52,524 nucleotides of DNA, taken from positions 1 through 52,524 of the forward strand of contig JAGAJN010000019.1 in assembly GCA_017828975.1 (NCBI GenBank), written 5' to 3'. Source of the DNA: Oscillospiraceae bacterium. Its GTDB lineage: Bacteria > Bacillota > Clostridia > Oscillospirales > Ruminococcaceae. How positions within the stretch are numbered: position 1 is the first letter of the stretch; each line of letters starts with the position of its first letter. Below, in pieces: positions 1-52,524 of this stretch. Below the pieces are notes generated by a model, which had not been told where the DNA came from, did not search any database, and saw only the letters and a program-made list of their open reading frames with translations. A program made the translations under genes and the position numbers.

Positions 1-37
1 CTCGTTCTTCTGTGGTAAAATGGGTGTAATGACACAT
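1..37 (-). CDS. IS30-family transposase, N-terminal fragment (runs off the window)
   Basis: Only the first 12 residues are visible on the minus strand: MCHYTHFTTEER. This resembles the usual IS30 transposase opening, an aromatic/His stretch followed by T-x-EER that leads into the helix-turn-helix. An AGGAGG ribosome binding site lies 6 bases upstream of the ATG at 37, and a well-formed promoter lies further up. Family assignment rests on this short motif and the context, so it is moderate. The rest of the gene lies to the left of the window. Confidence 0.55.
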   Translation of the reverse strand, partial: MCHYTHFTTEER

Positions 38-57
38 ATTGCTCCTCCTGTTTATGG

Positions 58-753
58 TTGTGTGGTTACTCCCATTATAACACGAGTTGCTTTTTGTGTC
101 ATTATTTTTTTAGGTGTTGCACTTATATTGTAAATCTATCGTTAAAAAAAGCAATAGCTGTTTTGACGGCTATTGTTTCGGTTTCTTTGTGTTCTACAAG
201 CATTTCAGCAGCAAACGCTCAAATTGAGTCAATTTACAGAATCAACCAAATTAAAAGTGACATCATCGAGAATACAAAAGCATTTATTGTGGATGAAAAA
301 GGAAATAAGATTGATGTTTCAGTAACCGATGTAGAAATAACCGAAGTAAATGTTCCTTTTGTATACAAATCAACGAATTCTGTTACTAGGGCATATACCG
401 CAAAAGTCAAAACATCAACTGATAAATATAATAGCAATGGTATAAATGCCGCAAGCTCATTATCTATGACGTGGATTGATGGTCCTGGGGCAGACAATAG
501 TATTACAAATCTCACAGGATATTGGGTTGTAACTTCCGGAACATTTCAGTATGGGAAAATTTTTTGGGGTTCTGATAATGTTTCTGATAGTGTTTACAGA
601 GACGTAGGTATATCTTTTGATGAAGACATTAACTACACTTCTACAAATACAATTTCAGGCATATTAACTGCTCGTTCAAACGCATTTATTAAAAATTCGT
701 CCGGAATGACTTTACAATTCTATACTTGGGTTACTCCAACAATATTCGACTAA
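58..753 (+). CDS. Secreted protein of unknown function, 5' end probably replaced by an IS element
   Basis: The frame is open from a TTG at 58, but residues 1-24 are cysteine-rich translation of the IS30 end. Real coding sequence appears to begin near residue 26 with a lysine pair and a hydrophobic stretch (LKKAIAVLTAIVSVSL), a signal peptide ending about ...SISA-AN. The mature part (about 180 residues) is Ser/Thr/Asn-rich with alternating hydrophobic residues, as in a secreted beta-sandwich. No catalytic motif is recognised. No convincing ATG or RBS precedes the signal peptide, so the native start was probably lost. Translation from TTG-58 or from ATT at 127 is possible but unproven. A membrane-protein gene follows 41 bases later, likely in the same operon. 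Confidence 0.5.
   Translation: MCGYSHYNTSCFLCHYFFRCCTYIVNLSLKKAIAVLTAIVSVSLCSTSISAANAQIESIYRINQIKSDIIENTKAFIVDEKGNKIDVSVTDVEITEVNVPFVYKSTNSVTRAYTAKVKTSTDKYNSNGINAASSLSMTWIDGPGADNSITNLTGYWVVTSGTFQYGKIFWGSDNVSDSVYRDVGISFDEDINYTSTNTISGILTARSNAFIKNSSGMTLQFYTWVTPTIFD
74..102 (-). promoter_or_regulatory. Promoter of the IS30-type transposase
   Basis: On the minus strand, -35 ATGACA (97-102) and -10 TATAAT (74-79) are separated by exactly 17 bases. They precede the AGGAGG and ATG of the transposase fragment. The element therefore carries its own vegetative promoter. Confidence 0.6.
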
Positions 754-794
754 AAATCTATTGAAATTAATATGGAGATCAAGGAGCTGATAAT

Positions 795-1313
795 ATGACT
801 GCAAAAGCGAAATTTGCTGTCGGAACAACGGCAGCGGCAGTGTACTTCATGCTTTCAAATTTTATATTTTGTTTGTTGCTTTCTGGCAGAAGCCCCTCAG
901 CTTCACTAGTACGTTTATTTACTTATTGGGTATTTCCTGCTGTTTTCATCATTGTATGCACTGTCTTCAGGTCCGGTACAATAAAATCATTCTTCTCCGA
1001 ATTCGCCGGCACACCCTCCAAGAGTATCTTTGCGTTTCTCAGACAAAAAGGTGTTCTTTCTTTTGCGATTTGCTACGCAGTATATCTTGCGGCAGTGTTC
1101 TTCCTGTTGAACAGGCTGTACATCGGCTCGGACGGATACCTGCTTCTCCCGTTTGCAACTGCTCCCGTATATATGACGGACGGAGAAACAGCCGAAATTT
1201 CCTCAAATTGGCTTACATTTACCTTTGAAATGCAATTGCCGGAAGTACAGCTGCTTTGGATAACGCTCCCTGTTTTCGGAATTCTGGCGGCGATTCCTAA
1301 AGACAGGGAATAA
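795..1313 (+). CDS. Small integral membrane protein, unknown function
   Basis: 172 residues with about four hydrophobic helices (roughly residues 10-30, 40-60, 85-105 and 150-166), and a polar segment (about 110-145) between the last two that is probably extracytoplasmic. AAGGAG sits 8 bases before the ATG. No family is recognised. It follows the secreted-protein gene at 58-753 in the same direction and ends before a strong terminator at 1394-1440, so the two probably form a unit. A cargo-transport or immunity-like role for the pair is only a guess from the secreted/membrane pairing. Confidence 0.7.
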   Translation: MTAKAKFAVGTTAAAVYFMLSNFIFCLLLSGRSPSASLVRLFTYWVFPAVFIIVCTVFRSGTIKSFFSEFAGTPSKSIFAFLRQKGVLSFAICYAVYLAAVFFLLNRLYIGSDGYLLLPFATAPVYMTDGETAEISSNWLTFTFEMQLPEVQLLWITLPVFGILAAIPKDRE

Positions 1314-1382
1314 AAACGTGCTGCCTTTGCATAGCGGCACAGCTTCGGATATGCAGGATAAAATGTGCCTGTAACCTTACAA

Positions 1383-1645
1383 TTTTAAAAAACAGCCGTC
1401 CGCACACTTCATTTGTGCAGTGTGCGGACGGCTTATTTTGTTTGTTATCGTATCACGCCTAATTATATATTCCACCAAAGCGTTGGGGTTTTGAAGCTGG
1501 ATTAACTCCGCATTTGCATTATTTTTTGTTTCATTAGCCGATTCCCATTCTGATTGTGCATTTGCAATTTGTTGCTCAGCTTTTACTTATTCCGATTTTG
1601 CATTATGGAACTGCTGATTAAATCGATATTTCTACTTTATCTGTT
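1383..1645 (-). pseudogene. Decayed coiled-coil protein fragment
   Basis: The minus strand reads as a Gln/Asn/Ala/Glu-rich helical peptide (…AEQQIANAQSEWESANETKN…, about 1425-1600). It is interrupted by an in-frame TAA upstream, with the same style of residues (QQFHNAKSE) continuing before it. There is no start codon or RBS, and the frame runs on into the terminator at 1394. This fits the remains of a surface or coiled-coil protein; parent family unknown. An accidental open frame cannot be excluded. Confidence 0.35.
1394..1440 (+). terminator. Rho-independent terminator
   Basis: A perfect 14-bp stem (1394-1407 with 1420-1433, core GCCGTCCGCACAC) with a 12-base loop is followed by TTATTTTG. 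It ends the 58-1313 unit. Confidence 0.85.
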
Positions 1646-1716
1646 GCCTGAGTGACGTATCTAGGTGGGTGTTCCCACGCCTTCGGCGGGGGAACACCCG
1701 TTAATCAGTATTTCCT
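1645..1716 (+). repeat. Dispersed hairpin repeat, copy A
   Basis: It contains CCTGAGTGACGTATCTAGG, a hairpin with GGGTGTTCCC and GGGGGAACACCC arms, then TTAATCAGTATTTCC. The same flanks occur inverted at 38202-38256, where about 20 bases of the hairpin's first arm are missing. Its location between a decayed gene and a promoter suggests an inserted mini-element. Confidence 0.65.
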
Positions 1717-1847
1717 TAGTATTACAGAAACATATCTGATTTACAAGAACAGTGATACACGAACTGCCGCCATAGTCATAAATGTATCAAATACGCCAAA
1801 CAAACCGCATTTGTTTGTGAAAAACAGATGAAAAACTGCGAAAATAC

Positions 1848-1876
1848 TAGACATCGGACGGTTTCTGTGTTATAAT
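1848..1876 (+). promoter_or_regulatory. Promoter of the foldase-like lipoprotein gene
   Basis: TAGACA (1848-1853), a 17-base spacer and TATAAT (1871-1876), about 70 bases before the ATG at 1949. Confidence 0.75.
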
Positions 1877-1948
1877 AATCTGTATGCGTAAGGGCGGTTT
1901 GTCCTTTGCAGTACCTATAATGAAAATTATTTTTGGAGGAATATCCGA

Positions 1949-3343
1949 ATGTTTAAAGCTAAAAAAATATTGGCAGGCGCCGCAGCACTTGCTGTTGCCC
2001 TGACCTGCACAGGCTGCTCCGACACCTCTTGGGGCGCAAAGGCAGGCGATACCGAGTACAGAGCGGGTATCTACATCTATCACGCAATGAATGCGTTTTT
2101 TGACGCTGACAGCAAGAAGGCTGAAACCGACACCGACGTTTTCGCTTCCACCATCGAAGATATGCCCGCTAAGGACTGGATGGCAAAGGAAACCGAGAAA
2201 AATCTCAGAAATCAGGCTGCCATTGACGCTAAATTCACCGAAATGGGTCTGGAGCTGGACGAGTACAGCACAACCTACGCCGATTATATGGTTGAGCAGA
2301 TGTGGTCGCAGTACGGCGATATGTTCGAGGGCTACGGAATCGGAAAGGAAAGCTATCGTGACGTTTACCTCAATTCCATCAAGCGTGACGAGATATTTAT
2401 GAAATATTACAACTCCGAGGACGGTATTACTCCCGTTTCCGAGGACGACATAAAGGCGCATCTGCTGGATAATTATGCAAGAGTAAAGTACATCGCCCTG
2501 AACCTCAAGGACGCTGAGGGAAATCTCCTTAAATCCGAGGGCAAGGCACAGGTCATGAAGATGGCTGAGGATTACCTTGCACGTGCGGAGGGCGGAGAAA
2601 GCTTTGATGCTCTTATCGCCGAGTATGACGCTTACTGGAGCGAGCTGACAGGCGCTGACGAGGAAACCGATGACAGCAGCGATAACAATGAGGGCGGCGG
2701 ACAGATCATCGCTATCGAGGACGCAGAGGGAAACACCATTACTCTCTTTGACGAGGAGGACGATGTAAGCGAAGTGACCGTTCCCGAAAGCCCCGCAAAT
2801 GAGGATTCTCCCGAGGAAGAAACCTCTGTAAATGAGGACACGGAAGAAACCACAGTTCCCGAAACGGAAGCCGAAGAGGACGAAACGGACGACAGCACAG
2901 ACGAGCCCGCAGAAACCGAAGCTCCCGAGTCGGAAACAGAGCCTGTAAGCTCCGACAACACCGAAACCACCGTTTCCGAAACAGAGCCTAGCGAGGACGT
3001 TTCCGCAGATGCCGAGGAAGAGGACGCTGCGGCGGTAAACAACGAAAAGGTCATCAAGAAGGGCGACTACTCCCCCTCCAAGAACGTCAACGAAGCCATT
3101 TTCAACACCATGAAGGACGGCGAGTACAAGATCATCGAGGACGGCGAGTACTATTATCTGGTTTACAGAATGGAGCTTTTCAGCGACGAAACCTATTACG
3201 ATACCAACAAGAACGCTGCCCTTTACGAGATGAAGGAGGAGGAATTCTCCGCAATGGTGGACAGCTGGGCAGAGGCTGTTTCCCTGACTATCAACGAGGC
3301 AGCTGTTAAGAGATATAAGTTTGAGAAATTTGCAGAGGAATAA
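1949..3343 (+). CDS. Foldase-like (SurA/PrsA-type) lipoprotein with an acidic insert
   Basis: 464 residues. A lipoprotein signal ends at Cys23 (…ALTCTGC). Residues about 35-215 are helical and resemble the SurA/PrsA N-terminal chaperone region, with Tyr-rich and acidic helices. Residues about 225-365 are a very acidic Glu/Thr/Ser/Asp low-complexity stretch. The last ~95 residues (from GDYSPSKNVNEAIF) look like a parvulin-type segment, with '…FNTMKDGEYKIIEDGEYYYLVYR' style spacing. By analogy it would be membrane-anchored outside the cell and assist folding of exported proteins. PPIase activity is uncertain because the acidic insert lies inside the expected domain. GGAGG precedes the ATG, with a promoter upstream and a shared terminator downstream. 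Confidence 0.7.
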   Translation: MFKAKKILAGAAALAVALTCTGCSDTSWGAKAGDTEYRAGIYIYHAMNAFFDADSKKAETDTDVFASTIEDMPAKDWMAKETEKNLRNQAAIDAKFTEMGLELDEYSTTYADYMVEQMWSQYGDMFEGYGIGKESYRDVYLNSIKRDEIFMKYYNSEDGITPVSEDDIKAHLLDNYARVKYIALNLKDAEGNLLKSEGKAQVMKMAEDYLARAEGGESFDALIAEYDAYWSELTGADEETDDSSDNNEGGGQIIAIEDAEGNTITLFDEEDDVSEVTVPESPANEDSPEEETSVNEDTEETTVPETEAEEDETDDSTDEPAETEAPESETEPVSSDNTETTVSETEPSEDVSADAEEEDAAAVNNEKVIKKGDYSPSKNVNEAIFNTMKDGEYKIIEDGEYYYLVYRMELFSDETYYDTNKNAALYEMKEEEFSAMVDSWAEAVSLTINEAAVKRYKFEKFAEE

Positions 3344-3360
3344 ATCCGAAGCATGAAGTA

Positions 3361-3400
3361 AGCCCCCGCAGGTCGGTAATGACTTGCGGGGGCTGTTTTT
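3361..3400. terminator. Bidirectional terminator between the lipoprotein gene and hydE
   Basis: A stem of AGCCCCCGCAGGTC (3361-3374) pairs with GACTTGCGGGGGCT (3381-3394) and is followed by TTTTT. It sits between two convergent genes and overlaps the end of hydE by two bases. Confidence 0.85.
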
Positions 3401-4394
3401 ACTTCTTATGATCTCCCCTATCGGTAACTATCCGATAGCCCGCAGCCGATACACGGTTTTCAAGGCAGCGGCGGCATTCGGCGGCTTCATCGCCCGTGCA
3501 TATCTTGTTGTCGTAGATGGAGTAAAGCTTTCTTACAGAGGTCGGGGAAAGGTTCGGCATGACCACGTTTGCACCTGCCGCAAGCCCCATTTCCCGTCCA
3601 TTCGGGTGGATAGTCCCCAAGGCGGTGGTGGACGGTATGAGCGAATTCGGGAACATCAGCCTGATAATGGAAATAAGCCGAAGCGTCAGGGACAAGTCCC
3701 CCGCAGGGTATCCCGCAAAAGGCGTTCCCGCAGCGGGGATAAAGGGGCCAATGCCTATCATTTCGGGCTGAAGCTTCTGCATGAACCGCAGGTCGCTGAC
3801 GATGGTTTCCGCCGTCTGAAAGGGGGAGCCGACCATAAAGCCCGTGCCCGTCTGATAGCCCAGTTCTTTCAGGTCGTAAAGGCAGCGCATACGGTTTTTA
3901 AGGCTCATTTCGGGCGGGTGGAGCTTCCCGTAATGGGCAAAGTCGGCGGTTTCGTGGCGGAGGAGGTATCTGTCTGCGCCCGCTTTTTTGTATTCCAGAT
4001 AGCTTTCCCTCGGCTTTTCGCCCAATGACAGGGTAACGGCGCAGTCGGGGAACCGTTCCTTGATATTGCCGACTATCCGACAGATGTGCAGGTCGTCGAA
4101 AAACGTATCCTCGCCGCCTTGCAGGACAAAGGTGCGGAATCCCAGAGAATAGCCCGTTTCGCAGCAGCCGAAGATCTGCTCGTCGGTCAGGCGGTAGCGT
4201 TCCCGCTCATTTTCACGGCGCAGTCCGCAGTAAAGGCAGTTTCGGCGGCAGCAGCTTGTGAACTCTATGAGTCCTCGGATATACACGTCGTTTCCGTAGA
4301 TGCTTCGGCGGACCTCATCTGCACGAACTCTCAGCTTTTCGTCATATTCATCGGTGCTTATCAGGCGGACAAGCTCATTATCGGAAACGTTCAT
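3399..4394 (-). CDS. hydE: [FeFe]-hydrogenase maturase HydE (radical SAM)
   Basis: 331 residues, close to the usual HydE length. Residues 49-56 carry the radical-SAM cluster motif CxxxCxxC (CRRNCLYC), preceded by the HydE-typical 'YIRGLIEFTSCC' and followed by GLRREN. 'LQGGEDTFFDD', 'GTGFMVGSPFQT' and 'IGPFIPAAGTPF' are further HydE/BioB-like landmarks. HydE helps build the diiron subcluster of the H-cluster of [FeFe]-hydrogenases, using S-adenosylmethionine. It starts 13 bases after the transglutaminase stop, with AAAGGA as RBS, so it is the last gene of the 10.9-3.4 kb operon. No hydF, hydG or hydrogenase gene is in the window. Confidence 0.88.
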   Translation of the reverse strand: MNVSDNELVRLISTDEYDEKLRVRADEVRRSIYGNDVYIRGLIEFTSCCRRNCLYCGLRRENERERYRLTDEQIFGCCETGYSLGFRTFVLQGGEDTFFDDLHICRIVGNIKERFPDCAVTLSLGEKPRESYLEYKKAGADRYLLRHETADFAHYGKLHPPEMSLKNRMRCLYDLKELGYQTGTGFMVGSPFQTAETIVSDLRFMQKLQPEMIGIGPFIPAAGTPFAGYPAGDLSLTLRLISIIRLMFPNSLIPSTTALGTIHPNGREMGLAAGANVVMPNLSPTSVRKLYSIYDNKICTGDEAAECRRCLENRVSAAGYRIVTDRGDHKK

Positions 4395-4407
4395 TTGCCG
4401 GGTCCTT

Positions 4408-6666
4408 TCATTTTCGCTTTTTGATATGTCCGATAGCTTCGCTCACCTGTTCGTAGCAGACCAGCGCATTTGTCCGCTCCTCCTCGGAAATGGGCTTTTC
4501 GCCGAAGCAGGCACGTTCAAACGCTGAGCGAAGGCGGGAAATATCGGTGTTCAGTATCTGCTTGCAGAAGCCTGTAACATATCCTGCGGACATTACGGAG
4601 GTGTCCGCCTTCATTCTGCGGCGAATCTGCGAGAGCATACGGTTATACATCAGCACGACCGCCTTTTCGGGGGCGATTACTGCCGCTTTTTTGCGGAAAT
4701 GCTTCTCGGAAATGCCCGGCAGCAGGAACACGGTGAAAAGCGCTGTGCCTGTCCCCAGCAGGACGAAGATACCGAGAATAATATACTGTCTTACGGTCAG
4801 GTTGTAGCTGACATTGCTGTTTTGCTGCTGTGAGGGAACGGTCGGCTCAAACTGCATCCAGCCCGTTCCCGAAATATACACCTCGGGAAATGCGTGGGCG
4901 TTTTTCTCCTTGACGATATAGCTGTTGAACTGCCCGTTTTCCACATTTATCTCCATAGTGTAGCCCTCGGCGTATCTGACGGGAAGCCCCACAGAGCTTG
5001 CCATCAGGCAGAAGGCGGTGGCAAAGTCGGAGCAGGTGCCCCGCTTGCTTGTGAACACGAAATAATCGGGGGTGTCCATACCATTGGGCGGACGGTAGCC
5101 AAGGTCATATTCAAAGCCGTTTGTGATGAAATAATTCTGCAATGCCAGAGCTTTGTCGTAGGCATCTGTCTTGCCTCTGGTCAATTCCTCAGCCAGCGCT
5201 TTCATGTTGTCGGAAACCTTTATGTCGGAGAAATTCAGTATCTTTTCGGCGTTGTAATATTCGTCCAGAAAATCCTCAACGGTGGCGGTAAGCTCCTTCT
5301 GCTTATTTTTCCGCAGAACGCTGTCCGCTTCTATGAGCAGATTTTTCCAGGCGGACATATCCTCGGCGGGAAGGCTGCCCTCCATGAGGGACGACCATTT
5401 CAGCGCAGAATACTCCGAATAGTAGGTAATGCTGTATGAGCTGTCCACCGTTTGCAGCTTGCCGTCCTCGAAGCAGTACATTTCGCCGTTTATTGTCCGT
5501 GAGGTCTTGTCCGCAAGGGGATTTCCCCGCAGGTTGACGGTTCTCAGGGGGCTAACAAAGCACTGCGAGGGCACCATGGGGACTATCATTGCTTTCTTTT
5601 CCTCGTCGGAGATGCGTCTGCCCGCCGCTATTCTGTCAATGCCGTATCGTTCGCTAAGCTTCGGCTCAAGCTCGCACGCCTTTTGCAGGGCATCACGGAG
5701 GTCTTTGTAATTGAGGGAAGCGAAGTATCTTTTCCAGTCGGAAACGCCGTTTTGCATACTGTCCCCTGCGTCCCAGCGTTCGCCGTTATAGTCGGTAAAG
5801 ACCTGTCGTTTCAGATAGAATGGTTCTTCGGTATACACATAGTATATTACATTGTCGGAAAGAGAGGAGTAGAAGTCGGAATCTCCCGAATATCTGGTAA
5901 ATGTTGACATTGCACCCTGAGCGATTATCGCAGCGTCCTCCGCCACCTTGTCGAAATCTATCTTGTAGGGAGTGTCCTCCGATTTCGGTATCATCAGACC
6001 GAGAATGACCGCAGCCGCAGCAAATCCGCCGAGAAACAGCCGTCCGCCGCCGCTTATTTTCAGGGACAGCCGCTCCTCCTCTGACAGCTTTTTGTACCTG
6101 TCCCGAAGGGTCAGCAGCAGATAGACGCCGATAAGCAGCACCATGTAAACATAGGGAAGATCCTGCTCACGCTTGACGTAAAGCACGCAGGGAATAAGCC
6201 CGATCATCAGCAGGTAAAGCCGTCGGAAGCTGACCTCAGAGAAGTAGAACACCACCGAGCTTATGAAAAAGCAGAAGCCCAGCCAGCAGACGAAGGTGTA
6301 CGCCGCCGCCCGTTCCACGTTGGGATTATCCCCGAAGAACCACGCCATAAAATAGTTGTAGTCCCCGAAGCTGACGAATATCATACGGATCATTACGTTC
6401 CACACGACAAACATCATCACCACATAGACAAGCTTTCCCACCAGCTTTGTGCGGTTGGTGAAGTCGCAGATAAGGTTGAAAAAAATCGTTCCGAAGATTA
6501 TACCTAAAGTATAAACCGACAGAAACCCCTGTCCCAGAACGTCGATTATTGCAAGCTGGATAAGCATTGCATAGACCATGGAAAGGGAGCGGTCTATGAC
6601 GGCACGGGAGAGAAATTCCCGAAAGCTGCCGTATTTGTAGTATTTTGCGTTATTTTCGGCGGTCAC
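4408..6666 (-). CDS. Membrane transglutaminase-like protein with DUF4129-like tail
   Basis: 752 residues. About six N-terminal membrane helices (residues ~25-190) and one near 215 precede a large extracytoplasmic part with a transglutaminase core. Visible catalytic residues are Cys545 (KRGTCSDF), His591 (NAHAFPEV) and an acidic residue in GWMQFEPT, Glu607, where Asp is usual. A further helix (~640-665) leads to a cytoplasmic DUF4129-like tail. Such proteins are regularly encoded with DUF58 and MoxR, as here, and probably act on cell-surface proteins or peptidoglycan. The start is GTG at 6666, behind an AAAGGGGGG site, 2 bases after the DUF58 stop. The Asp-to-Glu change should still allow a triad. 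Confidence 0.85.
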   Translation of the reverse strand: MTAENNAKYYKYGSFREFLSRAVIDRSLSMVYAMLIQLAIIDVLGQGFLSVYTLGIIFGTIFFNLICDFTNRTKLVGKLVYVVMMFVVWNVMIRMIFVSFGDYNYFMAWFFGDNPNVERAAAYTFVCWLGFCFFISSVVFYFSEVSFRRLYLLMIGLIPCVLYVKREQDLPYVYMVLLIGVYLLLTLRDRYKKLSEEERLSLKISGGGRLFLGGFAAAAVILGLMIPKSEDTPYKIDFDKVAEDAAIIAQGAMSTFTRYSGDSDFYSSLSDNVIYYVYTEEPFYLKRQVFTDYNGERWDAGDSMQNGVSDWKRYFASLNYKDLRDALQKACELEPKLSERYGIDRIAAGRRISDEEKKAMIVPMVPSQCFVSPLRTVNLRGNPLADKTSRTINGEMYCFEDGKLQTVDSSYSITYYSEYSALKWSSLMEGSLPAEDMSAWKNLLIEADSVLRKNKQKELTATVEDFLDEYYNAEKILNFSDIKVSDNMKALAEELTRGKTDAYDKALALQNYFITNGFEYDLGYRPPNGMDTPDYFVFTSKRGTCSDFATAFCLMASSVGLPVRYAEGYTMEINVENGQFNSYIVKEKNAHAFPEVYISGTGWMQFEPTVPSQQQNSNVSYNLTVRQYIILGIFVLLGTGTALFTVFLLPGISEKHFRKKAAVIAPEKAVVLMYNRMLSQIRRRMKADTSVMSAGYVTGFCKQILNTDISRLRSAFERACFGEKPISEEERTNALVCYEQVSEAIGHIKKRK

Positions 6667-6668
6667 CG

Positions 6669-7928
6669 TCAGCCCCCCTTTCGGATAACGTACTCACTGT
6701 CAACGATTCTCAGGTCGGAAAATCCGCCGTATTCGGTAAAGCCTGCGGGGGAAATGTCCGCCGAACAGCATATTATTCCGCCGCAAACGGACGCTCTTGC
6801 CGCAGCAAGCTCCGCAAGGCTCCTGTCGGGGCAGGCGGTGAAGAGGATAACGGGTGCGTCCTTGCCCGCCATTGCCGCCGTTTCCTCGGGGATACGCATT
6901 TCGGCAAGGTCGGGGGACGGCTCGCCCATTTCCGCATGAGCAAGCTCCGTCCGAAACCTTTGAAGCTCCTCCAATGAGGTTATCTCCGAAAGACGGCGTT
7001 CCCTGCCGTAAAGCACGCTGACAAGGCAGCCCACGCCCGTTTTCACAAGCTCCAGAACGATGCCAAGCATTGCTTCTGCGGCGGTCTGGCAGACCATATC
7101 CACCGCCGCCGACTGCTCGGGGGACATTCCCTTTCGTGAGAAGGAAACGCAGTCCAGGATCACCACCTGTTTGGAGGAGATGACCTCGTCGTCAAGCCGC
7201 ACCATAAGCTTGTCCCGCTTGGCGGAAAGCTTCCAGTTTATGCGCTTTATGGGGTCGCCGGGGTAGTAGTCACGGTGTTCATAGCCCGCCGTGCCGCCCG
7301 TGAAGGAGTGGGACTCCTTGGTTTCCTCGCTGTCATCGGCGTAGGCGGTGGCGCAGACGTAGCGGACAAGCCCCGTTTCGTCGGAAATTTCGGGAATATC
7401 GGGGCAGACGGACACCTTGAAAAGGTAGTCGCCCAGCCCACGCTCCTTGTATATCTCAAAGGTAAAAAATCCCAGCAGGTCGCTGACGGTACATTCGGTA
7501 ATGCCCACGGCAGCAGTTCCCCACAGCCTTGCCGCATATTCCTCGTCGATACGGCAGGAATTCTCCGCACCGTCCTCGGTCATTTTCGGTGACGGCATAA
7601 AGACAGCACCGCTAGTTCCCGAACAGGACACAAGCCGTCCGCTTTCCGCCAGACGCACCGAAATAAGCGCCGCAGGAAACGGAAAACGGCATTTCACCGA
7701 CGCTTTCAGCCGCAGCCGCTCGCCCTTATACAGCATGGTATTGTCCGAATCCGCCTCAATGGAAATATTTTTGCTTGTAAAAAACGCCGCAAACCCTGAC
7801 AGAAATGCGGCGCAGATAAGCACAGTAAGGAAAAACCAGCCGATTTTTCCGTCGATAAGCAGGGCAAACGCCACCGTCAGCGCAACGGCGGTCAGATAGC
7901 CAAGAATTCGCTTGATATTCTTTTTCAT
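6669..7928 (-). CDS. DUF58 family protein
   Basis: 419 residues with two N-terminal membrane helices (~10-50) and the DUF58 signature EHRDYYPGDPIKRINWKLSA followed by KRDKLMVRLDD (about residues 215-245). A von Willebrand A-like fold follows (…QVVILDCVSFSRKG…). Its family partners MoxR AAA+ ATPases in envelope or stress-related assemblies. Here it sits between the moxR gene (28-base gap) and the transglutaminase gene (2-base gap), indicating translational coupling. The biochemical activity of DUF58 is not known. Confidence 0.9.
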   Translation of the reverse strand: MKKNIKRILGYLTAVALTVAFALLIDGKIGWFFLTVLICAAFLSGFAAFFTSKNISIEADSDNTMLYKGERLRLKASVKCRFPFPAALISVRLAESGRLVSCSGTSGAVFMPSPKMTEDGAENSCRIDEEYAARLWGTAAVGITECTVSDLLGFFTFEIYKERGLGDYLFKVSVCPDIPEISDETGLVRYVCATAYADDSEETKESHSFTGGTAGYEHRDYYPGDPIKRINWKLSAKRDKLMVRLDDEVISSKQVVILDCVSFSRKGMSPEQSAAVDMVCQTAAEAMLGIVLELVKTGVGCLVSVLYGRERRLSEITSLEELQRFRTELAHAEMGEPSPDLAEMRIPEETAAMAGKDAPVILFTACPDRSLAELAAARASVCGGIICCSADISPAGFTEYGGFSDLRIVDSEYVIRKGG

Positions 7929-7956
7929 ATTATCTCCAAAGATGAATTATGAATGT

Positions 7957-8886
7957 TTAAACGCTGGGTACAAGGACTTTCCCCGCCAAAGCCGCCATTG
8001 CTTCCTCCTGCGACGCAAACTGCGCCTTGCCCTTGGGCGAAAGGATAAGTCTGTGAGCCAGCACGGGAACAGCTACCGCCTTAACATCATCGGGTGTGAC
8101 AAAATCCCTGCCGTTGATATATGCAGCCGCCTTTGCCGTCCTGAAAAGCGCAATGGTACCTCTGGGGCTGACACCAAGCCTGATAAGGTCGGTGGAACGG
8201 GTGGCTGCGCAAATAGCAATGATATACTTTCTCACATTTTCCGATACGGTGACACCGTTTCTGACCTTGTCCTGCATATCGCAGATGTCCTTTGCAGTCA
8301 GCACGGCGTCAACGGTCTTTTCGGTGATCTCCTTTTCGCTTCTTGCGAGAATGGAAAGCTCGTCCTCAACTGTGGGATAGCCCATGGACAGCTTCATGAG
8401 AAATCTGTCCATCTGCGCTTCGGGGAGATGATAGGTTCCGTAGGTTTCGACGGGGTTCTGCGTTGCAATGGTCATAAACGGACGGGGGAGAGTGTGTGTC
8501 ACGCCGTCGATACTTATCTGACGCTCCTCCATGACCTCCAGAAGGCTTGACTGGGACTTGGGTGAGGCACGGTTTATCTCGTCCGCCAGCAGGAAATTGC
8601 AGAAGGCTGCGCCCTTGCAGTAGGAGGAGTTGCCGTCCCTGTCTATCATGGTAAATCCCGTAATGTCCGAGGGCATAACGTCGGGGGTCAGCTGGATTCG
8701 GGAGAATTCTCCGTTTACCGATTTTGCCAGCACCGCCGCCAGACGTGTTTTTCCAACGCCGGGCACGTCCTCGATAAGAATGTGTCCCTCCGCCAGCAGC
8801 GCACAGACCGCCAGAGTGACAGTCTGATGCTTGCCCACAATTACCTTTTCAATGTTATCCGTAAGAAGCTGAGTTCTGTTATCCAT
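7957..8886 (-). CDS. MoxR-family AAA+ ATPase
   Basis: About 309 residues. Walker A VPGVGKTR (about residues 38-45), Walker B LLADEINRASPK, sensor-type ATQNPVE and a C-terminal lid domain match MoxR/RavA. It likely acts as a chaperone-like ATPase remodelling the DUF58 and transglutaminase partners. An upstream in-frame TTG at 8907 would overlap the LRR gene's stop. The ATG at 8886 is preferred because AAAGGA lies 8 bases before it. Confidence 0.92.
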   Translation of the reverse strand: MDNRTQLLTDNIEKVIVGKHQTVTLAVCALLAEGHILIEDVPGVGKTRLAAVLAKSVNGEFSRIQLTPDVMPSDITGFTMIDRDGNSSYCKGAAFCNFLLADEINRASPKSQSSLLEVMEERQISIDGVTHTLPRPFMTIATQNPVETYGTYHLPEAQMDRFLMKLSMGYPTVEDELSILARSEKEITEKTVDAVLTAKDICDMQDKVRNGVTVSENVRKYIIAICAATRSTDLIRLGVSPRGTIALFRTAKAAAYINGRDFVTPDDVKAVAVPVLAHRLILSPKGKAQFASQEEAMAALAGKVLVPSV

Positions 8887-8903
8887 ATTGGAATTCCTTT
8901 CCG

Positions 8904-10100
8904 TCAATCCTTCTTATTTTTCTTGATTATGATGACCGTAACAGCTGCCGATACGCCCGATGCGATAAGCACCACAATAACGATTATCAGCACCAGAGTT
9001 CCCGCAGATACTCCACCGCTTGTCTGAGATTCGGTATTGGCGGGAGCGGCTTCGGTAGGCTCTGGTTCGTTGTTTTCGGTTTTCTCGGAAACTGCGGCTT
9101 CGGTTTCAGCCTTGGTTTCCTCTGCTTCTGCCTTGTCATCGGCGGGAGCGGTTTCGGGCGGTACGGGTTCTTCTATGGCTGTGGGTTCTTCCGTTTCACG
9201 ATAATAGTAGGGTTGGTCGGGGTCAACGTCGTATTCAACGGGAGCCTTTGTCCATTCGCCGTCGTCAAAGCCGATAGCGTCGGGGACAGCGTGGACGGTG
9301 GGTCTGCCGTTCTGAGGGAACATTCCGCCGCCGGGTGTGGGAGCGATCTCCGAGTAAAAATATATTCCCTTAAGGCTGTCACAGTCGGCAAAAGCGTTCA
9401 TGCCGATAATATCTACCGTAGGGGGGATATGCAGGTCGGTAAGACCGTAGCAGCGTGTGAAGCAGTTGTCGGGGATAGCCTTGAGTCCCAGAGGAAGGTC
9501 AATGGAGGTAAGGGAACGGCAGTTGTTGAAAACGCCCGGGGAAAGAGTTTTCAGTCCGAGAGGAAGGGTAATATCGGTCAGTCCCTCGCAGTTTTCAAAG
9601 GCATAGTCAAGGATACGCTCAACGCAGTCGGGCATATCTATCTTAGTCAGACGCTTGTTGTTGGCAAGTGCCGCTCTGCCGATCTCCACGGTATTTTTCG
9701 GCAGACTGATATAAGTAAGATTGTTTCTGCTCTGAATGGCATTGTCGGGGAAAACGCCGTTCTCCGCTTCGCAGCCCGAAAGCTCGATAAACTCCAGATT
9801 GGGCAGACCCATGATAGCGCCGTAGTCGTTGGATGCGAGAGTTCCGCTCATTACCGCAAGGCGCTTGATGTTGTTGAAGTCAACGCTGCCCCTTGCCTCG
9901 TCGACAGCGGATTGCAGCTGACCCTTTTCAAAGGATTTTACCACAATAGTGCTGTCGTCCTCTTCGGCGGAAGCAAACACGGAAAACAGCGGCAGCGCAA
10001 TAAATCCCAGCACCATTGCCGCACACATTATAATAACAAGGATCCTTTTTCCAAGGCTTTTTTCCTTTGCGGGATAGACATTTTTCTTTTTACTGCTCAT
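8904..10100 (-). CDS. BspA-type leucine-rich-repeat surface protein
   Basis: 398 residues. There is a basic N-terminus, a membrane helix/signal (~19-45, ending FASA), then about five BspA-type (LRR_5) repeats at residues ~75-235 with the pattern 'FxNCxxLTxIxLPxGLKxI'. A Glu/Pro/Ala/Thr-rich stalk (~275-355) and a C-terminal membrane helix with KKNKKD tail complete it. Both ends look membrane-anchored, unlike free BspA adhesins. The ATG overlaps the preceding stop (ATGA), with AAAGGAGTT as RBS. Co-transcription with the MoxR/DUF58/transglutaminase set suggests it may be a substrate or scaffold, which is inference only. Confidence 0.85.
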   Translation of the reverse strand: MSSKKKNVYPAKEKSLGKRILVIIMCAAMVLGFIALPLFSVFASAEEDDSTIVVKSFEKGQLQSAVDEARGSVDFNNIKRLAVMSGTLASNDYGAIMGLPNLEFIELSGCEAENGVFPDNAIQSRNNLTYISLPKNTVEIGRAALANNKRLTKIDMPDCVERILDYAFENCEGLTDITLPLGLKTLSPGVFNNCRSLTSIDLPLGLKAIPDNCFTRCYGLTDLHIPPTVDIIGMNAFADCDSLKGIYFYSEIAPTPGGGMFPQNGRPTVHAVPDAIGFDDGEWTKAPVEYDVDPDQPYYYRETEEPTAIEEPVPPETAPADDKAEAEETKAETEAAVSEKTENNEPEPTEAAPANTESQTSGGVSAGTLVLIIVIVVLIASGVSAAVTVIIIKKNKKD

Positions 10101-10888
10101 TTTGTATAACTCCTTTCGGGATCAAATCTTCCTGCTACTGTAATGCCCGTCTGATCGAACACCAGCGCAGCCGTTGTCAGGGGACGTTCGGCATAGTTAT
10201 ACGCCGATACAACTTCTCTGCCTATCTTATCGGCAACGTCCTTTGTGAGATTTTCCAGAGCGATGACCGATGATGATGCGGGCGCAAGGACTATGTATTT
10301 TTCCCCCAGCAGCTTGGACATTCTGGGACGGAAATTGTTGCATGCAATAAACGCCGCCGTAAAAACGGGATATTCCGCATCTACCTCCACTGCCTTAAGA
10401 CCGGGGCGAAGCTCAATTACGATGAATTCGCAGTTATCCATAAGCCTGCACATATTCTTGTCGGCGGCGGAGATCGCTACCTCCTTGGGTACTGCCCATC
10501 TTTGCAGATATTTCTCGTCAAACAGCTTTATGTGCATATCGTCAACGGTGCAGACCACTACCTTTTTCAGCCCTGCGGCAAAATCTGCGCTGACCATATG
10601 CTCGGTGACCTCCTCCTCGGGCAGCAGGATATATCTGAGGAATTCCTGACCGTTGGTAAAGGACACCATTCTTGTTTCCGCTTCGGCTTCCTTCTGCAGA
10701 CGGAAAATTATATTTTCTATTTCGTCCGACGAAAGAGCCTCAAATTCACGATAACCCGACAGATCCGCCTTGAATGTGACGTGATTGTCGGTTATTTCAA
10801 AGACGTCGCCGTTTCTGGAAACTATTTTCATTCCCAAACGCTTCAGGACGTTTTTCAGTTCTTTTGTTAATCTATCCGCATACAGCAT
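10097..10888 (-). CDS. Cytosolic protein of unknown function (possibly DUF1444/YtpQ-like)
   Basis: About 263 residues, no signal or membrane segment. The layout (an N-terminal helix, then 'YLQRWAVPKE' and 'CNNFRPRMSKLLGEKYIVLAPASSSVIAL') reminds me of DUF1444/YtpQ proteins, but I cannot confirm it. The first ATG (10915) lies only 9 bases past the -10 box. The ATG at 10888 has GGAGG 10 bases upstream and is the better start. It is the first gene of the six-gene operon and overlaps the LRR gene by 4 bases. Confidence 0.7.
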   Translation of the reverse strand: MLYADRLTKELKNVLKRLGMKIVSRNGDVFEITDNHVTFKADLSGYREFEALSSDEIENIIFRLQKEAEAETRMVSFTNGQEFLRYILLPEEEVTEHMVSADFAAGLKKVVVCTVDDMHIKLFDEKYLQRWAVPKEVAISAADKNMCRLMDNCEFIVIELRPGLKAVEVDAEYPVFTAAFIACNNFRPRMSKLLGEKYIVLAPASSSVIALENLTKDVADKIGREVVSAYNYAERPLTTAALVFDQTGITVAGRFDPERSYTK

Positions 10889-10923
10889 CGGGGGCTGTCC
10901 TCCTTGCATTGTCATATATAATC

Positions 10924-10952
10924 ATTATAACATATTTATTCCTATTTTACAA
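10924..10952 (-). promoter_or_regulatory. Promoter of the MoxR/DUF58/transglutaminase/hydE operon
   Basis: On the minus strand, TTGTAA (10947-10952), a 17-base spacer and TATAAT (10924-10929). Transcription should start near the upstream ATG at 10915, which supports ATG-10888 as the real start. Confidence 0.65.
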
Positions 10953-10976
10953 GAAGAATTTTATAAATAATGCAGA

Positions 10977-11154
10977 GAGTGAAAAGTGAAAAGTGGAGAG
11001 TGAAATTTTCGTTATACTAAACACCATTTAAATCACGGAGAAGAAATCGGCGTAAAAAACTTGCGTATATGGTTTTTTACGCCGAGAGATTCCCGTGATT
11101 AATGGGTGTTTAGTATTAAACACTGCAATTCCACTTTCCACTTTTCACTTTCCA
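10977..11154. repeat. Large palindromic mini-element, copy 1
   Basis: Two ~85-base arms form an imperfect palindrome. The outer arms are degenerate heptamers (AGTGAAA/AGTGGAG style). The inner arms read TACTAAACACC…TCACGG…CGGCGTAAAAAA and return as TTTTTTACGCCG…CCGTGATTAATGGGTGTTTAGTATT. The inner ~107 bases (11013-11119) recur at 12662-12767. It has no coding capacity. It is probably a non-autonomous mobile element (MITE-like), or a structured transcribed repeat. Confidence 0.75.
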
Positions 11155-11262
11155 AATTATAGTAAACGTCATATATATTTCTACCCGCCGAAGGCGGGTA
11201 GAAATATATACCTAACTCAAATTACACTCAAAGTAAAAATATTTTTGTCGTTTACTATAATT
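11155..11262. repeat. Second, different mini-element with 14-bp terminal inverted repeats
   Basis: AATTATAGTAAACG (11155-11168) and CGTTTACTATAATT (11249-11262) are perfect inverted repeats. They bracket an internal hairpin with ATTTCTACCCGCC and GGCGGGTAGAAAT arms. The 108-base unit abuts the palindrome on the left and ends on the last base of the lipoprotein gene's stop codon on the right. The perfect TIRs and lack of ORF suggest a MITE. Confidence 0.7.
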
Positions 11263-12137
11263 CATTCTTCGGTTATTTCTTCGGTGATCTCGGTATCTGC
11301 GGGTTCAATAGCGATTATCTCGCCCTGAATGGCTGACTCGCCGTCCTCCGAGCTTTCGCTTTGGAACGCTTCGGGGTCGGTGAAGTCGGACATCTGATAG
11401 TCGTCAAAATGTGAGATATAGTTCTCGTCGGCGGTATCCGAAAGGCGTGTTACCTCCGCAACGACCTCCGAGGTCACTCCGTCATAGGTGAAGGTTTCGA
11501 TAAATTTCACCAGCGTGCCCTCTTCATCGAACCAGTAGCTGATAATATCGTTTGCGTCCCCGCCGATATAGGAGGATTCCACGGTGTAGGTCTTTCCGTC
11601 AGCTGTCTGTTCGGTGACTGCCATAAAATCCGAAAGCATAGCGCTCAGCTGCTCGCCGAAATAGGTTTTCGGGGTAACGACTGAGATATAGCCCTCGTCC
11701 TTGATGATAATGCCTTCCTTAACGCCGTGGTCATAGGTGTAAACAAGTCCGTTCTCGGCAATAAGGCTCATATCGGACTCTTCGTCATTTGCCCTTGCGC
11801 CGACGATATTTCCGTCGGAGGACATATTCACGGTCATGCTGCTGCCGCTCTGGGAGAGAACGATGGTCATTGTGTAAACGTCCATCGAGCAGACCTTTTC
11901 GATATATTTTCCCGTTTTGGACTTGAAATATGCCACCTGTTCGCCTTCAAGCTCGGGGAGCGGGTCCTTCTGCAGGTCAACTACAATGGTTTCTGCGGTC
12001 GTTTCGGATTCGGAAACGCTCTCGGAAACGGTGGTGTCCGCTGTTGTTTCGGAAACCGTTTCTTCGGTATTTCCGCCCGAGCAGGCTGTAAGGGCAATGC
12101 AGGAAACTGCGATTATTGCGGCAAAAAGCTTTTTCAT
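11262..12137 (-). CDS. Lipoprotein of unknown function
   Basis: 291 residues. A lipoprotein signal ends with LTAC at about Cys19, followed by a Ser/Thr/Glu-rich linker (~20-50) and a ~200-residue domain with alternating beta strands (for example 'GLVYTYDHG', 'KTYTVESSYIGG'), reminiscent of LolA/outer-leaflet lipid-binding folds but unassigned. The acidic tail is ITEEITEE. An in-frame TTG exists at 12152, but ATG-12137 has GGAG 9 bases upstream and starts directly with MKK. The stop codon touches a mini-element, which may have trimmed the original 3' end. Confidence 0.8.
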   Translation of the reverse strand: MKKLFAAIIAVSCIALTACSGGNTEETVSETTADTTVSESVSESETTAETIVVDLQKDPLPELEGEQVAYFKSKTGKYIEKVCSMDVYTMTIVLSQSGSSMTVNMSSDGNIVGARANDEESDMSLIAENGLVYTYDHGVKEGIIIKDEGYISVVTPKTYFGEQLSAMLSDFMAVTEQTADGKTYTVESSYIGGDANDIISYWFDEEGTLVKFIETFTYDGVTSEVVAEVTRLSDTADENYISHFDDYQMSDFTDPEAFQSESSEDGESAIQGEIIAIEPADTEITEEITEE

Positions 12138-12234
12138 TTTTATTATCTCCAATCTTTATGAATTCTTTATAATTCCTTAAGGGTTTCTAAAACGTGTGGG
12201 TATATAATGATAATTGTAAAGGGGGAAGCCCGAA

Positions 12235-12555
12235 ATGAACTGGGTGCTGTATTTTATAGTTTTCTGGCTGCTGTTTGTTATCCCCTATATTTCGAGGAAA
12301 AAACGCAGGCGAATAAAAAGATCTAAAATGAGAAGAAGAAAGGGGCGCAAAGCCATGAGCTATGAGCTTATCAAGAAATTTATCGGAAAGAAATGTATGC
12401 TTCACGGAGAAAATGATTTCACCGTTCCCACGGGAGTTATCCTTACCGTTGAGGACAACTGGGCGGAGATAGAGCTTGAGGACAAAAAGACCAAGCTTGT
12501 CAATCTTGATTATGTTACTCAGATCGAGGAATGGCCCGAGAAAAAGAAAAAATAA
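12235..12555 (+). CDS. Small membrane-anchored basic protein
   Basis: 106 residues: one N-terminal membrane helix (~2-20), a strongly basic segment (RKKRRRIKRSKMRRRKGRK, ~21-39), then a small domain (~42-100) starting MSYELIKKFIGKKCMLHG that looks like an SH3/Sm-like beta barrel ('TVEDNWAEIELEDKKTKLVNLDYVTQIEEW'). The soluble part resembles short Firmicute proteins that occur alone; the internal ATG at 12355 has no clear RBS. GGGGGAA lies before ATG-12235. It may bind nucleic acid or membrane lipids; this is inference. Confidence 0.75.
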   Translation: MNWVLYFIVFWLLFVIPYISRKKRRRIKRSKMRRRKGRKAMSYELIKKFIGKKCMLHGENDFTVPTGVILTVEDNWAEIELEDKKTKLVNLDYVTQIEEWPEKKKK

Positions 12556-12590
12556 CAAAAGCTATTATAACACATTCTTTTGTGTTTGTC

Positions 12591-12624
12591 AAATCGGAGC
12601 AGGATCTTCTTGCTCCGATTTTTT
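12591..12624 (+). terminator. Rho-independent terminator
   Basis: An 11-bp stem AAATCGGAGCA / TGCTCCGATTT with a 9-base loop, followed by TTT. It ends the 12235-12555 gene. Confidence 0.85.
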
Positions 12625-12661
12625 GTGGCAAAATTTCTCTTTCGGCATATTATAAAATGCT

Positions 12662-12767
12662 GTATACTAACCATTTAAATCACGGAGAAGAAATCGGCGT
12701 AAAAAATTTGCGTTTATGATTTTTTACTCCGAGAGATTCCCGTGATTAATGGATGTTTAGTATTACT
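12662..12767. repeat. Palindromic mini-element, copy 2
   Basis: Same inner palindrome as 11013-11119 with scattered changes (for example TTTACTCCG for TTTACGCCG, and GGATG for GGGTG), but without the outer heptamer arms. The right end supplies the sequence just upstream of the DUF2935 gene's RBS. Confidence 0.75.
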
Positions 12768-12790
12768 CTCAAAACAACAAGGAGGAAATT

Positions 12791-13681
12791 ATGAGTAGAG
12801 AAAATTTTGCCGCCGATTCCCTGGAGCTGCACCTGTTTTTCGCTCGGATAATGAAGGAACACTCACTGTTTCTCAGGGCGGGCTTTACCCCCGTAAATGC
12901 GGGATTTGCCCAAAGGTCGGAGCGGTTTGCCAAGGAATTTGAAAAGCTTCTCTGCACCGCAGCCGCCCTTGCGGACGGAAATATCGGCGGAAGGGTGCTG
13001 GACTCGGGGGAGATAGTCACCGAATTCACCCTTACCGCCGAAAGACAGACGGAAAGGCTCACGGGTCTGCCCATTGACAGCAGCATTACCGAGAGGGAGC
13101 TTCGGCTGTCCCGCTGCAAAAAAGAAACCGTTTCCGACGACCTTATCTGCCGTGTACGGCGGCTGAACGATCGGGCACTGGAGCTGGTGAACGGGCTTAT
13201 TTCGCTGAAAGAGGAGATAATCGCCTCGGTGGACGGCTGTCGGATATTTACCGCAAACTATCCCCTGCTTATTGAACATATCCTTCGGGAAGCAAAATTA
13301 TACAGAAAGTATATCAGTATGCCGGAAAAGAACGGCTCTCTGTCCGCCTGCGACGTAAATGATACCGAGTGCTTCTGGAACAGGATAATGATGGAGCACG
13401 CACAGTTTATCAGAGGTCTGCTTGACCCCACAGAAACGGAGCTTATCCGTTCTGCGGATATGTTTGCGGGGGATTATGCCGCCCTTCTTCAGGCTTGCGG
13501 AAATGCGCAGAGCCGTTCTCTTGCCGCCGATTCTATGGCGGAAACAAGGAAATTCAAGGATTTCAAGGCGGCGGGTGCAAAGGGCATAATCGACTGCCGT
13601 ATACGCTCGGTAATACTTCCTCTCCTTGCCGACCACGTTCTCAGAGAGGCTAATCATTTTATCAGGATACTTGAGGAATAG
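12791..13681 (+). CDS. DUF2935 protein (helical, ferritin-like metal-binding fold)
   Basis: 296 residues, all helical, with two related halves: 'LHLFFARIMKEHSLFLRAG' near residue 15 and 'CFWNRIMMEHAQFIRGLLDPTE' near residue 195. The paired Glu/His residues in 'IMxEHxxF' are the presumed metal ligands of DUF2935. 'LPLLADHVLREANHFIRIL' supplies more at the C-terminus. A soluble cytosolic role in metal or redox handling is likely but not established. AAGGAGG lies 7 bases before the ATG. Confidence 0.88.
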   Translation: MSRENFAADSLELHLFFARIMKEHSLFLRAGFTPVNAGFAQRSERFAKEFEKLLCTAAALADGNIGGRVLDSGEIVTEFTLTAERQTERLTGLPIDSSITERELRLSRCKKETVSDDLICRVRRLNDRALELVNGLISLKEEIIASVDGCRIFTANYPLLIEHILREAKLYRKYISMPEKNGSLSACDVNDTECFWNRIMMEHAQFIRGLLDPTETELIRSADMFAGDYAALLQACGNAQSRSLAADSMAETRKFKDFKAAGAKGIIDCRIRSVILPLLADHVLREANHFIRILEE

Positions 13682-13705
13682 GCAGTTTACGGACAAAAGA
13701 TAAAT

Positions 13706-13738
13706 GGGTGTTCCCTTGCTTTCGGCGGGGGAACTCCC
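13706..13738 (+). terminator. Terminator-like hairpin related to dispersed repeat A
   Basis: GGGTGTTCCC (13706-13715) faces GGGGAACTCCC (13728-13738). The sequence is nearly the same as the hairpin within the repeat at 1645. No long T-run follows, so termination is uncertain. Confidence 0.5.
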
Positions 13739-13854
13739 GTCACTAAAAATTCCCACAAAACACTAAAAATTGCACAAATTCCCGAAAAACTCAAACGATT
13801 TCGACATAGGCTTTTACAAAGTTTTTTCGTAATAATTTTCCACCATTTTTTCTA

Positions 13855-13881
13855 TTGACAAATGCGGGGTTTTGGTATAAC
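13855..13881 (+). promoter_or_regulatory. Likely promoter of the MATE exporter gene
   Basis: TTGACA (13855-13860) is followed after 15 bases by TATAAC, or after 17 by TAACCT. The ATG is 35 bases further. Confidence 0.55.
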
Positions 13882-13916
13882 CTATTCAAAGAAATAATTT
13901 GAAAGGGAATTGTAAA

Positions 13917-15290
13917 ATGAAAGAACTTACCTCGGGAAATCCCGCAAAGGTGCTTTTAAGCTTCGCACTGCCCATATTTGTGGGAATGCTGTTTCAGCAG
14001 TTTTACGGAATGATAGATACGGTCATTGTCGGACGGCAGATAGGCGTTGACGCTATTGCCGCCGTGGGTGCGACCACATATATATCAAACCTGCTGATAG
14101 GCTTTATGTCGGGTCTGACCAACGGCTTTGCTATTATCACGGCAAAGCATTTCGGTGCGTCGGACTATGAAAGGCTTCGCCGTGCCGTCGGCGGAACTAT
14201 CGTGCTAGGGCTTATGGTATCTGCGCTGTTTACCGTTGTCAGCAGGATATTTTTAAAGGATTTTCTCCGCCTGCTGAACACTCCCGCAGATATTTTCGAC
14301 ACCTCATACAGCTACATTTCCATAATCCTCACCTTTATGACTGCGGCTATGCTTTACAATATGGCTGCGGGCGTTCTCAGGGCGGTGGGGGACAGCCTTA
14401 CGCCGCTGCTTTTCCTGATGTTTTCGTCATTTCTGAATATCGTCCTTGACCTGCTTTTTATGGCAAAGCTGGGAATGGGCGTTGAGGGTGCGGCGTATGC
14501 TACCGTCATCTCCCAGACTATCTCGTTCATACTCTGCTGCGTTTACATCGTGAGAAAATTTCCCTTTATCCTGCCGGGCATAAAGGAGCTGAAAATTACC
14601 GTTCACGAGGCATTGGAGCTGCTTTCTATGGGACTTTCCATGGCGCTCATGTTCTCCATTGTTGAGGTGGGTTCGCTGGTTTTACAGAGGGCGATAAACT
14701 GTTTCGGAACGGACACTATTGCCGCACACACCGCCGCAAGGAAGCTCAGCAGCATACTTATGCTTCCATTTTCCGCACTGTCCTCGGCAAGTGCGACCTA
14801 TTGCAGCCAGAATCTCGGAGCAAAGAAGAATGACCGCATCGGCAAGGGCGTTAAAAGTGCGGTCATTATCGGTTTTCTATGGTCGGCGGTTGTCCTTTTC
14901 GTGGGATTTGTCCTTGCAGAGCCTATTATCGGGCTGATAACGGGCACGGACGATGAATACATCATAGGCACGGCGTCTATGTATATGCGGGTGAACACGC
15001 CGTTCTATCCCATACTTGCTGTACTCAGCATTACCAGAAGCTCTTTGCAGGGCATCGGAAAGAAGGCTGTGCCGATAGCCAGCAGCTTTATCGAGCTTGG
15101 CGGAAAGGCGGCTGCGGCGTTTTTCCTGACGCCTGTTCTGGGATATTTCGGTGCGATGATATCCGAGCCTATTGTCTGGGCGTTTATGACAATAATACTT
15201 TCCATAGGCTATCTGACCGAGATAAAGAAGCTGAATGTTTCGGCAAGTGAAAATATTATCACGGAGGAGAAAACAAGTGAAGCATATTAA
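13917..15290 (+). CDS. MATE-family multidrug/sodium antiporter
   Basis: 457 residues with about 12 membrane helices in two homologous halves. The opening 'GNPAKVLLSFALPIFVGMLFQQFYGMIDTVIVG' and 'GAAYATVISQ' are typical of the NorM/DinF-like bacterial MATE group. It should export cationic or hydrophobic compounds in exchange for Na+ or H+. An upstream TTG (13899) is in frame, but the ATG at 13917 follows AAAGGGAA and is preferred. It overlaps the start of a 37-codon gene at its 3' end. Confidence 0.93.
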   Translation: MKELTSGNPAKVLLSFALPIFVGMLFQQFYGMIDTVIVGRQIGVDAIAAVGATTYISNLLIGFMSGLTNGFAIITAKHFGASDYERLRRAVGGTIVLGLMVSALFTVVSRIFLKDFLRLLNTPADIFDTSYSYISIILTFMTAAMLYNMAAGVLRAVGDSLTPLLFLMFSSFLNIVLDLLFMAKLGMGVEGAAYATVISQTISFILCCVYIVRKFPFILPGIKELKITVHEALELLSMGLSMALMFSIVEVGSLVLQRAINCFGTDTIAAHTAARKLSSILMLPFSALSSASATYCSQNLGAKKNDRIGKGVKSAVIIGFLWSAVVLFVGFVLAEPIIGLITGTDDEYIIGTASMYMRVNTPFYPILAVLSITRSSLQGIGKKAVPIASSFIELGGKAAAAFFLTPVLGYFGAMISEPIVWAFMTIILSIGYLTEIKKLNVSASENIITEEKTSEAY

Positions 15291-15390
15291 GATAGAAAAA
15301 GTTCCGAAATGGGCGTTGTTTATTTTCTGTCTGCTGTGTATGGCGGGGAGTGCTGTTGCGCTGATATTCGGGAGAAAAAAGAAAAAGTAA
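15277..15390 (+). CDS. 37-residue single-pass membrane peptide
   Basis: GTG start at 15277 with GGAGGA eight bases upstream, inside the end of the MATE gene. The reading is a basic N-terminus (MKHIKIEKVPK), one membrane helix (~12-31) and a positively charged tail (GRKKKK), then TAA. It overlaps the MATE gene by 14 bases, so it is probably translationally coupled and may be a small partner of the transporter. The RBS and helix make a real gene likely despite its size. Confidence 0.65.
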   Translation: MKHIKIEKVPKWALFIFCLLCMAGSAVALIFGRKKKK

Positions 15391-15415
15391 GTGTTCAGAT
15401 TTGGCAAAAATCCCG

Positions 15416-15444
15416 TTGCATTTTATCGGAAAATGTGCTATAAT
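15416..15444 (+). promoter_or_regulatory. Promoter of the SGNH hydrolase gene
   Basis: TTGCAT (15416-15421), a 17-base spacer and TATAAT (15439-15444), 41 bases before the ATG. Confidence 0.75.
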
Positions 15445-15485
15445 TGTTCTGATACAAATAATTCCCATCGAAAGGACGAAAAAAT

Positions 15486-16247
15486 ATGGAATTCTCAAAG
15501 CTTAACTTCGGCGTTGACGGTGACAGTATCACCGCAGGCGAACAGTGGTCATATCACGTTTATAAAAATCTCGGCTTCGCTTCTCATTATAATGTGGGCG
15601 TGGGCAGCGCAGTATGGTACAAGCGCACTTTTGAGAAAAACGGCGTTTCCGTTACGACTCAGAGCTATTCCGACCCTGATTTTGCGGGAATTTCCGACGG
15701 CTGGGAGGATACCGATGATATGTCGGAAATGCAGAAGCGCATGAACAACTGCGCCGTTGTGCATATCGAAAGATTTATCTCCGACGTAAAAAGCGGCAAG
15801 GCACCCGTCCCCGACGTTTTTGCCTTTGCTATGGGCACAAACGACGCTTGGGAATGTATGGGCGACCCCGAAAAAGCCCTCACAGGCAAGGAGCTTGACG
15901 GCAACGAAAATATCGACCTGTTCACCGAAGCGGGCGCAATGAGATGGTGTATTCAGAAGATAATGACCGAGTTCCCCCTTTGCCGTGTTTTCGTGCTGAC
16001 GCCTATCCAGACAGCAACTCCCGAGCATAATGTTAAGGTGGAAAAGACCATTGAGAATATCCGCAAGATCTGCGGCGCAATGTCCGTTCAGGTGGTGGAC
16101 TGCTTCCATGGCTGCGGTATCTGCGAGAAATTCGAGGTCATCGGCGGCACGGGACGCTATCTCAGGGACGGTCTGCACCCCGATGTTCCCGGTCAGACGC
16201 TTCAGGGCGCATTTGCTTCCAAGGAAATTCGCAACAATTTATTTTAA
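15486..16247 (+). CDS. SGNH/GDSL-type hydrolase
   Basis: 253 residues, no signal peptide. Block I is GDSIT with Ser14 as nucleophile, the GTND block lies near residue 118 (AMGTNDAW), and block V is DGLHP near residue 230 with the catalytic Asp and His. The family hydrolyses esters or deacetylates sugars; the substrate is unknown. AAAGGA lies before the ATG. It stands alone between its own promoter and a terminator. Confidence 0.88.
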   Translation: MEFSKLNFGVDGDSITAGEQWSYHVYKNLGFASHYNVGVGSAVWYKRTFEKNGVSVTTQSYSDPDFAGISDGWEDTDDMSEMQKRMNNCAVVHIERFISDVKSGKAPVPDVFAFAMGTNDAWECMGDPEKALTGKELDGNENIDLFTEAGAMRWCIQKIMTEFPLCRVFVLTPIQTATPEHNVKVEKTIENIRKICGAMSVQVVDCFHGCGICEKFEVIGGTGRYLRDGLHPDVPGQTLQGAFASKEIRNNLF

Positions 16248-16253
16248 CGAAAA

Positions 16254-16293
16254 CGTCCCCATCGGTCAGATACGCCAATGGGGACGGATTTTA
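16254..16293. terminator. Bidirectional terminator between SGNH hydrolase and rnhA
   Basis: CGTCCCCAT (16254-16262) pairs with ATGGGGACG (16278-16286), followed by GATTTTAT. On the other strand it ends rnhA. Confidence 0.8.
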
Positions 16294-16731
16294 TATTGAT
16301 GCGTAATAGTCCCGCTGTTTGACCGCAAGAGCGTCGCAGCGTTCGTTTTCGGGGTGTCCTGCATGACCCTTTACCCAGTTGAAGGTCACCTTATGGCGTT
16401 CGAGAAGAGGGAGCAGCTGTTCCCATAAGTCGACGTTAAGAGCGGGCTTTCCGTCGGACTTTTTCCAGCCTTTTTTCTGCCAGCTGTACACCCAGCCCTT
16501 GGTGATGCTGTCGCAGACATATTTGCTGTCGGTGGTGAGGACGACCTCGCAGGGACGTTTCAGTGCGGACAGTGCGGCAATTACGCCCATCAGCTCCATA
16601 CGGTTGTTGGTGGTTTCCCTGTCGCCGCCCGAAAGCTCTTTTTCCGCATTGCCGTAACGGAGTATTGCGCCGTATCCCCCGGGACCGGGATTTCCCGAGC
16701 ATGCGCCGTCGGTGAAGATCTCTACTATCAT
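16291..16731 (-). CDS. rnhA: Ribonuclease HI
   Basis: 146 residues, nearly the E. coli RNase HI length. The catalytic residues Asp8 ([14 protein letters not shown]), Glu46 (NNRMELMG), Asp68 (TDSKYV) and Asp133 (ERCDALA), plus His123, all align with the E. coli enzyme. A basic W-rich handle ([16 protein letters not shown]) is present. It degrades RNA in RNA-DNA hybrids. GGAAGGA precedes the ATG, with its own promoter divergent from the LysR gene. Confidence 0.96.
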
Positions 16732-16765
16732 TTTTGTTTCCTTCCGATAAATACTGTTTTAAAAT

Positions 16766-16794
16766 ATGATACCATATACGCCGAGAATTTTCAA
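16766..16794 (-). promoter_or_regulatory. Promoter of rnhA
   Basis: On the minus strand, TTGAAA (16789-16794), a 17-base spacer and TATCAT (16766-16771). Confidence 0.65.
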
Positions 16795-16825
16795 GGGGAA
16801 ATTTCACGAAAAAGGAGAAAACACA

Positions 16826-17689
16826 ATGGAGCTTACTCAGCTGAAATATTTCTATGCCGTTGCCGAAAGCCAGCATATCACCCGAACGGCGGAGCGGCTG
16901 CATATTGCACAGCCTGCGCTTACTCAGTCTATCCACCGTCTGGAAAAGGAGCTGGGTGTGCCGCTGTTTGCTTCAAAGGGACGCAACATCGTTCTGACGG
17001 AGTACGGTGAGTTCCTGAAAAATCGGCTTGCTCCCATTCTGCCCGCCCTTGACAGAATTCCCGAGGAGCTTCATTCGCTGGCAAATCCCGGATATGCCAC
17101 CATTCACATAAACGTCGGGGCGGCGTCAACGCTTATTACATCGGCGATAATCGCATACAAAAAGGAAAATCACAGCGTTAATTTTCAGCTGTTTCAGGGC
17201 AAGGACGAGCACAACTGCGACATAAGCATTTCCACAAGGCTTTCGGGACAGTCCTCGGAGCAGAGCGAAAACGCCTACATTTTCACCGAGCGGATATTTA
17301 TGGCAGTCCCCGCTTCAAGTCCCCATGCCGACCGTGAGGACGTTCCCCTGTCGGAATTTGCAAACGGCGAATTTGTTGCGCTGGCGGGTTCCAAGCAGTT
17401 TCGTCAGATTTGCGACAAGCTGTGCATAAATTCGGGATTTATCCCGAACGTCATCTTTGAAAGCGACAGTCCCGCCGCCGTCCGCAACTTCATTGCCGCA
17501 AATATGGGCGTTGCCTTCTGGCCCGAGCATTCCTGGGGTGCTCCGGACACGGACGGCATAAAGCTGCTGCCTATCAGCGAGCCTGTCTGCCGACGGGACA
17601 TTATGGCAAGCATTACCGCCCGTCCCCCCGCAGACCCTGAGGTTTTGAAATTTTTCAACTTTTTAGTCGGATATTTTGAAACGCTGTAA
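16826..17689 (+). CDS. LysR-family transcriptional regulator
   Basis: 287 residues. The N-terminal winged helix-turn-helix (residues 1-60: 'LKYFYAVAESQHITRTAERLHIAQPALTQSIHRLEKELGVPLF') is textbook LysR. Residues ~90-285 form the periplasmic-binding-like effector domain. A longer frame opens at 16766, but ATG-16826 has AAAGGAG 8 bases upstream. LysR targets are usually adjacent and divergent; here the neighbour is rnhA, an unlikely target, so the regulon is unclear. Confidence 0.93.
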   Translation: MELTQLKYFYAVAESQHITRTAERLHIAQPALTQSIHRLEKELGVPLFASKGRNIVLTEYGEFLKNRLAPILPALDRIPEELHSLANPGYATIHINVGAASTLITSAIIAYKKENHSVNFQLFQGKDEHNCDISISTRLSGQSSEQSENAYIFTERIFMAVPASSPHADREDVPLSEFANGEFVALAGSKQFRQICDKLCINSGFIPNVIFESDSPAAVRNFIAANMGVAFWPEHSWGAPDTDGIKLLPISEPVCRRDIMASITARPPADPEVLKFFNFLVGYFETL

Positions 17690-17748
17690 TTTTACAAAAT
17701 TTTCAAAGCATATAAAGCCGATTATTTCACAAAATATTCTTGCCATCA

Positions 17749-17769
17749 AAAAGGGCGGCCCTTTTGTCA
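17749..17769 (+). terminator. Short hairpin after the LysR gene
   Basis: AAAAGGG / CCCTTTT (17749-17755 with 17759-17765) with a 3-base loop, followed by GTC. A compact, weak terminator. Confidence 0.5.
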
Positions 17770-17799
17770 AATCGTTTATAAAAAGCGGAATGGGAAAAG

Positions 17800-17930
17800 T
17801 TCGCTGCTCGGTACCGGTAAATATCTTATGCCGGCACCTTACTGATGACGGCGTTAAGAGGTTTGCAGCCGAGGCAAAAGCTTCGGCAGCGGCAGCGGGA
17901 CGTGAAAACCGTCCCCGCTGCAAATATTTT
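17800..17930 (+). promoter_or_regulatory. Structured leader RNA with a terminator-like hairpin upstream of DUF378
   Basis: The 190 bases before the DUF378 gene are GC-rich and fold well. A hairpin GGTACCGG (17810-17817) faces CCGGCACC (17831-17838). GCCGAGG and GCTTCGGC form another short helix (17868-17892). A GCAGCGGGACG / CGTCCCCGCTGC hairpin (17892-17902 with 17910-17921) is followed by AAATATTTT. A strong hairpin just before an RBS is typical of attenuators or riboswitches. I do not recognise the class. Confidence 0.45.
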
Positions 17931-17960
17931 CAACAGCATTTTGCTGAAAAGAGGTTTAAT

Positions 17961-18176
17961 ATGCTGAATAAAATCGCACTGGTACTGCTCATAATCGGCG
18001 GACTGAACTGGGGTCTTGTCGGTATATTTGAGTTTGACCTTGTGGCATGGCTGTTCGGCGGAGCAACGTCCCTTCTCAGCAGGATAGTTTATGTGCTGGT
18101 GGCGCTTTCCGCTATCTGGTGCATAGGTCTGCTTTTCAAGGACGACAGCTCGGAGTATCACAGCTATCAGCACTGA
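17961..18176 (+). CDS. DUF378 small membrane protein
   Basis: 71 residues, two membrane helices, with the DUF378 pattern 'LNKIALVLLIIGGLNWGLVGIF' (split here by the short FEFDLV segment) and a second helix ending 'CIGLLF'. Function is unknown. The frame is open 95 codons further upstream, through the structured leader, but homologous proteins begin at this ATG and AAGAGG lies before it. Confidence 0.88.
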   Translation: MLNKIALVLLIIGGLNWGLVGIFEFDLVAWLFGGATSLLSRIVYVLVALSAIWCIGLLFKDDSSEYHSYQH

Positions 18177-18198
18177 TACACAGCCGCCCTTTGACCGA

Positions 18199-18240
18199 AA
18201 AAGCTCCTGCGGTACATCGCTGCCGCAGGAGCTTTTGGAT
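18199..18240. terminator. Bidirectional terminator between DUF378 and the Rpn-type gene
   Basis: AAAGCTCCTGCGG pairs with CCGCAGGAGCTTT (about 18200-18212 with 18223-18235), with T/A runs on both sides. Confidence 0.85.
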
Positions 18241-18242
18241 TT

Positions 18243-19082
18243 TTAGCTTGCTTTCATTTTGTCGGCAAGACTCTGCACTTCTTCAATGGGGAGTTTTGTG
18301 ACTTTGGCAATATCTTCAATAGTACCCATGCCCATTGATATGAGCTGCTTAGCGATCTTGATTGATTTTCCTTTTTCTCCTTCTATTATGCCTTCCATTC
18401 TGGCTTCATTGCACATCTCTTCATTGATCCTGCACATAAATCTCACTCCTTCATTGGTTTCTTTAAAATACTTCGTTCTTTCTGCCATCAGGGAAAAGTT
18501 CATTTCATTTGCTTTTGAACAGCGGAAATCGTGCATTAATCTTGCAATATCGGAGGTGTCGTCCTCCTTATTATATGCCGCATTTACATAGATAATATGC
18601 GTACCGTCGCAGAGCGGTCTGCCTGTTTTTGTGTCCCTCATCTCGAAATCGTAAACAGCCCTGTCCTCGCCCAGAATGTCATTTTCCGTGATGAAAATAA
18701 CATATGTAATGGGCAGCTTCTCGAAATCGTCGCCCGAGTCAAGGAACTCTATATCCATTGCGCTTGAATGGTATCTTGCTCTTTTGGCGGGTGCGCCCTT
18801 GTCGGAACGCTGTATCTCAAGGTTATAAAGCCTGCCCTCGCTGTCCGTTGCGAAAACATCAAGGCAGACAGAACGTGCGCCCAGAAGCCGTTTCATATCG
18901 TACTGAGTTTCCTGAGATGTAATTTTCAAATCGCTTATTCCCGTAATAATACGCAAAACCATTTCCGACAGCGGGATATTATCCCTGAAAAGCTCCCGCA
19001 TAAAATCATCATCCAAAGGTCTGTACTGTTCAAGACGTTTCAGATGCGCTTGGTATCTCTTTTCGTCAATATTCAAATCCAT
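18243..19082 (-). CDS. Rpn-family PD-(D/E)XK nuclease (recombination-promoting/transposase-like)
   Basis: 279 residues. Residues ~70-95 carry the nuclease core: Asp75 in 'SVCLDVFATD', then Glu89-x-Gln91 in 'LYNLEIQR', the D…ExQ variant seen in this family. Residues ~230-279 contain a helical tail with 'ARMEGIIEGEKGKSIKIAKQLISMG', common in Rpn/YhgA-like proteins. Such proteins promote RecA-independent recombination or act in phage conflict. The frame extends to 19133, but ATG-19082 has a perfect AGAGGTGAT site. Confidence 0.88.
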   Translation of the reverse strand: MDLNIDEKRYQAHLKRLEQYRPLDDDFMRELFRDNIPLSEMVLRIITGISDLKITSQETQYDMKRLLGARSVCLDVFATDSEGRLYNLEIQRSDKGAPAKRARYHSSAMDIEFLDSGDDFEKLPITYVIFITENDILGEDRAVYDFEMRDTKTGRPLCDGTHIIYVNAAYNKEDDTSDIARLMHDFRCSKANEMNFSLMAERTKYFKETNEGVRFMCRINEEMCNEARMEGIIEGEKGKSIKIAKQLISMGMGTIEDIAKVTKLPIEEVQSLADKMKAS

Positions 19083-19217
19083 GGGTATCACCTCTTGCAG
19101 CTTTATTATAGCATATTTTTTCGGGAAAATCAATAGCTGAAGCTTTCCCCGAGAATTTCATATTATCCATTATCTCCGAATATAATGTACGGACAAACAC
19201 TATTCGGAGGGATAAAT

Positions 19218-21782
19218 ATGACCGATACAAAAAACGGGCTGACGTCCGCAGAGGCTGAAAAGCGGCTTCGTCAGGACGGCGAAAACCGTCTTGCGGAGAA
19301 AAAGAAAGCCGCCCCGCTGAAAATTTTTGTGGGACAGTTCAAGGATATAATGGTGCTTATCCTGCTGGCGGCAACGGCAGTATCCGTCTTTCTCGGGGAA
19401 TATTATGATGCGCTGACCATAATCATAATAGTCCTGCTGAACGCCGTCCTGGGCTTCATTCAGGAATACCGCACCGAACGCACCCTTGAAGCCTTAAAGG
19501 ACATGACCGCCCCTACCGCAAAGGTCTGCCGTGACGGAAAGCGCATGGTGATACCCGCATCTCAGCTTGTTCGGGGAGATCTGGTTTTCCTTGAAGCGGG
19601 GGATCGTGTCCCTGCGGATATTGCGCTCACTTCGGCACGGGGCGTTCTTGCAGAGGAATCTGCACTTACGGGGGAATCCGCTCCTGTTGGAAAAACGTCG
19701 GGAAACGCCGCCCATTCGGACAATTCCCTTAACCTGAAAAATGTCGCATACGGCGGCACGGTCATCACAAAGGGAACTGCCGAGGGTATTGTCATCGCCG
19801 TGGGAACGTCCTCGCAGATGGGAAAAATTTCGGGAATGTTATCCGAGATCGAGGAAGAGGAAACGCCCCTGCAAAAGCGTCTTGGCGAGCTGGGAAAGGT
19901 CATTGCCGTTATCTGCCTTGTCATATGCGTGGTGGTTGCGGGGGCGGGGATCCTTCGGGGAGAGCCTGTTTTTGATATGCTTATGACTGGGATAACCGTC
20001 GCAATTGCCGCAATTCCCGAGGGTCTGCCCGCAACGGTAACTATCGCTCTTGCCTTGGCAGTCAGCCGAATGATGAAGCAGAAAGCCCTTGTCCATCGGC
20101 TTCATTCGGTGGAAACGCTTGGCTGTGCGTCCGTCATCTGCACGGACAAAACGGGGACTGTCACCGAAAACCGAATGACCGTCAAAAAAATCGCCGTCAC
20201 CTCGGGGACATTTGAGGTAACAGGCAGCGGCAGCAGCATTGACGGAAAAATTTCGGGCAGCGGCAGTGACCTTGATGCCCTTCTGAAATGCGCCGTTTTA
20301 TGCAACAACGCCTCCCTGACCGTTTCAAAAAAGCAGCGTATATCCGTTGGCGACCCTACCGAAGCGGCACTTCTTATCGCTGCGGAAAAGGGCGGCTTTT
20401 CGGCGGATAAGCTTAGAGCAAACTACAAGCGGACGAACGAGATACCATTTGACAGCGAAACACGTCTGATGACCGTTACCTGCCGTTCCGAGGACGGTTC
20501 TGCGGATTACATAAAGGGTTCTCCCGAAGCCGTTATGAAGCTTTGCGGACAGTATATGGACGGGCGGGGGACTGTCCGTGCGCTTACTTCTGCGGTGCGG
20601 TCAAGGTTTATGTCGGAGGTAGACAAAATGTCCGAAGAGGCGTTGAGAACGCTGGGATTTGCCCTTCGTCATTCGGGGGAAAGCCACGTTTTTCTGGGAA
20701 TTACGGGAATGATCGACCCGCCCCGTCCGGAAGCGAAAAAGGCGGTCGAGCTGTGCAGAAGGGCGCATATCCGCACGGTAATGATAACGGGCGACCATGC
20801 AAAAACAGCCGCCGCCGTTGCCCGTCAGACGGGAATTTTGCGTCCGGGAGATGAAGTCCTCACGGGCGAACAGCTGGACAAAATGTCCGATGAACGCCTT
20901 GAAGCCGCAGTCGAAAAAACGGCGGTGTATGCCCGTGTAAGCCCTGCGCATAAGCTGCGGATAGTCCGTGCGTTCAAGAAAAACGGTAAGATAGTCACCA
21001 TGACGGGCGACGGCGTAAACGACGCTCCCGCTATCAAGGAAGCAAGCATAGGCGTTGCAATGGGCGTAACGGGCACGGACGTTACCAAGCAGGCGGCGGA
21101 CGTTATCCTCTTAGACGACAACTTTGCCACCCTCGTAAACGCTGTATCTCAGGGGCGGGCGATCTACGCAAATATCAGGAAATTCGTCCGCTATCTGCTT
21201 TCCTGCAATATCGGCGAGGTGCTTACCATGTTCCTCGGCATAGTTTTCGGCACGCCAATGGTTTTACTGCCCACGCAGATACTTCTGGTAAACCTTGTAA
21301 CGGACGGTCTGCCCGCAATTGCGCTGGGAGTCGAACCGCCCGATATGTCCCAGATGGAAAAGCCGCCCCGAAAGCCCGACGAAAGCTTTTTCTCCGACGG
21401 GCTGATGCGGAAAATAATCCTCCGCGGGATACTCATAGGCGCATTATCTCTGGCAAGCTTTATGGTTTCGCTGAACATTTCGGGGGACATTTCCGCCGCA
21501 CGGACGGCTGCGCTGTTCACCCTTGTTATCTCCCAGCTGCTCCACGTTTTCGAGTGCAAATCGGAGGACGGCAACATTTTCACCGTGCCGTATCTTAACA
21601 ATTTCAAGCTGATACTTGCGGTGCTGGCATCGCTTCTGGTAATTGCCGCAGCTATTTATCTGCCTGTTTTTCAGACGGTCTTTTCGACTGTCCCGCTGAA
21701 TCGGGAGCTTTTGCTGACGGCGTTCGGATTTGCCGCCGCTGCACCGATTATTCAGAGCATTTTTTCGCTGTTTGAGAAATAA
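19218..21782 (+). CDS. Ca2+-type P-type ATPase
   Basis: 854 residues. An N-terminal cation-ATPase domain, the actuator TGES loop (about 155), the channel motif AIPEGLPATV (~265), phosphorylated Asp310 in CTDKTGT, the nucleotide-binding KGSPE, and the hinge TGDGVNDAP (~595) are all present. Ten membrane helices are implied. The P-E-G-L motif in helix 4 places it with SERCA/PMR1-like Ca2+ (or Mn2+) exporters. The start is ATG-19218 after GGAGG; the longer frame from 19185 begins inside a TATAAT box. A terminator follows. Confidence 0.93.
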   Translation: MTDTKNGLTSAEAEKRLRQDGENRLAEKKKAAPLKIFVGQFKDIMVLILLAATAVSVFLGEYYDALTIIIIVLLNAVLGFIQEYRTERTLEALKDMTAPTAKVCRDGKRMVIPASQLVRGDLVFLEAGDRVPADIALTSARGVLAEESALTGESAPVGKTSGNAAHSDNSLNLKNVAYGGTVITKGTAEGIVIAVGTSSQMGKISGMLSEIEEEETPLQKRLGELGKVIAVICLVICVVVAGAGILRGEPVFDMLMTGITVAIAAIPEGLPATVTIALALAVSRMMKQKALVHRLHSVETLGCASVICTDKTGTVTENRMTVKKIAVTSGTFEVTGSGSSIDGKISGSGSDLDALLKCAVLCNNASLTVSKKQRISVGDPTEAALLIAAEKGGFSADKLRANYKRTNEIPFDSETRLMTVTCRSEDGSADYIKGSPEAVMKLCGQYMDGRGTVRALTSAVRSRFMSEVDKMSEEALRTLGFALRHSGESHVFLGITGMIDPPRPEAKKAVELCRRAHIRTVMITGDHAKTAAAVARQTGILRPGDEVLTGEQLDKMSDERLEAAVEKTAVYARVSPAHKLRIVRAFKKNGKIVTMTGDGVNDAPAIKEASIGVAMGVTGTDVTKQAADVILLDDNFATLVNAVSQGRAIYANIRKFVRYLLSCNIGEVLTMFLGIVFGTPMVLLPTQILLVNLVTDGLPAIALGVEPPDMSQMEKPPRKPDESFFSDGLMRKIILRGILIGALSLASFMVSLNISGDISAARTAALFTLVISQLLHVFECKSEDGNIFTVPYLNNFKLILAVLASLLVIAAAIYLPVFQTVFSTVPLNRELLLTAFGFAAAAPIIQSIFSLFEK

Positions 21783-21785
21783 CAA

Positions 21786-21827
21786 AAAGGGTGTCCCCGC
21801 CGATTTTGGCAGAAGGACACCCTTTAA
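21786..21827. terminator. Terminator between the P-ATPase and RyR-protein genes
   Basis: AAAGGGTGTCC (21786-21796) pairs with GGACACCCTTT (21815-21825), serving the two convergent genes. Confidence 0.8.
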
Positions 21828-21836
21828 TGCTTCTTT

Positions 21837-23219
21837 TTACATTTCATCTGTCAGCTTAACCTTTACCGCTTCTATATCCTTTATTATGTTTTCCTCAGAA
21901 AGCTTATCAAAAGGCAGAAGCAGATCGTGGATACGCTCACTGTCATTGCGAACTGCACCGTATCTCCGGTTGTTAAGGTAATAATATCTGCACCAGCGGA
22001 TATGTTCAAGCTCGGCTATCTCCTCAATGCTCATATGCTTTTCGTTATACAGCCGTTCAATAACATATGTATAATCGGCAGAGCTTATGTTTGAGTATCT
22101 GATGAAAGAATTCTGCTTGTCCCAATGCTCTCCGCCGTATTTGCGCACGTAATATTCATGCTGCTTTACAGCACGGTCAAGGGTTTTCTGATTGATGATA
22201 ACGTCAATATCTGCGACCTCCTCCGACCTGCCGAAGCAGCGGATATTACTGCCGCCGTAAATGGTTTCGATAACTCTTTGGTCGGGGGAATAGATGTCTA
22301 TCTGCGCTGAGGACGGTTCCATGCAGAAAAGCAGCTTGCTGAGTATCTCAATATTGTCGGAGCCGTCGCTGCAGATGATTATCCTGTCGCACTCGGAAAT
22401 AAGTTTTGCATCGGCAAACGGGTCTGCGCCGTGGAAAACTATCTCGTCAAGGTCTATCCTGTCAAGCTCCCTGTAAAGCTCCCGGAACTCTCCGCTTTCG
22501 CCCCAGATATGGTATTCAAAATGCTGGTCACGGCTGATGATGTTCATCTGCAAGCCGAAGGTCAGCATATTTTGTCCCAAACAGCCGAAGCCTATCAGGG
22601 CAATTTTTTCCGAGCTTACGGGATAATATTCTCTCCAGTAAAGTCTGGCACAACATTCGTAAATACTGAAGGTGACAACATTTTTGCAGTCGATATTCTG
22701 CCGCCTGATATTTTCAAGGCGGATATACACATTGTTGTCCTTCATTTTGTCGTAATTCTCGGCGTAGAATTCGAGATTTTTGTTATCGTCGGAGAACATC
22801 AGTACATAATTGCGTCCGTTTTCGATAAATTCATCTACCCCCGAAACGCAGCGGCTGTTTCCTATGCTTTGGCATAAATGTGCGGCATGGGCGGATCTCC
22901 CGTAAACCACATAATTCTTTTCGGAACCCGCCCTGAAATAGTCAAGCAGCTGCTTTGACTTGTCCAGAACGCTGATTATCAGGCTGAGTGCAAAGAACAT
23001 CGCCGCAAATTTCGCTATATGCAGTATAAGCGGCGTATCTATCCCTTCCACCGCATCTCCCGTATATAGCTTTAGAGCGGCATATGCGGCGTCCAGCAGT
23101 GGGTATCTTACGCCCGATTCATTATAGTGGGGATAATAAAATATTACACCTATCACAAAGGGCGATGCGATCAGGGCGATCTTTAAAACGCCCTTTATCC
23201 GGGTATTTTCTTTGTTCAT
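21837..23219 (-). CDS. 2TM / TrkA-N-like / RyR-domain membrane protein
   Basis: 460 residues. Two membrane helices (~8-29 and ~62-86) flank a short re-entrant-looking segment (LLDAAYAALKLYTG), as in a two-helix channel pore. A Rossmann-like region follows (VVYGRSAHAA ~103, then the dinucleotide motif IGFGCLGQ ~205), TrkA-N/RCK style. The C-terminal ~110 residues match the bacterial RyR domain ('ELEHIRWCRYYYLNNRRYG…RNDSERIHDLLLPFDKL'). It is probably a ligand-gated ion-conducting or sensing membrane protein. The frame extends to a TTG at 23258; ATG-23219 with AAAGGA is preferred. It lies 35 bases downstream of an HD-GYP gene, in one operon. Confidence 0.8.
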   Translation of the reverse strand: MNKENTRIKGVLKIALIASPFVIGVIFYYPHYNESGVRYPLLDAAYAALKLYTGDAVEGIDTPLILHIAKFAAMFFALSLIISVLDKSKQLLDYFRAGSEKNYVVYGRSAHAAHLCQSIGNSRCVSGVDEFIENGRNYVLMFSDDNKNLEFYAENYDKMKDNNVYIRLENIRRQNIDCKNVVTFSIYECCARLYWREYYPVSSEKIALIGFGCLGQNMLTFGLQMNIISRDQHFEYHIWGESGEFRELYRELDRIDLDEIVFHGADPFADAKLISECDRIIICSDGSDNIEILSKLLFCMEPSSAQIDIYSPDQRVIETIYGGSNIRCFGRSEEVADIDVIINQKTLDRAVKQHEYYVRKYGGEHWDKQNSFIRYSNISSADYTYVIERLYNEKHMSIEEIAELEHIRWCRYYYLNNRRYGAVRNDSERIHDLLLPFDKLSEENIIKDIEAVKVKLTDEM

Positions 23220-23254
23220 AGCATGACTGTTCCTTTCCGAACTGCGTGCGTCGT

Positions 23255-24574
23255 TCAAATCATATTTTCGCTGCGATAGATCTCTTCCACCTTGTCCCTG
23301 TTTGCCATAAAAATATCCACAATATCGGGGTCAAAATCCTTTCCCCGTCCCTTTTGGATAATGTCGTAGCATTGCTCCAGCGGCATTGCGTCACGGTAGC
23401 AGCGTTTTGCGGACACGGCACCGAACACGTCCGCAACTGCCATTATACGGGCACAAAGCGGAATATCTATCCCGCTGAGTCCGTCGGGATAGCCCTTGCC
23501 GTTCCATTTCTCGTGATGATACCTTGCCACCTGAAACGCCATGCTTTCATAGTCGTCGTTATAGAGATGCCCGAAGGTGTCCTTGATTATCTTGCCGCCG
23601 ATAACGGGGTGCTGCTTCATCTTTTCATATTCCTCGTCGGTAAGCTTTGCGGGTTTTTGAAGGATAGCGTCGGGAATTCCTATCTTGCCTATGTCGTGCA
23701 TAGGTGCGGACTGGTCCATATTGTTGAGGAAGTCCTTCGTTATAATATTTTTGTACCGCTCGTCATTTCTCAGCTTTTCGGCAATAAGGCAGGCGTATGC
23801 GGAGGAACGTCTGATATGTCCGCCTGTGTTGTCGTCCTTGTTTTCGACAAGTGTTGCAAAGCCCATTACCATTTCGTGGTGATAATGCTCCAGCTCAAGG
23901 ATAGACGGGTTTTCCATGTTCAGATAAATGCTGAGCGTCGCCATAACTATTGCAACGCAGGTCACCAAGGATTCGGGGAACATCAGCTGAACAGACATTA
24001 CCGCAACAATGAGGACAAGTGATGTGTAGATATTTATCTTCTTCCTTTTCGGAATATACCTGTGCTTTGTTATGATGATACCGGCAGTCAGCAGACAGTA
24101 CACCGCAGCCGATGCAAAGCAGATGTAGACCGCAGTTCCCATAGAATAGTTAGTGTATCTGCCCTCGATAAATTCCACATGGGGCATGAAAAATACGGTA
24201 AATGCCGCCGAAAATACGCCCGGCAGGACATATGCAGCCCTTACCCATTTGTTTTTCTTTAGTCCCACCGTTACCGAAAGCCAGTAGAGAAACAGCAGGA
24301 TAACATATAATTCGTAGGACAGAAACATTCCCAGATGCAGCAAAAGATTTACCGTCCTCGGTATAATATCAAGATAATTTACCGTACAGGCGGTAATGCC
24401 GTCAAACAGCACGGCTATTTCCGAAACAATATACAATGCGCTGTAAAACGGGTTGCAGTTTGACTTATTCATAAGCTTGTTCAGTCGTTCGCCTTCGATT
24501 ATGTATAATATCCCCACATAAATCAGCACAAGCAATGCCATTATCTGTGTCTTTGCATATTGCAGAATTTCCAT
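23255..24574 (-). CDS. Membrane HD-GYP-domain phosphodiesterase
   Basis: 439 residues. Seven or eight N-terminal membrane helices (~5-205, a 7TM-receptor-like arrangement) precede a linker and an HD-GYP domain. The metal-binding pair is His293-Asp294 in 'APMHDIGKIGIPD', and HHEKWNGKGYPDG (His353-His354) carries the GYP signature. Expected activity is c-di-GMP (or related cyclic dinucleotide) hydrolysis at the membrane. ATG-24574 has AAAGGTGAT; the frame itself opens at 24592. It is co-transcribed with the RyR-domain gene. Confidence 0.9.
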   Translation of the reverse strand: MEILQYAKTQIMALLVLIYVGILYIIEGERLNKLMNKSNCNPFYSALYIVSEIAVLFDGITACTVNYLDIIPRTVNLLLHLGMFLSYELYVILLFLYWLSVTVGLKKNKWVRAAYVLPGVFSAAFTVFFMPHVEFIEGRYTNYSMGTAVYICFASAAVYCLLTAGIIITKHRYIPKRKKINIYTSLVLIVAVMSVQLMFPESLVTCVAIVMATLSIYLNMENPSILELEHYHHEMVMGFATLVENKDDNTGGHIRRSSAYACLIAEKLRNDERYKNIITKDFLNNMDQSAPMHDIGKIGIPDAILQKPAKLTDEEYEKMKQHPVIGGKIIKDTFGHLYNDDYESMAFQVARYHHEKWNGKGYPDGLSGIDIPLCARIMAVADVFGAVSAKRCYRDAMPLEQCYDIIQKGRGKDFDPDIVDIFMANRDKVEEIYRSENMI

Positions 24575-24622
24575 AATATCACCTTTCCGCATAACGTAAA
24601 AAGAAAAATCTTCCTATCTGCT

Positions 24623-24651
24623 ATTATAACACAAAAAATGACGGATTTCAA
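24623..24651 (-). promoter_or_regulatory. Promoter of the HD-GYP/RyR operon
   Basis: On the minus strand, TTGAAA (24646-24651), a 17-base spacer and TATAAT (24623-24628). Confidence 0.75.
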
Positions 24652-24658
24652 CAAAAAA

Positions 24659-24687
24659 ATTCGCCCGCCTTTTTATCGGCGGACGAA
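24659..24687. terminator. Hairpin between GH74 and the HD-GYP operon
   Basis: TTCGCCCGCC faces GGCGGACGAA around a TTTTTATC loop. It lies just past the GH74 stop on the minus strand and may terminate that gene. It has no strong U-run. Confidence 0.45.
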
Positions 24688-24722
24688 ATTCATCACTTAA
24701 CTTTCAACACTCAACACTGATG

Positions 24723-26966
24723 TCAGGATTTATCCGTTTTATCGCAGTAAGCCAGTCCCAGACCGACTGTGGACATATAGCATCTGCCGTAAACGTTCAT
24801 ATCTCCGATAACGAAGTCGCCGTTGCCGGGGCCGCCGAACATATGCTGATCGTCGTTTACTCTTACCCAGCTCTTGCCCTCGTCCTCGGACATCCAGAGG
24901 TTTCTGTCAGTGCCCTCCTCGGTAACGGGAACACCCCAGATGTAGATAACATAGGGGTCGCTTTCGGTCTTGCCGATGCCCACGCCTACCGCATCGCAGA
25001 GCTTAACGGTGTCGATCCTTGTGAATGTGCTGCCGTGATCGGTGGAAACGTTCAGACCGTTGATGGTGCTGTAAACCATACCCTCAATGTCCGCACAAAC
25101 GGCAAATCTGCTGTGCTCGCCCATGCCGTTGACAGTCTGCTTGAAGGTCTTGCCGCCGTCGGAGCTTACATAGAATGAGCCCTTGCCGCTTGCATACACA
25201 TAGTCGGGATTTACCGAGTCGCCTCTTACGCTCATATTGCCCATAATGCCTTCGCACTTAGCCCATGTTTCGCCGCGGTCGGTGGTGTAGTATGTGGAAT
25301 GGAGGTTTTCGGGGCTGTAAATGATAGTGCCGCCGTCAGCTGTCACGCATATCTTTCCGCCTGTGGGGATCTTGCCTTCTTCGGGGGAATTTTTCACCTT
25401 TGCCCAGCTGTCGCCGCCGTTTTCGCTGTAAAGGATAGTCAGCTCCTTGTCGTTGTTGCCGCATTTTACCCAGACATCGTGGTTTGCTCCCGCAACGTCA
25501 ATTCCCGTAGTTGTGCCGACTGCATAGGTGTGAAGTCTGCCCAGCTTGAAGATGTCGCTGTGGTCGTAGCCGTCGTAGTCACCGATAGCGGTAACAAGGT
25601 TTCCGCCCTTAACGCTGACAGCGTCCAGAGGAACGGTTTCCTCAATGCCGTATGCGTTGAAATAGAACTTGGGTGCGTCGTCCCAGATATTGTCGCAGGC
25701 GAAAACGCCGTTGCCCGATGTTACCATAAGCCTGTCGGGATTATAGGGGTCGAGAAGCAGAGAGCCGCACCAGTGGATAGCATAGTTTGTTATCCATTCG
25801 CAGCCGTTGTTGTCCATCTGCATAGTGCCTCTATCCAGCAGGCTTGTCCAGGTCTTGCCGCCGTCGGAGGTGAAATAGAAATCGTCGCCGTAAGCGCCGT
25901 TGGGCTGCTGTTCCCATCTGTTGATGGTGCAGGATACCATTTTGTTGGGGTCGTCGGGGTGAACCACAACATCGGCGATAGGATTGTCCTTCGGTGTAAT
26001 GTCGGACATTTTCTCGGAAGCGGGGTCATAGATGTACAGTCCGCCGAAGCCGGGGTTCCAGGGACCTTCCGCATTTGCTGCGGTGATAAGCAGCTTGCCC
26101 TCGCTGTTCATCTTCATTCGCATGGGCATATATTTTTCCTTGGGCATCTTGTCGGGAAGCTCAGCCCATGTAACGCCGCCGTCCTTGGAAACGAAGATGT
26201 TGTTGGTTTTCTTGGAATCCTCGGAGATAGCCGCATAAACGGTGTCTGCGGTCTTATTGTCGTAAACGATAGAGCATACGCCCGTAGCATTTCCGGTAGA
26301 TGTAACGGGGAAATCAACAGCCGCCCATGTCATACCGCCGTCGGTGGAGCGGATAACGCCGCCTGTTCTTCCGCCGACGAGAATGTTCTTGCCGTTGTTG
26401 GGGTCAACAGCGATACGTTCGCCGTTCTGTCTGCCCATGCCGTTTCCGTGGGCGGTGATAAGATTGGTCACTTCCACCTGAGTGAAGCTGTCGCCGTAGT
26501 CGTGGGAAACAAGGATAGCCGTCTTGCCGCCGCTGAAATACGAACAGCCTGCCAGCATATAGACGTTGTTGGGGGCTGAGGGGTCAACCGCAAGACCGTC
26601 GATGGAAAGCAGTCCTCTGTCAGGCTCGCTGATATTGTAGGAAAGGCATTTCCAGCGTTTTTCCTCCTCATTCCAGCGGTATGCGCCGCCAACGTCCGTT
26701 CTTGCGAAGAACAGGTTTTGTTCGGTGGGGCAGGAGATAAGTCCCGTAACAAATCCGCCGCCGCCCATAAACACCTGACCGTATGTCCAGTCGGGGTTCA
26801 CATAGCCGAGGTCTGCGGACTGTATCTCCGCAGCGGTGGTTTCAGCTGCCTCGGCAGACGTTTCCCCGCTGTCGCCGCTGTTGTCCGATTTGCAGCCTGT
26901 CAGGGAAAAGACACTCATCATTACAGCAGCCGCCAAAGCCGCCGCTTTTTTCAGTCTGAGCTTCAT
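24723..26966 (-). CDS. GH74-family xyloglucanase lipoprotein
   Basis: 747 residues. The lipoprotein signal ends SLTGC (Cys25), followed by a Ser/Ala/Thr/Glu linker. From ~63 the protein has the GH74 double seven-bladed propeller with Asp-box repeats ('STDGGMTW', 'SKDGGVTW', 'SENGGDSW', 'TTDRGETW'). 'GGGGFVTGLISCPTEQNLFFARTDVGGAYRW' gives catalytic Asp91, and 'AIGDYDGYDHSD' gives the second, Asp463. It should cleave xyloglucan or related beta-glucans at the cell surface. The start is ATG-26966 behind ATGGAGG; a longer frame starts at 27005. It has its own promoter and stands alone. Confidence 0.88.
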   Translation of the reverse strand: MKLRLKKAAALAAAVMMSVFSLTGCKSDNSGDSGETSAEAAETTAAEIQSADLGYVNPDWTYGQVFMGGGGFVTGLISCPTEQNLFFARTDVGGAYRWNEEEKRWKCLSYNISEPDRGLLSIDGLAVDPSAPNNVYMLAGCSYFSGGKTAILVSHDYGDSFTQVEVTNLITAHGNGMGRQNGERIAVDPNNGKNILVGGRTGGVIRSTDGGMTWAAVDFPVTSTGNATGVCSIVYDNKTADTVYAAISEDSKKTNNIFVSKDGGVTWAELPDKMPKEKYMPMRMKMNSEGKLLITAANAEGPWNPGFGGLYIYDPASEKMSDITPKDNPIADVVVHPDDPNKMVSCTINRWEQQPNGAYGDDFYFTSDGGKTWTSLLDRGTMQMDNNGCEWITNYAIHWCGSLLLDPYNPDRLMVTSGNGVFACDNIWDDAPKFYFNAYGIEETVPLDAVSVKGGNLVTAIGDYDGYDHSDIFKLGRLHTYAVGTTTGIDVAGANHDVWVKCGNNDKELTILYSENGGDSWAKVKNSPEEGKIPTGGKICVTADGGTIIYSPENLHSTYYTTDRGETWAKCEGIMGNMSVRGDSVNPDYVYASGKGSFYVSSDGGKTFKQTVNGMGEHSRFAVCADIEGMVYSTINGLNVSTDHGSTFTRIDTVKLCDAVGVGIGKTESDPYVIYIWGVPVTEEGTDRNLWMSEDEGKSWVRVNDDQHMFGGPGNGDFVIGDMNVYGRCYMSTVGLGLAYCDKTDKS

Positions 26967-27032
26967 AGATTTTTCCTCCATAAAATTTTGTATACGATTA
27001 CACACGCCTGCTCACACACAGGCACTTACATA

Positions 27033-27061
27033 ATTATACCCCATTCTTTGGGAAAAGTCAA
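27033..27061 (-). promoter_or_regulatory. Promoter of the GH74 gene
   Basis: On the minus strand, TTGACT (27056-27061), a 17-base spacer and TATAAT (27033-27038). Confidence 0.8.
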
Positions 27062-27111
27062 TGCTTTTATTAGTGTGTAGAGTGAAAAGTGGAAAGCGGA
27101 GTTTTTTCTTC

Positions 27112-27420
27112 TAATACTAATCTTTCATCAATACAATATATAGACAAAACGCCAAAATATTTCATATCATTTTACTATTTGCCAATAAACAGACACTCTG
27201 ACAGATTTTGAACTATTTTCCTAAAAAGCAAAAAGTATATCACCCCACTAAAATGTAAAGCAGGGTAAAGAGGGTGGGGTGAAAGGGAAGGGGAGTGCAG
27301 AGGGGGAACCGTTAGGGGCGGGGGAAACTCCCTGCTTTGCGTTAGGGTTTGTTGTGTCCCCCGCCCATATAGGTTCCCCCTCTGCGGGAGTTGCGCAAAA
27401 TTATAGATGTCACAAAAGAG
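27112..27420. repeat. ~310-bp structured repeat, copy 1
   Basis: This gene-free stretch matches 51293-51609 along its length, with high identity in blocks: the start (TAATACTAATCTTTCATCAAT), 'ACTAAAATGTAAAGCAGGGT', and a GC-rich core. The core (about 27302-27380) can fold as nested helices: GGGGGAACC with GGTTCCCCC, GGGCGGGGG with CCCCCGCCC, and a CCCT/AGGG apical hairpin. Short minus-strand frames across it (…GRGTQQTLTQSREFPPPLT…) are probably not genes. It lies between gene starts/ends, with no transposase. Confidence 0.75.
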
Positions 27421-27543
27421 GTGCCGCCAAAAGAAAGCAACACATTCAAGGCTCAAACTTTTTCATTCTGTTGCATTGTTTGATATTACCGCTGCTTTTT
27501 CACATCTCCTTTGAAAAGACGGACGAAACTTTTATATTTTTTC

Positions 27544-29313
27544 TTAATCCAACAGCACCAGCAGCCCATTATTAAGCATCTCCATTTCCTTTGTCTTAAC
27601 GGGGTGTCCCCCCGACAAAAGCGACTGAACATACAGCACCGCAGCCGCCGCCTTCAGCTTTTCCTCACGGTCGGTGGAGATAAGCTTTTTCACCAGCGGA
27701 TTGTTTGCGTTGAAATACAAGGTGGAGTGTCCCAGCCCCTCAAATTCCTCGCTGAATGCGTCCAGCATCTCCGAAAAAATATCCAGACCCGCCGCCTTTG
27801 AACGCTTTATGTCCCGAAGGATACGTGCATTTTCATCGGTAACAAACAGCGCAGGCAGCTGCTCGGGGGAGAAGCTTTTCAGGGAACACATTATTTCATC
27901 GTCGGAAACGGCATCATTCGCCGCCTGTTCAAAGCGTCGGACAACATCACGGTCAACGCCCTCGGGGTCGGAGAGAATTCCTTCAATGTCGCTGTCCTCC
28001 ACCTCCTTGATGTCCGCAAAGGCGTTTTTCTCCGCAAGCTTGCGTATAAGTGAAGTGTCGTAGACATATCCCGCATTGACCAGAAGCTCGCCCTGCGCCC
28101 TGTAAATGGACGAAAGCTGACGGAATCTGTCCAGCTCGGGGGTATAGCTTATCCGTCCCGCAAAGCTGCGTATCTCGCTGCCCGTCATTTCGCCAAGAGA
28201 GGTTTCAAAGGTCAGATGCGGCATGAAAACGTTAAAAAGCTCGTCGTCCTCGGCGGCAATGGATTTTACCGCAAGGCTGTGGATAGTCACGATGCGTTTC
28301 AGCAGCGGGGGATTTGTCCTCGAAATTCGCATAAGATATTTGCTGATACATTCGCCCAGCTCTTTTCTTGCGGCTTTCAGATTGTCGTCATCGTAAAAAT
28401 CCTCACGGGACGCTGTGGGACGCAGTCTTGCCGTATTGAAAAAGCAGCGGACGAAAAACGCCCATTTCGGCAGTATGGACTTGCCGTCCTCGGTCAGGAG
28501 CATATTTTTCAGGTAAATTCGGTGCTTCTGCTCGGCATTTGCCGCCACGGAATAGGGCAGGATATACGCCGCCCCGCTGAACAGTCCCGACTTTGATTCC
28601 AGCGGGATAAAGTCTATGAAATTCTCCCCGAAAAGCGCCGTGCCAAGCTGCATAACGCTTTCCTTTGTGCTGCCGCTGACGGCGGGGAGAGTGTTTATCC
28701 GCCTGAGTTCGCCGCCCTTTTTTATGCAGACGGGGAAGGGCAGTGGCAGACCATAGTAAAGGATAAGCTCGCTGACACGTTCCTCGGTGAAATAGTCCTC
28801 TGCGCCCTGCTTTGCCTTTATGACAATTTCCGTGCCTATCTCACATTCTCTGAGGGCGGGACGGATAGTGTATGTACCGTCGGGTCTGCCGTGCCACTCT
28901 ATGCAGCTGTCCGGCTGACGGAAGGAGCGGGTGCGGATAAGTATCTCGTCGGTCACCATAAAGCAGGACAGCAGACCTATGCCGAACCGTCCGATATAGT
29001 CGGCATTTATCATACCTTCTTCAATATCCCGCTTGGAGGATTGCCCGATAACAGCCAGAAAACGGTGTATCTCCTCCTCGGTCAGACCCGTGCCGTTATC
29101 GGTGAAGCGAATGGTTTTCCCCTCGTCTATCTCAACGGTGATAAGTCCGCCGTTTTCGGGGAATTGCTTGTCGGCGGTCTGCCTTGCGGAAATTGCATCA
29201 ACGCCGTTTTGCATAAGCTCACGGACGAAGACGTCGGGGCTGCTGTAAAGGTGGTTTGACAGAATATCTATCATTCCGCCTAAGTTTACTTTGAATTTGA
29301 AATCGTTTTGCAT
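27544..29313 (-). CDS. Short, divergent Hsp90/HtpG-family chaperone
   Basis: 589 residues. The N-terminal GHKL ATPase carries 'VFVRELMQNGVDAI' (catalytic Glu and Mg2+-Asn), 'FTDNGTGLTEEE' and 'GRFGIGLLSCFMV'. The middle domain keeps 'IYLKNMLLTEDG' and 'RPTASREDFY', with the Arg used in ATP hydrolysis. The C-terminal dimerisation region is shorter than in E. coli HtpG. This is the non-canonical bacterial Hsp90 branch. A long upstream frame (to 29403) overlaps the S41 gene's 3' end; ATG-29313 with AAAGGA is the likely start. It is the last gene of the TetR-S41-Hsp90 unit. Confidence 0.88.
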   Translation of the reverse strand: MQNDFKFKVNLGGMIDILSNHLYSSPDVFVRELMQNGVDAISARQTADKQFPENGGLITVEIDEGKTIRFTDNGTGLTEEEIHRFLAVIGQSSKRDIEEGMINADYIGRFGIGLLSCFMVTDEILIRTRSFRQPDSCIEWHGRPDGTYTIRPALRECEIGTEIVIKAKQGAEDYFTEERVSELILYYGLPLPFPVCIKKGGELRRINTLPAVSGSTKESVMQLGTALFGENFIDFIPLESKSGLFSGAAYILPYSVAANAEQKHRIYLKNMLLTEDGKSILPKWAFFVRCFFNTARLRPTASREDFYDDDNLKAARKELGECISKYLMRISRTNPPLLKRIVTIHSLAVKSIAAEDDELFNVFMPHLTFETSLGEMTGSEIRSFAGRISYTPELDRFRQLSSIYRAQGELLVNAGYVYDTSLIRKLAEKNAFADIKEVEDSDIEGILSDPEGVDRDVVRRFEQAANDAVSDDEIMCSLKSFSPEQLPALFVTDENARILRDIKRSKAAGLDIFSEMLDAFSEEFEGLGHSTLYFNANNPLVKKLISTDREEKLKAAAAVLYVQSLLSGGHPVKTKEMEMLNNGLLVLLD

Positions 29314-29371
29314 AATAACGTTCCTTTTCAATGGTTTATGTATTTCGCCCCGCCGAAACACAAGATTATAT

Positions 29372-31066
29372 TTACGCTGCAACAGCGGGCATATCATCAA
29401 CATCTGCCGCTATTTTGTCGAGAACATATTTCAGCTCGGTGTCCCACAAAAGGCGGTTTTCGTAGGTAAGAGTGTCCTTGCCTTCAAGACGCAGCTTGCG
29501 GTTGATAACATAGTCATCACGGGTCAGAGTAACGTAAATATCGGGAGCGGAGCAGTAAACGGAGTTATCCTTTCCGTCCGAGTTAAAGGCGATAAAGGGG
29601 GAATAGTTGAAGACCAGCCCGGTTTCAGGCATTGACTGACACATAAAGGTTGGTGCAATGCCCTCGCCCTTGGTGTTTTCGCCGACTATGGTCGCAAGAC
29701 CGTTTTTGCTGAAATAATAGATAAATTCGTCGGTGAGAGATGCCGAGTTTCGTCCCGAAAGAATGTAAATATCCCTGTCCTCCGCAGCAAGCTCACCGGT
29801 ATATTCTCCGTCGTATTCATTATATTCGTTGAATTTGTACCAGCTGTAAGCGCTGTCTGTTTCAAAGGGCAGTTCGGCGGGGGACAGCTTTTCGTGGGAA
29901 TAGTAAAGGCTTTCAAAGAGGTCGCCGAAGGGGTTGCAGTTGTACTTGTTAAGCTCAAGATAGGACTCGTTGTCGATTATCATTTTGTCCTTGAAGAGGG
30001 GAGCGTAAATATTTTTCTCCCAGAAGCCCGTAATGCCGCCGCCGTTTTCACGGACGTCAAAGATGATATGACGACATTCGGCATACTTTTCCATTTCCGA
30101 TTTAAGCTTTTCGCCGTCGAAATAGTCAAAGCTTGTGAATTCGGCATAAAGGGTGTCTGTTTCTTCGGTGTAAACAAGGGTGTAGGAGCTTTCATCGACC
30201 TCCTGCATTGCCTCCTCAAAGTCGAAATCGGTGAGGACTGCATATGCCGATGCCTCATTGTAGGCGGTTTCACGTTCAAGGCTGTAATAAAGCTTGATAT
30301 TCTTTGTAGTGCCGTCGTCGCAGAGAACGAGAGCGTCCAGCTCCTCGCCGTCTGTCAGGTTAAAGGAAATGTTGTCACGGTAGGGGATATTGTTTTTGAA
30401 ATCGTAGCTGAGCTTTGAGTAAAACAGGTGCTCGTTCACAAATTCCGAAACGGGTCTGCCGTTTATCTCAAGAATTTCCTGACCGAATTTTTCACGCAGC
30501 TCGGGCTTTTCGTATTCAATGTTCATATAGTGACCGTCGCAGTAAAGGAAAAGTGCGGAGTTGTCCCTGTCATACAGCGGCTCCATTTTTTCGCCGAGAT
30601 ACTTGTTCCATGCGTCCGCAATACCGCCGATATTCGGTCGGAAACGGACATGCTCCGCATTAAAGCACATCTGCGACGCAATATAGCTTGACTGCATATA
30701 GCCCATATAGGTGTGGCAGTTGGGAACGTCCGCCAGCACGGCATTGCACAGGACGTAAAAATCAAAGCCGTTTTCGCACTGCTCAGCCATTTCACGGTAC
30801 TTTGCACATTTCTCGTCAAAGTCAAAGCCGTATAGCTTTTCGCTTTCGGAGATGTTGGGGATACCCGTGCGGAGAACATCTATCATATAGTCGAAATCGG
30901 ACAGCATCTGCTCCTTTGTCGGCTCGGTGAATTCTATCTCCTTATAGGTAAATGTGTCGATAACATTGGCAATAATATTATCTCTGCCGGGAATACAACA
31001 AAAGACCAGAACGCATATCACGATAACGATAATAACATTTCCCGCAGTTTTCAGATGTTTCTTCAT
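29372..31066 (-). CDS. S41-family (C-terminal-processing-like) peptidase, membrane-anchored
   Basis: 564 residues. An N-terminal signal/anchor helix (~7-30) is followed by a ~200-residue accessory region and then the S41 fold. 'IIFDVRENGGGITGFWEKNIY' is the conserved strand before the active site, and 'YILSGRNSASLTDEFIYYFSKN' carries the presumed nucleophile Ser. 'IVGENTKGEG' and a C-terminal segment complete it. It acts outside the membrane. The gap to the TetR gene is 25 bases and to the Hsp90 gene 58 bases, so all three are probably one transcript. Confidence 0.85.
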   Translation of the reverse strand: MKKHLKTAGNVIIVIVICVLVFCCIPGRDNIIANVIDTFTYKEIEFTEPTKEQMLSDFDYMIDVLRTGIPNISESEKLYGFDFDEKCAKYREMAEQCENGFDFYVLCNAVLADVPNCHTYMGYMQSSYIASQMCFNAEHVRFRPNIGGIADAWNKYLGEKMEPLYDRDNSALFLYCDGHYMNIEYEKPELREKFGQEILEINGRPVSEFVNEHLFYSKLSYDFKNNIPYRDNISFNLTDGEELDALVLCDDGTTKNIKLYYSLERETAYNEASAYAVLTDFDFEEAMQEVDESSYTLVYTEETDTLYAEFTSFDYFDGEKLKSEMEKYAECRHIIFDVRENGGGITGFWEKNIYAPLFKDKMIIDNESYLELNKYNCNPFGDLFESLYYSHEKLSPAELPFETDSAYSWYKFNEYNEYDGEYTGELAAEDRDIYILSGRNSASLTDEFIYYFSKNGLATIVGENTKGEGIAPTFMCQSMPETGLVFNYSPFIAFNSDGKDNSVYCSAPDIYVTLTRDDYVINRKLRLEGKDTLTYENRLLWDTELKYVLDKIAADVDDMPAVAA

Positions 31067-31091
31067 TCAATTTCCTTTCCAAATCAACTTA

Positions 31092-31706
31092 TCAGTTGAG
31101 CTTATAAAGATAATCAAAGCTGCCTTTTTCCGCTTTCAGACAGGTTTCCATGACCTCGGAGATCAGCTTCATTCTGTTGAGCATTATCTGTGGGTCCTCC
31201 GAATACATTGTCCTGTCGAGAAAATAGGTAAGCACAGCAACAATGACTTCGGCGCTTTCCTTGGGCGTTTGGGAATGTATAGTACCCTCGGCTATGCCCT
31301 CATACATCAGCTGCTCCACCACGGGCGCGATCTCCTGAATTGCGGCGACATTTATCTTATGGTGGATATCGGGGTCCTCGTGGAGATTCAGCTTATGCAG
31401 CATATTCTTTTCATTTTCGCTGTAATCGCATTTTATGATGCTGTGAAAGAGAAGCTTCATCTTTTCGATAGATGAGGTTTCGGGGCGGTTGTGTATATTC
31501 TCAAAAAAATCCCTGACCGCACGGCGATAGCTTCTTTCCACAACAGCGTAGATTATCTCGTCCTTGCTCTTGAAATAGTAATAGACGCTGCCCTTGCCTA
31601 TGCCCGCTTTTTTTGCAATGGCGTCAACGGTTATATCGTTATAAGCGGCTTCGGAGATAAGCTCCTCGGTGGCTTTGAAGATAAGTTCTTTCTTGTCGGT
31701 TTTCAT
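31092..31706 (-). CDS. TetR-family regulator
   Basis: 204 residues. The N-terminal helix-turn-helix 'ITVDAIAKKAGIGKGSVYYYFKSKDEII' (~24-52) is typical TetR, followed by a helical ligand-binding region. It is divergent from the alpha/beta hydrolase gene, and two palindromes of TetR operator type lie in the shared intergenic region at 31820-31879, so it likely represses its own gene set and the opposite arm. Confidence 0.93.
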   Translation of the reverse strand: MKTDKKELIFKATEELISEAAYNDITVDAIAKKAGIGKGSVYYYFKSKDEIIYAVVERSYRRAVRDFFENIHNRPETSSIEKMKLLFHSIIKCDYSENEKNMLHKLNLHEDPDIHHKINVAAIQEIAPVVEQLMYEGIAEGTIHSQTPKESAEVIVAVLTYFLDRTMYSEDPQIMLNRMKLISEVMETCLKAEKGSFDYLYKLN

Positions 31707-31771
31707 AGTTTCCTGACGCTTCCTTTGGGTATTTTCACAGTAAATGATTGCTTGCTTTCGTTTACAATGTT

Positions 31772-31800
31772 ATTGTAACACAAAATTTGCATATTGACAA
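31772..31800 (-). promoter_or_regulatory. Promoter of the TetR/S41/Hsp90 operon
   Basis: On the minus strand, TTGTCA (31795-31800), a 17-base spacer and TACAAT (31772-31777). Confidence 0.7.
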
Positions 31801-31819
31801 GTTTTTTTCGGAAAAATAC

Positions 31820-31848
31820 TTGACCGTCGGTCGAAAATGTGCTATTAT
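31820..31848 (+). promoter_or_regulatory. Promoter of the acyl-transfer operon with overlapping operator 1
   Basis: TTGACC (31820-31825), a 17-base spacer and TATTAT (31843-31848). The -35 is embedded in the palindrome GACCG-T-CGGTC (31822-31832), so a bound TetR would block sigma-factor contact. Confidence 0.8.
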
Positions 31849-31862
31849 GAAAATCAGAGAGA

Positions 31863-31879
31863 TTCGACTGTCGGTCGAA
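31863..31879. promoter_or_regulatory. TetR-type operator 2
   Basis: TTCGACTGTCGGTCGAA, a 17-bp palindrome with one mismatched pair. It lies downstream of the -10 and 43 bases from operator 1, giving two sites around the promoter. Confidence 0.75.
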
Positions 31880-31905
31880 AAATATCGAAAGGAGCAGTTT
31901 TATAT

Positions 31906-32880
31906 ATGAATGGTACAGGAATTGCTGCGATAGTCGGCGGTGTTGCTCTGCTGGGTGCGGCAGGGGCGACTGCGGGCGCACTTACGCTTTTTAACCGTGT
32001 TATCCCACGTCAGGACCAGGTTCGTGTAAATCTTGACGAAATGGCGGATATGGCAAAATGGGAGGAGTACCGCAAGATAATCCGTCCCCGAAAGGAATGG
32101 ATATTGGAGCGCACTTCCGAGCATATCACCATAAAATCAAGGGACGACCTCACTCTCCACGGCGACTATTTCCCCGCCGATGACCCGTCGGACACTATCG
32201 TTATCGGTTTCCACGGATACACAAGCATGGGTATGAACGACTGCCCGTCCATCTGCAAATTTTTCCTGGAAAAGGGTGCAGACTGTCTTATCGTTGACAA
32301 CAGGGCACACGGCAAGAGCGAGGGAAAATACATAGGCTTCGGGATCCTCGACAGATATGATTGTCTGGAATGGATAAAATATGCCGCTAAGCGTTTCGGC
32401 GAGAACAAGAAGATCATACTGTTCGGAGTTTCCATGGGCGGTGCAACGGTGCTTATGACTTCGGGCTTCCCCGATATTCCCGAGAATGTCAAGGCTATTG
32501 TTGCGGACTGTGCGTTTACGTCCCCTTATGACGTTTTTGCGCATATCTTAAAGAGAGATTACCACCTGCCGCCATTTCCCGTAATGAACATCAACGATGC
32601 AATGTGCCGCAAAAAGGCAGGCTACGGTTTCCGGGATTATTCCACGCTGGACGCTATGAAGGTCACAAAGATACCGACTCTGTTTATCCACGGCAAGGAC
32701 GATGATTTTGTCCCCACCTGGATGAGCGAGAAAAACTACGTTGCCTGCGCCGCACCGAAAGATATGATGATCGTGGAAAATGCGGGACACGCCGCAAGCC
32801 TTTACGAAAACCCCGAGCGCTACGAAGCAAAGGTTGAGGAGTTTATAAACAAGTATGCGCCGATAAATTCGGCAAAGTGA
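31906..32880 (+). CDS. Membrane-anchored alpha/beta hydrolase
   Basis: 324 residues. A Gly/Ala-rich N-terminal membrane helix (~5-28) precedes an alpha/beta hydrolase fold. The visible triad is Ser176 in GVSMGGAT, Asp265 in GKDDDFVP and His295 in NAGHAAS; an oxyanion-type HGYTSMG precedes. The sequence resembles the 'YqkD/PldB-like' group of lysophospholipase/thioesterase-type enzymes. The start is ATG-31906 after AAAGGAG. It is the first gene of the operon with condensation-type, ACP and ligase genes, so it could release or edit the acyl chain; this is inference. Confidence 0.9.
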   Translation: MNGTGIAAIVGGVALLGAAGATAGALTLFNRVIPRQDQVRVNLDEMADMAKWEEYRKIIRPRKEWILERTSEHITIKSRDDLTLHGDYFPADDPSDTIVIGFHGYTSMGMNDCPSICKFFLEKGADCLIVDNRAHGKSEGKYIGFGILDRYDCLEWIKYAAKRFGENKKIILFGVSMGGATVLMTSGFPDIPENVKAIVADCAFTSPYDVFAHILKRDYHLPPFPVMNINDAMCRKKAGYGFRDYSTLDAMKVTKIPTLFIHGKDDDFVPTWMSEKNYVACAAPKDMMIVENAGHAASLYENPERYEAKVEEFINKYAPINSAK

Positions 32881-32906
32881 AGAATATGATGGGAGTGTAA
32901 AGCTAA

Positions 32907-34316
32907 GTGAAAGAGATTAACATTAACGGTTCGGTCATGAAATGCTATCCCCTGACAGCTGCGCAGAGGCTTCACCATTACACGGTGAAATATTGTCCCC
33001 GTCAGCAGGTGCTTAACATCGGTACGGGACTTTATGTCAAGGAGGACACCGATTTCAGGATACTGAAAAAGGCCATTTACAAGGCGTATGAGCGTTTTGA
33101 GTCTATGCGTCTGAGATTTATTGAGGACGAGGACGGAACCGTTTATCAGTATGTTGTCCCCTTTGAGGAAAGAGAAATTGGCTTCTGCGATTTCTCCAAC
33201 TGGAGAGAGGAAGCAGCCCACGACGAAATGAGAAAGTGGACTGCCGAGCCGTTCCCCCGCTACAATTCGCCTATGAACAAGGTGGTTATGATAAAGCTGC
33301 CCGGCGGATACAACGGAATTTATCTGAAGGTAGACCATATGACAATGGATTCCAGCTCCATTATCGGCTTTGACAGAGATGTGCTTGAGCTGTACTGTGC
33401 GGAAAAGTACGGCACACCCTACCCGAAGCCCATGCAGTCCTATATCAAGTGCATTGAAAAGGATCTGGCGTATGAGGCAGATTCCCCCGCAAAGCTGAAG
33501 GACAGCGAGTTCTTCGCCAAAGAAATTGCAGGCAGTGAGCCTATGTACACCGATTTCACGGGAATGGGCAGACTGCTCACTCAGCGCCGTGAAACAGGCG
33601 ATCCCAACCTGCGTTCCGCAATCATCACCTCCGACAGTCTGGACGCTTCCATTTCCGTTTATCACCTTGAAAAGGACCCCTCCGACAGACTTATGCAGTT
33701 CTGCCTTGACAACAATGTGCCTATGGCAAGCCTGCTGTTAATGGGTCTGAGAACGGTGCTTTCCAAGTTCAACAACGACGAGAAGGACGTTTCCGTCAAG
33801 AGCAATGTTGCAAGAAGAGGTACTCTCCTTGAAAAGCGTTCGGGCGGTACAAGAATTCACTTCTTCCCCCTGAGAACCATTATCGAGCCGGAAACCACCT
33901 TCCTTGACGCTATCAGAATTATCCAGACCGAGCAGAACAAGCTCTTCCACCACGCAAACAAGGACCCCATCGCCCTGACAATGGAGCGTTCAAAGCATTG
34001 GAAGCTTCGTCCCGGCGCAAGCTACGAGAGCATCAGCCTTACATATCAGCCCCTGACTCTCCAGCAGAAGGAGGCGGATATTCCCGATGTTCAGTATAAG
34101 AGCTTCTGGTACACAAACGGTGTTGCCGCTCAGCCTCTTTATCTGACTGTTATGCACCGTGTTGAGGACAATGGTCTGGACTTCAATTTCGAGTACAAAA
34201 AGGCTGTTGTTACCGAGTCTGAGATGGAATATCTGTATTACTATCTCTGCCGTGTTCTGTTCAGAGGTATCGAAAACCATAACCGCACTGTGGGCGAAAT
34301 TCTTGAAATGATTTGA
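32907..34316 (+). CDS. Free-standing NRPS condensation-type acyltransferase
   Basis: 469 residues, the size of a lone condensation domain. The catalytic motif HHxxxDG is present as DHMTMDS (His144 and Asp148 kept; first His changed to Asp, Gly to Ser), as in stand-alone acyltransferases (PapA/wax-ester types). 'GLRTVLSKFNNDEKDVSVKSNVARRGT' and the 'LTYQPLTLQ' stretch follow the C-domain pattern. The start is GTG-32907, behind GGGAG. It would join an acyl group from the carrier protein encoded next door to an amine or alcohol. Confidence 0.85.
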   Translation: MKEININGSVMKCYPLTAAQRLHHYTVKYCPRQQVLNIGTGLYVKEDTDFRILKKAIYKAYERFESMRLRFIEDEDGTVYQYVVPFEEREIGFCDFSNWREEAAHDEMRKWTAEPFPRYNSPMNKVVMIKLPGGYNGIYLKVDHMTMDSSSIIGFDRDVLELYCAEKYGTPYPKPMQSYIKCIEKDLAYEADSPAKLKDSEFFAKEIAGSEPMYTDFTGMGRLLTQRRETGDPNLRSAIITSDSLDASISVYHLEKDPSDRLMQFCLDNNVPMASLLLMGLRTVLSKFNNDEKDVSVKSNVARRGTLLEKRSGGTRIHFFPLRTIIEPETTFLDAIRIIQTEQNKLFHHANKDPIALTMERSKHWKLRPGASYESISLTYQPLTLQQKEADIPDVQYKSFWYTNGVAAQPLYLTVMHRVEDNGLDFNFEYKKAVVTESEMEYLYYYLCRVLFRGIENHNRTVGEILEMI

Positions 34317-34363
34317 TATTCCCATAAATTATGACCGAAAATACTATATTGGAGGATAAAAAA

Positions 34364-34591
34364 ATGCTTGAAAAAATGAAAGAGCTTATCTGCAACTATG
34401 TTGACGTTGACCCCGAAACCATCACAGACGATTCCAGATTTATCGAGGACTTAGGCTTTAACTCCTTCGATTTTATGAGCCTTCTGGGCGAGCTGGAAAA
34501 CGAGCTTGGCATTACCGTTGACGAGCAGGAGGTAGTTAATATCCACACAGTCGGTGAAGCCGTTAAGTACATCGAGTCCCGCAAGGCTTGA
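34364..34591 (+). CDS. Acyl/peptidyl carrier protein
   Basis: 75 residues. Four-helix ACP with DLGFNSFDFMSLL around Ser34, the phosphopantetheine site (N-S-F instead of the usual D-S-L), and the 'ITVDEQEVVNIHTVGEAVKYI' C-terminal half. A longer frame starts at 34331; ATG-34364 has GGAGG 9 bases upstream. It is 15 bases from the ligase gene and 47 from the condensation gene. It is probably the dedicated carrier of this pathway rather than the fatty-acid-synthesis ACP. Confidence 0.92.
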   Translation: MLEKMKELICNYVDVDPETITDDSRFIEDLGFNSFDFMSLLGELENELGITVDEQEVVNIHTVGEAVKYIESRKA

Positions 34592-34606
34592 TTTGAGGAG
34601 GATAAT

Positions 34607-36157
34607 ATGGACAAGAACAATATCAAAACACTTGCAGATCTGGTCAGACTTGCTGCCGAGGAATACGGCGAAAAGGCATACATAAAGGAAAAGGCTGACA
34701 ATGGCATAGCCGAAACCTCCTTCAATAAATTCTACGAAAACGCTATGAAGGTAAACGCCTTCATCAAGGACGTTTCAAAGGGGAACAAGGTCCACGCTGC
34801 CGTTATCGGTCCCACAAGTGCGGCTTATCTGGAGTGCTATTTCGGAACAGTTCTGGACGGAAATGTTATCGTTCCGCTGGACGCTCAGCTGGCTTGCCCC
34901 GACATCTGCGAGCTGATAAACCGTTCCGATTCGGAGATATTCTTCTATGATTCAAGATACACTCCCATGATCGAGCTTATCAAGAAAAGCTGTCCCGCTG
35001 TACATACTTATGTGTCATTGCAGGCTTGCGAGGGTGCGGACAATGTTCTTCCCGATATTCTTGACAAGTATCAGCCGACAGAGGGCAAGGACGCTGTTCC
35101 CGATGCACTTGCTTCTATCGTTTACACCTCGGGCACAACGGGCAAGCCCAAGGGCGTAATGCTCACCCACGGCAATTTCGTGGATAACACCACCTGTCAG
35201 GACAACGAAAGCTCTCCCGAGGACGAGCTGCTGACGGTTCTGCCCGTTCACCACGTTTACTGCTTCACCTGCGATATTCTCCTTTCCCTGAGATACGGTG
35301 CGACGGTCTGCGTCAATGATTCGCTGCTGAGAATTGCGGCAAATCTCAAGCTTTTCCGTCCGACGCTTATGCTGCTTGTCCCCATGATCGCAGAAACCAT
35401 TTACAAGCAGATAATGGCTGCTTCAAAGGCAAAGCCCGACGTTCCTCCCGCTATGATAGCACAGGCTGTTTTCGGCGGACGCTTAAAGGGAATTTACAGC
35501 GGCGGAGCATATCTCAGCCCCGAGCTTATCAAGGGATATAACGCCCTCGGTCTGCCTATTGCACAGGGCTACGGCATGACCGAATGTTCACCGAGAATTT
35601 CCACAGCGACCTTGCAGGACGAGTACAGCGAAGCAGTCGGCACTATCGTAAACCGCTGCGAGGTACGCATTGTTGACGGCGAAATTACCGCAAAGAGTCC
35701 CTCCGTTATGAAGGGCTACTACAAGGACGAAGCCGCAACCGCCGAAGCGCTTGATTCCGAAGGCTGGCTGCACACGGGCGACCTTGGCTACGTTGACGAG
35801 AAAAACCGCATCTTCATCACAGGCAGAAAGAAAAATCTTATTATCCTCAGCAACGGCGAGAATGTATCTCCCGAGGAGCTGGAAAACAAGTTTGCTATGG
35901 TCGACAAGGTTAAGGAAGTTCTGGTATATGCCGAGGACGGCGTTATTACCGCCGAGATTTTCCCGAATCTTGACATTTACGGCGAAGCTGACGACAAGAC
36001 TATCGGCGCAGACCTCAATCAGCTTATTATGGAGATAAACAAGACTCTGACTTCCTCCAAAACTATCCGCAGAATCCGTCTGAGAAGAGTGGAATTTGAC
36101 AAGACCACATCTAAGAAGATAAGAAGAAATCAGACCGTTCAGGGCGAGATCGTTTGA
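34607..36157 (+). CDS. Acyl-AMP ligase (AMP-binding, ANL superfamily)
   Basis: 516 residues. The P-loop YTSGTTGKPKGV (~170), GYGMTECSP (~320), WLHTGDLGY (~385), RKKNLIILSNGENVSPEE (~405) and the C-terminal 'TTSKKIRRN' Lys-rich adenylation motif are all present. The overall style is that of fatty-acid/ACP ligases rather than amino-acid adenylation domains. It would activate an acid with ATP and load it onto the adjacent carrier protein. It starts 15 bases after the ACP stop, and a strong terminator ends the operon. Confidence 0.92.
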   Translation: MDKNNIKTLADLVRLAAEEYGEKAYIKEKADNGIAETSFNKFYENAMKVNAFIKDVSKGNKVHAAVIGPTSAAYLECYFGTVLDGNVIVPLDAQLACPDICELINRSDSEIFFYDSRYTPMIELIKKSCPAVHTYVSLQACEGADNVLPDILDKYQPTEGKDAVPDALASIVYTSGTTGKPKGVMLTHGNFVDNTTCQDNESSPEDELLTVLPVHHVYCFTCDILLSLRYGATVCVNDSLLRIAANLKLFRPTLMLLVPMIAETIYKQIMAASKAKPDVPPAMIAQAVFGGRLKGIYSGGAYLSPELIKGYNALGLPIAQGYGMTECSPRISTATLQDEYSEAVGTIVNRCEVRIVDGEITAKSPSVMKGYYKDEAATAEALDSEGWLHTGDLGYVDEKNRIFITGRKKNLIILSNGENVSPEELENKFAMVDKVKEVLVYAEDGVITAEIFPNLDIYGEADDKTIGADLNQLIMEINKTLTSSKTIRRIRLRRVEFDKTTSKKIRRNQTVQGEIV

Positions 36158-36178
36158 TAATTTCCACTAAATAAAAAT

Positions 36179-36215
36179 GTCCCCCACCGATAATTTCGAT
36201 GGGGGACAATCTTTT
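36179..36215. terminator. Bidirectional terminator between the ligase and ackA
   Basis: TGTCCCCCA (36179-36187) pairs with TGGGGGACA (36200-36208), followed by TCTTTTT. The convergent gene ends 20 bases further. Confidence 0.85.
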
Positions 36216-36229
36216 TATATCCGAAAAAA

Positions 36230-37429
36230 TTACTTGGAAATAAGCGCAAGTGTATCTCTTGCAATAAGCAGCTCCTCGTTGGTGGGAACTACCCAAACCT
36301 CAACCTTGGAATCGTCTGCGGAGATCTTGCAGAGCTTTCCTCTCAGACCGTCATTCTTGGAAGCGTCCAGCTTGATGCCGAGATAGTCCATATTTGCGCA
36401 GACATCGGCTCTTACATCGGGAGCGTTCTCACCGATACCGCCTGTGAAGATAACAGCGTCAAGACCGTTCATAACAGCGGCAAAGCTTCCGATATACTTC
36501 TTTATCTCGTAACGGAGCATTTCGCCCGCAAGGATAGCTCTCTTGTCGCCCTTTGCGGCAGCTGCGGCAATATCTCTGTTGTCGCTGGAAATGCCCGAAA
36601 TTCCGAGGAAACCGGACTTCTTGTTCAGATAATCGCTCATCTGGTCTGCGGTAAGACCCAGCTTCTTCTGAACGAATTCAACTGCGGAGGGGTCAACGGC
36701 ACCGCTTCGTGTTCCCATGATAACGCCGTCAAGGGGAGTGAAGCCCATGGTTGTATCGATGGACTTTCCGCCTTCGATAGCGGTGATGGAGGAACCGTTT
36801 CCGAGATGACAGGAAACGATCTTCAGGTCCTTGATGTCCCTGCCCATTGCATCTGCAAGAGCGGCGGAAACAAAACGGTGAGATGTGCCGTGGAAGCCGT
36901 ATTTTCTTACGTGAAGTCTTTCATAGCACTCATAAGGCAGACCGAACATATAAGCCTTTTCGGGCATTGTCTGATGGAATGCGGTATCGAACACAACTAC
37001 CTGAGGACAGCTTGCGGGGATAACCTTCTTGCAGGCTCTCAGAGCAAGTGCATGAGGGTGATTATGTACGGGAGCAAGCTCGGACAGACCGTCGATCTTG
37101 TCGATAACTTTGTCGGTAACGAGAGTTGTTTCGCTGAACACCTCTGCACCCTGTACTATTCTGTGACCTACTGCGGAAATTTCGTCCATGGACTTGATAA
37201 CGGCAGCGTCGCCTGTGGTCAGTACCTCGACCAACTTCTCAAAAGCTTCGGTATGTGTGGGGAAATTGCAGTCGGCGTCGAATGTGCGGCCGTCGCCTGT
37301 TTTGTGGGAAACGTGTCCGTCAATGCCGATACGGTCGCAGTTGCCCTTTGCAAGAACGCTTTCGTTATCCATATCAATAAGCTGATATTTCAGCGAGGAG
37401 CTTCCTGCGTTTACAACGAGAATCAACAT
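36230..37429 (-). CDS. ackA: Acetate kinase
   Basis: 399 residues, the normal AckA length. 'LVVNAGSSSLKYQLID' (N-terminal), 'GHRIVQGAE', 'HNHPHALALRACKK', 'VFDTAFHQTMPEKAY', 'HGTSHRFVS', 'CHLGNGSSITAI' and 'FTGGIGENAP' are the acetokinase signatures. It makes ATP from acetyl phosphate and ADP. There is no pta gene nearby. The start is ATG-37429 with AAAGGTGA; the frame opens four codons earlier. It has its own promoter. Confidence 0.96.
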   Translation of the reverse strand: MLILVVNAGSSSLKYQLIDMDNESVLAKGNCDRIGIDGHVSHKTGDGRTFDADCNFPTHTEAFEKLVEVLTTGDAAVIKSMDEISAVGHRIVQGAEVFSETTLVTDKVIDKIDGLSELAPVHNHPHALALRACKKVIPASCPQVVVFDTAFHQTMPEKAYMFGLPYECYERLHVRKYGFHGTSHRFVSAALADAMGRDIKDLKIVSCHLGNGSSITAIEGGKSIDTTMGFTPLDGVIMGTRSGAVDPSAVEFVQKKLGLTADQMSDYLNKKSGFLGISGISSDNRDIAAAAAKGDKRAILAGEMLRYEIKKYIGSFAAVMNGLDAVIFTGGIGENAPDVRADVCANMDYLGIKLDASKNDGLRGKLCKISADDSKVEVWVVPTNEELLIARDTLALISK

Positions 37430-37469
37430 AGTAAAATTCACCTTTCACATTAAAATTGTACTAACCTAC

Positions 37470-37498
37470 ATTTTACCACATTATCCGCCGAAAATCAA
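37470..37498 (-). promoter_or_regulatory. Promoter of ackA
   Basis: On the minus strand, TTGATT (37493-37498), a 17-base spacer and TAAAAT (37470-37475). Confidence 0.65.
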
Positions 37499-37526
37499 GC
37501 ATTTACAATAAATTTTTTCACATTCT

Positions 37527-38075
37527 TTACTTTGGATTTTTCGCCATTTCGCTGTAAAATTCGCTGAGCTTGCCCGCAATTTCCGCTTTAAGCAGCATAC
37601 AGTCCGCTTCAAGGGAACGGTTTGCGTACACGCCCTTGGACGCCAGAGCATACGCCTTGTCTGCCCGTGAAATGGCGGCGGGGTAGTCCTTTTCGGTGTG
37701 CGACTCCTTTGCAAGCTCGTAATATGCCCTTGCCAGAAGTGCGGAAAATTCGTCGTTCATAAGCCCCATGGCAAGAGAATCCTCCGCAAGGTCGGCAGCC
37801 TCCCGCCAGAAGCCTTCACGGATAAGCTGCTTGGTGCTTTCTAAGCGTCTGACGGTATCGTCCGCAGAGGTCTCCTCGGTGGGCATTAGGCTTGTGAGGT
37901 TCAGCCCAAGGGTTTTCGCCAGATATTCCAGCGTTTTTACCGAGGGCGTTGCCGTGCCGCTTTCGATCTGGCTGAGCATATTTCGTGTGATAAAATCGCC
38001 CACGACCTCACTCTGGGTCATTTTCTTTGCCAGCCTTGCTTCCTTTATCTTTTTGCCCAGCTCGATAGGGTCCAT
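37527..38075 (-). CDS. XRE-type regulator with a tetratricopeptide-like helical domain
   Basis: 182 residues. The N-terminal helix-turn-helix (residues ~8-60: 'IKEARLAKKMTQSEVVGD… MLSQIESGTATPSVKTLEYLAKTLG') is followed by TPR-like helices ('WREAADLAEDSLAMG', 'SALLARAYYELAK'). This arrangement is common in small regulators of the Rgg/PlcR type and in orphan sensors. GGGAGGA precedes the ATG. It is upstream of ackA and in the same direction, and could regulate it, but the link is only positional. Confidence 0.88.
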   Translation of the reverse strand: MDPIELGKKIKEARLAKKMTQSEVVGDFITRNMLSQIESGTATPSVKTLEYLAKTLGLNLTSLMPTEETSADDTVRRLESTKQLIREGFWREAADLAEDSLAMGLMNDEFSALLARAYYELAKESHTEKDYPAAISRADKAYALASKGVYANRSLEADCMLLKAEIAGKLSEFYSEMAKNPK

Positions 38076-38109
38076 AGTACTCCTCCCTTTTAATAATGTG
38101 AAGCGTGAA

Positions 38110-38363
38110 GTTATTAGTGTTGAGTGTTGAATGATGAATGTTGAATTTTTAAATAGACGTATTTTGCCGATAATTTAACACTTAACATTGCAAATAATGT
38201 TAGGGAAATACTGATTAATGGGTGTTCCCCCGCCTAGATACGTCACTCAGGCAGCAAGAAAAATGAAATTATTGATTAATTCAGTAGTTCCTTGTGTTGA
38301 GTATTTAATGAGCCGCATTTTGCTGATAATTCAACACTCAACTCTCAACACTTAACACTAGTA
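38110..38363. repeat. Inverted-repeat element with heptamer arms and embedded hairpin repeat, copy B
   Basis: The outer arms (~38113-38150 and ~38328-38362) consist of period-7 degenerate units (TGTTGAG/TGTTGAA) in inverted orientation. Within lies the repeat of 1645-1716 in the opposite orientation (38202-38256), here lacking part of the hairpin. It has no ORF and fills the 500-bp gap between two genes. Confidence 0.65.
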
Positions 38364-38513
38364 AATATGATTTACATATATTTTAGCAGATTTATTTTGG
38401 AATTGCAAGGGGTTTTTCAAAATATTTTCCCGTACAAGCCCTGTATCGTGTACAAAAAATCACTATGCAAATTGTGCAACAGTAACAAACCGTAAAAATC
38501 GTATCAAAACATA

Positions 38514-38542
38514 TTGACATTTTGTGATGAATATCTTATAAT
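38514..38542 (+). promoter_or_regulatory. Promoter of the NfeD/flotillin operon
   Basis: Consensus TTGACA (38514-38519), a 17-base spacer and TATAAT (38537-38542), 32 bases before the ATG. Confidence 0.88.
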
Positions 38543-38574
38543 TTAAGTAAATACAATTTACGGAGGGGATCGGT

Positions 38575-39234
38575 ATGAGTGAATGGTGGGACGGTCTTGA
38601 TTCAATTTTGAAGGTGCTGTACTGCATAGCCGTTCCGTCCTCGCTTATCCTTATAATTCAGACGATAATTTCGCTCTGCGGAATAGGCGACGGCGGCTCG
38701 GGAATTGAAGTGAGCGACACCTCGGGGCTTGACATGGGCGATATTCCCGACGATCTGCCCGATATGTCTGCAGATGTTGACACGGATATTTCCGATATGA
38801 GCGACGGGGGAAATCCCGCCGATGTCGGTGCGCTGCGGCTGTTTACATTGCAGACGGTCATTGCGTTCCTGACGGTGTTCAGCTGGGTTTCCATAATCTC
38901 CTACGGCGGCGGAACTCCCGCATTTGCGGCAATGCTTATCGGTGCGGCGTTCGGTGCGGCGGCAATGTTCGGTGTGGCAAAGATAATGAGCCTGTCCAAA
39001 AAGCTGTCGGAAAGCGGAACTATCGAGCTGAAAAACGCCCTGGGCGAGCATGGAACGGTCTACCTGACTATCCCGCCCGCAGGCAGCGGAGAGGGAAAGG
39101 TCACGCTGACCATACAGGGCAGATTTATGGAGCTTCCCGCTGTTCAGGACGGCAGAGAGCCGCTGAAAACGGGCGCGTCCGTGCGAATTATTGACCTTCG
39201 GGGAGATACCTTAGTCATCGAAAAAGAGGACTAA
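38575..39234 (+). CDS. NfeD-like membrane protein
   Basis: 219 residues. An N-terminal helix (~15-35), an acidic Asp/Gly-rich linker (~38-80), two more helices (~88-135) and a C-terminal beta-barrel (~150-218: 'GEHGTVYLTIPPAGSGEGKVTLTIQGRFMEL… GASVRIIDLRGDTLVI') give the short-NfeD OB-fold layout. It is 29 bases from the flotillin gene. By analogy with YuaF-YuaG of Bacillus it partners flotillin in membrane microdomains. GGAGGGG precedes the ATG. Confidence 0.85.
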   Translation: MSEWWDGLDSILKVLYCIAVPSSLILIIQTIISLCGIGDGGSGIEVSDTSGLDMGDIPDDLPDMSADVDTDISDMSDGGNPADVGALRLFTLQTVIAFLTVFSWVSIISYGGGTPAFAAMLIGAAFGAAAMFGVAKIMSLSKKLSESGTIELKNALGEHGTVYLTIPPAGSGEGKVTLTIQGRFMELPAVQDGREPLKTGASVRIIDLRGDTLVIEKED

Positions 39235-39263
39235 ATTAAAAACATTTTTAGGGAGGAATTATT

Positions 39264-40889
39264 ATGGGTGGATTTGAAGTATTAACAGCGGTGGTAATTA
39301 TTGCGGCGGTGCTGCTGGCGGCGATAATTGCATTGCTTTCGAGATTTCGGAAATGTCCCTCGGACAAGGTCCTGGTTATTTACGGTAAGGTCGGAACCGA
39401 CGCAAACGGCGTTACCAAGAGTGCAAAGTGTATTCACGGCGGTGCGGCGTTTATCGTCCCCGTGATACAGTCCTATCAGTATCTTGACCTGACACCTATT
39501 TCCATTAACGTTGACCTGAAAAATGCGCTTTCCAAGCAGAATATCCGTGTTGATGTTCCGTCGAGATTTACCGTGGGAATATCCACCGAGCCGGGCGTTA
39601 TGCAGAATGCGGCTGAAAGACTTCTCGGTCTTAAGATGATGGAAATTCAGGAGCTTGCAAAGGATATTATCTTCGGTCAGCTTCGTCTTGTTATTGCAAC
39701 GATGGACATTGAGGAAATAAATACCGACCGTGACAAGTTCCTTATTGCAGTATCGAATAACGTTGAAATTGAGCTGAAAAAGATCGGTCTGCGGCTTATC
39801 AACGTTAACGTTACCGACATCAACGACGAATCGGGTTACATAGAGGCACTCGGTAAGGAAGCCGCTGCAAAGGCTATCAACGACGCAAGAAAGAGCGTTG
39901 CCGAGCAGGACAGAGATGGTGCTATCGGTGAAGCAAACGCAAGACGTGACCAGAGAATACAGGTCGCAGCCGCCAATGCGTCCGCTATCGAGGGTGAAAA
40001 CAACGCTAAGATAGAGATCGCTCAATCGGAAGCTATCAGACGTCAGAAGGAGCAGGAAGCCAACGCAAAAGCTGAAAACGACGCTAAGATCACCGTTGCT
40101 CAGACGGGCAGAGATGGTGACATCGGTCAGGCAAAGGCTTGGCAGGAGCAGAGAGTTCAGGTCGCAGCCGCAAACGCAGCCGCTATCGAGGGTGAAAACA
40201 ACGCTAAGATAGCAATTGCTCAGTCGGACGCAGCCAGACGTGAAAAGGAAGCGGAAGCCCTCAGAATCGCAACCGCAGCCGAAGCCGTTCAGGCAGCAAA
40301 GGCAAAGGCAGAAGCCTATCAGTCGCAGCAGGAAGCCGAGCTTCGCCGTGCCGAGCTGGAAATGGCAAGCCAGAAGGCTGACATCATCGTAAAGGCGCAG
40401 ATAGAAAAGGAAAAGGCTGAGATAGCCGCAGAAGCCGAAGCCGAGGTCATCAGACGCAAGGCAAAGGGTGAAGCTGATGCCGCATTCGCAAAAATGGCAG
40501 CCGAAGCACGTGGTGCGCAGGAGATCCTCGAAAAGCAGGCAGAGGGTATGCGCAAGCTTATCGAAGCGGCAGGCGGTGACGCAGATTCCGCAGTTAAGCT
40601 TATCGTTGCCGACAAGCTTGAGGAGCTTATGCGTATTCAGGTGGACGCTATCAAGAACATCAAGATCGACAAGGTCACTGTCTGGGACAGCGGCACAAAC
40701 GCCGACGGCAGGAACGCTACCTCCGATTTTATCTCCGGTCTGATGAAGTCCGTACCGCCTATGAATGAGCTGTTCAAGCAGGCGGGAATGGAGCTTCCCG
40801 AGTTCCTCGGCAAGGAGATAGAGAAGGCTGACGATGTGAACGTTCCCGAGGAGGAAAAGGCTGAAATTTCTGACAGTCAGGCTGAATAA
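39264..40889 (+). CDS. Flotillin-like (SPFH) protein
   Basis: 541 residues. One N-terminal membrane helix (~7-27), an SPFH/PHB domain (~30-200), then a long Ala/Glu/Lys/Gln-rich coiled-coil (~205-420) and a C-terminal tail. Within the coiled-coil the 66-residue unit 'QVAAANA…AIEGENNAKI…' occurs twice, and the DNA is duplicated too (198-base period: 39960 and 40158). It assembles in membrane microdomains that affect signalling and secretion. GGAGG precedes the ATG. Confidence 0.9.
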   Translation: MGGFEVLTAVVIIAAVLLAAIIALLSRFRKCPSDKVLVIYGKVGTDANGVTKSAKCIHGGAAFIVPVIQSYQYLDLTPISINVDLKNALSKQNIRVDVPSRFTVGISTEPGVMQNAAERLLGLKMMEIQELAKDIIFGQLRLVIATMDIEEINTDRDKFLIAVSNNVEIELKKIGLRLINVNVTDINDESGYIEALGKEAAAKAINDARKSVAEQDRDGAIGEANARRDQRIQVAAANASAIEGENNAKIEIAQSEAIRRQKEQEANAKAENDAKITVAQTGRDGDIGQAKAWQEQRVQVAAANAAAIEGENNAKIAIAQSDAARREKEAEALRIATAAEAVQAAKAKAEAYQSQQEAELRRAELEMASQKADIIVKAQIEKEKAEIAAEAEAEVIRRKAKGEADAAFAKMAAEARGAQEILEKQAEGMRKLIEAAGGDADSAVKLIVADKLEELMRIQVDAIKNIKIDKVTVWDSGTNADGRNATSDFISGLMKSVPPMNELFKQAGMELPEFLGKEIEKADDVNVPEEEKAEISDSQAE

Positions 40890-40913
40890 TTTTTTCTTAT
40901 AGCAACAAAAATT

Positions 40914-40957
40914 GCTCCCGCCGAGAATTTTCGACCTCTCGGCGGGAGCGTTGTTTT
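40914..40957. terminator. Bidirectional terminator between flotillin and GNAT genes
   Basis: A 12-bp perfect stem GCTCCCGCCGAG / CTCGGCGGGAGC (40914-40925 with 40938-40949), followed by GTTGTTTT; serves both convergent genes. Confidence 0.88.
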
Positions 40958-41399
40958 AAGTATCAATCCTATGTAAATCGTGAATATTCTTATTCCGATA
41001 AACCAAATCATCACGGACGGAAAAGCCCAGCTTCTCCCAAAAGCCGTTGCCGACCTCATTTCTTTGAAATGCCACCAGAGCCACCTTGTTGATGCCCTCC
41101 TTGTCAAGTGCGGACATGGCGTGTTCAGCAAGAGTTTTTCCGATATGCCGACCTCTGTACTCGGGAAGAACGGCGGTGTGATGGATAAATCCCCGTCTGC
41201 CGTCGTGACCTGCCATTATTACGCCGACGATTTTTTCTCCGTCCAGAGCGACAAAGCTTGTGGCGGGGTTGCGCCTGAGATATTTTTCTATGCCCTCACG
41301 GCTGTCATCGGTGGTGTTCAGACCCATTCCCGGCGTGTTTATCCAAAGTTCGTAAACCCCGTCATAATCGGAAATTTTCATTATGCGATATGCTATCAA
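40956..41399 (-). CDS. GNAT-family N-acetyltransferase
   Basis: 147 residues. The start is TTG-41399, chosen because GGAGG lies 8 bases upstream and the following 'YRIMKISDYDGVYELW' is the standard GNAT beta1-alpha1 opening. 'GVIMAGHDGRRGFIHHTAVLPEYRGRHIGKTLAEHAM' gives the acetyl-CoA loop (R-G-R-x-I-G, ~81-87), and 'NEVGNGFWEKLGF' the C-terminal motif. Probably an aminoglycoside- or protein-type acetyltransferase of unknown substrate. Confidence 0.9.
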   Translation of the reverse strand: MIAYRIMKISDYDGVYELWINTPGMGLNTTDDSREGIEKYLRRNPATSFVALDGEKIVGVIMAGHDGRRGFIHHTAVLPEYRGRHIGKTLAEHAMSALDKEGINKVALVAFQRNEVGNGFWEKLGFSVRDDLVYRNKNIHDLHRIDT

Positions 41400-41429
41400 T
41401 TGCCTTTCCTCCCGTTTTTTGATATTTTT

Positions 41430-41458
41430 ATTTTACACAAAAAACTCTGTCAAGTCAA
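41430..41458 (-). promoter_or_regulatory. Promoter of the GNAT gene
   Basis: On the minus strand, TTGACT (41453-41458), a 17-base spacer and TAAAAT (41430-41435). Confidence 0.6.
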
Positions 41459-41461
41459 GCT

Positions 41462-41570
41462 TAATGTTGAGTGTTGAATGTTGAGTGTTGAATTTTGATA
41501 AATCATAGAAATACTGCTCAATGGATATTTCTTATATTTCAACACTCAACTCTCATAACTCAACACTTGC
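41462..41570. repeat. Inverted-repeat element with heptamer arms, short form
   Basis: Arms of degenerate TGTTGAG/TGTTGAA units (about 41464-41495 and 41539-41569) flank a middle with GAAATACTGCTCAATGG, which resembles the core of the repeat at 1645-1716/38202-38256. It lies at the 3' end of the next minus-strand gene. Confidence 0.55.
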
Positions 41571-41831
41571 TTAAAGGTCCTGAATATCCGCAGCGGTAAT
41601 ATCATTTTCCAGATTATCCCTTGCAAGGTCGTTGTCAATAACGGGGTAGACCTTGGAAATGGGACGCTCGGTGTGGAAAACCTTTTGAGCGGGCGGTTTT
41701 GTCCCTGCAATAATGGGGTTTGCCTTTGCCTTGCCGTGCTTTGCTTTGCCCTGTATTTCGGGGACGGGTGCGGTTTCGCTCCACGGCTGGACATAGGTGT
41801 GTTCGGGACGCTTCATTCCTTGCTTGGACAT
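41571..41831 (-). CDS. Small hydrophilic protein of unknown function
   Basis: 86 residues, hydrophilic, Pro/Lys-rich ('KRPEHTYVQPWSET', 'AKHGKAKANPIIAGTKPP') with an acidic C-terminus. No motif or membrane segment. The likely start is ATG-41831 with GAGGTGAT; the frame opens at 41891. It is the last gene of the spoIIP operon and 22 bases from its neighbour. I cannot assign a role. Confidence 0.7.
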   Translation of the reverse strand: MSKQGMKRPEHTYVQPWSETAPVPEIQGKAKHGKAKANPIIAGTKPPAQKVFHTERPISKVYPVIDNDLARDNLENDITAADIQDL

Positions 41832-41853
41832 TTTTATCACCTCAAGGTGTAGT

Positions 41854-42120
41854 TTACCCGTCCGACGAAAAAATATCCGGTATCTCCGCATGGTATTCGC
41901 TGTTCATAAACACAATATTTATGGTATCTCCCTGTCTGTCGGCGGTGAAAACGGTTATCGGTTCTCGGTTCATCAGGTTGTAGCTGTTTTTCCATGCGGT
42001 GATTATCCCGAAAAACAGTACGGTCAGCAGGACGATATATTCAAATGTCAAAAACAGTGTCCGTCTGCGCCGCTGATTTTTCGGCATTTCAACGTGAAAA
42101 AAGGCTCTTATACGGTTCAT
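41854..42120 (-). CDS. Small single-pass membrane protein
   Basis: 88 residues: a basic N-terminus (…KNQRRRRTLF), one membrane helix (~24-43) and a short exported tail ('ITVFTADRQGDTINIVFMNSEYHAEIPDIF'). It starts 3 bases past the spoIIP stop, indicating coupling. A topology of N-in/C-out would place the tail with SpoIIP outside the membrane. Confidence 0.75.
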   Translation of the reverse strand: MNRIRAFFHVEMPKNQRRRRTLFLTFEYIVLLTVLFFGIITAWKNSYNLMNREPITVFTADRQGDTINIVFMNSEYHAEIPDIFSSDG

Positions 42121-42123
42121 TTT

Positions 42124-43236
42124 TCATTCCTCGCTTGCCATTGCCGCCAACGCTTTACCGATAAGCTCTCCGCTGTACAGCGCCTCGTCAAGGCTGTTCC
42201 CGTGACTGCCCACCTCGATAAGCAGAGAACCCGTGGTCAGGTCCTGATTATATCTCCTGTAATCGAACAGGACGGGGCGTGTGAGCGTTGGTGCGGTTTC
42301 CTCCAACGCCTGCTGAAGGTCGGCGGCAAATCCCAGATTTTTCATAAAATTCGGCATATCCATAGTTCCGTCATCGGCACCGCAGATTATCATGACCTGT
42401 GCGGCGGTCTTTCCGTCAATATCCGCAACGGGGGCAAGGCGAACACCGTCGGCGGTTTCCATAGCGTCACGGTGAACGTCCAGCACAATTTGAATGTCGG
42501 GATATTCCGTGAGAGCCGCCTTGACCGTTTCCGCACTCCGCTCATAGGAACCGTTATAGGACGGATAATCGTGGAGGGTCACATCGTGGTAAACGCCGAT
42601 GCCTGCTTTTTCCAGCTCGGCGGCTATCCTGTCCCCGACTGCTGCCATATTTGCGGACAATTCCGTTGTTCGGCAGGAACGTTCGCTGTCGTAGCTGTCG
42701 GACGGTTCGGGTTCGTAGCACTCGGTGGTGTGGGTGTGCATTATCATCACACGGATTTTCCCGTCGGCTTTCAGCGTAAAATCTGCTCCGTTTTCTGCGG
42801 CGGAAATTACTTCGTCGTTGGAAACTTCGGTAATGTTCCGTATCTGCCCGCCCTTCGGAAGGGATATGTACTCATCTCCGAAAAATTCGCCGTAATGCTT
42901 CCGTTCGATTTTTCCGCTGCCGTTTTCGGGAATATCGGGCGATGCGGGGACGGGTTCTTCGCTGTGTACCTCGGCTTCTTCGTTTGCGGAGGACGGTCGG
43001 GTGATCTTTCCGTATGAAATGGGCATAAAGTCGGATATTTCGGCTGTTTCAGAGGGCTTTTCGGTGACTGTAACGGCTGTTGTTTCCCTGTCTGCCCCCG
43101 CTACCAGCCGCACCGCCGTGACCGCACATTCCTCCGCGGACGGCAGCGGGAGGACCGCAAACGCCGCTGCCGAGGCTATCCCTGCGGCGGCAAAGGTAAG
43201 CATACCGGTTATCCTTCGTCTTTGAAATCTTCGCAT
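42124..43236 (-). CDS. spoIIP: SpoIIP-type stage II sporulation amidase
   Basis: 370 residues. An N-terminal anchor (~10-32) and linker precede a zinc amidase domain with 'KIRVMIMHTHTTECY' (His ligand near 165), 'YHDVTLHDYPSYNGSYERSAETV', 'QIVLDVHRDA' and 'SLLIEVGSHGNSLDEA'. SpoIIP cleaves stem peptides from peptidoglycan during engulfment, with SpoIID and SpoIIM. It is the lead gene of a three-gene minus-strand operon; no spoIID is nearby. AAGGGAAG is 9 bases before the ATG. Confidence 0.9.
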   Translation of the reverse strand: MRRFQRRRITGMLTFAAAGIASAAAFAVLPLPSAEECAVTAVRLVAGADRETTAVTVTEKPSETAEISDFMPISYGKITRPSSANEEAEVHSEEPVPASPDIPENGSGKIERKHYGEFFGDEYISLPKGGQIRNITEVSNDEVISAAENGADFTLKADGKIRVMIMHTHTTECYEPEPSDSYDSERSCRTTELSANMAAVGDRIAAELEKAGIGVYHDVTLHDYPSYNGSYERSAETVKAALTEYPDIQIVLDVHRDAMETADGVRLAPVADIDGKTAAQVMIICGADDGTMDMPNFMKNLGFAADLQQALEETAPTLTRPVLFDYRRYNQDLTTGSLLIEVGSHGNSLDEALYSGELIGKALAAMASEE

Positions 43237-43310
43237 AATATGTACTTCCCTTCGATTGTTTTATTATTATAGTATAGTACAAGCCTTCCGAAAATATTCA
43301 TCGGAAAAAC

Positions 43311-43359
43311 GCAACTGACGGTTGCAAAAAATTTTTTTTCGTGTGCAACCGAGGGTTGG
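43311..43359. promoter_or_regulatory. Two palindromes upstream of the XRE gene (probable autoregulatory operators)
   Basis: GCAACTGACGGTTGC (43311-43325) and GCAACCGAGGGTTGG (43345-43359) are GCAAC…GTTGC-type palindromes 34 bases apart, the second abutting the -35 of the following XRE gene. Confidence 0.7.
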
Positions 43360-43388
43360 TTGTTTTTTCCTTTGAAATGTGCTATGAT
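43360..43388 (+). promoter_or_regulatory. Promoter of the XRE/membrane-domain gene
   Basis: TTGTTT (43360-43365), a 17-base spacer and TATGAT (43383-43388). Confidence 0.65.
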
Positions 43389-43414
43389 ATTATCAATGAA
43401 AGGTGGTATTCAAA

Positions 43415-44272
43415 ATGAACGAAACTATCGCCGAAAGGCTGTTTTTACTTAGAAAGCAAAAGGGACTGTCCCAGGAGGAGCTTGCTGATATGACCGAGGT
43501 TTCCCGTCAGGCGGTGTCGAAATGGGAGAGAGGGGAGGCTGTCCCCGACATTGACAAGCTGGTGAAGCTGTCGCAGATTTACGGCGTTTCCATTGACAGT
43601 ATCGTAAAGGGAGATGCAGAGGAGGACGATTTTTTTCGTCCCCTTACGGAGGAAGCGGCGAAGAGCGAGCCTGTCCCCGAAATGACCGAAAGCACTCCGA
43701 AAAATGAGTTTGCGGAAATGGGCAGTGATATGCAGAAGGCGTTCACCGAAATGGGCAGGGATATGAAGGAAACCTTCACGCAGTTTGGTCAGGATATGAA
43801 AAAGACCTTCGGCAGCGGCAGCGCTTATGCCGAACCGACTCAGGCGCCGAATATGGAGATACGCACCGCCGAACCCACACCCGATACTCAGATAGCGGGG
43901 CTGGGCTTCAACAGCCTTGCTGACCGGGACGAGCCGTTTCATAACATAAATTGGAAAATGCTCTACACATTCCCCATATATATGGTGGCTATCGGGCTTA
44001 TGTTTTTATTCGGTATGTTTTTCGGCTGCTGGGAATGGAGCTGGCTTTTTGTGCTGGCTATCCCGCTGTATTACACCACAATTTCGGCGATGCGGAAGAG
44101 AAATCCTGCTATTTTCTGCTATCCCGTTCTGATGGTCATAATGCAGATGATAGGCGGGTTCTGGTTCAATATGTGGGCGACAAGCTGGATATGGTATCTG
44201 ACTATCCCGTTTTATTACACGGCTGTTGTGCCGTATCTGAAAAAGCATGTGAAGTATTTTCGGGATAAGTGA
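43415..44272 (+). CDS. XRE regulator fused to a membrane domain
   Basis: 285 residues. The N-terminal helix-turn-helix (~5-60: 'LFLLRKQKGLSQEELADMTEVSRQAVSKWERGEAVPD') is a standard XRE domain. A middle amphipathic repeat ('EMGSDMQKAF', 'EMGRDMKETF', 'QFGQDMKKTF', period ~11) leads to four C-terminal helices (~185-270). Membrane-tethered XRE proteins of this kind are used as stress or envelope sensors. ATG-43415 with AAAGGTGGT is chosen over an upstream GTG at 43403. Two palindromes ahead of it suggest autoregulation. Confidence 0.85.
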   Translation: MNETIAERLFLLRKQKGLSQEELADMTEVSRQAVSKWERGEAVPDIDKLVKLSQIYGVSIDSIVKGDAEEDDFFRPLTEEAAKSEPVPEMTESTPKNEFAEMGSDMQKAFTEMGRDMKETFTQFGQDMKKTFGSGSAYAEPTQAPNMEIRTAEPTPDTQIAGLGFNSLADRDEPFHNINWKMLYTFPIYMVAIGLMFLFGMFFGCWEWSWLFVLAIPLYYTTISAMRKRNPAIFCYPVLMVIMQMIGGFWFNMWATSWIWYLTIPFYYTAVVPYLKKHVKYFRDK

Positions 44273-44338
44273 TTTTTTGTGTATCTCTTCGTTTCGGCGG
44301 GGAGGTACATTTTTTATATGATAAATAAGTGAAATCTA

Positions 44339-44367
44339 TTGACAAAGAGCGTTTGCCGTTGTATAAT
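44339..44367 (+). promoter_or_regulatory. Promoter of the DUF445 gene
   Basis: Consensus TTGACA (44339-44344), a 17-base spacer and TATAAT (44362-44367). Confidence 0.85.
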
Positions 44368-44403
44368 ATATGTCATATAATATAGGCAAAAAGGAAGGAT
44401 AAT

Positions 44404-45300
44404 ATGGCTTTTGAGCTGGAATACATAGCTGCCCCCGTTATCGGTTCGGTCATCGGATATTTTACAAATTATCTGGCGGTGAAGATGCTGTTCCGTCCGC
44501 TGAAACCCGTCAAGATAGGCAAATTTACTCTGCCCTTTACCCCGGGAATTATCCCCAAGGGACGTGACCGTCTTGCCAAGGCAATAGGCGGTGCGGTGGG
44601 AAATTCCCTGCTGACCGACGAGGTTTTGCAGGAAACGCTGTTATCCGATAAAATGACGGAAACGATCGCCGACGCCGTTGACAAGTGGCTTTTGGAAAAC
44701 CGTGAGAACGAAACGCCTTTGCGTGAACTTCTGGAAAGCTTCACGGGCAGCTCCGAGCAGCTTATGGACGGTGCGTCGGAGCTTATTTCCGAGAAGATAC
44801 TGAAAAAGGCTGACGAGATAGGCGTTGGCAAGCTGGTTGCAGAGCAGGTAGCTCTGGCTGTCAAGGAGAAGATTCAGGGAACGATGCTTGCTATGATGCT
44901 CAATGACAGCGTTATCGACAATCTTTCGGGACATATCGCAAACGCCGTTGACGGGCATATTTCCGAGCACGGCGAAGAGCTTATCAAGCCCCGTGTCAAG
45001 GACGAGGTCGTGAAGTTTATGGAAAAGCCTGCGGGCTCGCTGGTAGCATCTGCCGAAAATCGGGGTGCGGACATCAAGGGAATGGTGCTGAAAATCTACA
45101 AAATGGTAGTTGAAACCAAGCTGAGCGGCGTGATGGACACCATAAATATCCCCGCTATAATCGAGAACAAGATAAATTCCATGGATATGCTTGAAATCGA
45201 GCAGCTGACACTTTCGGTCATGAAAAAGGAGCTGGACGCTATCGTTTGGCTGGGTGCGGTCATCGGATTTATTCTGGGACTTTTCAATCTGTTTTTCTGA
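44404..45300 (+). CDS. DUF445 family membrane protein
   Basis: 298 residues. The N-terminal 'APVIGSVIGYFTNYLAVKMLFRP' helix and the following 'FTPGIIPKGRDRLAKAIGGAVGNSLL' are the DUF445 signature, with a long helical middle and a closing C-terminal helix ('GAVIGFILGLFNLFF'). The family (YheB/YtxH-like) is anchored in the membrane and its function is unknown. AAGGAAGGA precedes the ATG. A terminator follows. Confidence 0.9.
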   Translation: MAFELEYIAAPVIGSVIGYFTNYLAVKMLFRPLKPVKIGKFTLPFTPGIIPKGRDRLAKAIGGAVGNSLLTDEVLQETLLSDKMTETIADAVDKWLLENRENETPLRELLESFTGSSEQLMDGASELISEKILKKADEIGVGKLVAEQVALAVKEKIQGTMLAMMLNDSVIDNLSGHIANAVDGHISEHGEELIKPRVKDEVVKFMEKPAGSLVASAENRGADIKGMVLKIYKMVVETKLSGVMDTINIPAIIENKINSMDMLEIEQLTLSVMKKELDAIVWLGAVIGFILGLFNLFF

Positions 45301-45309
45301 AAAAAAATC

Positions 45310-45346
45310 GGGTGTTCCTCCGTTTAAGTTGGGGGAACACCCTTTT
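45310..45346 (+). terminator. Rho-independent terminator
   Basis: GGGTGTTCC (45310-45318) pairs with GGAACACCC (45334-45342), followed by TTTT. The stem has the same sequence as the hairpin repeats at 1645 and 13706. Confidence 0.82.
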
Positions 45347-45376
45347 ATATCGGTAAAGAAAAATCTCCCTTAATTA

Positions 45377-45405
45377 TTGCACATACGTTTCAGATATGGT
45401 ATAAT
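45377..45405 (+). promoter_or_regulatory. Promoter of the DUF4011-helicase gene
   Basis: TTGCAC (45377-45382), a 17-base spacer and TATAAT (45400-45405), 50 bases before the ATG. Confidence 0.7.
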
Positions 45406-45455
45406 GTAGAAAAGTGTCGAACATAATACTAAAAATATATTTCGGAGGGGTAAAA

Positions 45456-48400
45456 ATGGGTAATATCGTTTCAGTCGGCGGACATATAAATGCTTCAATA
45501 AATTTTGCCATGCAGCAGAATTATGTTCCTGTTATCAGATTTCTGACAGTTAACAACGAATCGGACCAATTGCTTGAAAACGTTGATCTGAAGATCAGCT
45601 TTGAGCCTGAATTTGCAAAAGAATTCAGATACCATATTGACAGTATTCCCGCACAAGGATCTGTCGAAATATCTCCCGTCAAAATAAATACAAATACGGA
45701 TTTTCTGTTTTCTCTCACAGAAAAAATGGTAGGAAACATAACCGTTGATGTTGTGCAGGGTGAAGAAGAGCTTTTTACATATCGGGACAGTGTCGAGCTG
45801 CTTGCACACGATCAATGGAGCGGTCTGACTATTATGCCAGAGATAATTGCTGCTTTTGTAACGCCCAATCATCCGTCCGTTTCGGCAATTATCCATGAAG
45901 CTTCAATGTTTCTGAAAAAATGGAAAGGCACACCCTCCTTCACAGGCTATCAGACAAACAACCCCAATAATGTCAAGCTGCAGATGGCAGCGATATATGC
46001 CGCTCTTGCACAGCAAAAAATCATTTACAACAATCCGCCCGCAAGCTATGAGATAATCGGACAGAGGATCCGCCTTCCCCATATTGTACTGGAACAGAAA
46101 ATGGGTACCTGTCTTGACCTTGCGGTGCTTTACGCAGCCTGCCTTGAAGCGGTCGGACTTAATCCTTTGTTATTCTTTATAAAAGGTCACGCATTCTGCG
46201 GCTGCTGGCTGGAGAACAACACCTTTGCAGACTGCTGTACCGATGATGTTTCCGCTGTTGAGAAGCGTATCGCAGCAGATGCAGAGGAAATGCTCCTTGT
46301 TGAATGTACCGATTTTGTTGACGGCACAGAACCTGATTTTGACCGTGCAGCAAAGCATGGAAAGGATCATCTTATAAATCTTTTCGACTTTATCTGCGTT
46401 ATTGATATACAGCGCAGCAGAGGCAGCGGTATAAGACCAATGCCGCAAAGCCCCGGGGCATCATTTTCGGGAATACAGCTGACGGAAGATGGGGGAAAGC
46501 CTAAGGAAGCTGCCGCTCCGTCCGAGCTTAACAGCTCTCTGCTCGGAAGAGTTGCCGAGGGTACAGATCAGCCGATAACAAAAATAAGGATATGGGAACG
46601 AAAGCTTCTCGATTTCAGTCTGAGAAATTCACTTCTGAATTTCCGCATCACCAAAAATACAATGCAGCTCATGACCGCTGACCTCGGAAAGCTTGAAGAT
46701 GAGCTTGCAGACGGAACTGATTTTCGCATTATGGAAATACCCTCGGAATGGACGCTGTCCGTCAGAGATGCGAAGATCTTTGCTATTGAAAACGAAAAAG
46801 ACCTTATCACGAGCATAGCAGAGGCTGAGTTTAAGAGCAAGCGGATAAGAACATTTTTAAGCGAAAGAGATCTCGATGCCGCATTGAAAAATATCTATCG
46901 TTCCGCCAAGCTCAGCATGGAGGAAAACGGCAGCAATTCTCTCTTTCTTTCTCTCGGACTTCTCCGCTGGTTTGAAAGCGACCTTTCGGAAAAGCCCAGA
47001 TATGCGCCTATCGTTCTTATCCCCATTGACATCGTGCGAAATACCCGAAACAAAGGTTATGTCATAAGAAGCCGTCAGGAGGATACCCAGATAAATGTCA
47101 CCCTCCTTGAATATCTGCGTCAGGATCACGGAATCAATATCACAGGTCTTGACCCTCTGCCCCTGGACGAGCATGGCATTGATCTGCCGCTGGTTTTCAA
47201 CACCATACGGCAGGCGGTAATGGGCAAAAAACGCTGGAATATTGTGGAATACGCTTTCATCGGACTCTTCTCCTTCAGTCAGTTCGTTATGTGGAATGAC
47301 CTTCGCAACCGCTCGGAGGAACTTAAGCAGAACAAGGTGGTTTCAAGCCTTATTGAAGGCTCTCTTACCTATGATCCCGATGATATTGAAGGCACCGACT
47401 CATCGCCCGAGCTTGATAATATGGCTGTTCCCATGAGTGCAGATTCATCTCAGCTTGCAGCCGTTGCCGCAGCAGGCAGAGGACAAAGCTTCGTTCTTCA
47501 CGGTCCTCCGGGAACGGGTAAATCCCAGACTATCACAAATATGATAGCCAATGCGCTTTATAACGGCAAAACGGTGCTTTTTGTCGCAGAAAAAATGGCG
47601 GCACTCAACGTTGTTCAGAAGCGTCTTGAAAACATAGGCCTTGACCCGTTCTGTCTTGAGCTTCACTCCAATAAGACGAACAAATCCTCCGTTCTTGCGG
47701 AACTCAACAAGGCTCTTGAAGTCGGCAGGATAAAATCTCCCGAGGAGTATTCCTCCGAAGCTGCAAGGCTCAAGGAACAGAAAAGAAAGCTCAATGAAAC
47801 CGTTTCGGCACTTCACGAAAAGCGGAGCTGCGGCATTACGCTTTATGAAGCAATTTCCGCATACGAGCGAAATAGTTCCGAGCAGGGAAAAATATCATTC
47901 TCTCAGGAGCTTCTTGAATCACTTACAAAAGAAAAGCTTGATCTTTACAGCGGGCTTGTTCATAAATATTCCGTGGCAATAGCCGAAACAGGCAGCTTTG
48001 CGGAGTATCCCTTAAATGATATAGGTATCTCCTCTTATTCCATAGAAATGCGCGACAAATTCCGCAAAGCAGCAAATGAGCTTGCCGAAAACGCAGCCGT
48101 ATCGGTACTAAACGCCCGTAAGCTTGCCGACATATACGGTTACAGCGGGACTATGGACAAAACAGCCGCTCAAATGCTTACGAAAATATATGAAGCCTGC
48201 CGTTTGGACGGAGAGCTTCTCCCCGACCTGCTTTCGGCTTCCCACTATGACATTGTTTTGCAGAAGATAAAGGATACTCTCGAAACGGGAAAGGAATACT
48301 GCGCACTTTGCACGGAAATATTTGAGAAATTTGAAAAGAGCATACTTGATTACCCTGCCGCCGAAGCAAAAATGCGCCGCAAGCAGGCTGAGGCTTCATG

Positions 48401-51212
48401 GTTCCTCCCAAAAGCACTGGGACTCGGAAAGCTTGTGAAGGAATTGAAGCTTCATGCCAAGGAGCCGTCATCGCTGAAAAAGACCGATCTTGCCGAGATA
48501 CTCGATAAATTATGTATCATCGGCGAAAAGAAGGATATTCTGCGCAGCGTTCCCTCAGACATCACAGCTTTGCTCACAGGCGTATATATGAACGAGCAGA
48601 CTGACTGGGATACTCTTGAAAAGGCTGTCATAAAAACCGACTCTGTTATGACAGCAATAAAGCTGAAGAGCGATGCCGTTCCCGCCGAGATCTCAAAGAA
48701 GCTTGGAACAGCCGACTGCGGCTCGGAGGGACAGGCTCTTGTATCATTTTTTGACAAGCTTGATTCGTTCGGAAAAGACTTCTGTACAGATATGCGTTCG
48801 ATCGAAAAGGAAGCAGACTGGCTCACCGCTTCGTCTGAAAAATTCCGCAGCTATGCCGATAATGCGGATAAGCTCCGATACGCCGCCGAATTCAACAGCG
48901 CTGACAATGAACTTCAAGCAAACGGTCTTTCCTGCATAAGCGAAAGCTACCGCTGCGGAAGGATAAACTCGGATAATATCGAAGCGGCTTTCTCCTGCTG
49001 CCTGAATTATCAGCTTGCACTTATGATGATCCACAGCGATTCCGGACTCAGCGGATTCAGCAGCAACAGCTGCAACGACCTTATTGTTCAGTTTAAGGAA
49101 ACCATAGACAAATTCTCACGCCTTACAATGCAGGAGCTTGCCGCACGCCTTTCCGCAAAAATTCCCGCCTCGGGCACAGCAAGCGCAGCCACCTCCGAAA
49201 TGGGAATTCTAAAGCGTGCCATAAAGAGCAACGGCAGAATGATGTCACTTCGCAGCCTTTTTGACAAGATACCCAATCTTCTGCGCAAGCTCTGTCCATG
49301 TATGCTCATGAGCCCCATATCCGTTGCACAGTATATCGACCCGTCATTCCCGAAATTTGACCTTGTTATCTTCGACGAAGCCTCACAGCTCCCCACAGCA
49401 GAGGCGGCAGGAACTATTGCAAGAGGAGAAAATGTTGTTATCGTCGGCGACCCTAAACAGCTTCCCCCCACAAACTTCTTCTCCTCCAACAGAATAGATG
49501 AAGAAAACAGCGAAAAGGAAGATCTTGAAAGCCTTCTTGACGACTGCCTTGCTATCTCAATGCCGCAGCGGTATCTGAAATGGCACTACCGCTCACGCCA
49601 TGAAAGTCTTATAACTTACAGCAATATGAAGTATTACGATAACAAGCTTCTGACCTTTCCGTCACATAATGACCTTGTTTCCGAAGTCAGTGTTGTACAC
49701 CCCGAAGGCTTCTATGACAAGGGCAGGACCAAGCAGAACAAGGCAGAAGCAAAAGCAGTCGTCGCAGAGATAATCCGCCGCCTTAGCGATGAAAAGCTGC
49801 GCAATGACAGCATAGGCGTCGTGACCTTCAGTTCCGTTCAGCAGAATCTTATTGATGATATGCTCTGTGAGGAATGGGCAAAGCACCCCGAGCTTGAAGA
49901 TTTTGATCGGAAGTCTGCCGAGCCTATCTTCATCAAAAACCTTGAAAATGTCCAGGGTGATGAACGAGATGTTATTCTTTTCTCAGTCGGCTACGGTCCC
50001 GATGAAAACGGAAATGTTTCAATGAATTTCGGTCCCCTTAACCGTGACGGCGGCTGGCGCAGACTTAATGTTGCTATTTCAAGGGCAAGAAAGTCCATGA
50101 TAGTTTACTCTGTGCTTCGTCCCGAACAGATCGACCTTTCCAGAACACGCTCCGAGGGCGTTGCAGGACTTAAAGGCTTCCTTGAATTTGCGGAAAAAGG
50201 CAAGCTTGCAGTTGTTCAGCGTCCATCAACGGACAGTGCTGCGGACAATACCATTGCCGAATGTATCGCCGAAGAAATACGCCATATGGGTTATACGGTA
50301 AAGTGCGGCATCGGCTGTTCCGAATTCAAGGTGGACATCGGCATCATCGACCCCGATAATGAAAATGAGTATCTTCTCGGAATTCTCCTTGACGGTCAGA
50401 ACAGCATTAACGGGCTGACCGCTCAGGACAGATTTGTTCTGCAGCCGGGTGTTCTGAAGGGTCTTGGCTGGAACATCATCAGAATATGGACTCTCGACTG
50501 GCTTGATGATAAAGAACGTGTTCTCAGAAATATCAAAGCCGCTGTTGACAATGCTCCGAAGCAGGAAAATATGGTAACAGAAGCTGTAAGACCTGCCGTA
50601 TTTGCCGCAGCCGATTTTGAAAAGGAAGATGCTTCACAGCTTATTTCCGCAGCCTGCAAGCCTTATGTAAGCGCCGCTGTTGATGCAATGGGGACCTCCG
50701 ATGAGTATTATCTCCCGCAGAACAAACGGAAAATCAAGCAGCTTGCGGAAAAGATAATCGCAGAAGAAGCACCTATCAGCCGAAAACTGCTTATGAAAAA
50801 GGTTCTGAACGCATGGTCAATAACAAGGGGCGGCTCAAAGGTCGAAGGTATTTTCCTTGATGCCATCAGTACAATATCCACAAGCATTACGACCGACGAG
50901 AACCGGACATTTATCTGGAAGAAAGATCAGGCACCGGAACAATATGCGTTTTATCGTGTTGACAGAGCAGAAACTAACAAACGCAGCATTGACGATATTT
51001 CTTCTTACGAGATACTCAATGCGGTAAATGAAGTTCTCTGCGAGCAGATCAGTCTTTCGGAGACCGACCTTATTAAAGAAACAGCGAAGAAATTCGGATA
51101 TTCAAGAACAGGCGGCGTTATTGAAAGCACCGTGAGATATGCTATTCAGAAGGGTGTTTCATCGGGCAAGCTTGTCATATCCGATAAGACAGGCATATCT
51201 TTGTCGGAATAA
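45456..51212 (+). CDS. DUF4011/SF1-helicase/Vsr-like nuclease/DUF3320 defence protein with N-terminal transglutaminase-like domain
   Basis: 1918 residues. (1) An N-terminal beta domain (~1-110). (2) A transglutaminase-like domain (~165-340) with Cys219 (GTCLDLA), His245 (KGHAF) and Asp259 (FADCC). (3) DUF4011 from ~375 ('WERKLLDFSLRNSLLNF'). (4) A split SF1 helicase: Walker A GPPGTGKSQ (Lys689), a ~600-residue helical insert, DEASQ (Asp1307), GDPKQLPPT, and the last motifs near ~1540 ('NVAISRAR'). (5) A Vsr/MTES-type nuclease (~1600-1720). (6) DUF3320 at the end. This is the Hhe-type architecture (DUF4011 helicase with Vsr nuclease) that I recall from published defence-island surveys. GGAGGGG precedes ATG-45456. 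It has a promoter and terminator of its own, so it may be a complete single-gene system. Confidence 0.88.
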   Translation: MGNIVSVGGHINASINFAMQQNYVPVIRFLTVNNESDQLLENVDLKISFEPEFAKEFRYHIDSIPAQGSVEISPVKINTNTDFLFSLTEKMVGNITVDVVQGEEELFTYRDSVELLAHDQWSGLTIMPEIIAAFVTPNHPSVSAIIHEASMFLKKWKGTPSFTGYQTNNPNNVKLQMAAIYAALAQQKIIYNNPPASYEIIGQRIRLPHIVLEQKMGTCLDLAVLYAACLEAVGLNPLLFFIKGHAFCGCWLENNTFADCCTDDVSAVEKRIAADAEEMLLVECTDFVDGTEPDFDRAAKHGKDHLINLFDFICVIDIQRSRGSGIRPMPQSPGASFSGIQLTEDGGKPKEAAAPSELNSSLLGRVAEGTDQPITKIRIWERKLLDFSLRNSLLNFRITKNTMQLMTADLGKLEDELADGTDFRIMEIPSEWTLSVRDAKIFAIENEKDLITSIAEAEFKSKRIRTFLSERDLDAALKNIYRSAKLSMEENGSNSLFLSLGLLRWFESDLSEKPRYAPIVLIPIDIVRNTRNKGYVIRSRQEDTQINVTLLEYLRQDHGINITGLDPLPLDEHGIDLPLVFNTIRQAVMGKKRWNIVEYAFIGLFSFSQFVMWNDLRNRSEELKQNKVVSSLIEGSLTYDPDDIEGTDSSPELDNMAVPMSADSSQLAAVAAAGRGQSFVLHGPPGTGKSQTITNMIANALYNGKTVLFVAEKMAALNVVQKRLENIGLDPFCLELHSNKTNKSSVLAELNKALEVGRIKSPEEYSSEAARLKEQKRKLNETVSALHEKRSCGITLYEAISAYERNSSEQGKISFSQELLESLTKEKLDLYSGLVHKYSVAIAETGSFAEYPLNDIGISSYSIEMRDKFRKAANELAENAAVSVLNARKLADIYGYSGTMDKTAAQMLTKIYEACRLDGELLPDLLSASHYDIVLQKIKDTLETGKEYCALCTEIFEKFEKSILDYPAAEAKMRRKQAEASWFLPKALGLGKLVKELKLHAKEPSSLKKTDLAEILDKLCIIGEKKDILRSVPSDITALLTGVYMNEQTDWDTLEKAVIKTDSVMTAIKLKSDAVPAEISKKLGTADCGSEGQALVSFFDKLDSFGKDFCTDMRSIEKEADWLTASSEKFRSYADNADKLRYAAEFNSADNELQANGLSCISESYRCGRINSDNIEAAFSCCLNYQLALMMIHSDSGLSGFSSNSCNDLIVQFKETIDKFSRLTMQELAARLSAKIPASGTASAATSEMGILKRAIKSNGRMMSLRSLFDKIPNLLRKLCPCMLMSPISVAQYIDPSFPKFDLVIFDEASQLPTAEAAGTIARGENVVIVGDPKQLPPTNFFSSNRIDEENSEKEDLESLLDDCLAISMPQRYLKWHYRSRHESLITYSNMKYYDNKLLTFPSHNDLVSEVSVVHPEGFYDKGRTKQNKAEAKAVVAEIIRRLSDEKLRNDSIGVVTFSSVQQNLIDDMLCEEWAKHPELEDFDRKSAEPIFIKNLENVQGDERDVILFSVGYGPDENGNVSMNFGPLNRDGGWRRLNVAISRARKSMIVYSVLRPEQIDLSRTRSEGVAGLKGFLEFAEKGKLAVVQRPSTDSAADNTIAECIAEEIRHMGYTVKCGIGCSEFKVDIGIIDPDNENEYLLGILLDGQNSINGLTAQDRFVLQPGVLKGLGWNIIRIWTLDWLDDKERVLRNIKAAVDNAPKQENMVTEAVRPAVFAAADFEKEDASQLISAACKPYVSAAVDAMGTSDEYYLPQNKRKIKQLAEKIIAEEAPISRKLLMKKVLNAWSITRGGSKVEGIFLDAISTISTSITTDENRTFIWKKDQAPEQYAFYRVDRAETNKRSIDDISSYEILNAVNEVLCEQISLSETDLIKETAKKFGYSRTGGVIESTVRYAIQKGVSSGKLVISDKTGISLSE

Positions 51213-51230
51213 TGGAGTAACCGATCAGAT

Positions 51231-51257
51231 GGGGCTGCTGCGGCAGCCCCTATTTTT
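51231..51257 (+). terminator. Rho-independent terminator
   Basis: GGGGCTG / CAGCCCC (51231-51237 with 51244-51250), with TATTTTT. Confidence 0.85.
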
Positions 51258-51292
51258 ATCAATTTAACTATTGTTTTCTTGGGGATTTATTT

Positions 51293-51609
51293 TAATACTA
51301 ATCTTTCATCAATATGTAGACAAAGTGCCAAAATAATTTATATCATTTTACTATTTGCCAATAACAGCCGTTCTGACAGAATTTTTAACTATTTTCCCAT
51401 AGAAATGCAATTATTTTCGTTTCACTAAAATGTAAAGCAGGGTAAAGAGGGCTGAATAAAAGGAAAGGGGATTGCAAGAAAATCTCTGATTTTTGGAAAC
51501 CGTTAGGGGCGGGGGAAACTCCCTGCTTTGCGTTAGGGTTTGTTGTATCCCCCGCCCATATAGTTTCCCCCTTTGCGGGAGAGCCACAAAAGGAACAGAG
51601 GTCACAAAG
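51293..51609. repeat. ~310-bp structured repeat, copy 2
   Basis: Matches 27112-27420 in order and orientation: same opening, 'ACTAAAATGTAAAGCAGGGT', and a nearly identical GC core (51502-51570). The outer helix differs (GGAAAC with GTTTCC) but still pairs, as expected for a selected RNA structure rather than a random duplicate. The tail (GCGGGAG…GTCACAAA) is also shared. Confidence 0.75.
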
Positions 51610-51838
51610 AATTTGAGAGAATAGAGAGCAGAACGGGAAAAAGCCAACTTTCAATACTCACCACAGAAATACACTTGCAAAAAGAGTCTATATGCTGATA
51701 GAAGATTAGTATAAGGATAAAAGCAGAATAGGCAAGGGAAACCAGCGTCACGACCGACGTGATTTCCTCGCTACTTTTTGGCGTATTTTCTGCCGAAAAC
51801 AGAATATGTAAATATTTTGTGAATTCTTCAAAAGCGTA

Positions 51839-51895
51839 TTGCACCTTGGTACAACGTGTGATATAATACAATTACAGCACCTTGGTACTAGGTGC
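51839..51895 (+). promoter_or_regulatory. Promoter with two operator-like palindromes for the RHH/DUF1413 gene
   Basis: TTGCAC (51839-51844), a 17-base spacer and TATAAT (51862-51867). GCACCTTGGTAC is repeated at 51841 and 51877. The second copy is part of a palindrome with GCACCT and AGGTGC arms (51877-51895), and the first has a GCAC…GTGT form. The two copies flank the -10, as in autoregulated antitoxin promoters. Confidence 0.75.
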
Positions 51896-51921
51896 AAATT
51901 AAATATCAGGAGGAATTAGTT

Positions 51922-52269
51922 ATGCCTATCATTAAGCTTTCACTGACCGAGGAAGAATATCAGACACTTGAATCTTCAGCAAAAGAAGAGAAAATGACAG
52001 TTCAGGACTATATAAGATTTAAAATGCTGTCAAAAAGAGTTCCGACTATATTTGAGCCTGAAGAAGCTGTTAGGCGTGCATTGTCAAAATTTGCAAAGGG
52101 AGAGGTTTTTACACTTCCGGATATTTACGGCGAGGAGTGGAGCAAATTGAATCCCCGAATGACAGGCGTGTTTGGAAAAAGATTTTACAACTATGTGGAG
52201 CCTATGTCTGAGATTGAATTTGTGGGTATGACTCACGACAAAAGGCGGGCAGCCTATACGATCAAATAA
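51922..52269 (+). CDS. Ribbon-helix-helix-like protein with DUF1413 C-terminus
   Basis: 115 residues. The N-terminal ~45 ('IIKLSLTEEEYQTLESSAKEEKMTVQDYIRFKML') resembles a MetJ/Arc-type DNA-binding ribbon-helix-helix as used by antitoxins. The C-terminal ~70 ('FTLPDIYGEEWSKLNPRMTGVFGKRFYNYVE') matches my memory of DUF1413. The likely start is ATG-51922 after AGGAGG; the frame opens at 51892. The promoter region has operator-like palindromes it could bind. No toxin-like gene follows on the plus strand; the next features are terminators on the minus strand. Confidence 0.8.
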   Translation: MPIIKLSLTEEEYQTLESSAKEEKMTVQDYIRFKMLSKRVPTIFEPEEAVRRALSKFAKGEVFTLPDIYGEEWSKLNPRMTGVFGKRFYNYVEPMSEIEFVGMTHDKRRAAYTIK

Positions 52270-52290
52270 TTTTAGAATGATGTCTTAGCA

Positions 52291-52330
52291 AAAAAATCCC
52301 GCCCCGCATCGAAACCGACACGGGGCGGGA
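52291..52330 (-). terminator. Rho-independent terminator (minus strand)
   Basis: TCCCGCCCCG (52297-52306) pairs with CGGGGCGGGA (52321-52330). On the minus strand a run of seven T follows. It would end a minus-strand transcript read from the right. Confidence 0.82.
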
Positions 52331-52481
52331 ACACTTATTATCGATTAACCGAAAGAAGAAATTACTTCTTATCGGCAATAGCAGCCTGTGCAGGTGGAGT
52401 AATAGGGATGCTTTCTTGGCAAACAACGGATTATTGCGGATTTCCGCAGGTAAATCCAAAGAATTATTCCCTGATATATGT
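52331..52481 (-). other. 150-base minus-strand segment between two terminators, possible small RNA or decayed ORF
   Basis: The segment is bounded by two minus-strand terminators. On the minus strand the only coding-like signal is a frame that ends '…ITPPAQAAIADKK' with TAA at ~52362, plus another frame containing 'LPAEIRNNPLFAKK' that changes frame. This would fit a frame-shifted protein C-terminus, or an untranslated small RNA. Neither start nor promoter was found. Confidence 0.25.
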
Positions 52482-52511
52482 AAAAAGTCGGGGACTCCCG
52501 AAGGAATCCCC
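52482..52511 (-). terminator. Rho-independent terminator at the right edge (minus strand)
   Basis: GGGGACTCC / GGAATCCCC (52490-52498 with 52503-52511), with five T on the minus strand. It ends a gene entering from outside the window. Confidence 0.75.
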
Positions 52512-52524
52512 GTAGTGTCATCAA

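Follow-up and report, generated by a model that had tools for sequence, protein, structure and literature searches.

What does a bacterium of the gut do with a free-standing condensation (C) protein that is encoded next to a hydrolase, a carrier protein and a ligase? This question is raised by a locus in the window analysed here, a stretch of 52,524 nucleotides from an Oscillospiraceae genome, in which these four genes lie divergent from one encoding a TetR-family regulator (Table 1). The operon is very probably a C-T-A fatty acid amide (FAA) synthesis cluster with a fourth core gene, and most likely serves to couple fatty acids with free amines. C-T-A fatty acid amide operons of gut Clostridia are an already known kind, and the locus is of this kind and not, as an earlier note on this DNA had it, unlike any known NRPS-type system.

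Gene content and conservation of the operon

The earlier note described hydrolase, C protein, acyl carrier protein (ACP) and ligase as a tight operon divergent from TetR, and all of these ORFs and their Pfam families were confirmed: cut-offs were exceeded by TetR_N, Abhydrolase_1/Hydrolase_4, Condensation, PP-binding and AMP-binding, as well as by Peptidase_S41, whilst an Hsp90-like protein near the locus scored above the NCBIfam cut-off for PRK14083. The intergenic gaps of 26, 47 and 15 bases and the ACP attachment residue Ser34 given there hold if translation of the ACP begins with the in-frame ATG at 34364, 8 bases after a GGAGG ribosome site; counted from the longest ORF (34331), the gap of 47 becomes 14 and the residue Ser45. 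The longest hydrolase ORF begins (31837) between the two TetR operators, inside the promoter, and the in-frame ATG at 31906, preceded by GAAAGGAG, appears the likelier start. By Pfam the operon encodes single-domain proteins only, which is not the modular NRPS layout of fused C, carrier and amino-acid adenylation domains, and a family search of the source genome found one Condensation match, the window C protein.

Table 1. Positions of the genes and putative control sites of the operon in the window
Feature	Position	Strand	Basis
TetR-family regulator	31092..31706	-	TetR_N, Pfam E 1.7e-14; divergent from operon
Promoter-like site, TetR gene, TTGTCA-17-TACAAT	31772..31800	-	Consensus scan 10/12; by itself no proof of function
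Promoter-like site, operon, TTGACC-17-TATTAT	31820..31848	+	Consensus scan 10/12, TG before second hexamer
Putative operator O1, TTGACCGTCGGTCGA	31820..31834	.	Conserved motif; overlaps operon -35; genome pattern match 31821-31833
Putative operator O2, TCGACTGTCGGTCGA	31864..31878	.	Conserved motif; downstream of -10; genome pattern match 31865-31877
Alpha/beta hydrolase, esterase type, hydrophobic N-terminal segment	31906..32880 (longest ORF from 31837)	+	Pfam Abhydrolase_1/Hydrolase_4
Free-standing condensation (C) protein, fatty acid amide type	32907..34316	+	Pfam Condensation 116.5 bits; PDB 12KH match; tree
Stand-alone acyl carrier protein (ACP)	34364..34591 (longest ORF from 34331)	+	Pfam PP-binding
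Acyl-adenylating ligase, A protein of C-T-A set	34607..36157	+	Pfam AMP-binding 196.5 bits

Conservation was assessed in a core set of 99 loci (L002-L081 and L125-L143), with 80 of the 87 confirmed relatives kept and with self-copies of the window, the duplicate L144 (on the contig of L002) and the short copies L097-L124 left out of the conservation, alignment and operator counts. The earlier note would have given up the pathway idea were the genes unlinked in relatives, and they proved to be linked. Among loci with room on the contig, the ACP adjoins the C gene in 71/72 close and 19/19 distant cases, the ligase lies downstream in 67/68 and 17/17, and the hydrolase lies upstream of the C gene in all 74 close loci and in 12 of 19 distant ones; the 74 include L029 and L070, which failed the adjacency rule through the C ORF start chosen but are adjacent by their tblastn places. 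In the close locus L057, hydrolase and C genes are present, but the 7.8 kb downstream gave no ACP or ligase match. Since the same gene order recurs in dozens of other genomes, the arrangement is beyond chance. Many of the relatives come, by title, from deer, goat, sheep and 'Lapin' samples, the last interpreted as rabbit.

Further neighbours fall into two groups. An SCP2-family lipid-binding protein is encoded on 35/99 loci (34 within 2.5 kb) and a phosphopantetheinyl transferase on 13/99 (11 within 2.3 kb). The S41 protease and Hsp90, which had been thought to belong to the system, can be set aside: of the 99 core loci only L002, from the same genus, has homologues above 60 bits, and at least 4.5 kb upstream of the C gene is available in 69 of these loci. 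The acetate kinase encoded downstream on the other strand was likewise rejected as a partner (above 100 bits in 2/99 loci, L002 and L003).

Kinship of the C protein with OaaC

The window C protein aligned end to end (residues 12-469) with PDB 12KH at E 1.7e-117, the next solved C domains in the same search reaching 24.3 bits at most. PDB 12KH is OaaC of Coprococcus eutactus, which is reported to form amides in vitro together with OaaA and OaaACP (PMC13142362). A tree that took 25 of the 75 close loci (every third) places the window protein, by a 100/100 branch, on the OaaC side and away from C domains L086, L088, L089 and L096; its rooting is imperfect, with the long outgroup rows L084 and L085 landing on the FAA side. 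Residues 143-149, DHMTMDS, fit the reported motif (D/H)HxxxD(S/A/G), which for FAA-type C proteins is given as (D/H)HxxxDS in PMC13142362. All 106 aligned rows (L100 being a second copy of the window and L144 of L002), outgroup rows included, retain the second His and the Asp, so it is the D/H and S positions that mark the FAA type.

Identity between the window protein and OaaC, the sole catalogued C protein compared, is 41% over 460 residues, whilst the catalogue search of PMC13060934 was set at 70% for C and A proteins. Because 41% lies below this CTA cut-off, substrates are not transferable from OaaC. Modular NRPS C domains belong to the same superfamily, but with the same window C profile the best solved example, PvdL, scores 64.7 bits where OaaC reaches 590 bits. 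According to PMC13142362, FAA C proteins are placed nearest starter C domains, canonical NRPS C domains take carrier-bound acceptors, and OaaC forms a homodimer, which holo or acyl ACP opens. Families, active-site residues, linkage and the relation to OaaC are established by sequence comparison; the chemistry of C protein, ACP and ligase is proposed by analogy with work on relatives. The earlier proposal that an acid would be activated, loaded onto the ACP and passed by the solitary C protein to a small acceptor that is free is supported, and a small N-acyl lipid, as then suggested, is the likely product.

The CTA operon was reportedly first described by Chang et al. in 2021. In the Blautia wexlerae/Lachnospiraceae form of PMC13060934, the genes for C, carrier and A proteins stand in this order in one operon with a predicted acyl amine product, as they do here; the 36 species reported there at the 70% cut-off are, however, all Lachnospiraceae. 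The OaaA-OaaACP-OaaC cluster shares with the window operon its free-standing C, ACP and acyl-adenylating proteins and the non-canonical DHxxxDS motif but is described as three proteins (PMC13142362), whereas the window operon adds a fixed hydrolase, TetR and two putative operators. The main text of PMC13060934 contains no occurrence of 'hydrolase', 'TetR', 'Ruminococc' or 'Oscillospir', and that of PMC13142362 none of 'hydrolase', 'TetR' or 'Ruminococcus'. Relative to these texts, three points appear to be new: the presence of the operon in MAGs of Oscillospiraceae/Ruminococcus, a hydrolase gene as its constant fourth member, and the predicted TetR/operator circuit.

The hydrolase, the acid and the acceptor

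The hydrolase profile is nearest to solved esterases, namely 5g59, an MHETase, a cinnamoyl esterase and EST1E, the best matching stretch covering part of the protein only. With the cinnamoyl esterases, EST1E and 5g59 it shares the alpha/beta fold family and a Ser-Asp-His triad (Ser176, Asp266 and His295, invariant in 88/88 aligned sequences) but differs from them in the hydrophobic N-terminal segment of its family, which a simple score recognises in 74 of the 88. Net charge in these 74 is more positive after the segment in 46, before it in 13 and tied in 15; we lean weakly towards a cytoplasmic catalytic domain, a reading that depends on guessed start codons.

Release of the product by the hydrolase had been proposed as a needed step, but in the FAA system described in PMC13142362 product release is carried out by the C protein. 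The loci of the four C proteins closest to OaaC (L137, L140, L141 and, examined separately, L123 in L145) yielded no adjoining hydrolase, so the enzyme is dispensable for FAA chemistry. A type II thioesterase was considered and rejected, Thioesterase being absent from the seven Pfam families listed for the protein. It might instead recycle or edit, cutting the amide product or clearing stalled acyl-ACP, a proposal that departs from the FAA reading in the hydrolase step only. The full catalytic triad and the adjacency to the C gene in 74/74 close loci with room would suit such a role, whilst the missing Thioesterase match and the carboxylesterases as nearest solved relatives speak against it, and we judge it unlikely, if worth taking seriously. 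Our tentative and rather doubtful suggestion is a four-gene transacylation system with a function distinct from that of the three-gene FAA operon. In it, a membrane esterase would strip acyl groups from esters of membrane, dietary or plant origin, and the C-T-A enzymes would hand them directly to a free amine; Oscillospiraceae might by this route convert ester lipids to N-acyl amines, controlled by an acyl-sensing TetR that has a dual operator.

Which acid enters the pathway bears on a further explanation, in which the operon makes amides of plant aromatic acids (bacterial phenolamides), the hydrolase freeing hydroxycinnamates, the ligase activating them and the C protein joining them to an amine. 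The hydrolase's nearness to esterases, cinnamoyl esterases and EST1E amongst them, the many relatives from deer, goat, sheep and 'Lapin' samples, and the ligase's best solved relatives in a PDB comparison are all in keeping with this. These last are 4-coumarate-CoA ligases, with fatty acyl ligases ranking behind them, which tells against taking a fatty acid as the assured substrate. Against it, the C protein groups with a fatty-acyl user, and the first-ranked NCBIfam model of the ligase is that of a long-chain fatty acid ligase (PRK06187, 241.8 bits, below the cut-off of 476). In addition, the ligase is 41-43% identical to those adjoining the OaaC-type C proteins L137, L140 and L141, and its residues 205-330, which we take to be where the acyl pocket of the superfamily lies, are much alike in the ligases of OaaC-type loci. 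Phenolamides are therefore improbable products.

The acceptor could also be an alcohol, giving an ester or other O-acyl lipid and not an amide. C-domain folds can acylate alcohols, and the acceptor is not readable from sequence. Set against this, the relative OaaC makes amides (PMC13142362), and Blautia with CTA are reported to be richer in acyl amines than those without (PMC13060934); an O-acyl product strikes us as very improbable.

The ACP attachment Ser is conserved in 92/92 aligned sequences, and this stand-alone ACP is encoded between the C and A genes. The earlier note had allowed that the pathway idea would fail if this were the only ACP, but a second is encoded in a fatty-acid synthesis cluster elsewhere in the genome, beside ketoacyl synthase, biotin carrier, FabZ-type, AccC and AccA/D genes. 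That ligase and ACP serve fatty-acid salvage, with the C protein a bystander, would fit a ligase family of fatty acid-CoA ligases but is scarcely credible given this separate housekeeping ACP, the retained C active-site residues and the company of C, ACP and ligase genes in all but one of the 68 close loci with room.

TetR, the operators and the proposed pathway

A divergent TetR homologue is present in 34/62 close loci with room; none above 60 bits was found in the other 28, nor in 18/19 distant loci. The top NCBIfam model for the window TetR is of FadR type (56.3 bits, below the cut-off of 200). The putative operator TYGACYGNCRGTCRA, often found in pairs 42-45 bp apart (44 bp from O1 to O2 in the window), is ~300-fold enriched in TetR-bearing promoters: the pattern GACYGNCRGTC, fixed after inspection of the sites, has a density there of 2.63 per kb as against 0.008 per kb elsewhere in those loci. 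Promoters lacking TetR are also enriched (0.75 per kb). The pattern occurs in 32/38 promoters with TetR and 9/43 without (Fisher p 9.6e-9, which ignores relatedness); the exact operator is missing from six of the 38, and L019 and L134 lack it even at one mismatch.

Amongst genomes whose operon has no TetR match at its side, an orthologue of TetR (42-53% identity) was found at another place in 7/11 bearing the operator and in 0/20 lacking it (hypergeometric p ~1.3e-4, computed by hand and ignoring relatedness). The operator-positive set comprises genomes with the operator and no TetR match on the locus; five of its eleven members are MAGs from rabbits, the two of these that entered the tree cluster with each other, and in L010, L011, L048 and L080 fewer than 600 bases precede the hydrolase, such that a contig end may hide an adjacent TetR. 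TetR was not found anywhere in four of the eleven (L006, L048, L072 and L080), possibly incomplete MAGs, nor was the exact operator found in the stretches examined near the unlinked TetR genes of L154-L157. We regard the conservation of the operator and its tie to TetR as established at the level of sequence patterns. A wider regulon was considered and rejected: the genome has three matches to YGACYGNCRGTCR, two in the operon promoter and one inside an ORF on contig C12, and since the reversed pattern gave 6 matches against 3 per strand, this lone match is meaningless.

In the FAA pathway that we favour, the ligase would use ATP to adenylate a free fatty acid, then load it onto the phosphopantetheine arm of the ACP. 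The C protein would then join the acyl group of acyl-ACP to a freely diffusing small amine and would itself release the N-acyl amine, no thioesterase being needed. Probably anchored at the membrane through its N-terminal segment, the hydrolase would most likely feed the pathway with acyl groups freed from esters, the weakest step of the scheme. TetR, bound to two operators covering the -35 and the start region, would repress the operon until it binds a ligand, presumably of acyl or fatty-acid type. We infer acyl chain, amine and physiological role; the last may be the detoxification of free fatty acids, a role reported for Blautia.

FAA clusters are reported to yield lipids acting on human receptors, and a related, recently described pathway makes hormone-like lipids. 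A regulated, hydrolase-bearing form in Oscillospiraceae/Ruminococcus MAGs, many of which come from animal guts, would extend the range of bacteria in which synthesis of FAA lipids is to be expected, and would supply a candidate fourth enzyme together with a regulator and operator that could be used to find the signal that switches the pathway on.

The operon and its genomic setting

On the forward strand, open reading frames each backed by Pfam encode an alpha/beta hydrolase, a free-standing condensation (C) protein, a small acyl carrier protein (ACP) and an acyl-adenylating ligase; TetR is encoded on the opposite strand. The intergenic gaps of 26, 47 and 15 bases claimed in the earlier note are correct, provided that translation of the carrier protein begins at 34364, just after GGAGG. 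The longest hydrolase ORF begins with a codon that lies inside the promoter, whilst an in-frame ATG at 31906 is preceded by GAAAGGAG. The genome whose contig C7 is the window spans 2.57 Mb over 39 contigs and is 94.67% complete; in it a single phosphopantetheinyl transferase was detected (210 residues, on a separate contig, matching ACPS and AASDHPPT_N). The C protein is 97% identical in one other genome of the genus. The next gene after the ligase, on the other strand, encodes acetate kinase.

The hydrolase triad of Ser, Asp and His is invariant in 88 aligned hydrolases, the ACP serine is conserved in 92 of 92 aligned proteins and the C motif retains its second His and its Asp in all 106 aligned rows, outgroups included. 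Most residues of the ligase motifs TSGTTG, GYGMTE and TGDLG are kept in at least 79 of 91 aligned sequences.

Elsewhere in the window, a 1932-residue protein matches the PADLOC model PDC-S37 at 1189 bits and is thus a candidate phage defence gene. Homologues of the Sortilin/BNR protein also lie near the operon in two relative loci, L002 and L022, and the gene for a RyR-domain protein adjoins that for an HD-domain protein.

Features of the window and example genes from two relative loci
Feature	Position	Strand	Remarks
TetR gene	31092-31706	-	divergent from operon
Operon	31837-36157	+	start is that of the longest hydrolase ORF
Operon promoter-like site	31820-31848		TTGACC-17-TATTAT; consensus scan
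Palindrome 1	31820-31834		putative operator
Palindrome 2	31864-31878		putative operator
TetR promoter-like site			TTGTCA-17-TACAAT; directed at TetR gene
Hsp90-like protein	27544-29403	-	PRK14083 kind; 647.8 bits, cut-off 455
RyR-domain protein	21837-23258	-	473 residues
HD-domain protein	23255-24592		
Sortilin/BNR-repeat protein	24723-27005	-	760 residues; N-terminus lipoprotein-signal-like by eye
PDC-S37 match	45414-51212	+	DUF4011, AAA helicase parts, MTES_1575 nuclease, DUF3320
Gene after ligase, L063	11238-12178		example
Gene after ligase, L016	11324-11743		example

Kinship of the condensation protein

A PDB search with the C protein returned a single strong match, 12KH (residues 12-469, E 1.7e-117), all following matches scoring 24.3 bits or less. 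PMC13142362 identifies 12KH as OaaC, which in Coprococcus eutactus is the free-standing C protein of the pathway to oleoyl aminovaleric acid. Together, OaaC, its ACP and its ligase produce fatty acid amides in vitro; a (D/H)HxxxDS-type motif is typical of C proteins of this fatty acid amide kind. The window protein is 41% identical to OaaC across 460 residues and carries DHMTMDS at this motif. In a 55-row tree, the four C domains of L086, L088, L089 and L096, retrieved by the same query, split off at 100/100, leaving OaaC, the window protein and their relatives together on the opposite side, along with two long rows (L084 and L085) whose placement is unsure. The genes for the C, carrier and A (acyl-adenylating) proteins follow one another both here and in the CTA operon, which PMC13060934 places in 36 species, every one of the Lachnospiraceae, and connects with acyl amines and with relief of free fatty acid toxicity.

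Conservation, spread and a putative operator

The relatives search kept 80 loci of 87, of which NCBI assigns 63 to Oscillospiraceae and leaves 17 with the family unnamed. For each gene, only loci whose contig leaves enough room were counted. In close loci (L002-L080) the hydrolase gene is the neighbour of the C gene in all 74 (72 by the adjacency rule and two more by tblastn positions), the ACP is adjacent in 71 of 72, the ligase is present in 67 of 68, and 34 of 62 have a divergent TetR. In one close locus with hydrolase and C genes, L057, no ACP or ligase match was found within 7.8 kb downstream, indicating either a broken operon or an assembly error. Among distant loci with enough room (drawn from L081 and those from order-wide and class-wide genome searches), the ACP is adjacent in 19 of 19 and the ligase occurs in 17 of 17, with the hydrolase adjacent in 12 of 19 and a homologue of the window's TetR in one of 19. 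No hydrolase was found alongside the four C proteins nearest OaaC. Nor was one found in L081, L136, L138, L139 and L142 (L136 having too little room to judge), and because these five group with the Ruminococcus set (88/96 support), the hydrolase-bearing loci are not a single clade; the hydrolase was therefore gained more than once or lost. Distribution among the sampled genomes is patchy: order-wide, 12 of 295 have a match at E 1e-3, with matches stronger than 1e-100 only in the window and one other genome (G279), and class-wide 20 of 391, the window included, reach 1e-30.

Of two accessory genes, that for phosphopantetheinyl transferase is on the locus in at least 13 of the 99 core loci (L002-L081 and L125-L143; 11 within 2.3 kb) and that for an SCP2-family protein in at least 35 (34 within 2.5 kb), both counts being lower bounds as many loci are incomplete. 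An SCP2-family gene and, in some relatives, a transferase gene follow the ligase, with examples in L063 and L016. The S41 protease and Hsp90, whose ORFs overlap in the window, had been proposed as part of the system, but homologues occur in just one core locus (L002, of the same genus), with at least 4.5 kb of upstream sequence in 69 of the 99; this arm is therefore local.

The operator motif is GACYGNCRGTC, fixed after a prior looser inspection of sites. TetR-bearing loci have 48 copies in their promoters (18.2 kb in total) and four in their remaining 491 kb; TetR-negative loci have 16 in promoters (21.5 kb) and two in the remaining 640 kb. No copy was found in 117 kb of loci without the hydrolase. 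The motif is present in 32 of 38 TetR-bearing promoters but only 9 of 43 TetR-negative ones (Fisher p 9.6e-9, relatedness ignored); successive copies within a promoter are spaced 42-45 bp apart in 15 of 18 cases, and the consensus from 64 sites is TYGACYGNCRGTCRA. Where no TetR was found beside the operon, a TetR orthologue (42-53% identity) is encoded elsewhere in 7 of 11 genomes with the operator and in none of 20 without it. Four of these 11 loci are so short that an adjacent TetR may be lost past the contig end and five of the 11 genomes are rabbit MAGs, probably kin, so there are fewer independent operator-TetR events than the counts imply.

Predicted function

Fatty acid amide operons are a known kind of system. 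The hydrolase-bearing form, the Oscillospiraceae spread and the TetR/operator pair were not found in the available parts of PMC13142362 and PMC13060934 or among the records listed by literature searches; the comparison extends to these sources and we therefore make no claim of priority.

Whilst parts, residues, linkage, kinship and operator are established at the level of sequence, chain length, amine, hydrolase role and TetR ligand are what we infer. The solved structures nearest the hydrolase profile are esterases (5g59, an MHETase, cinnamoyl esterases and EST1E) and those nearest the ligase are 4-coumarate ligases, ahead of fatty acyl ligases. This leaves a low probability that an aromatic acid is used instead of a fatty acid. 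With the amide-forming chemistry carried over by analogy from OaaC and the Blautia work, the operon would most likely join a fatty acid to a free amine, giving a fatty acid amide.
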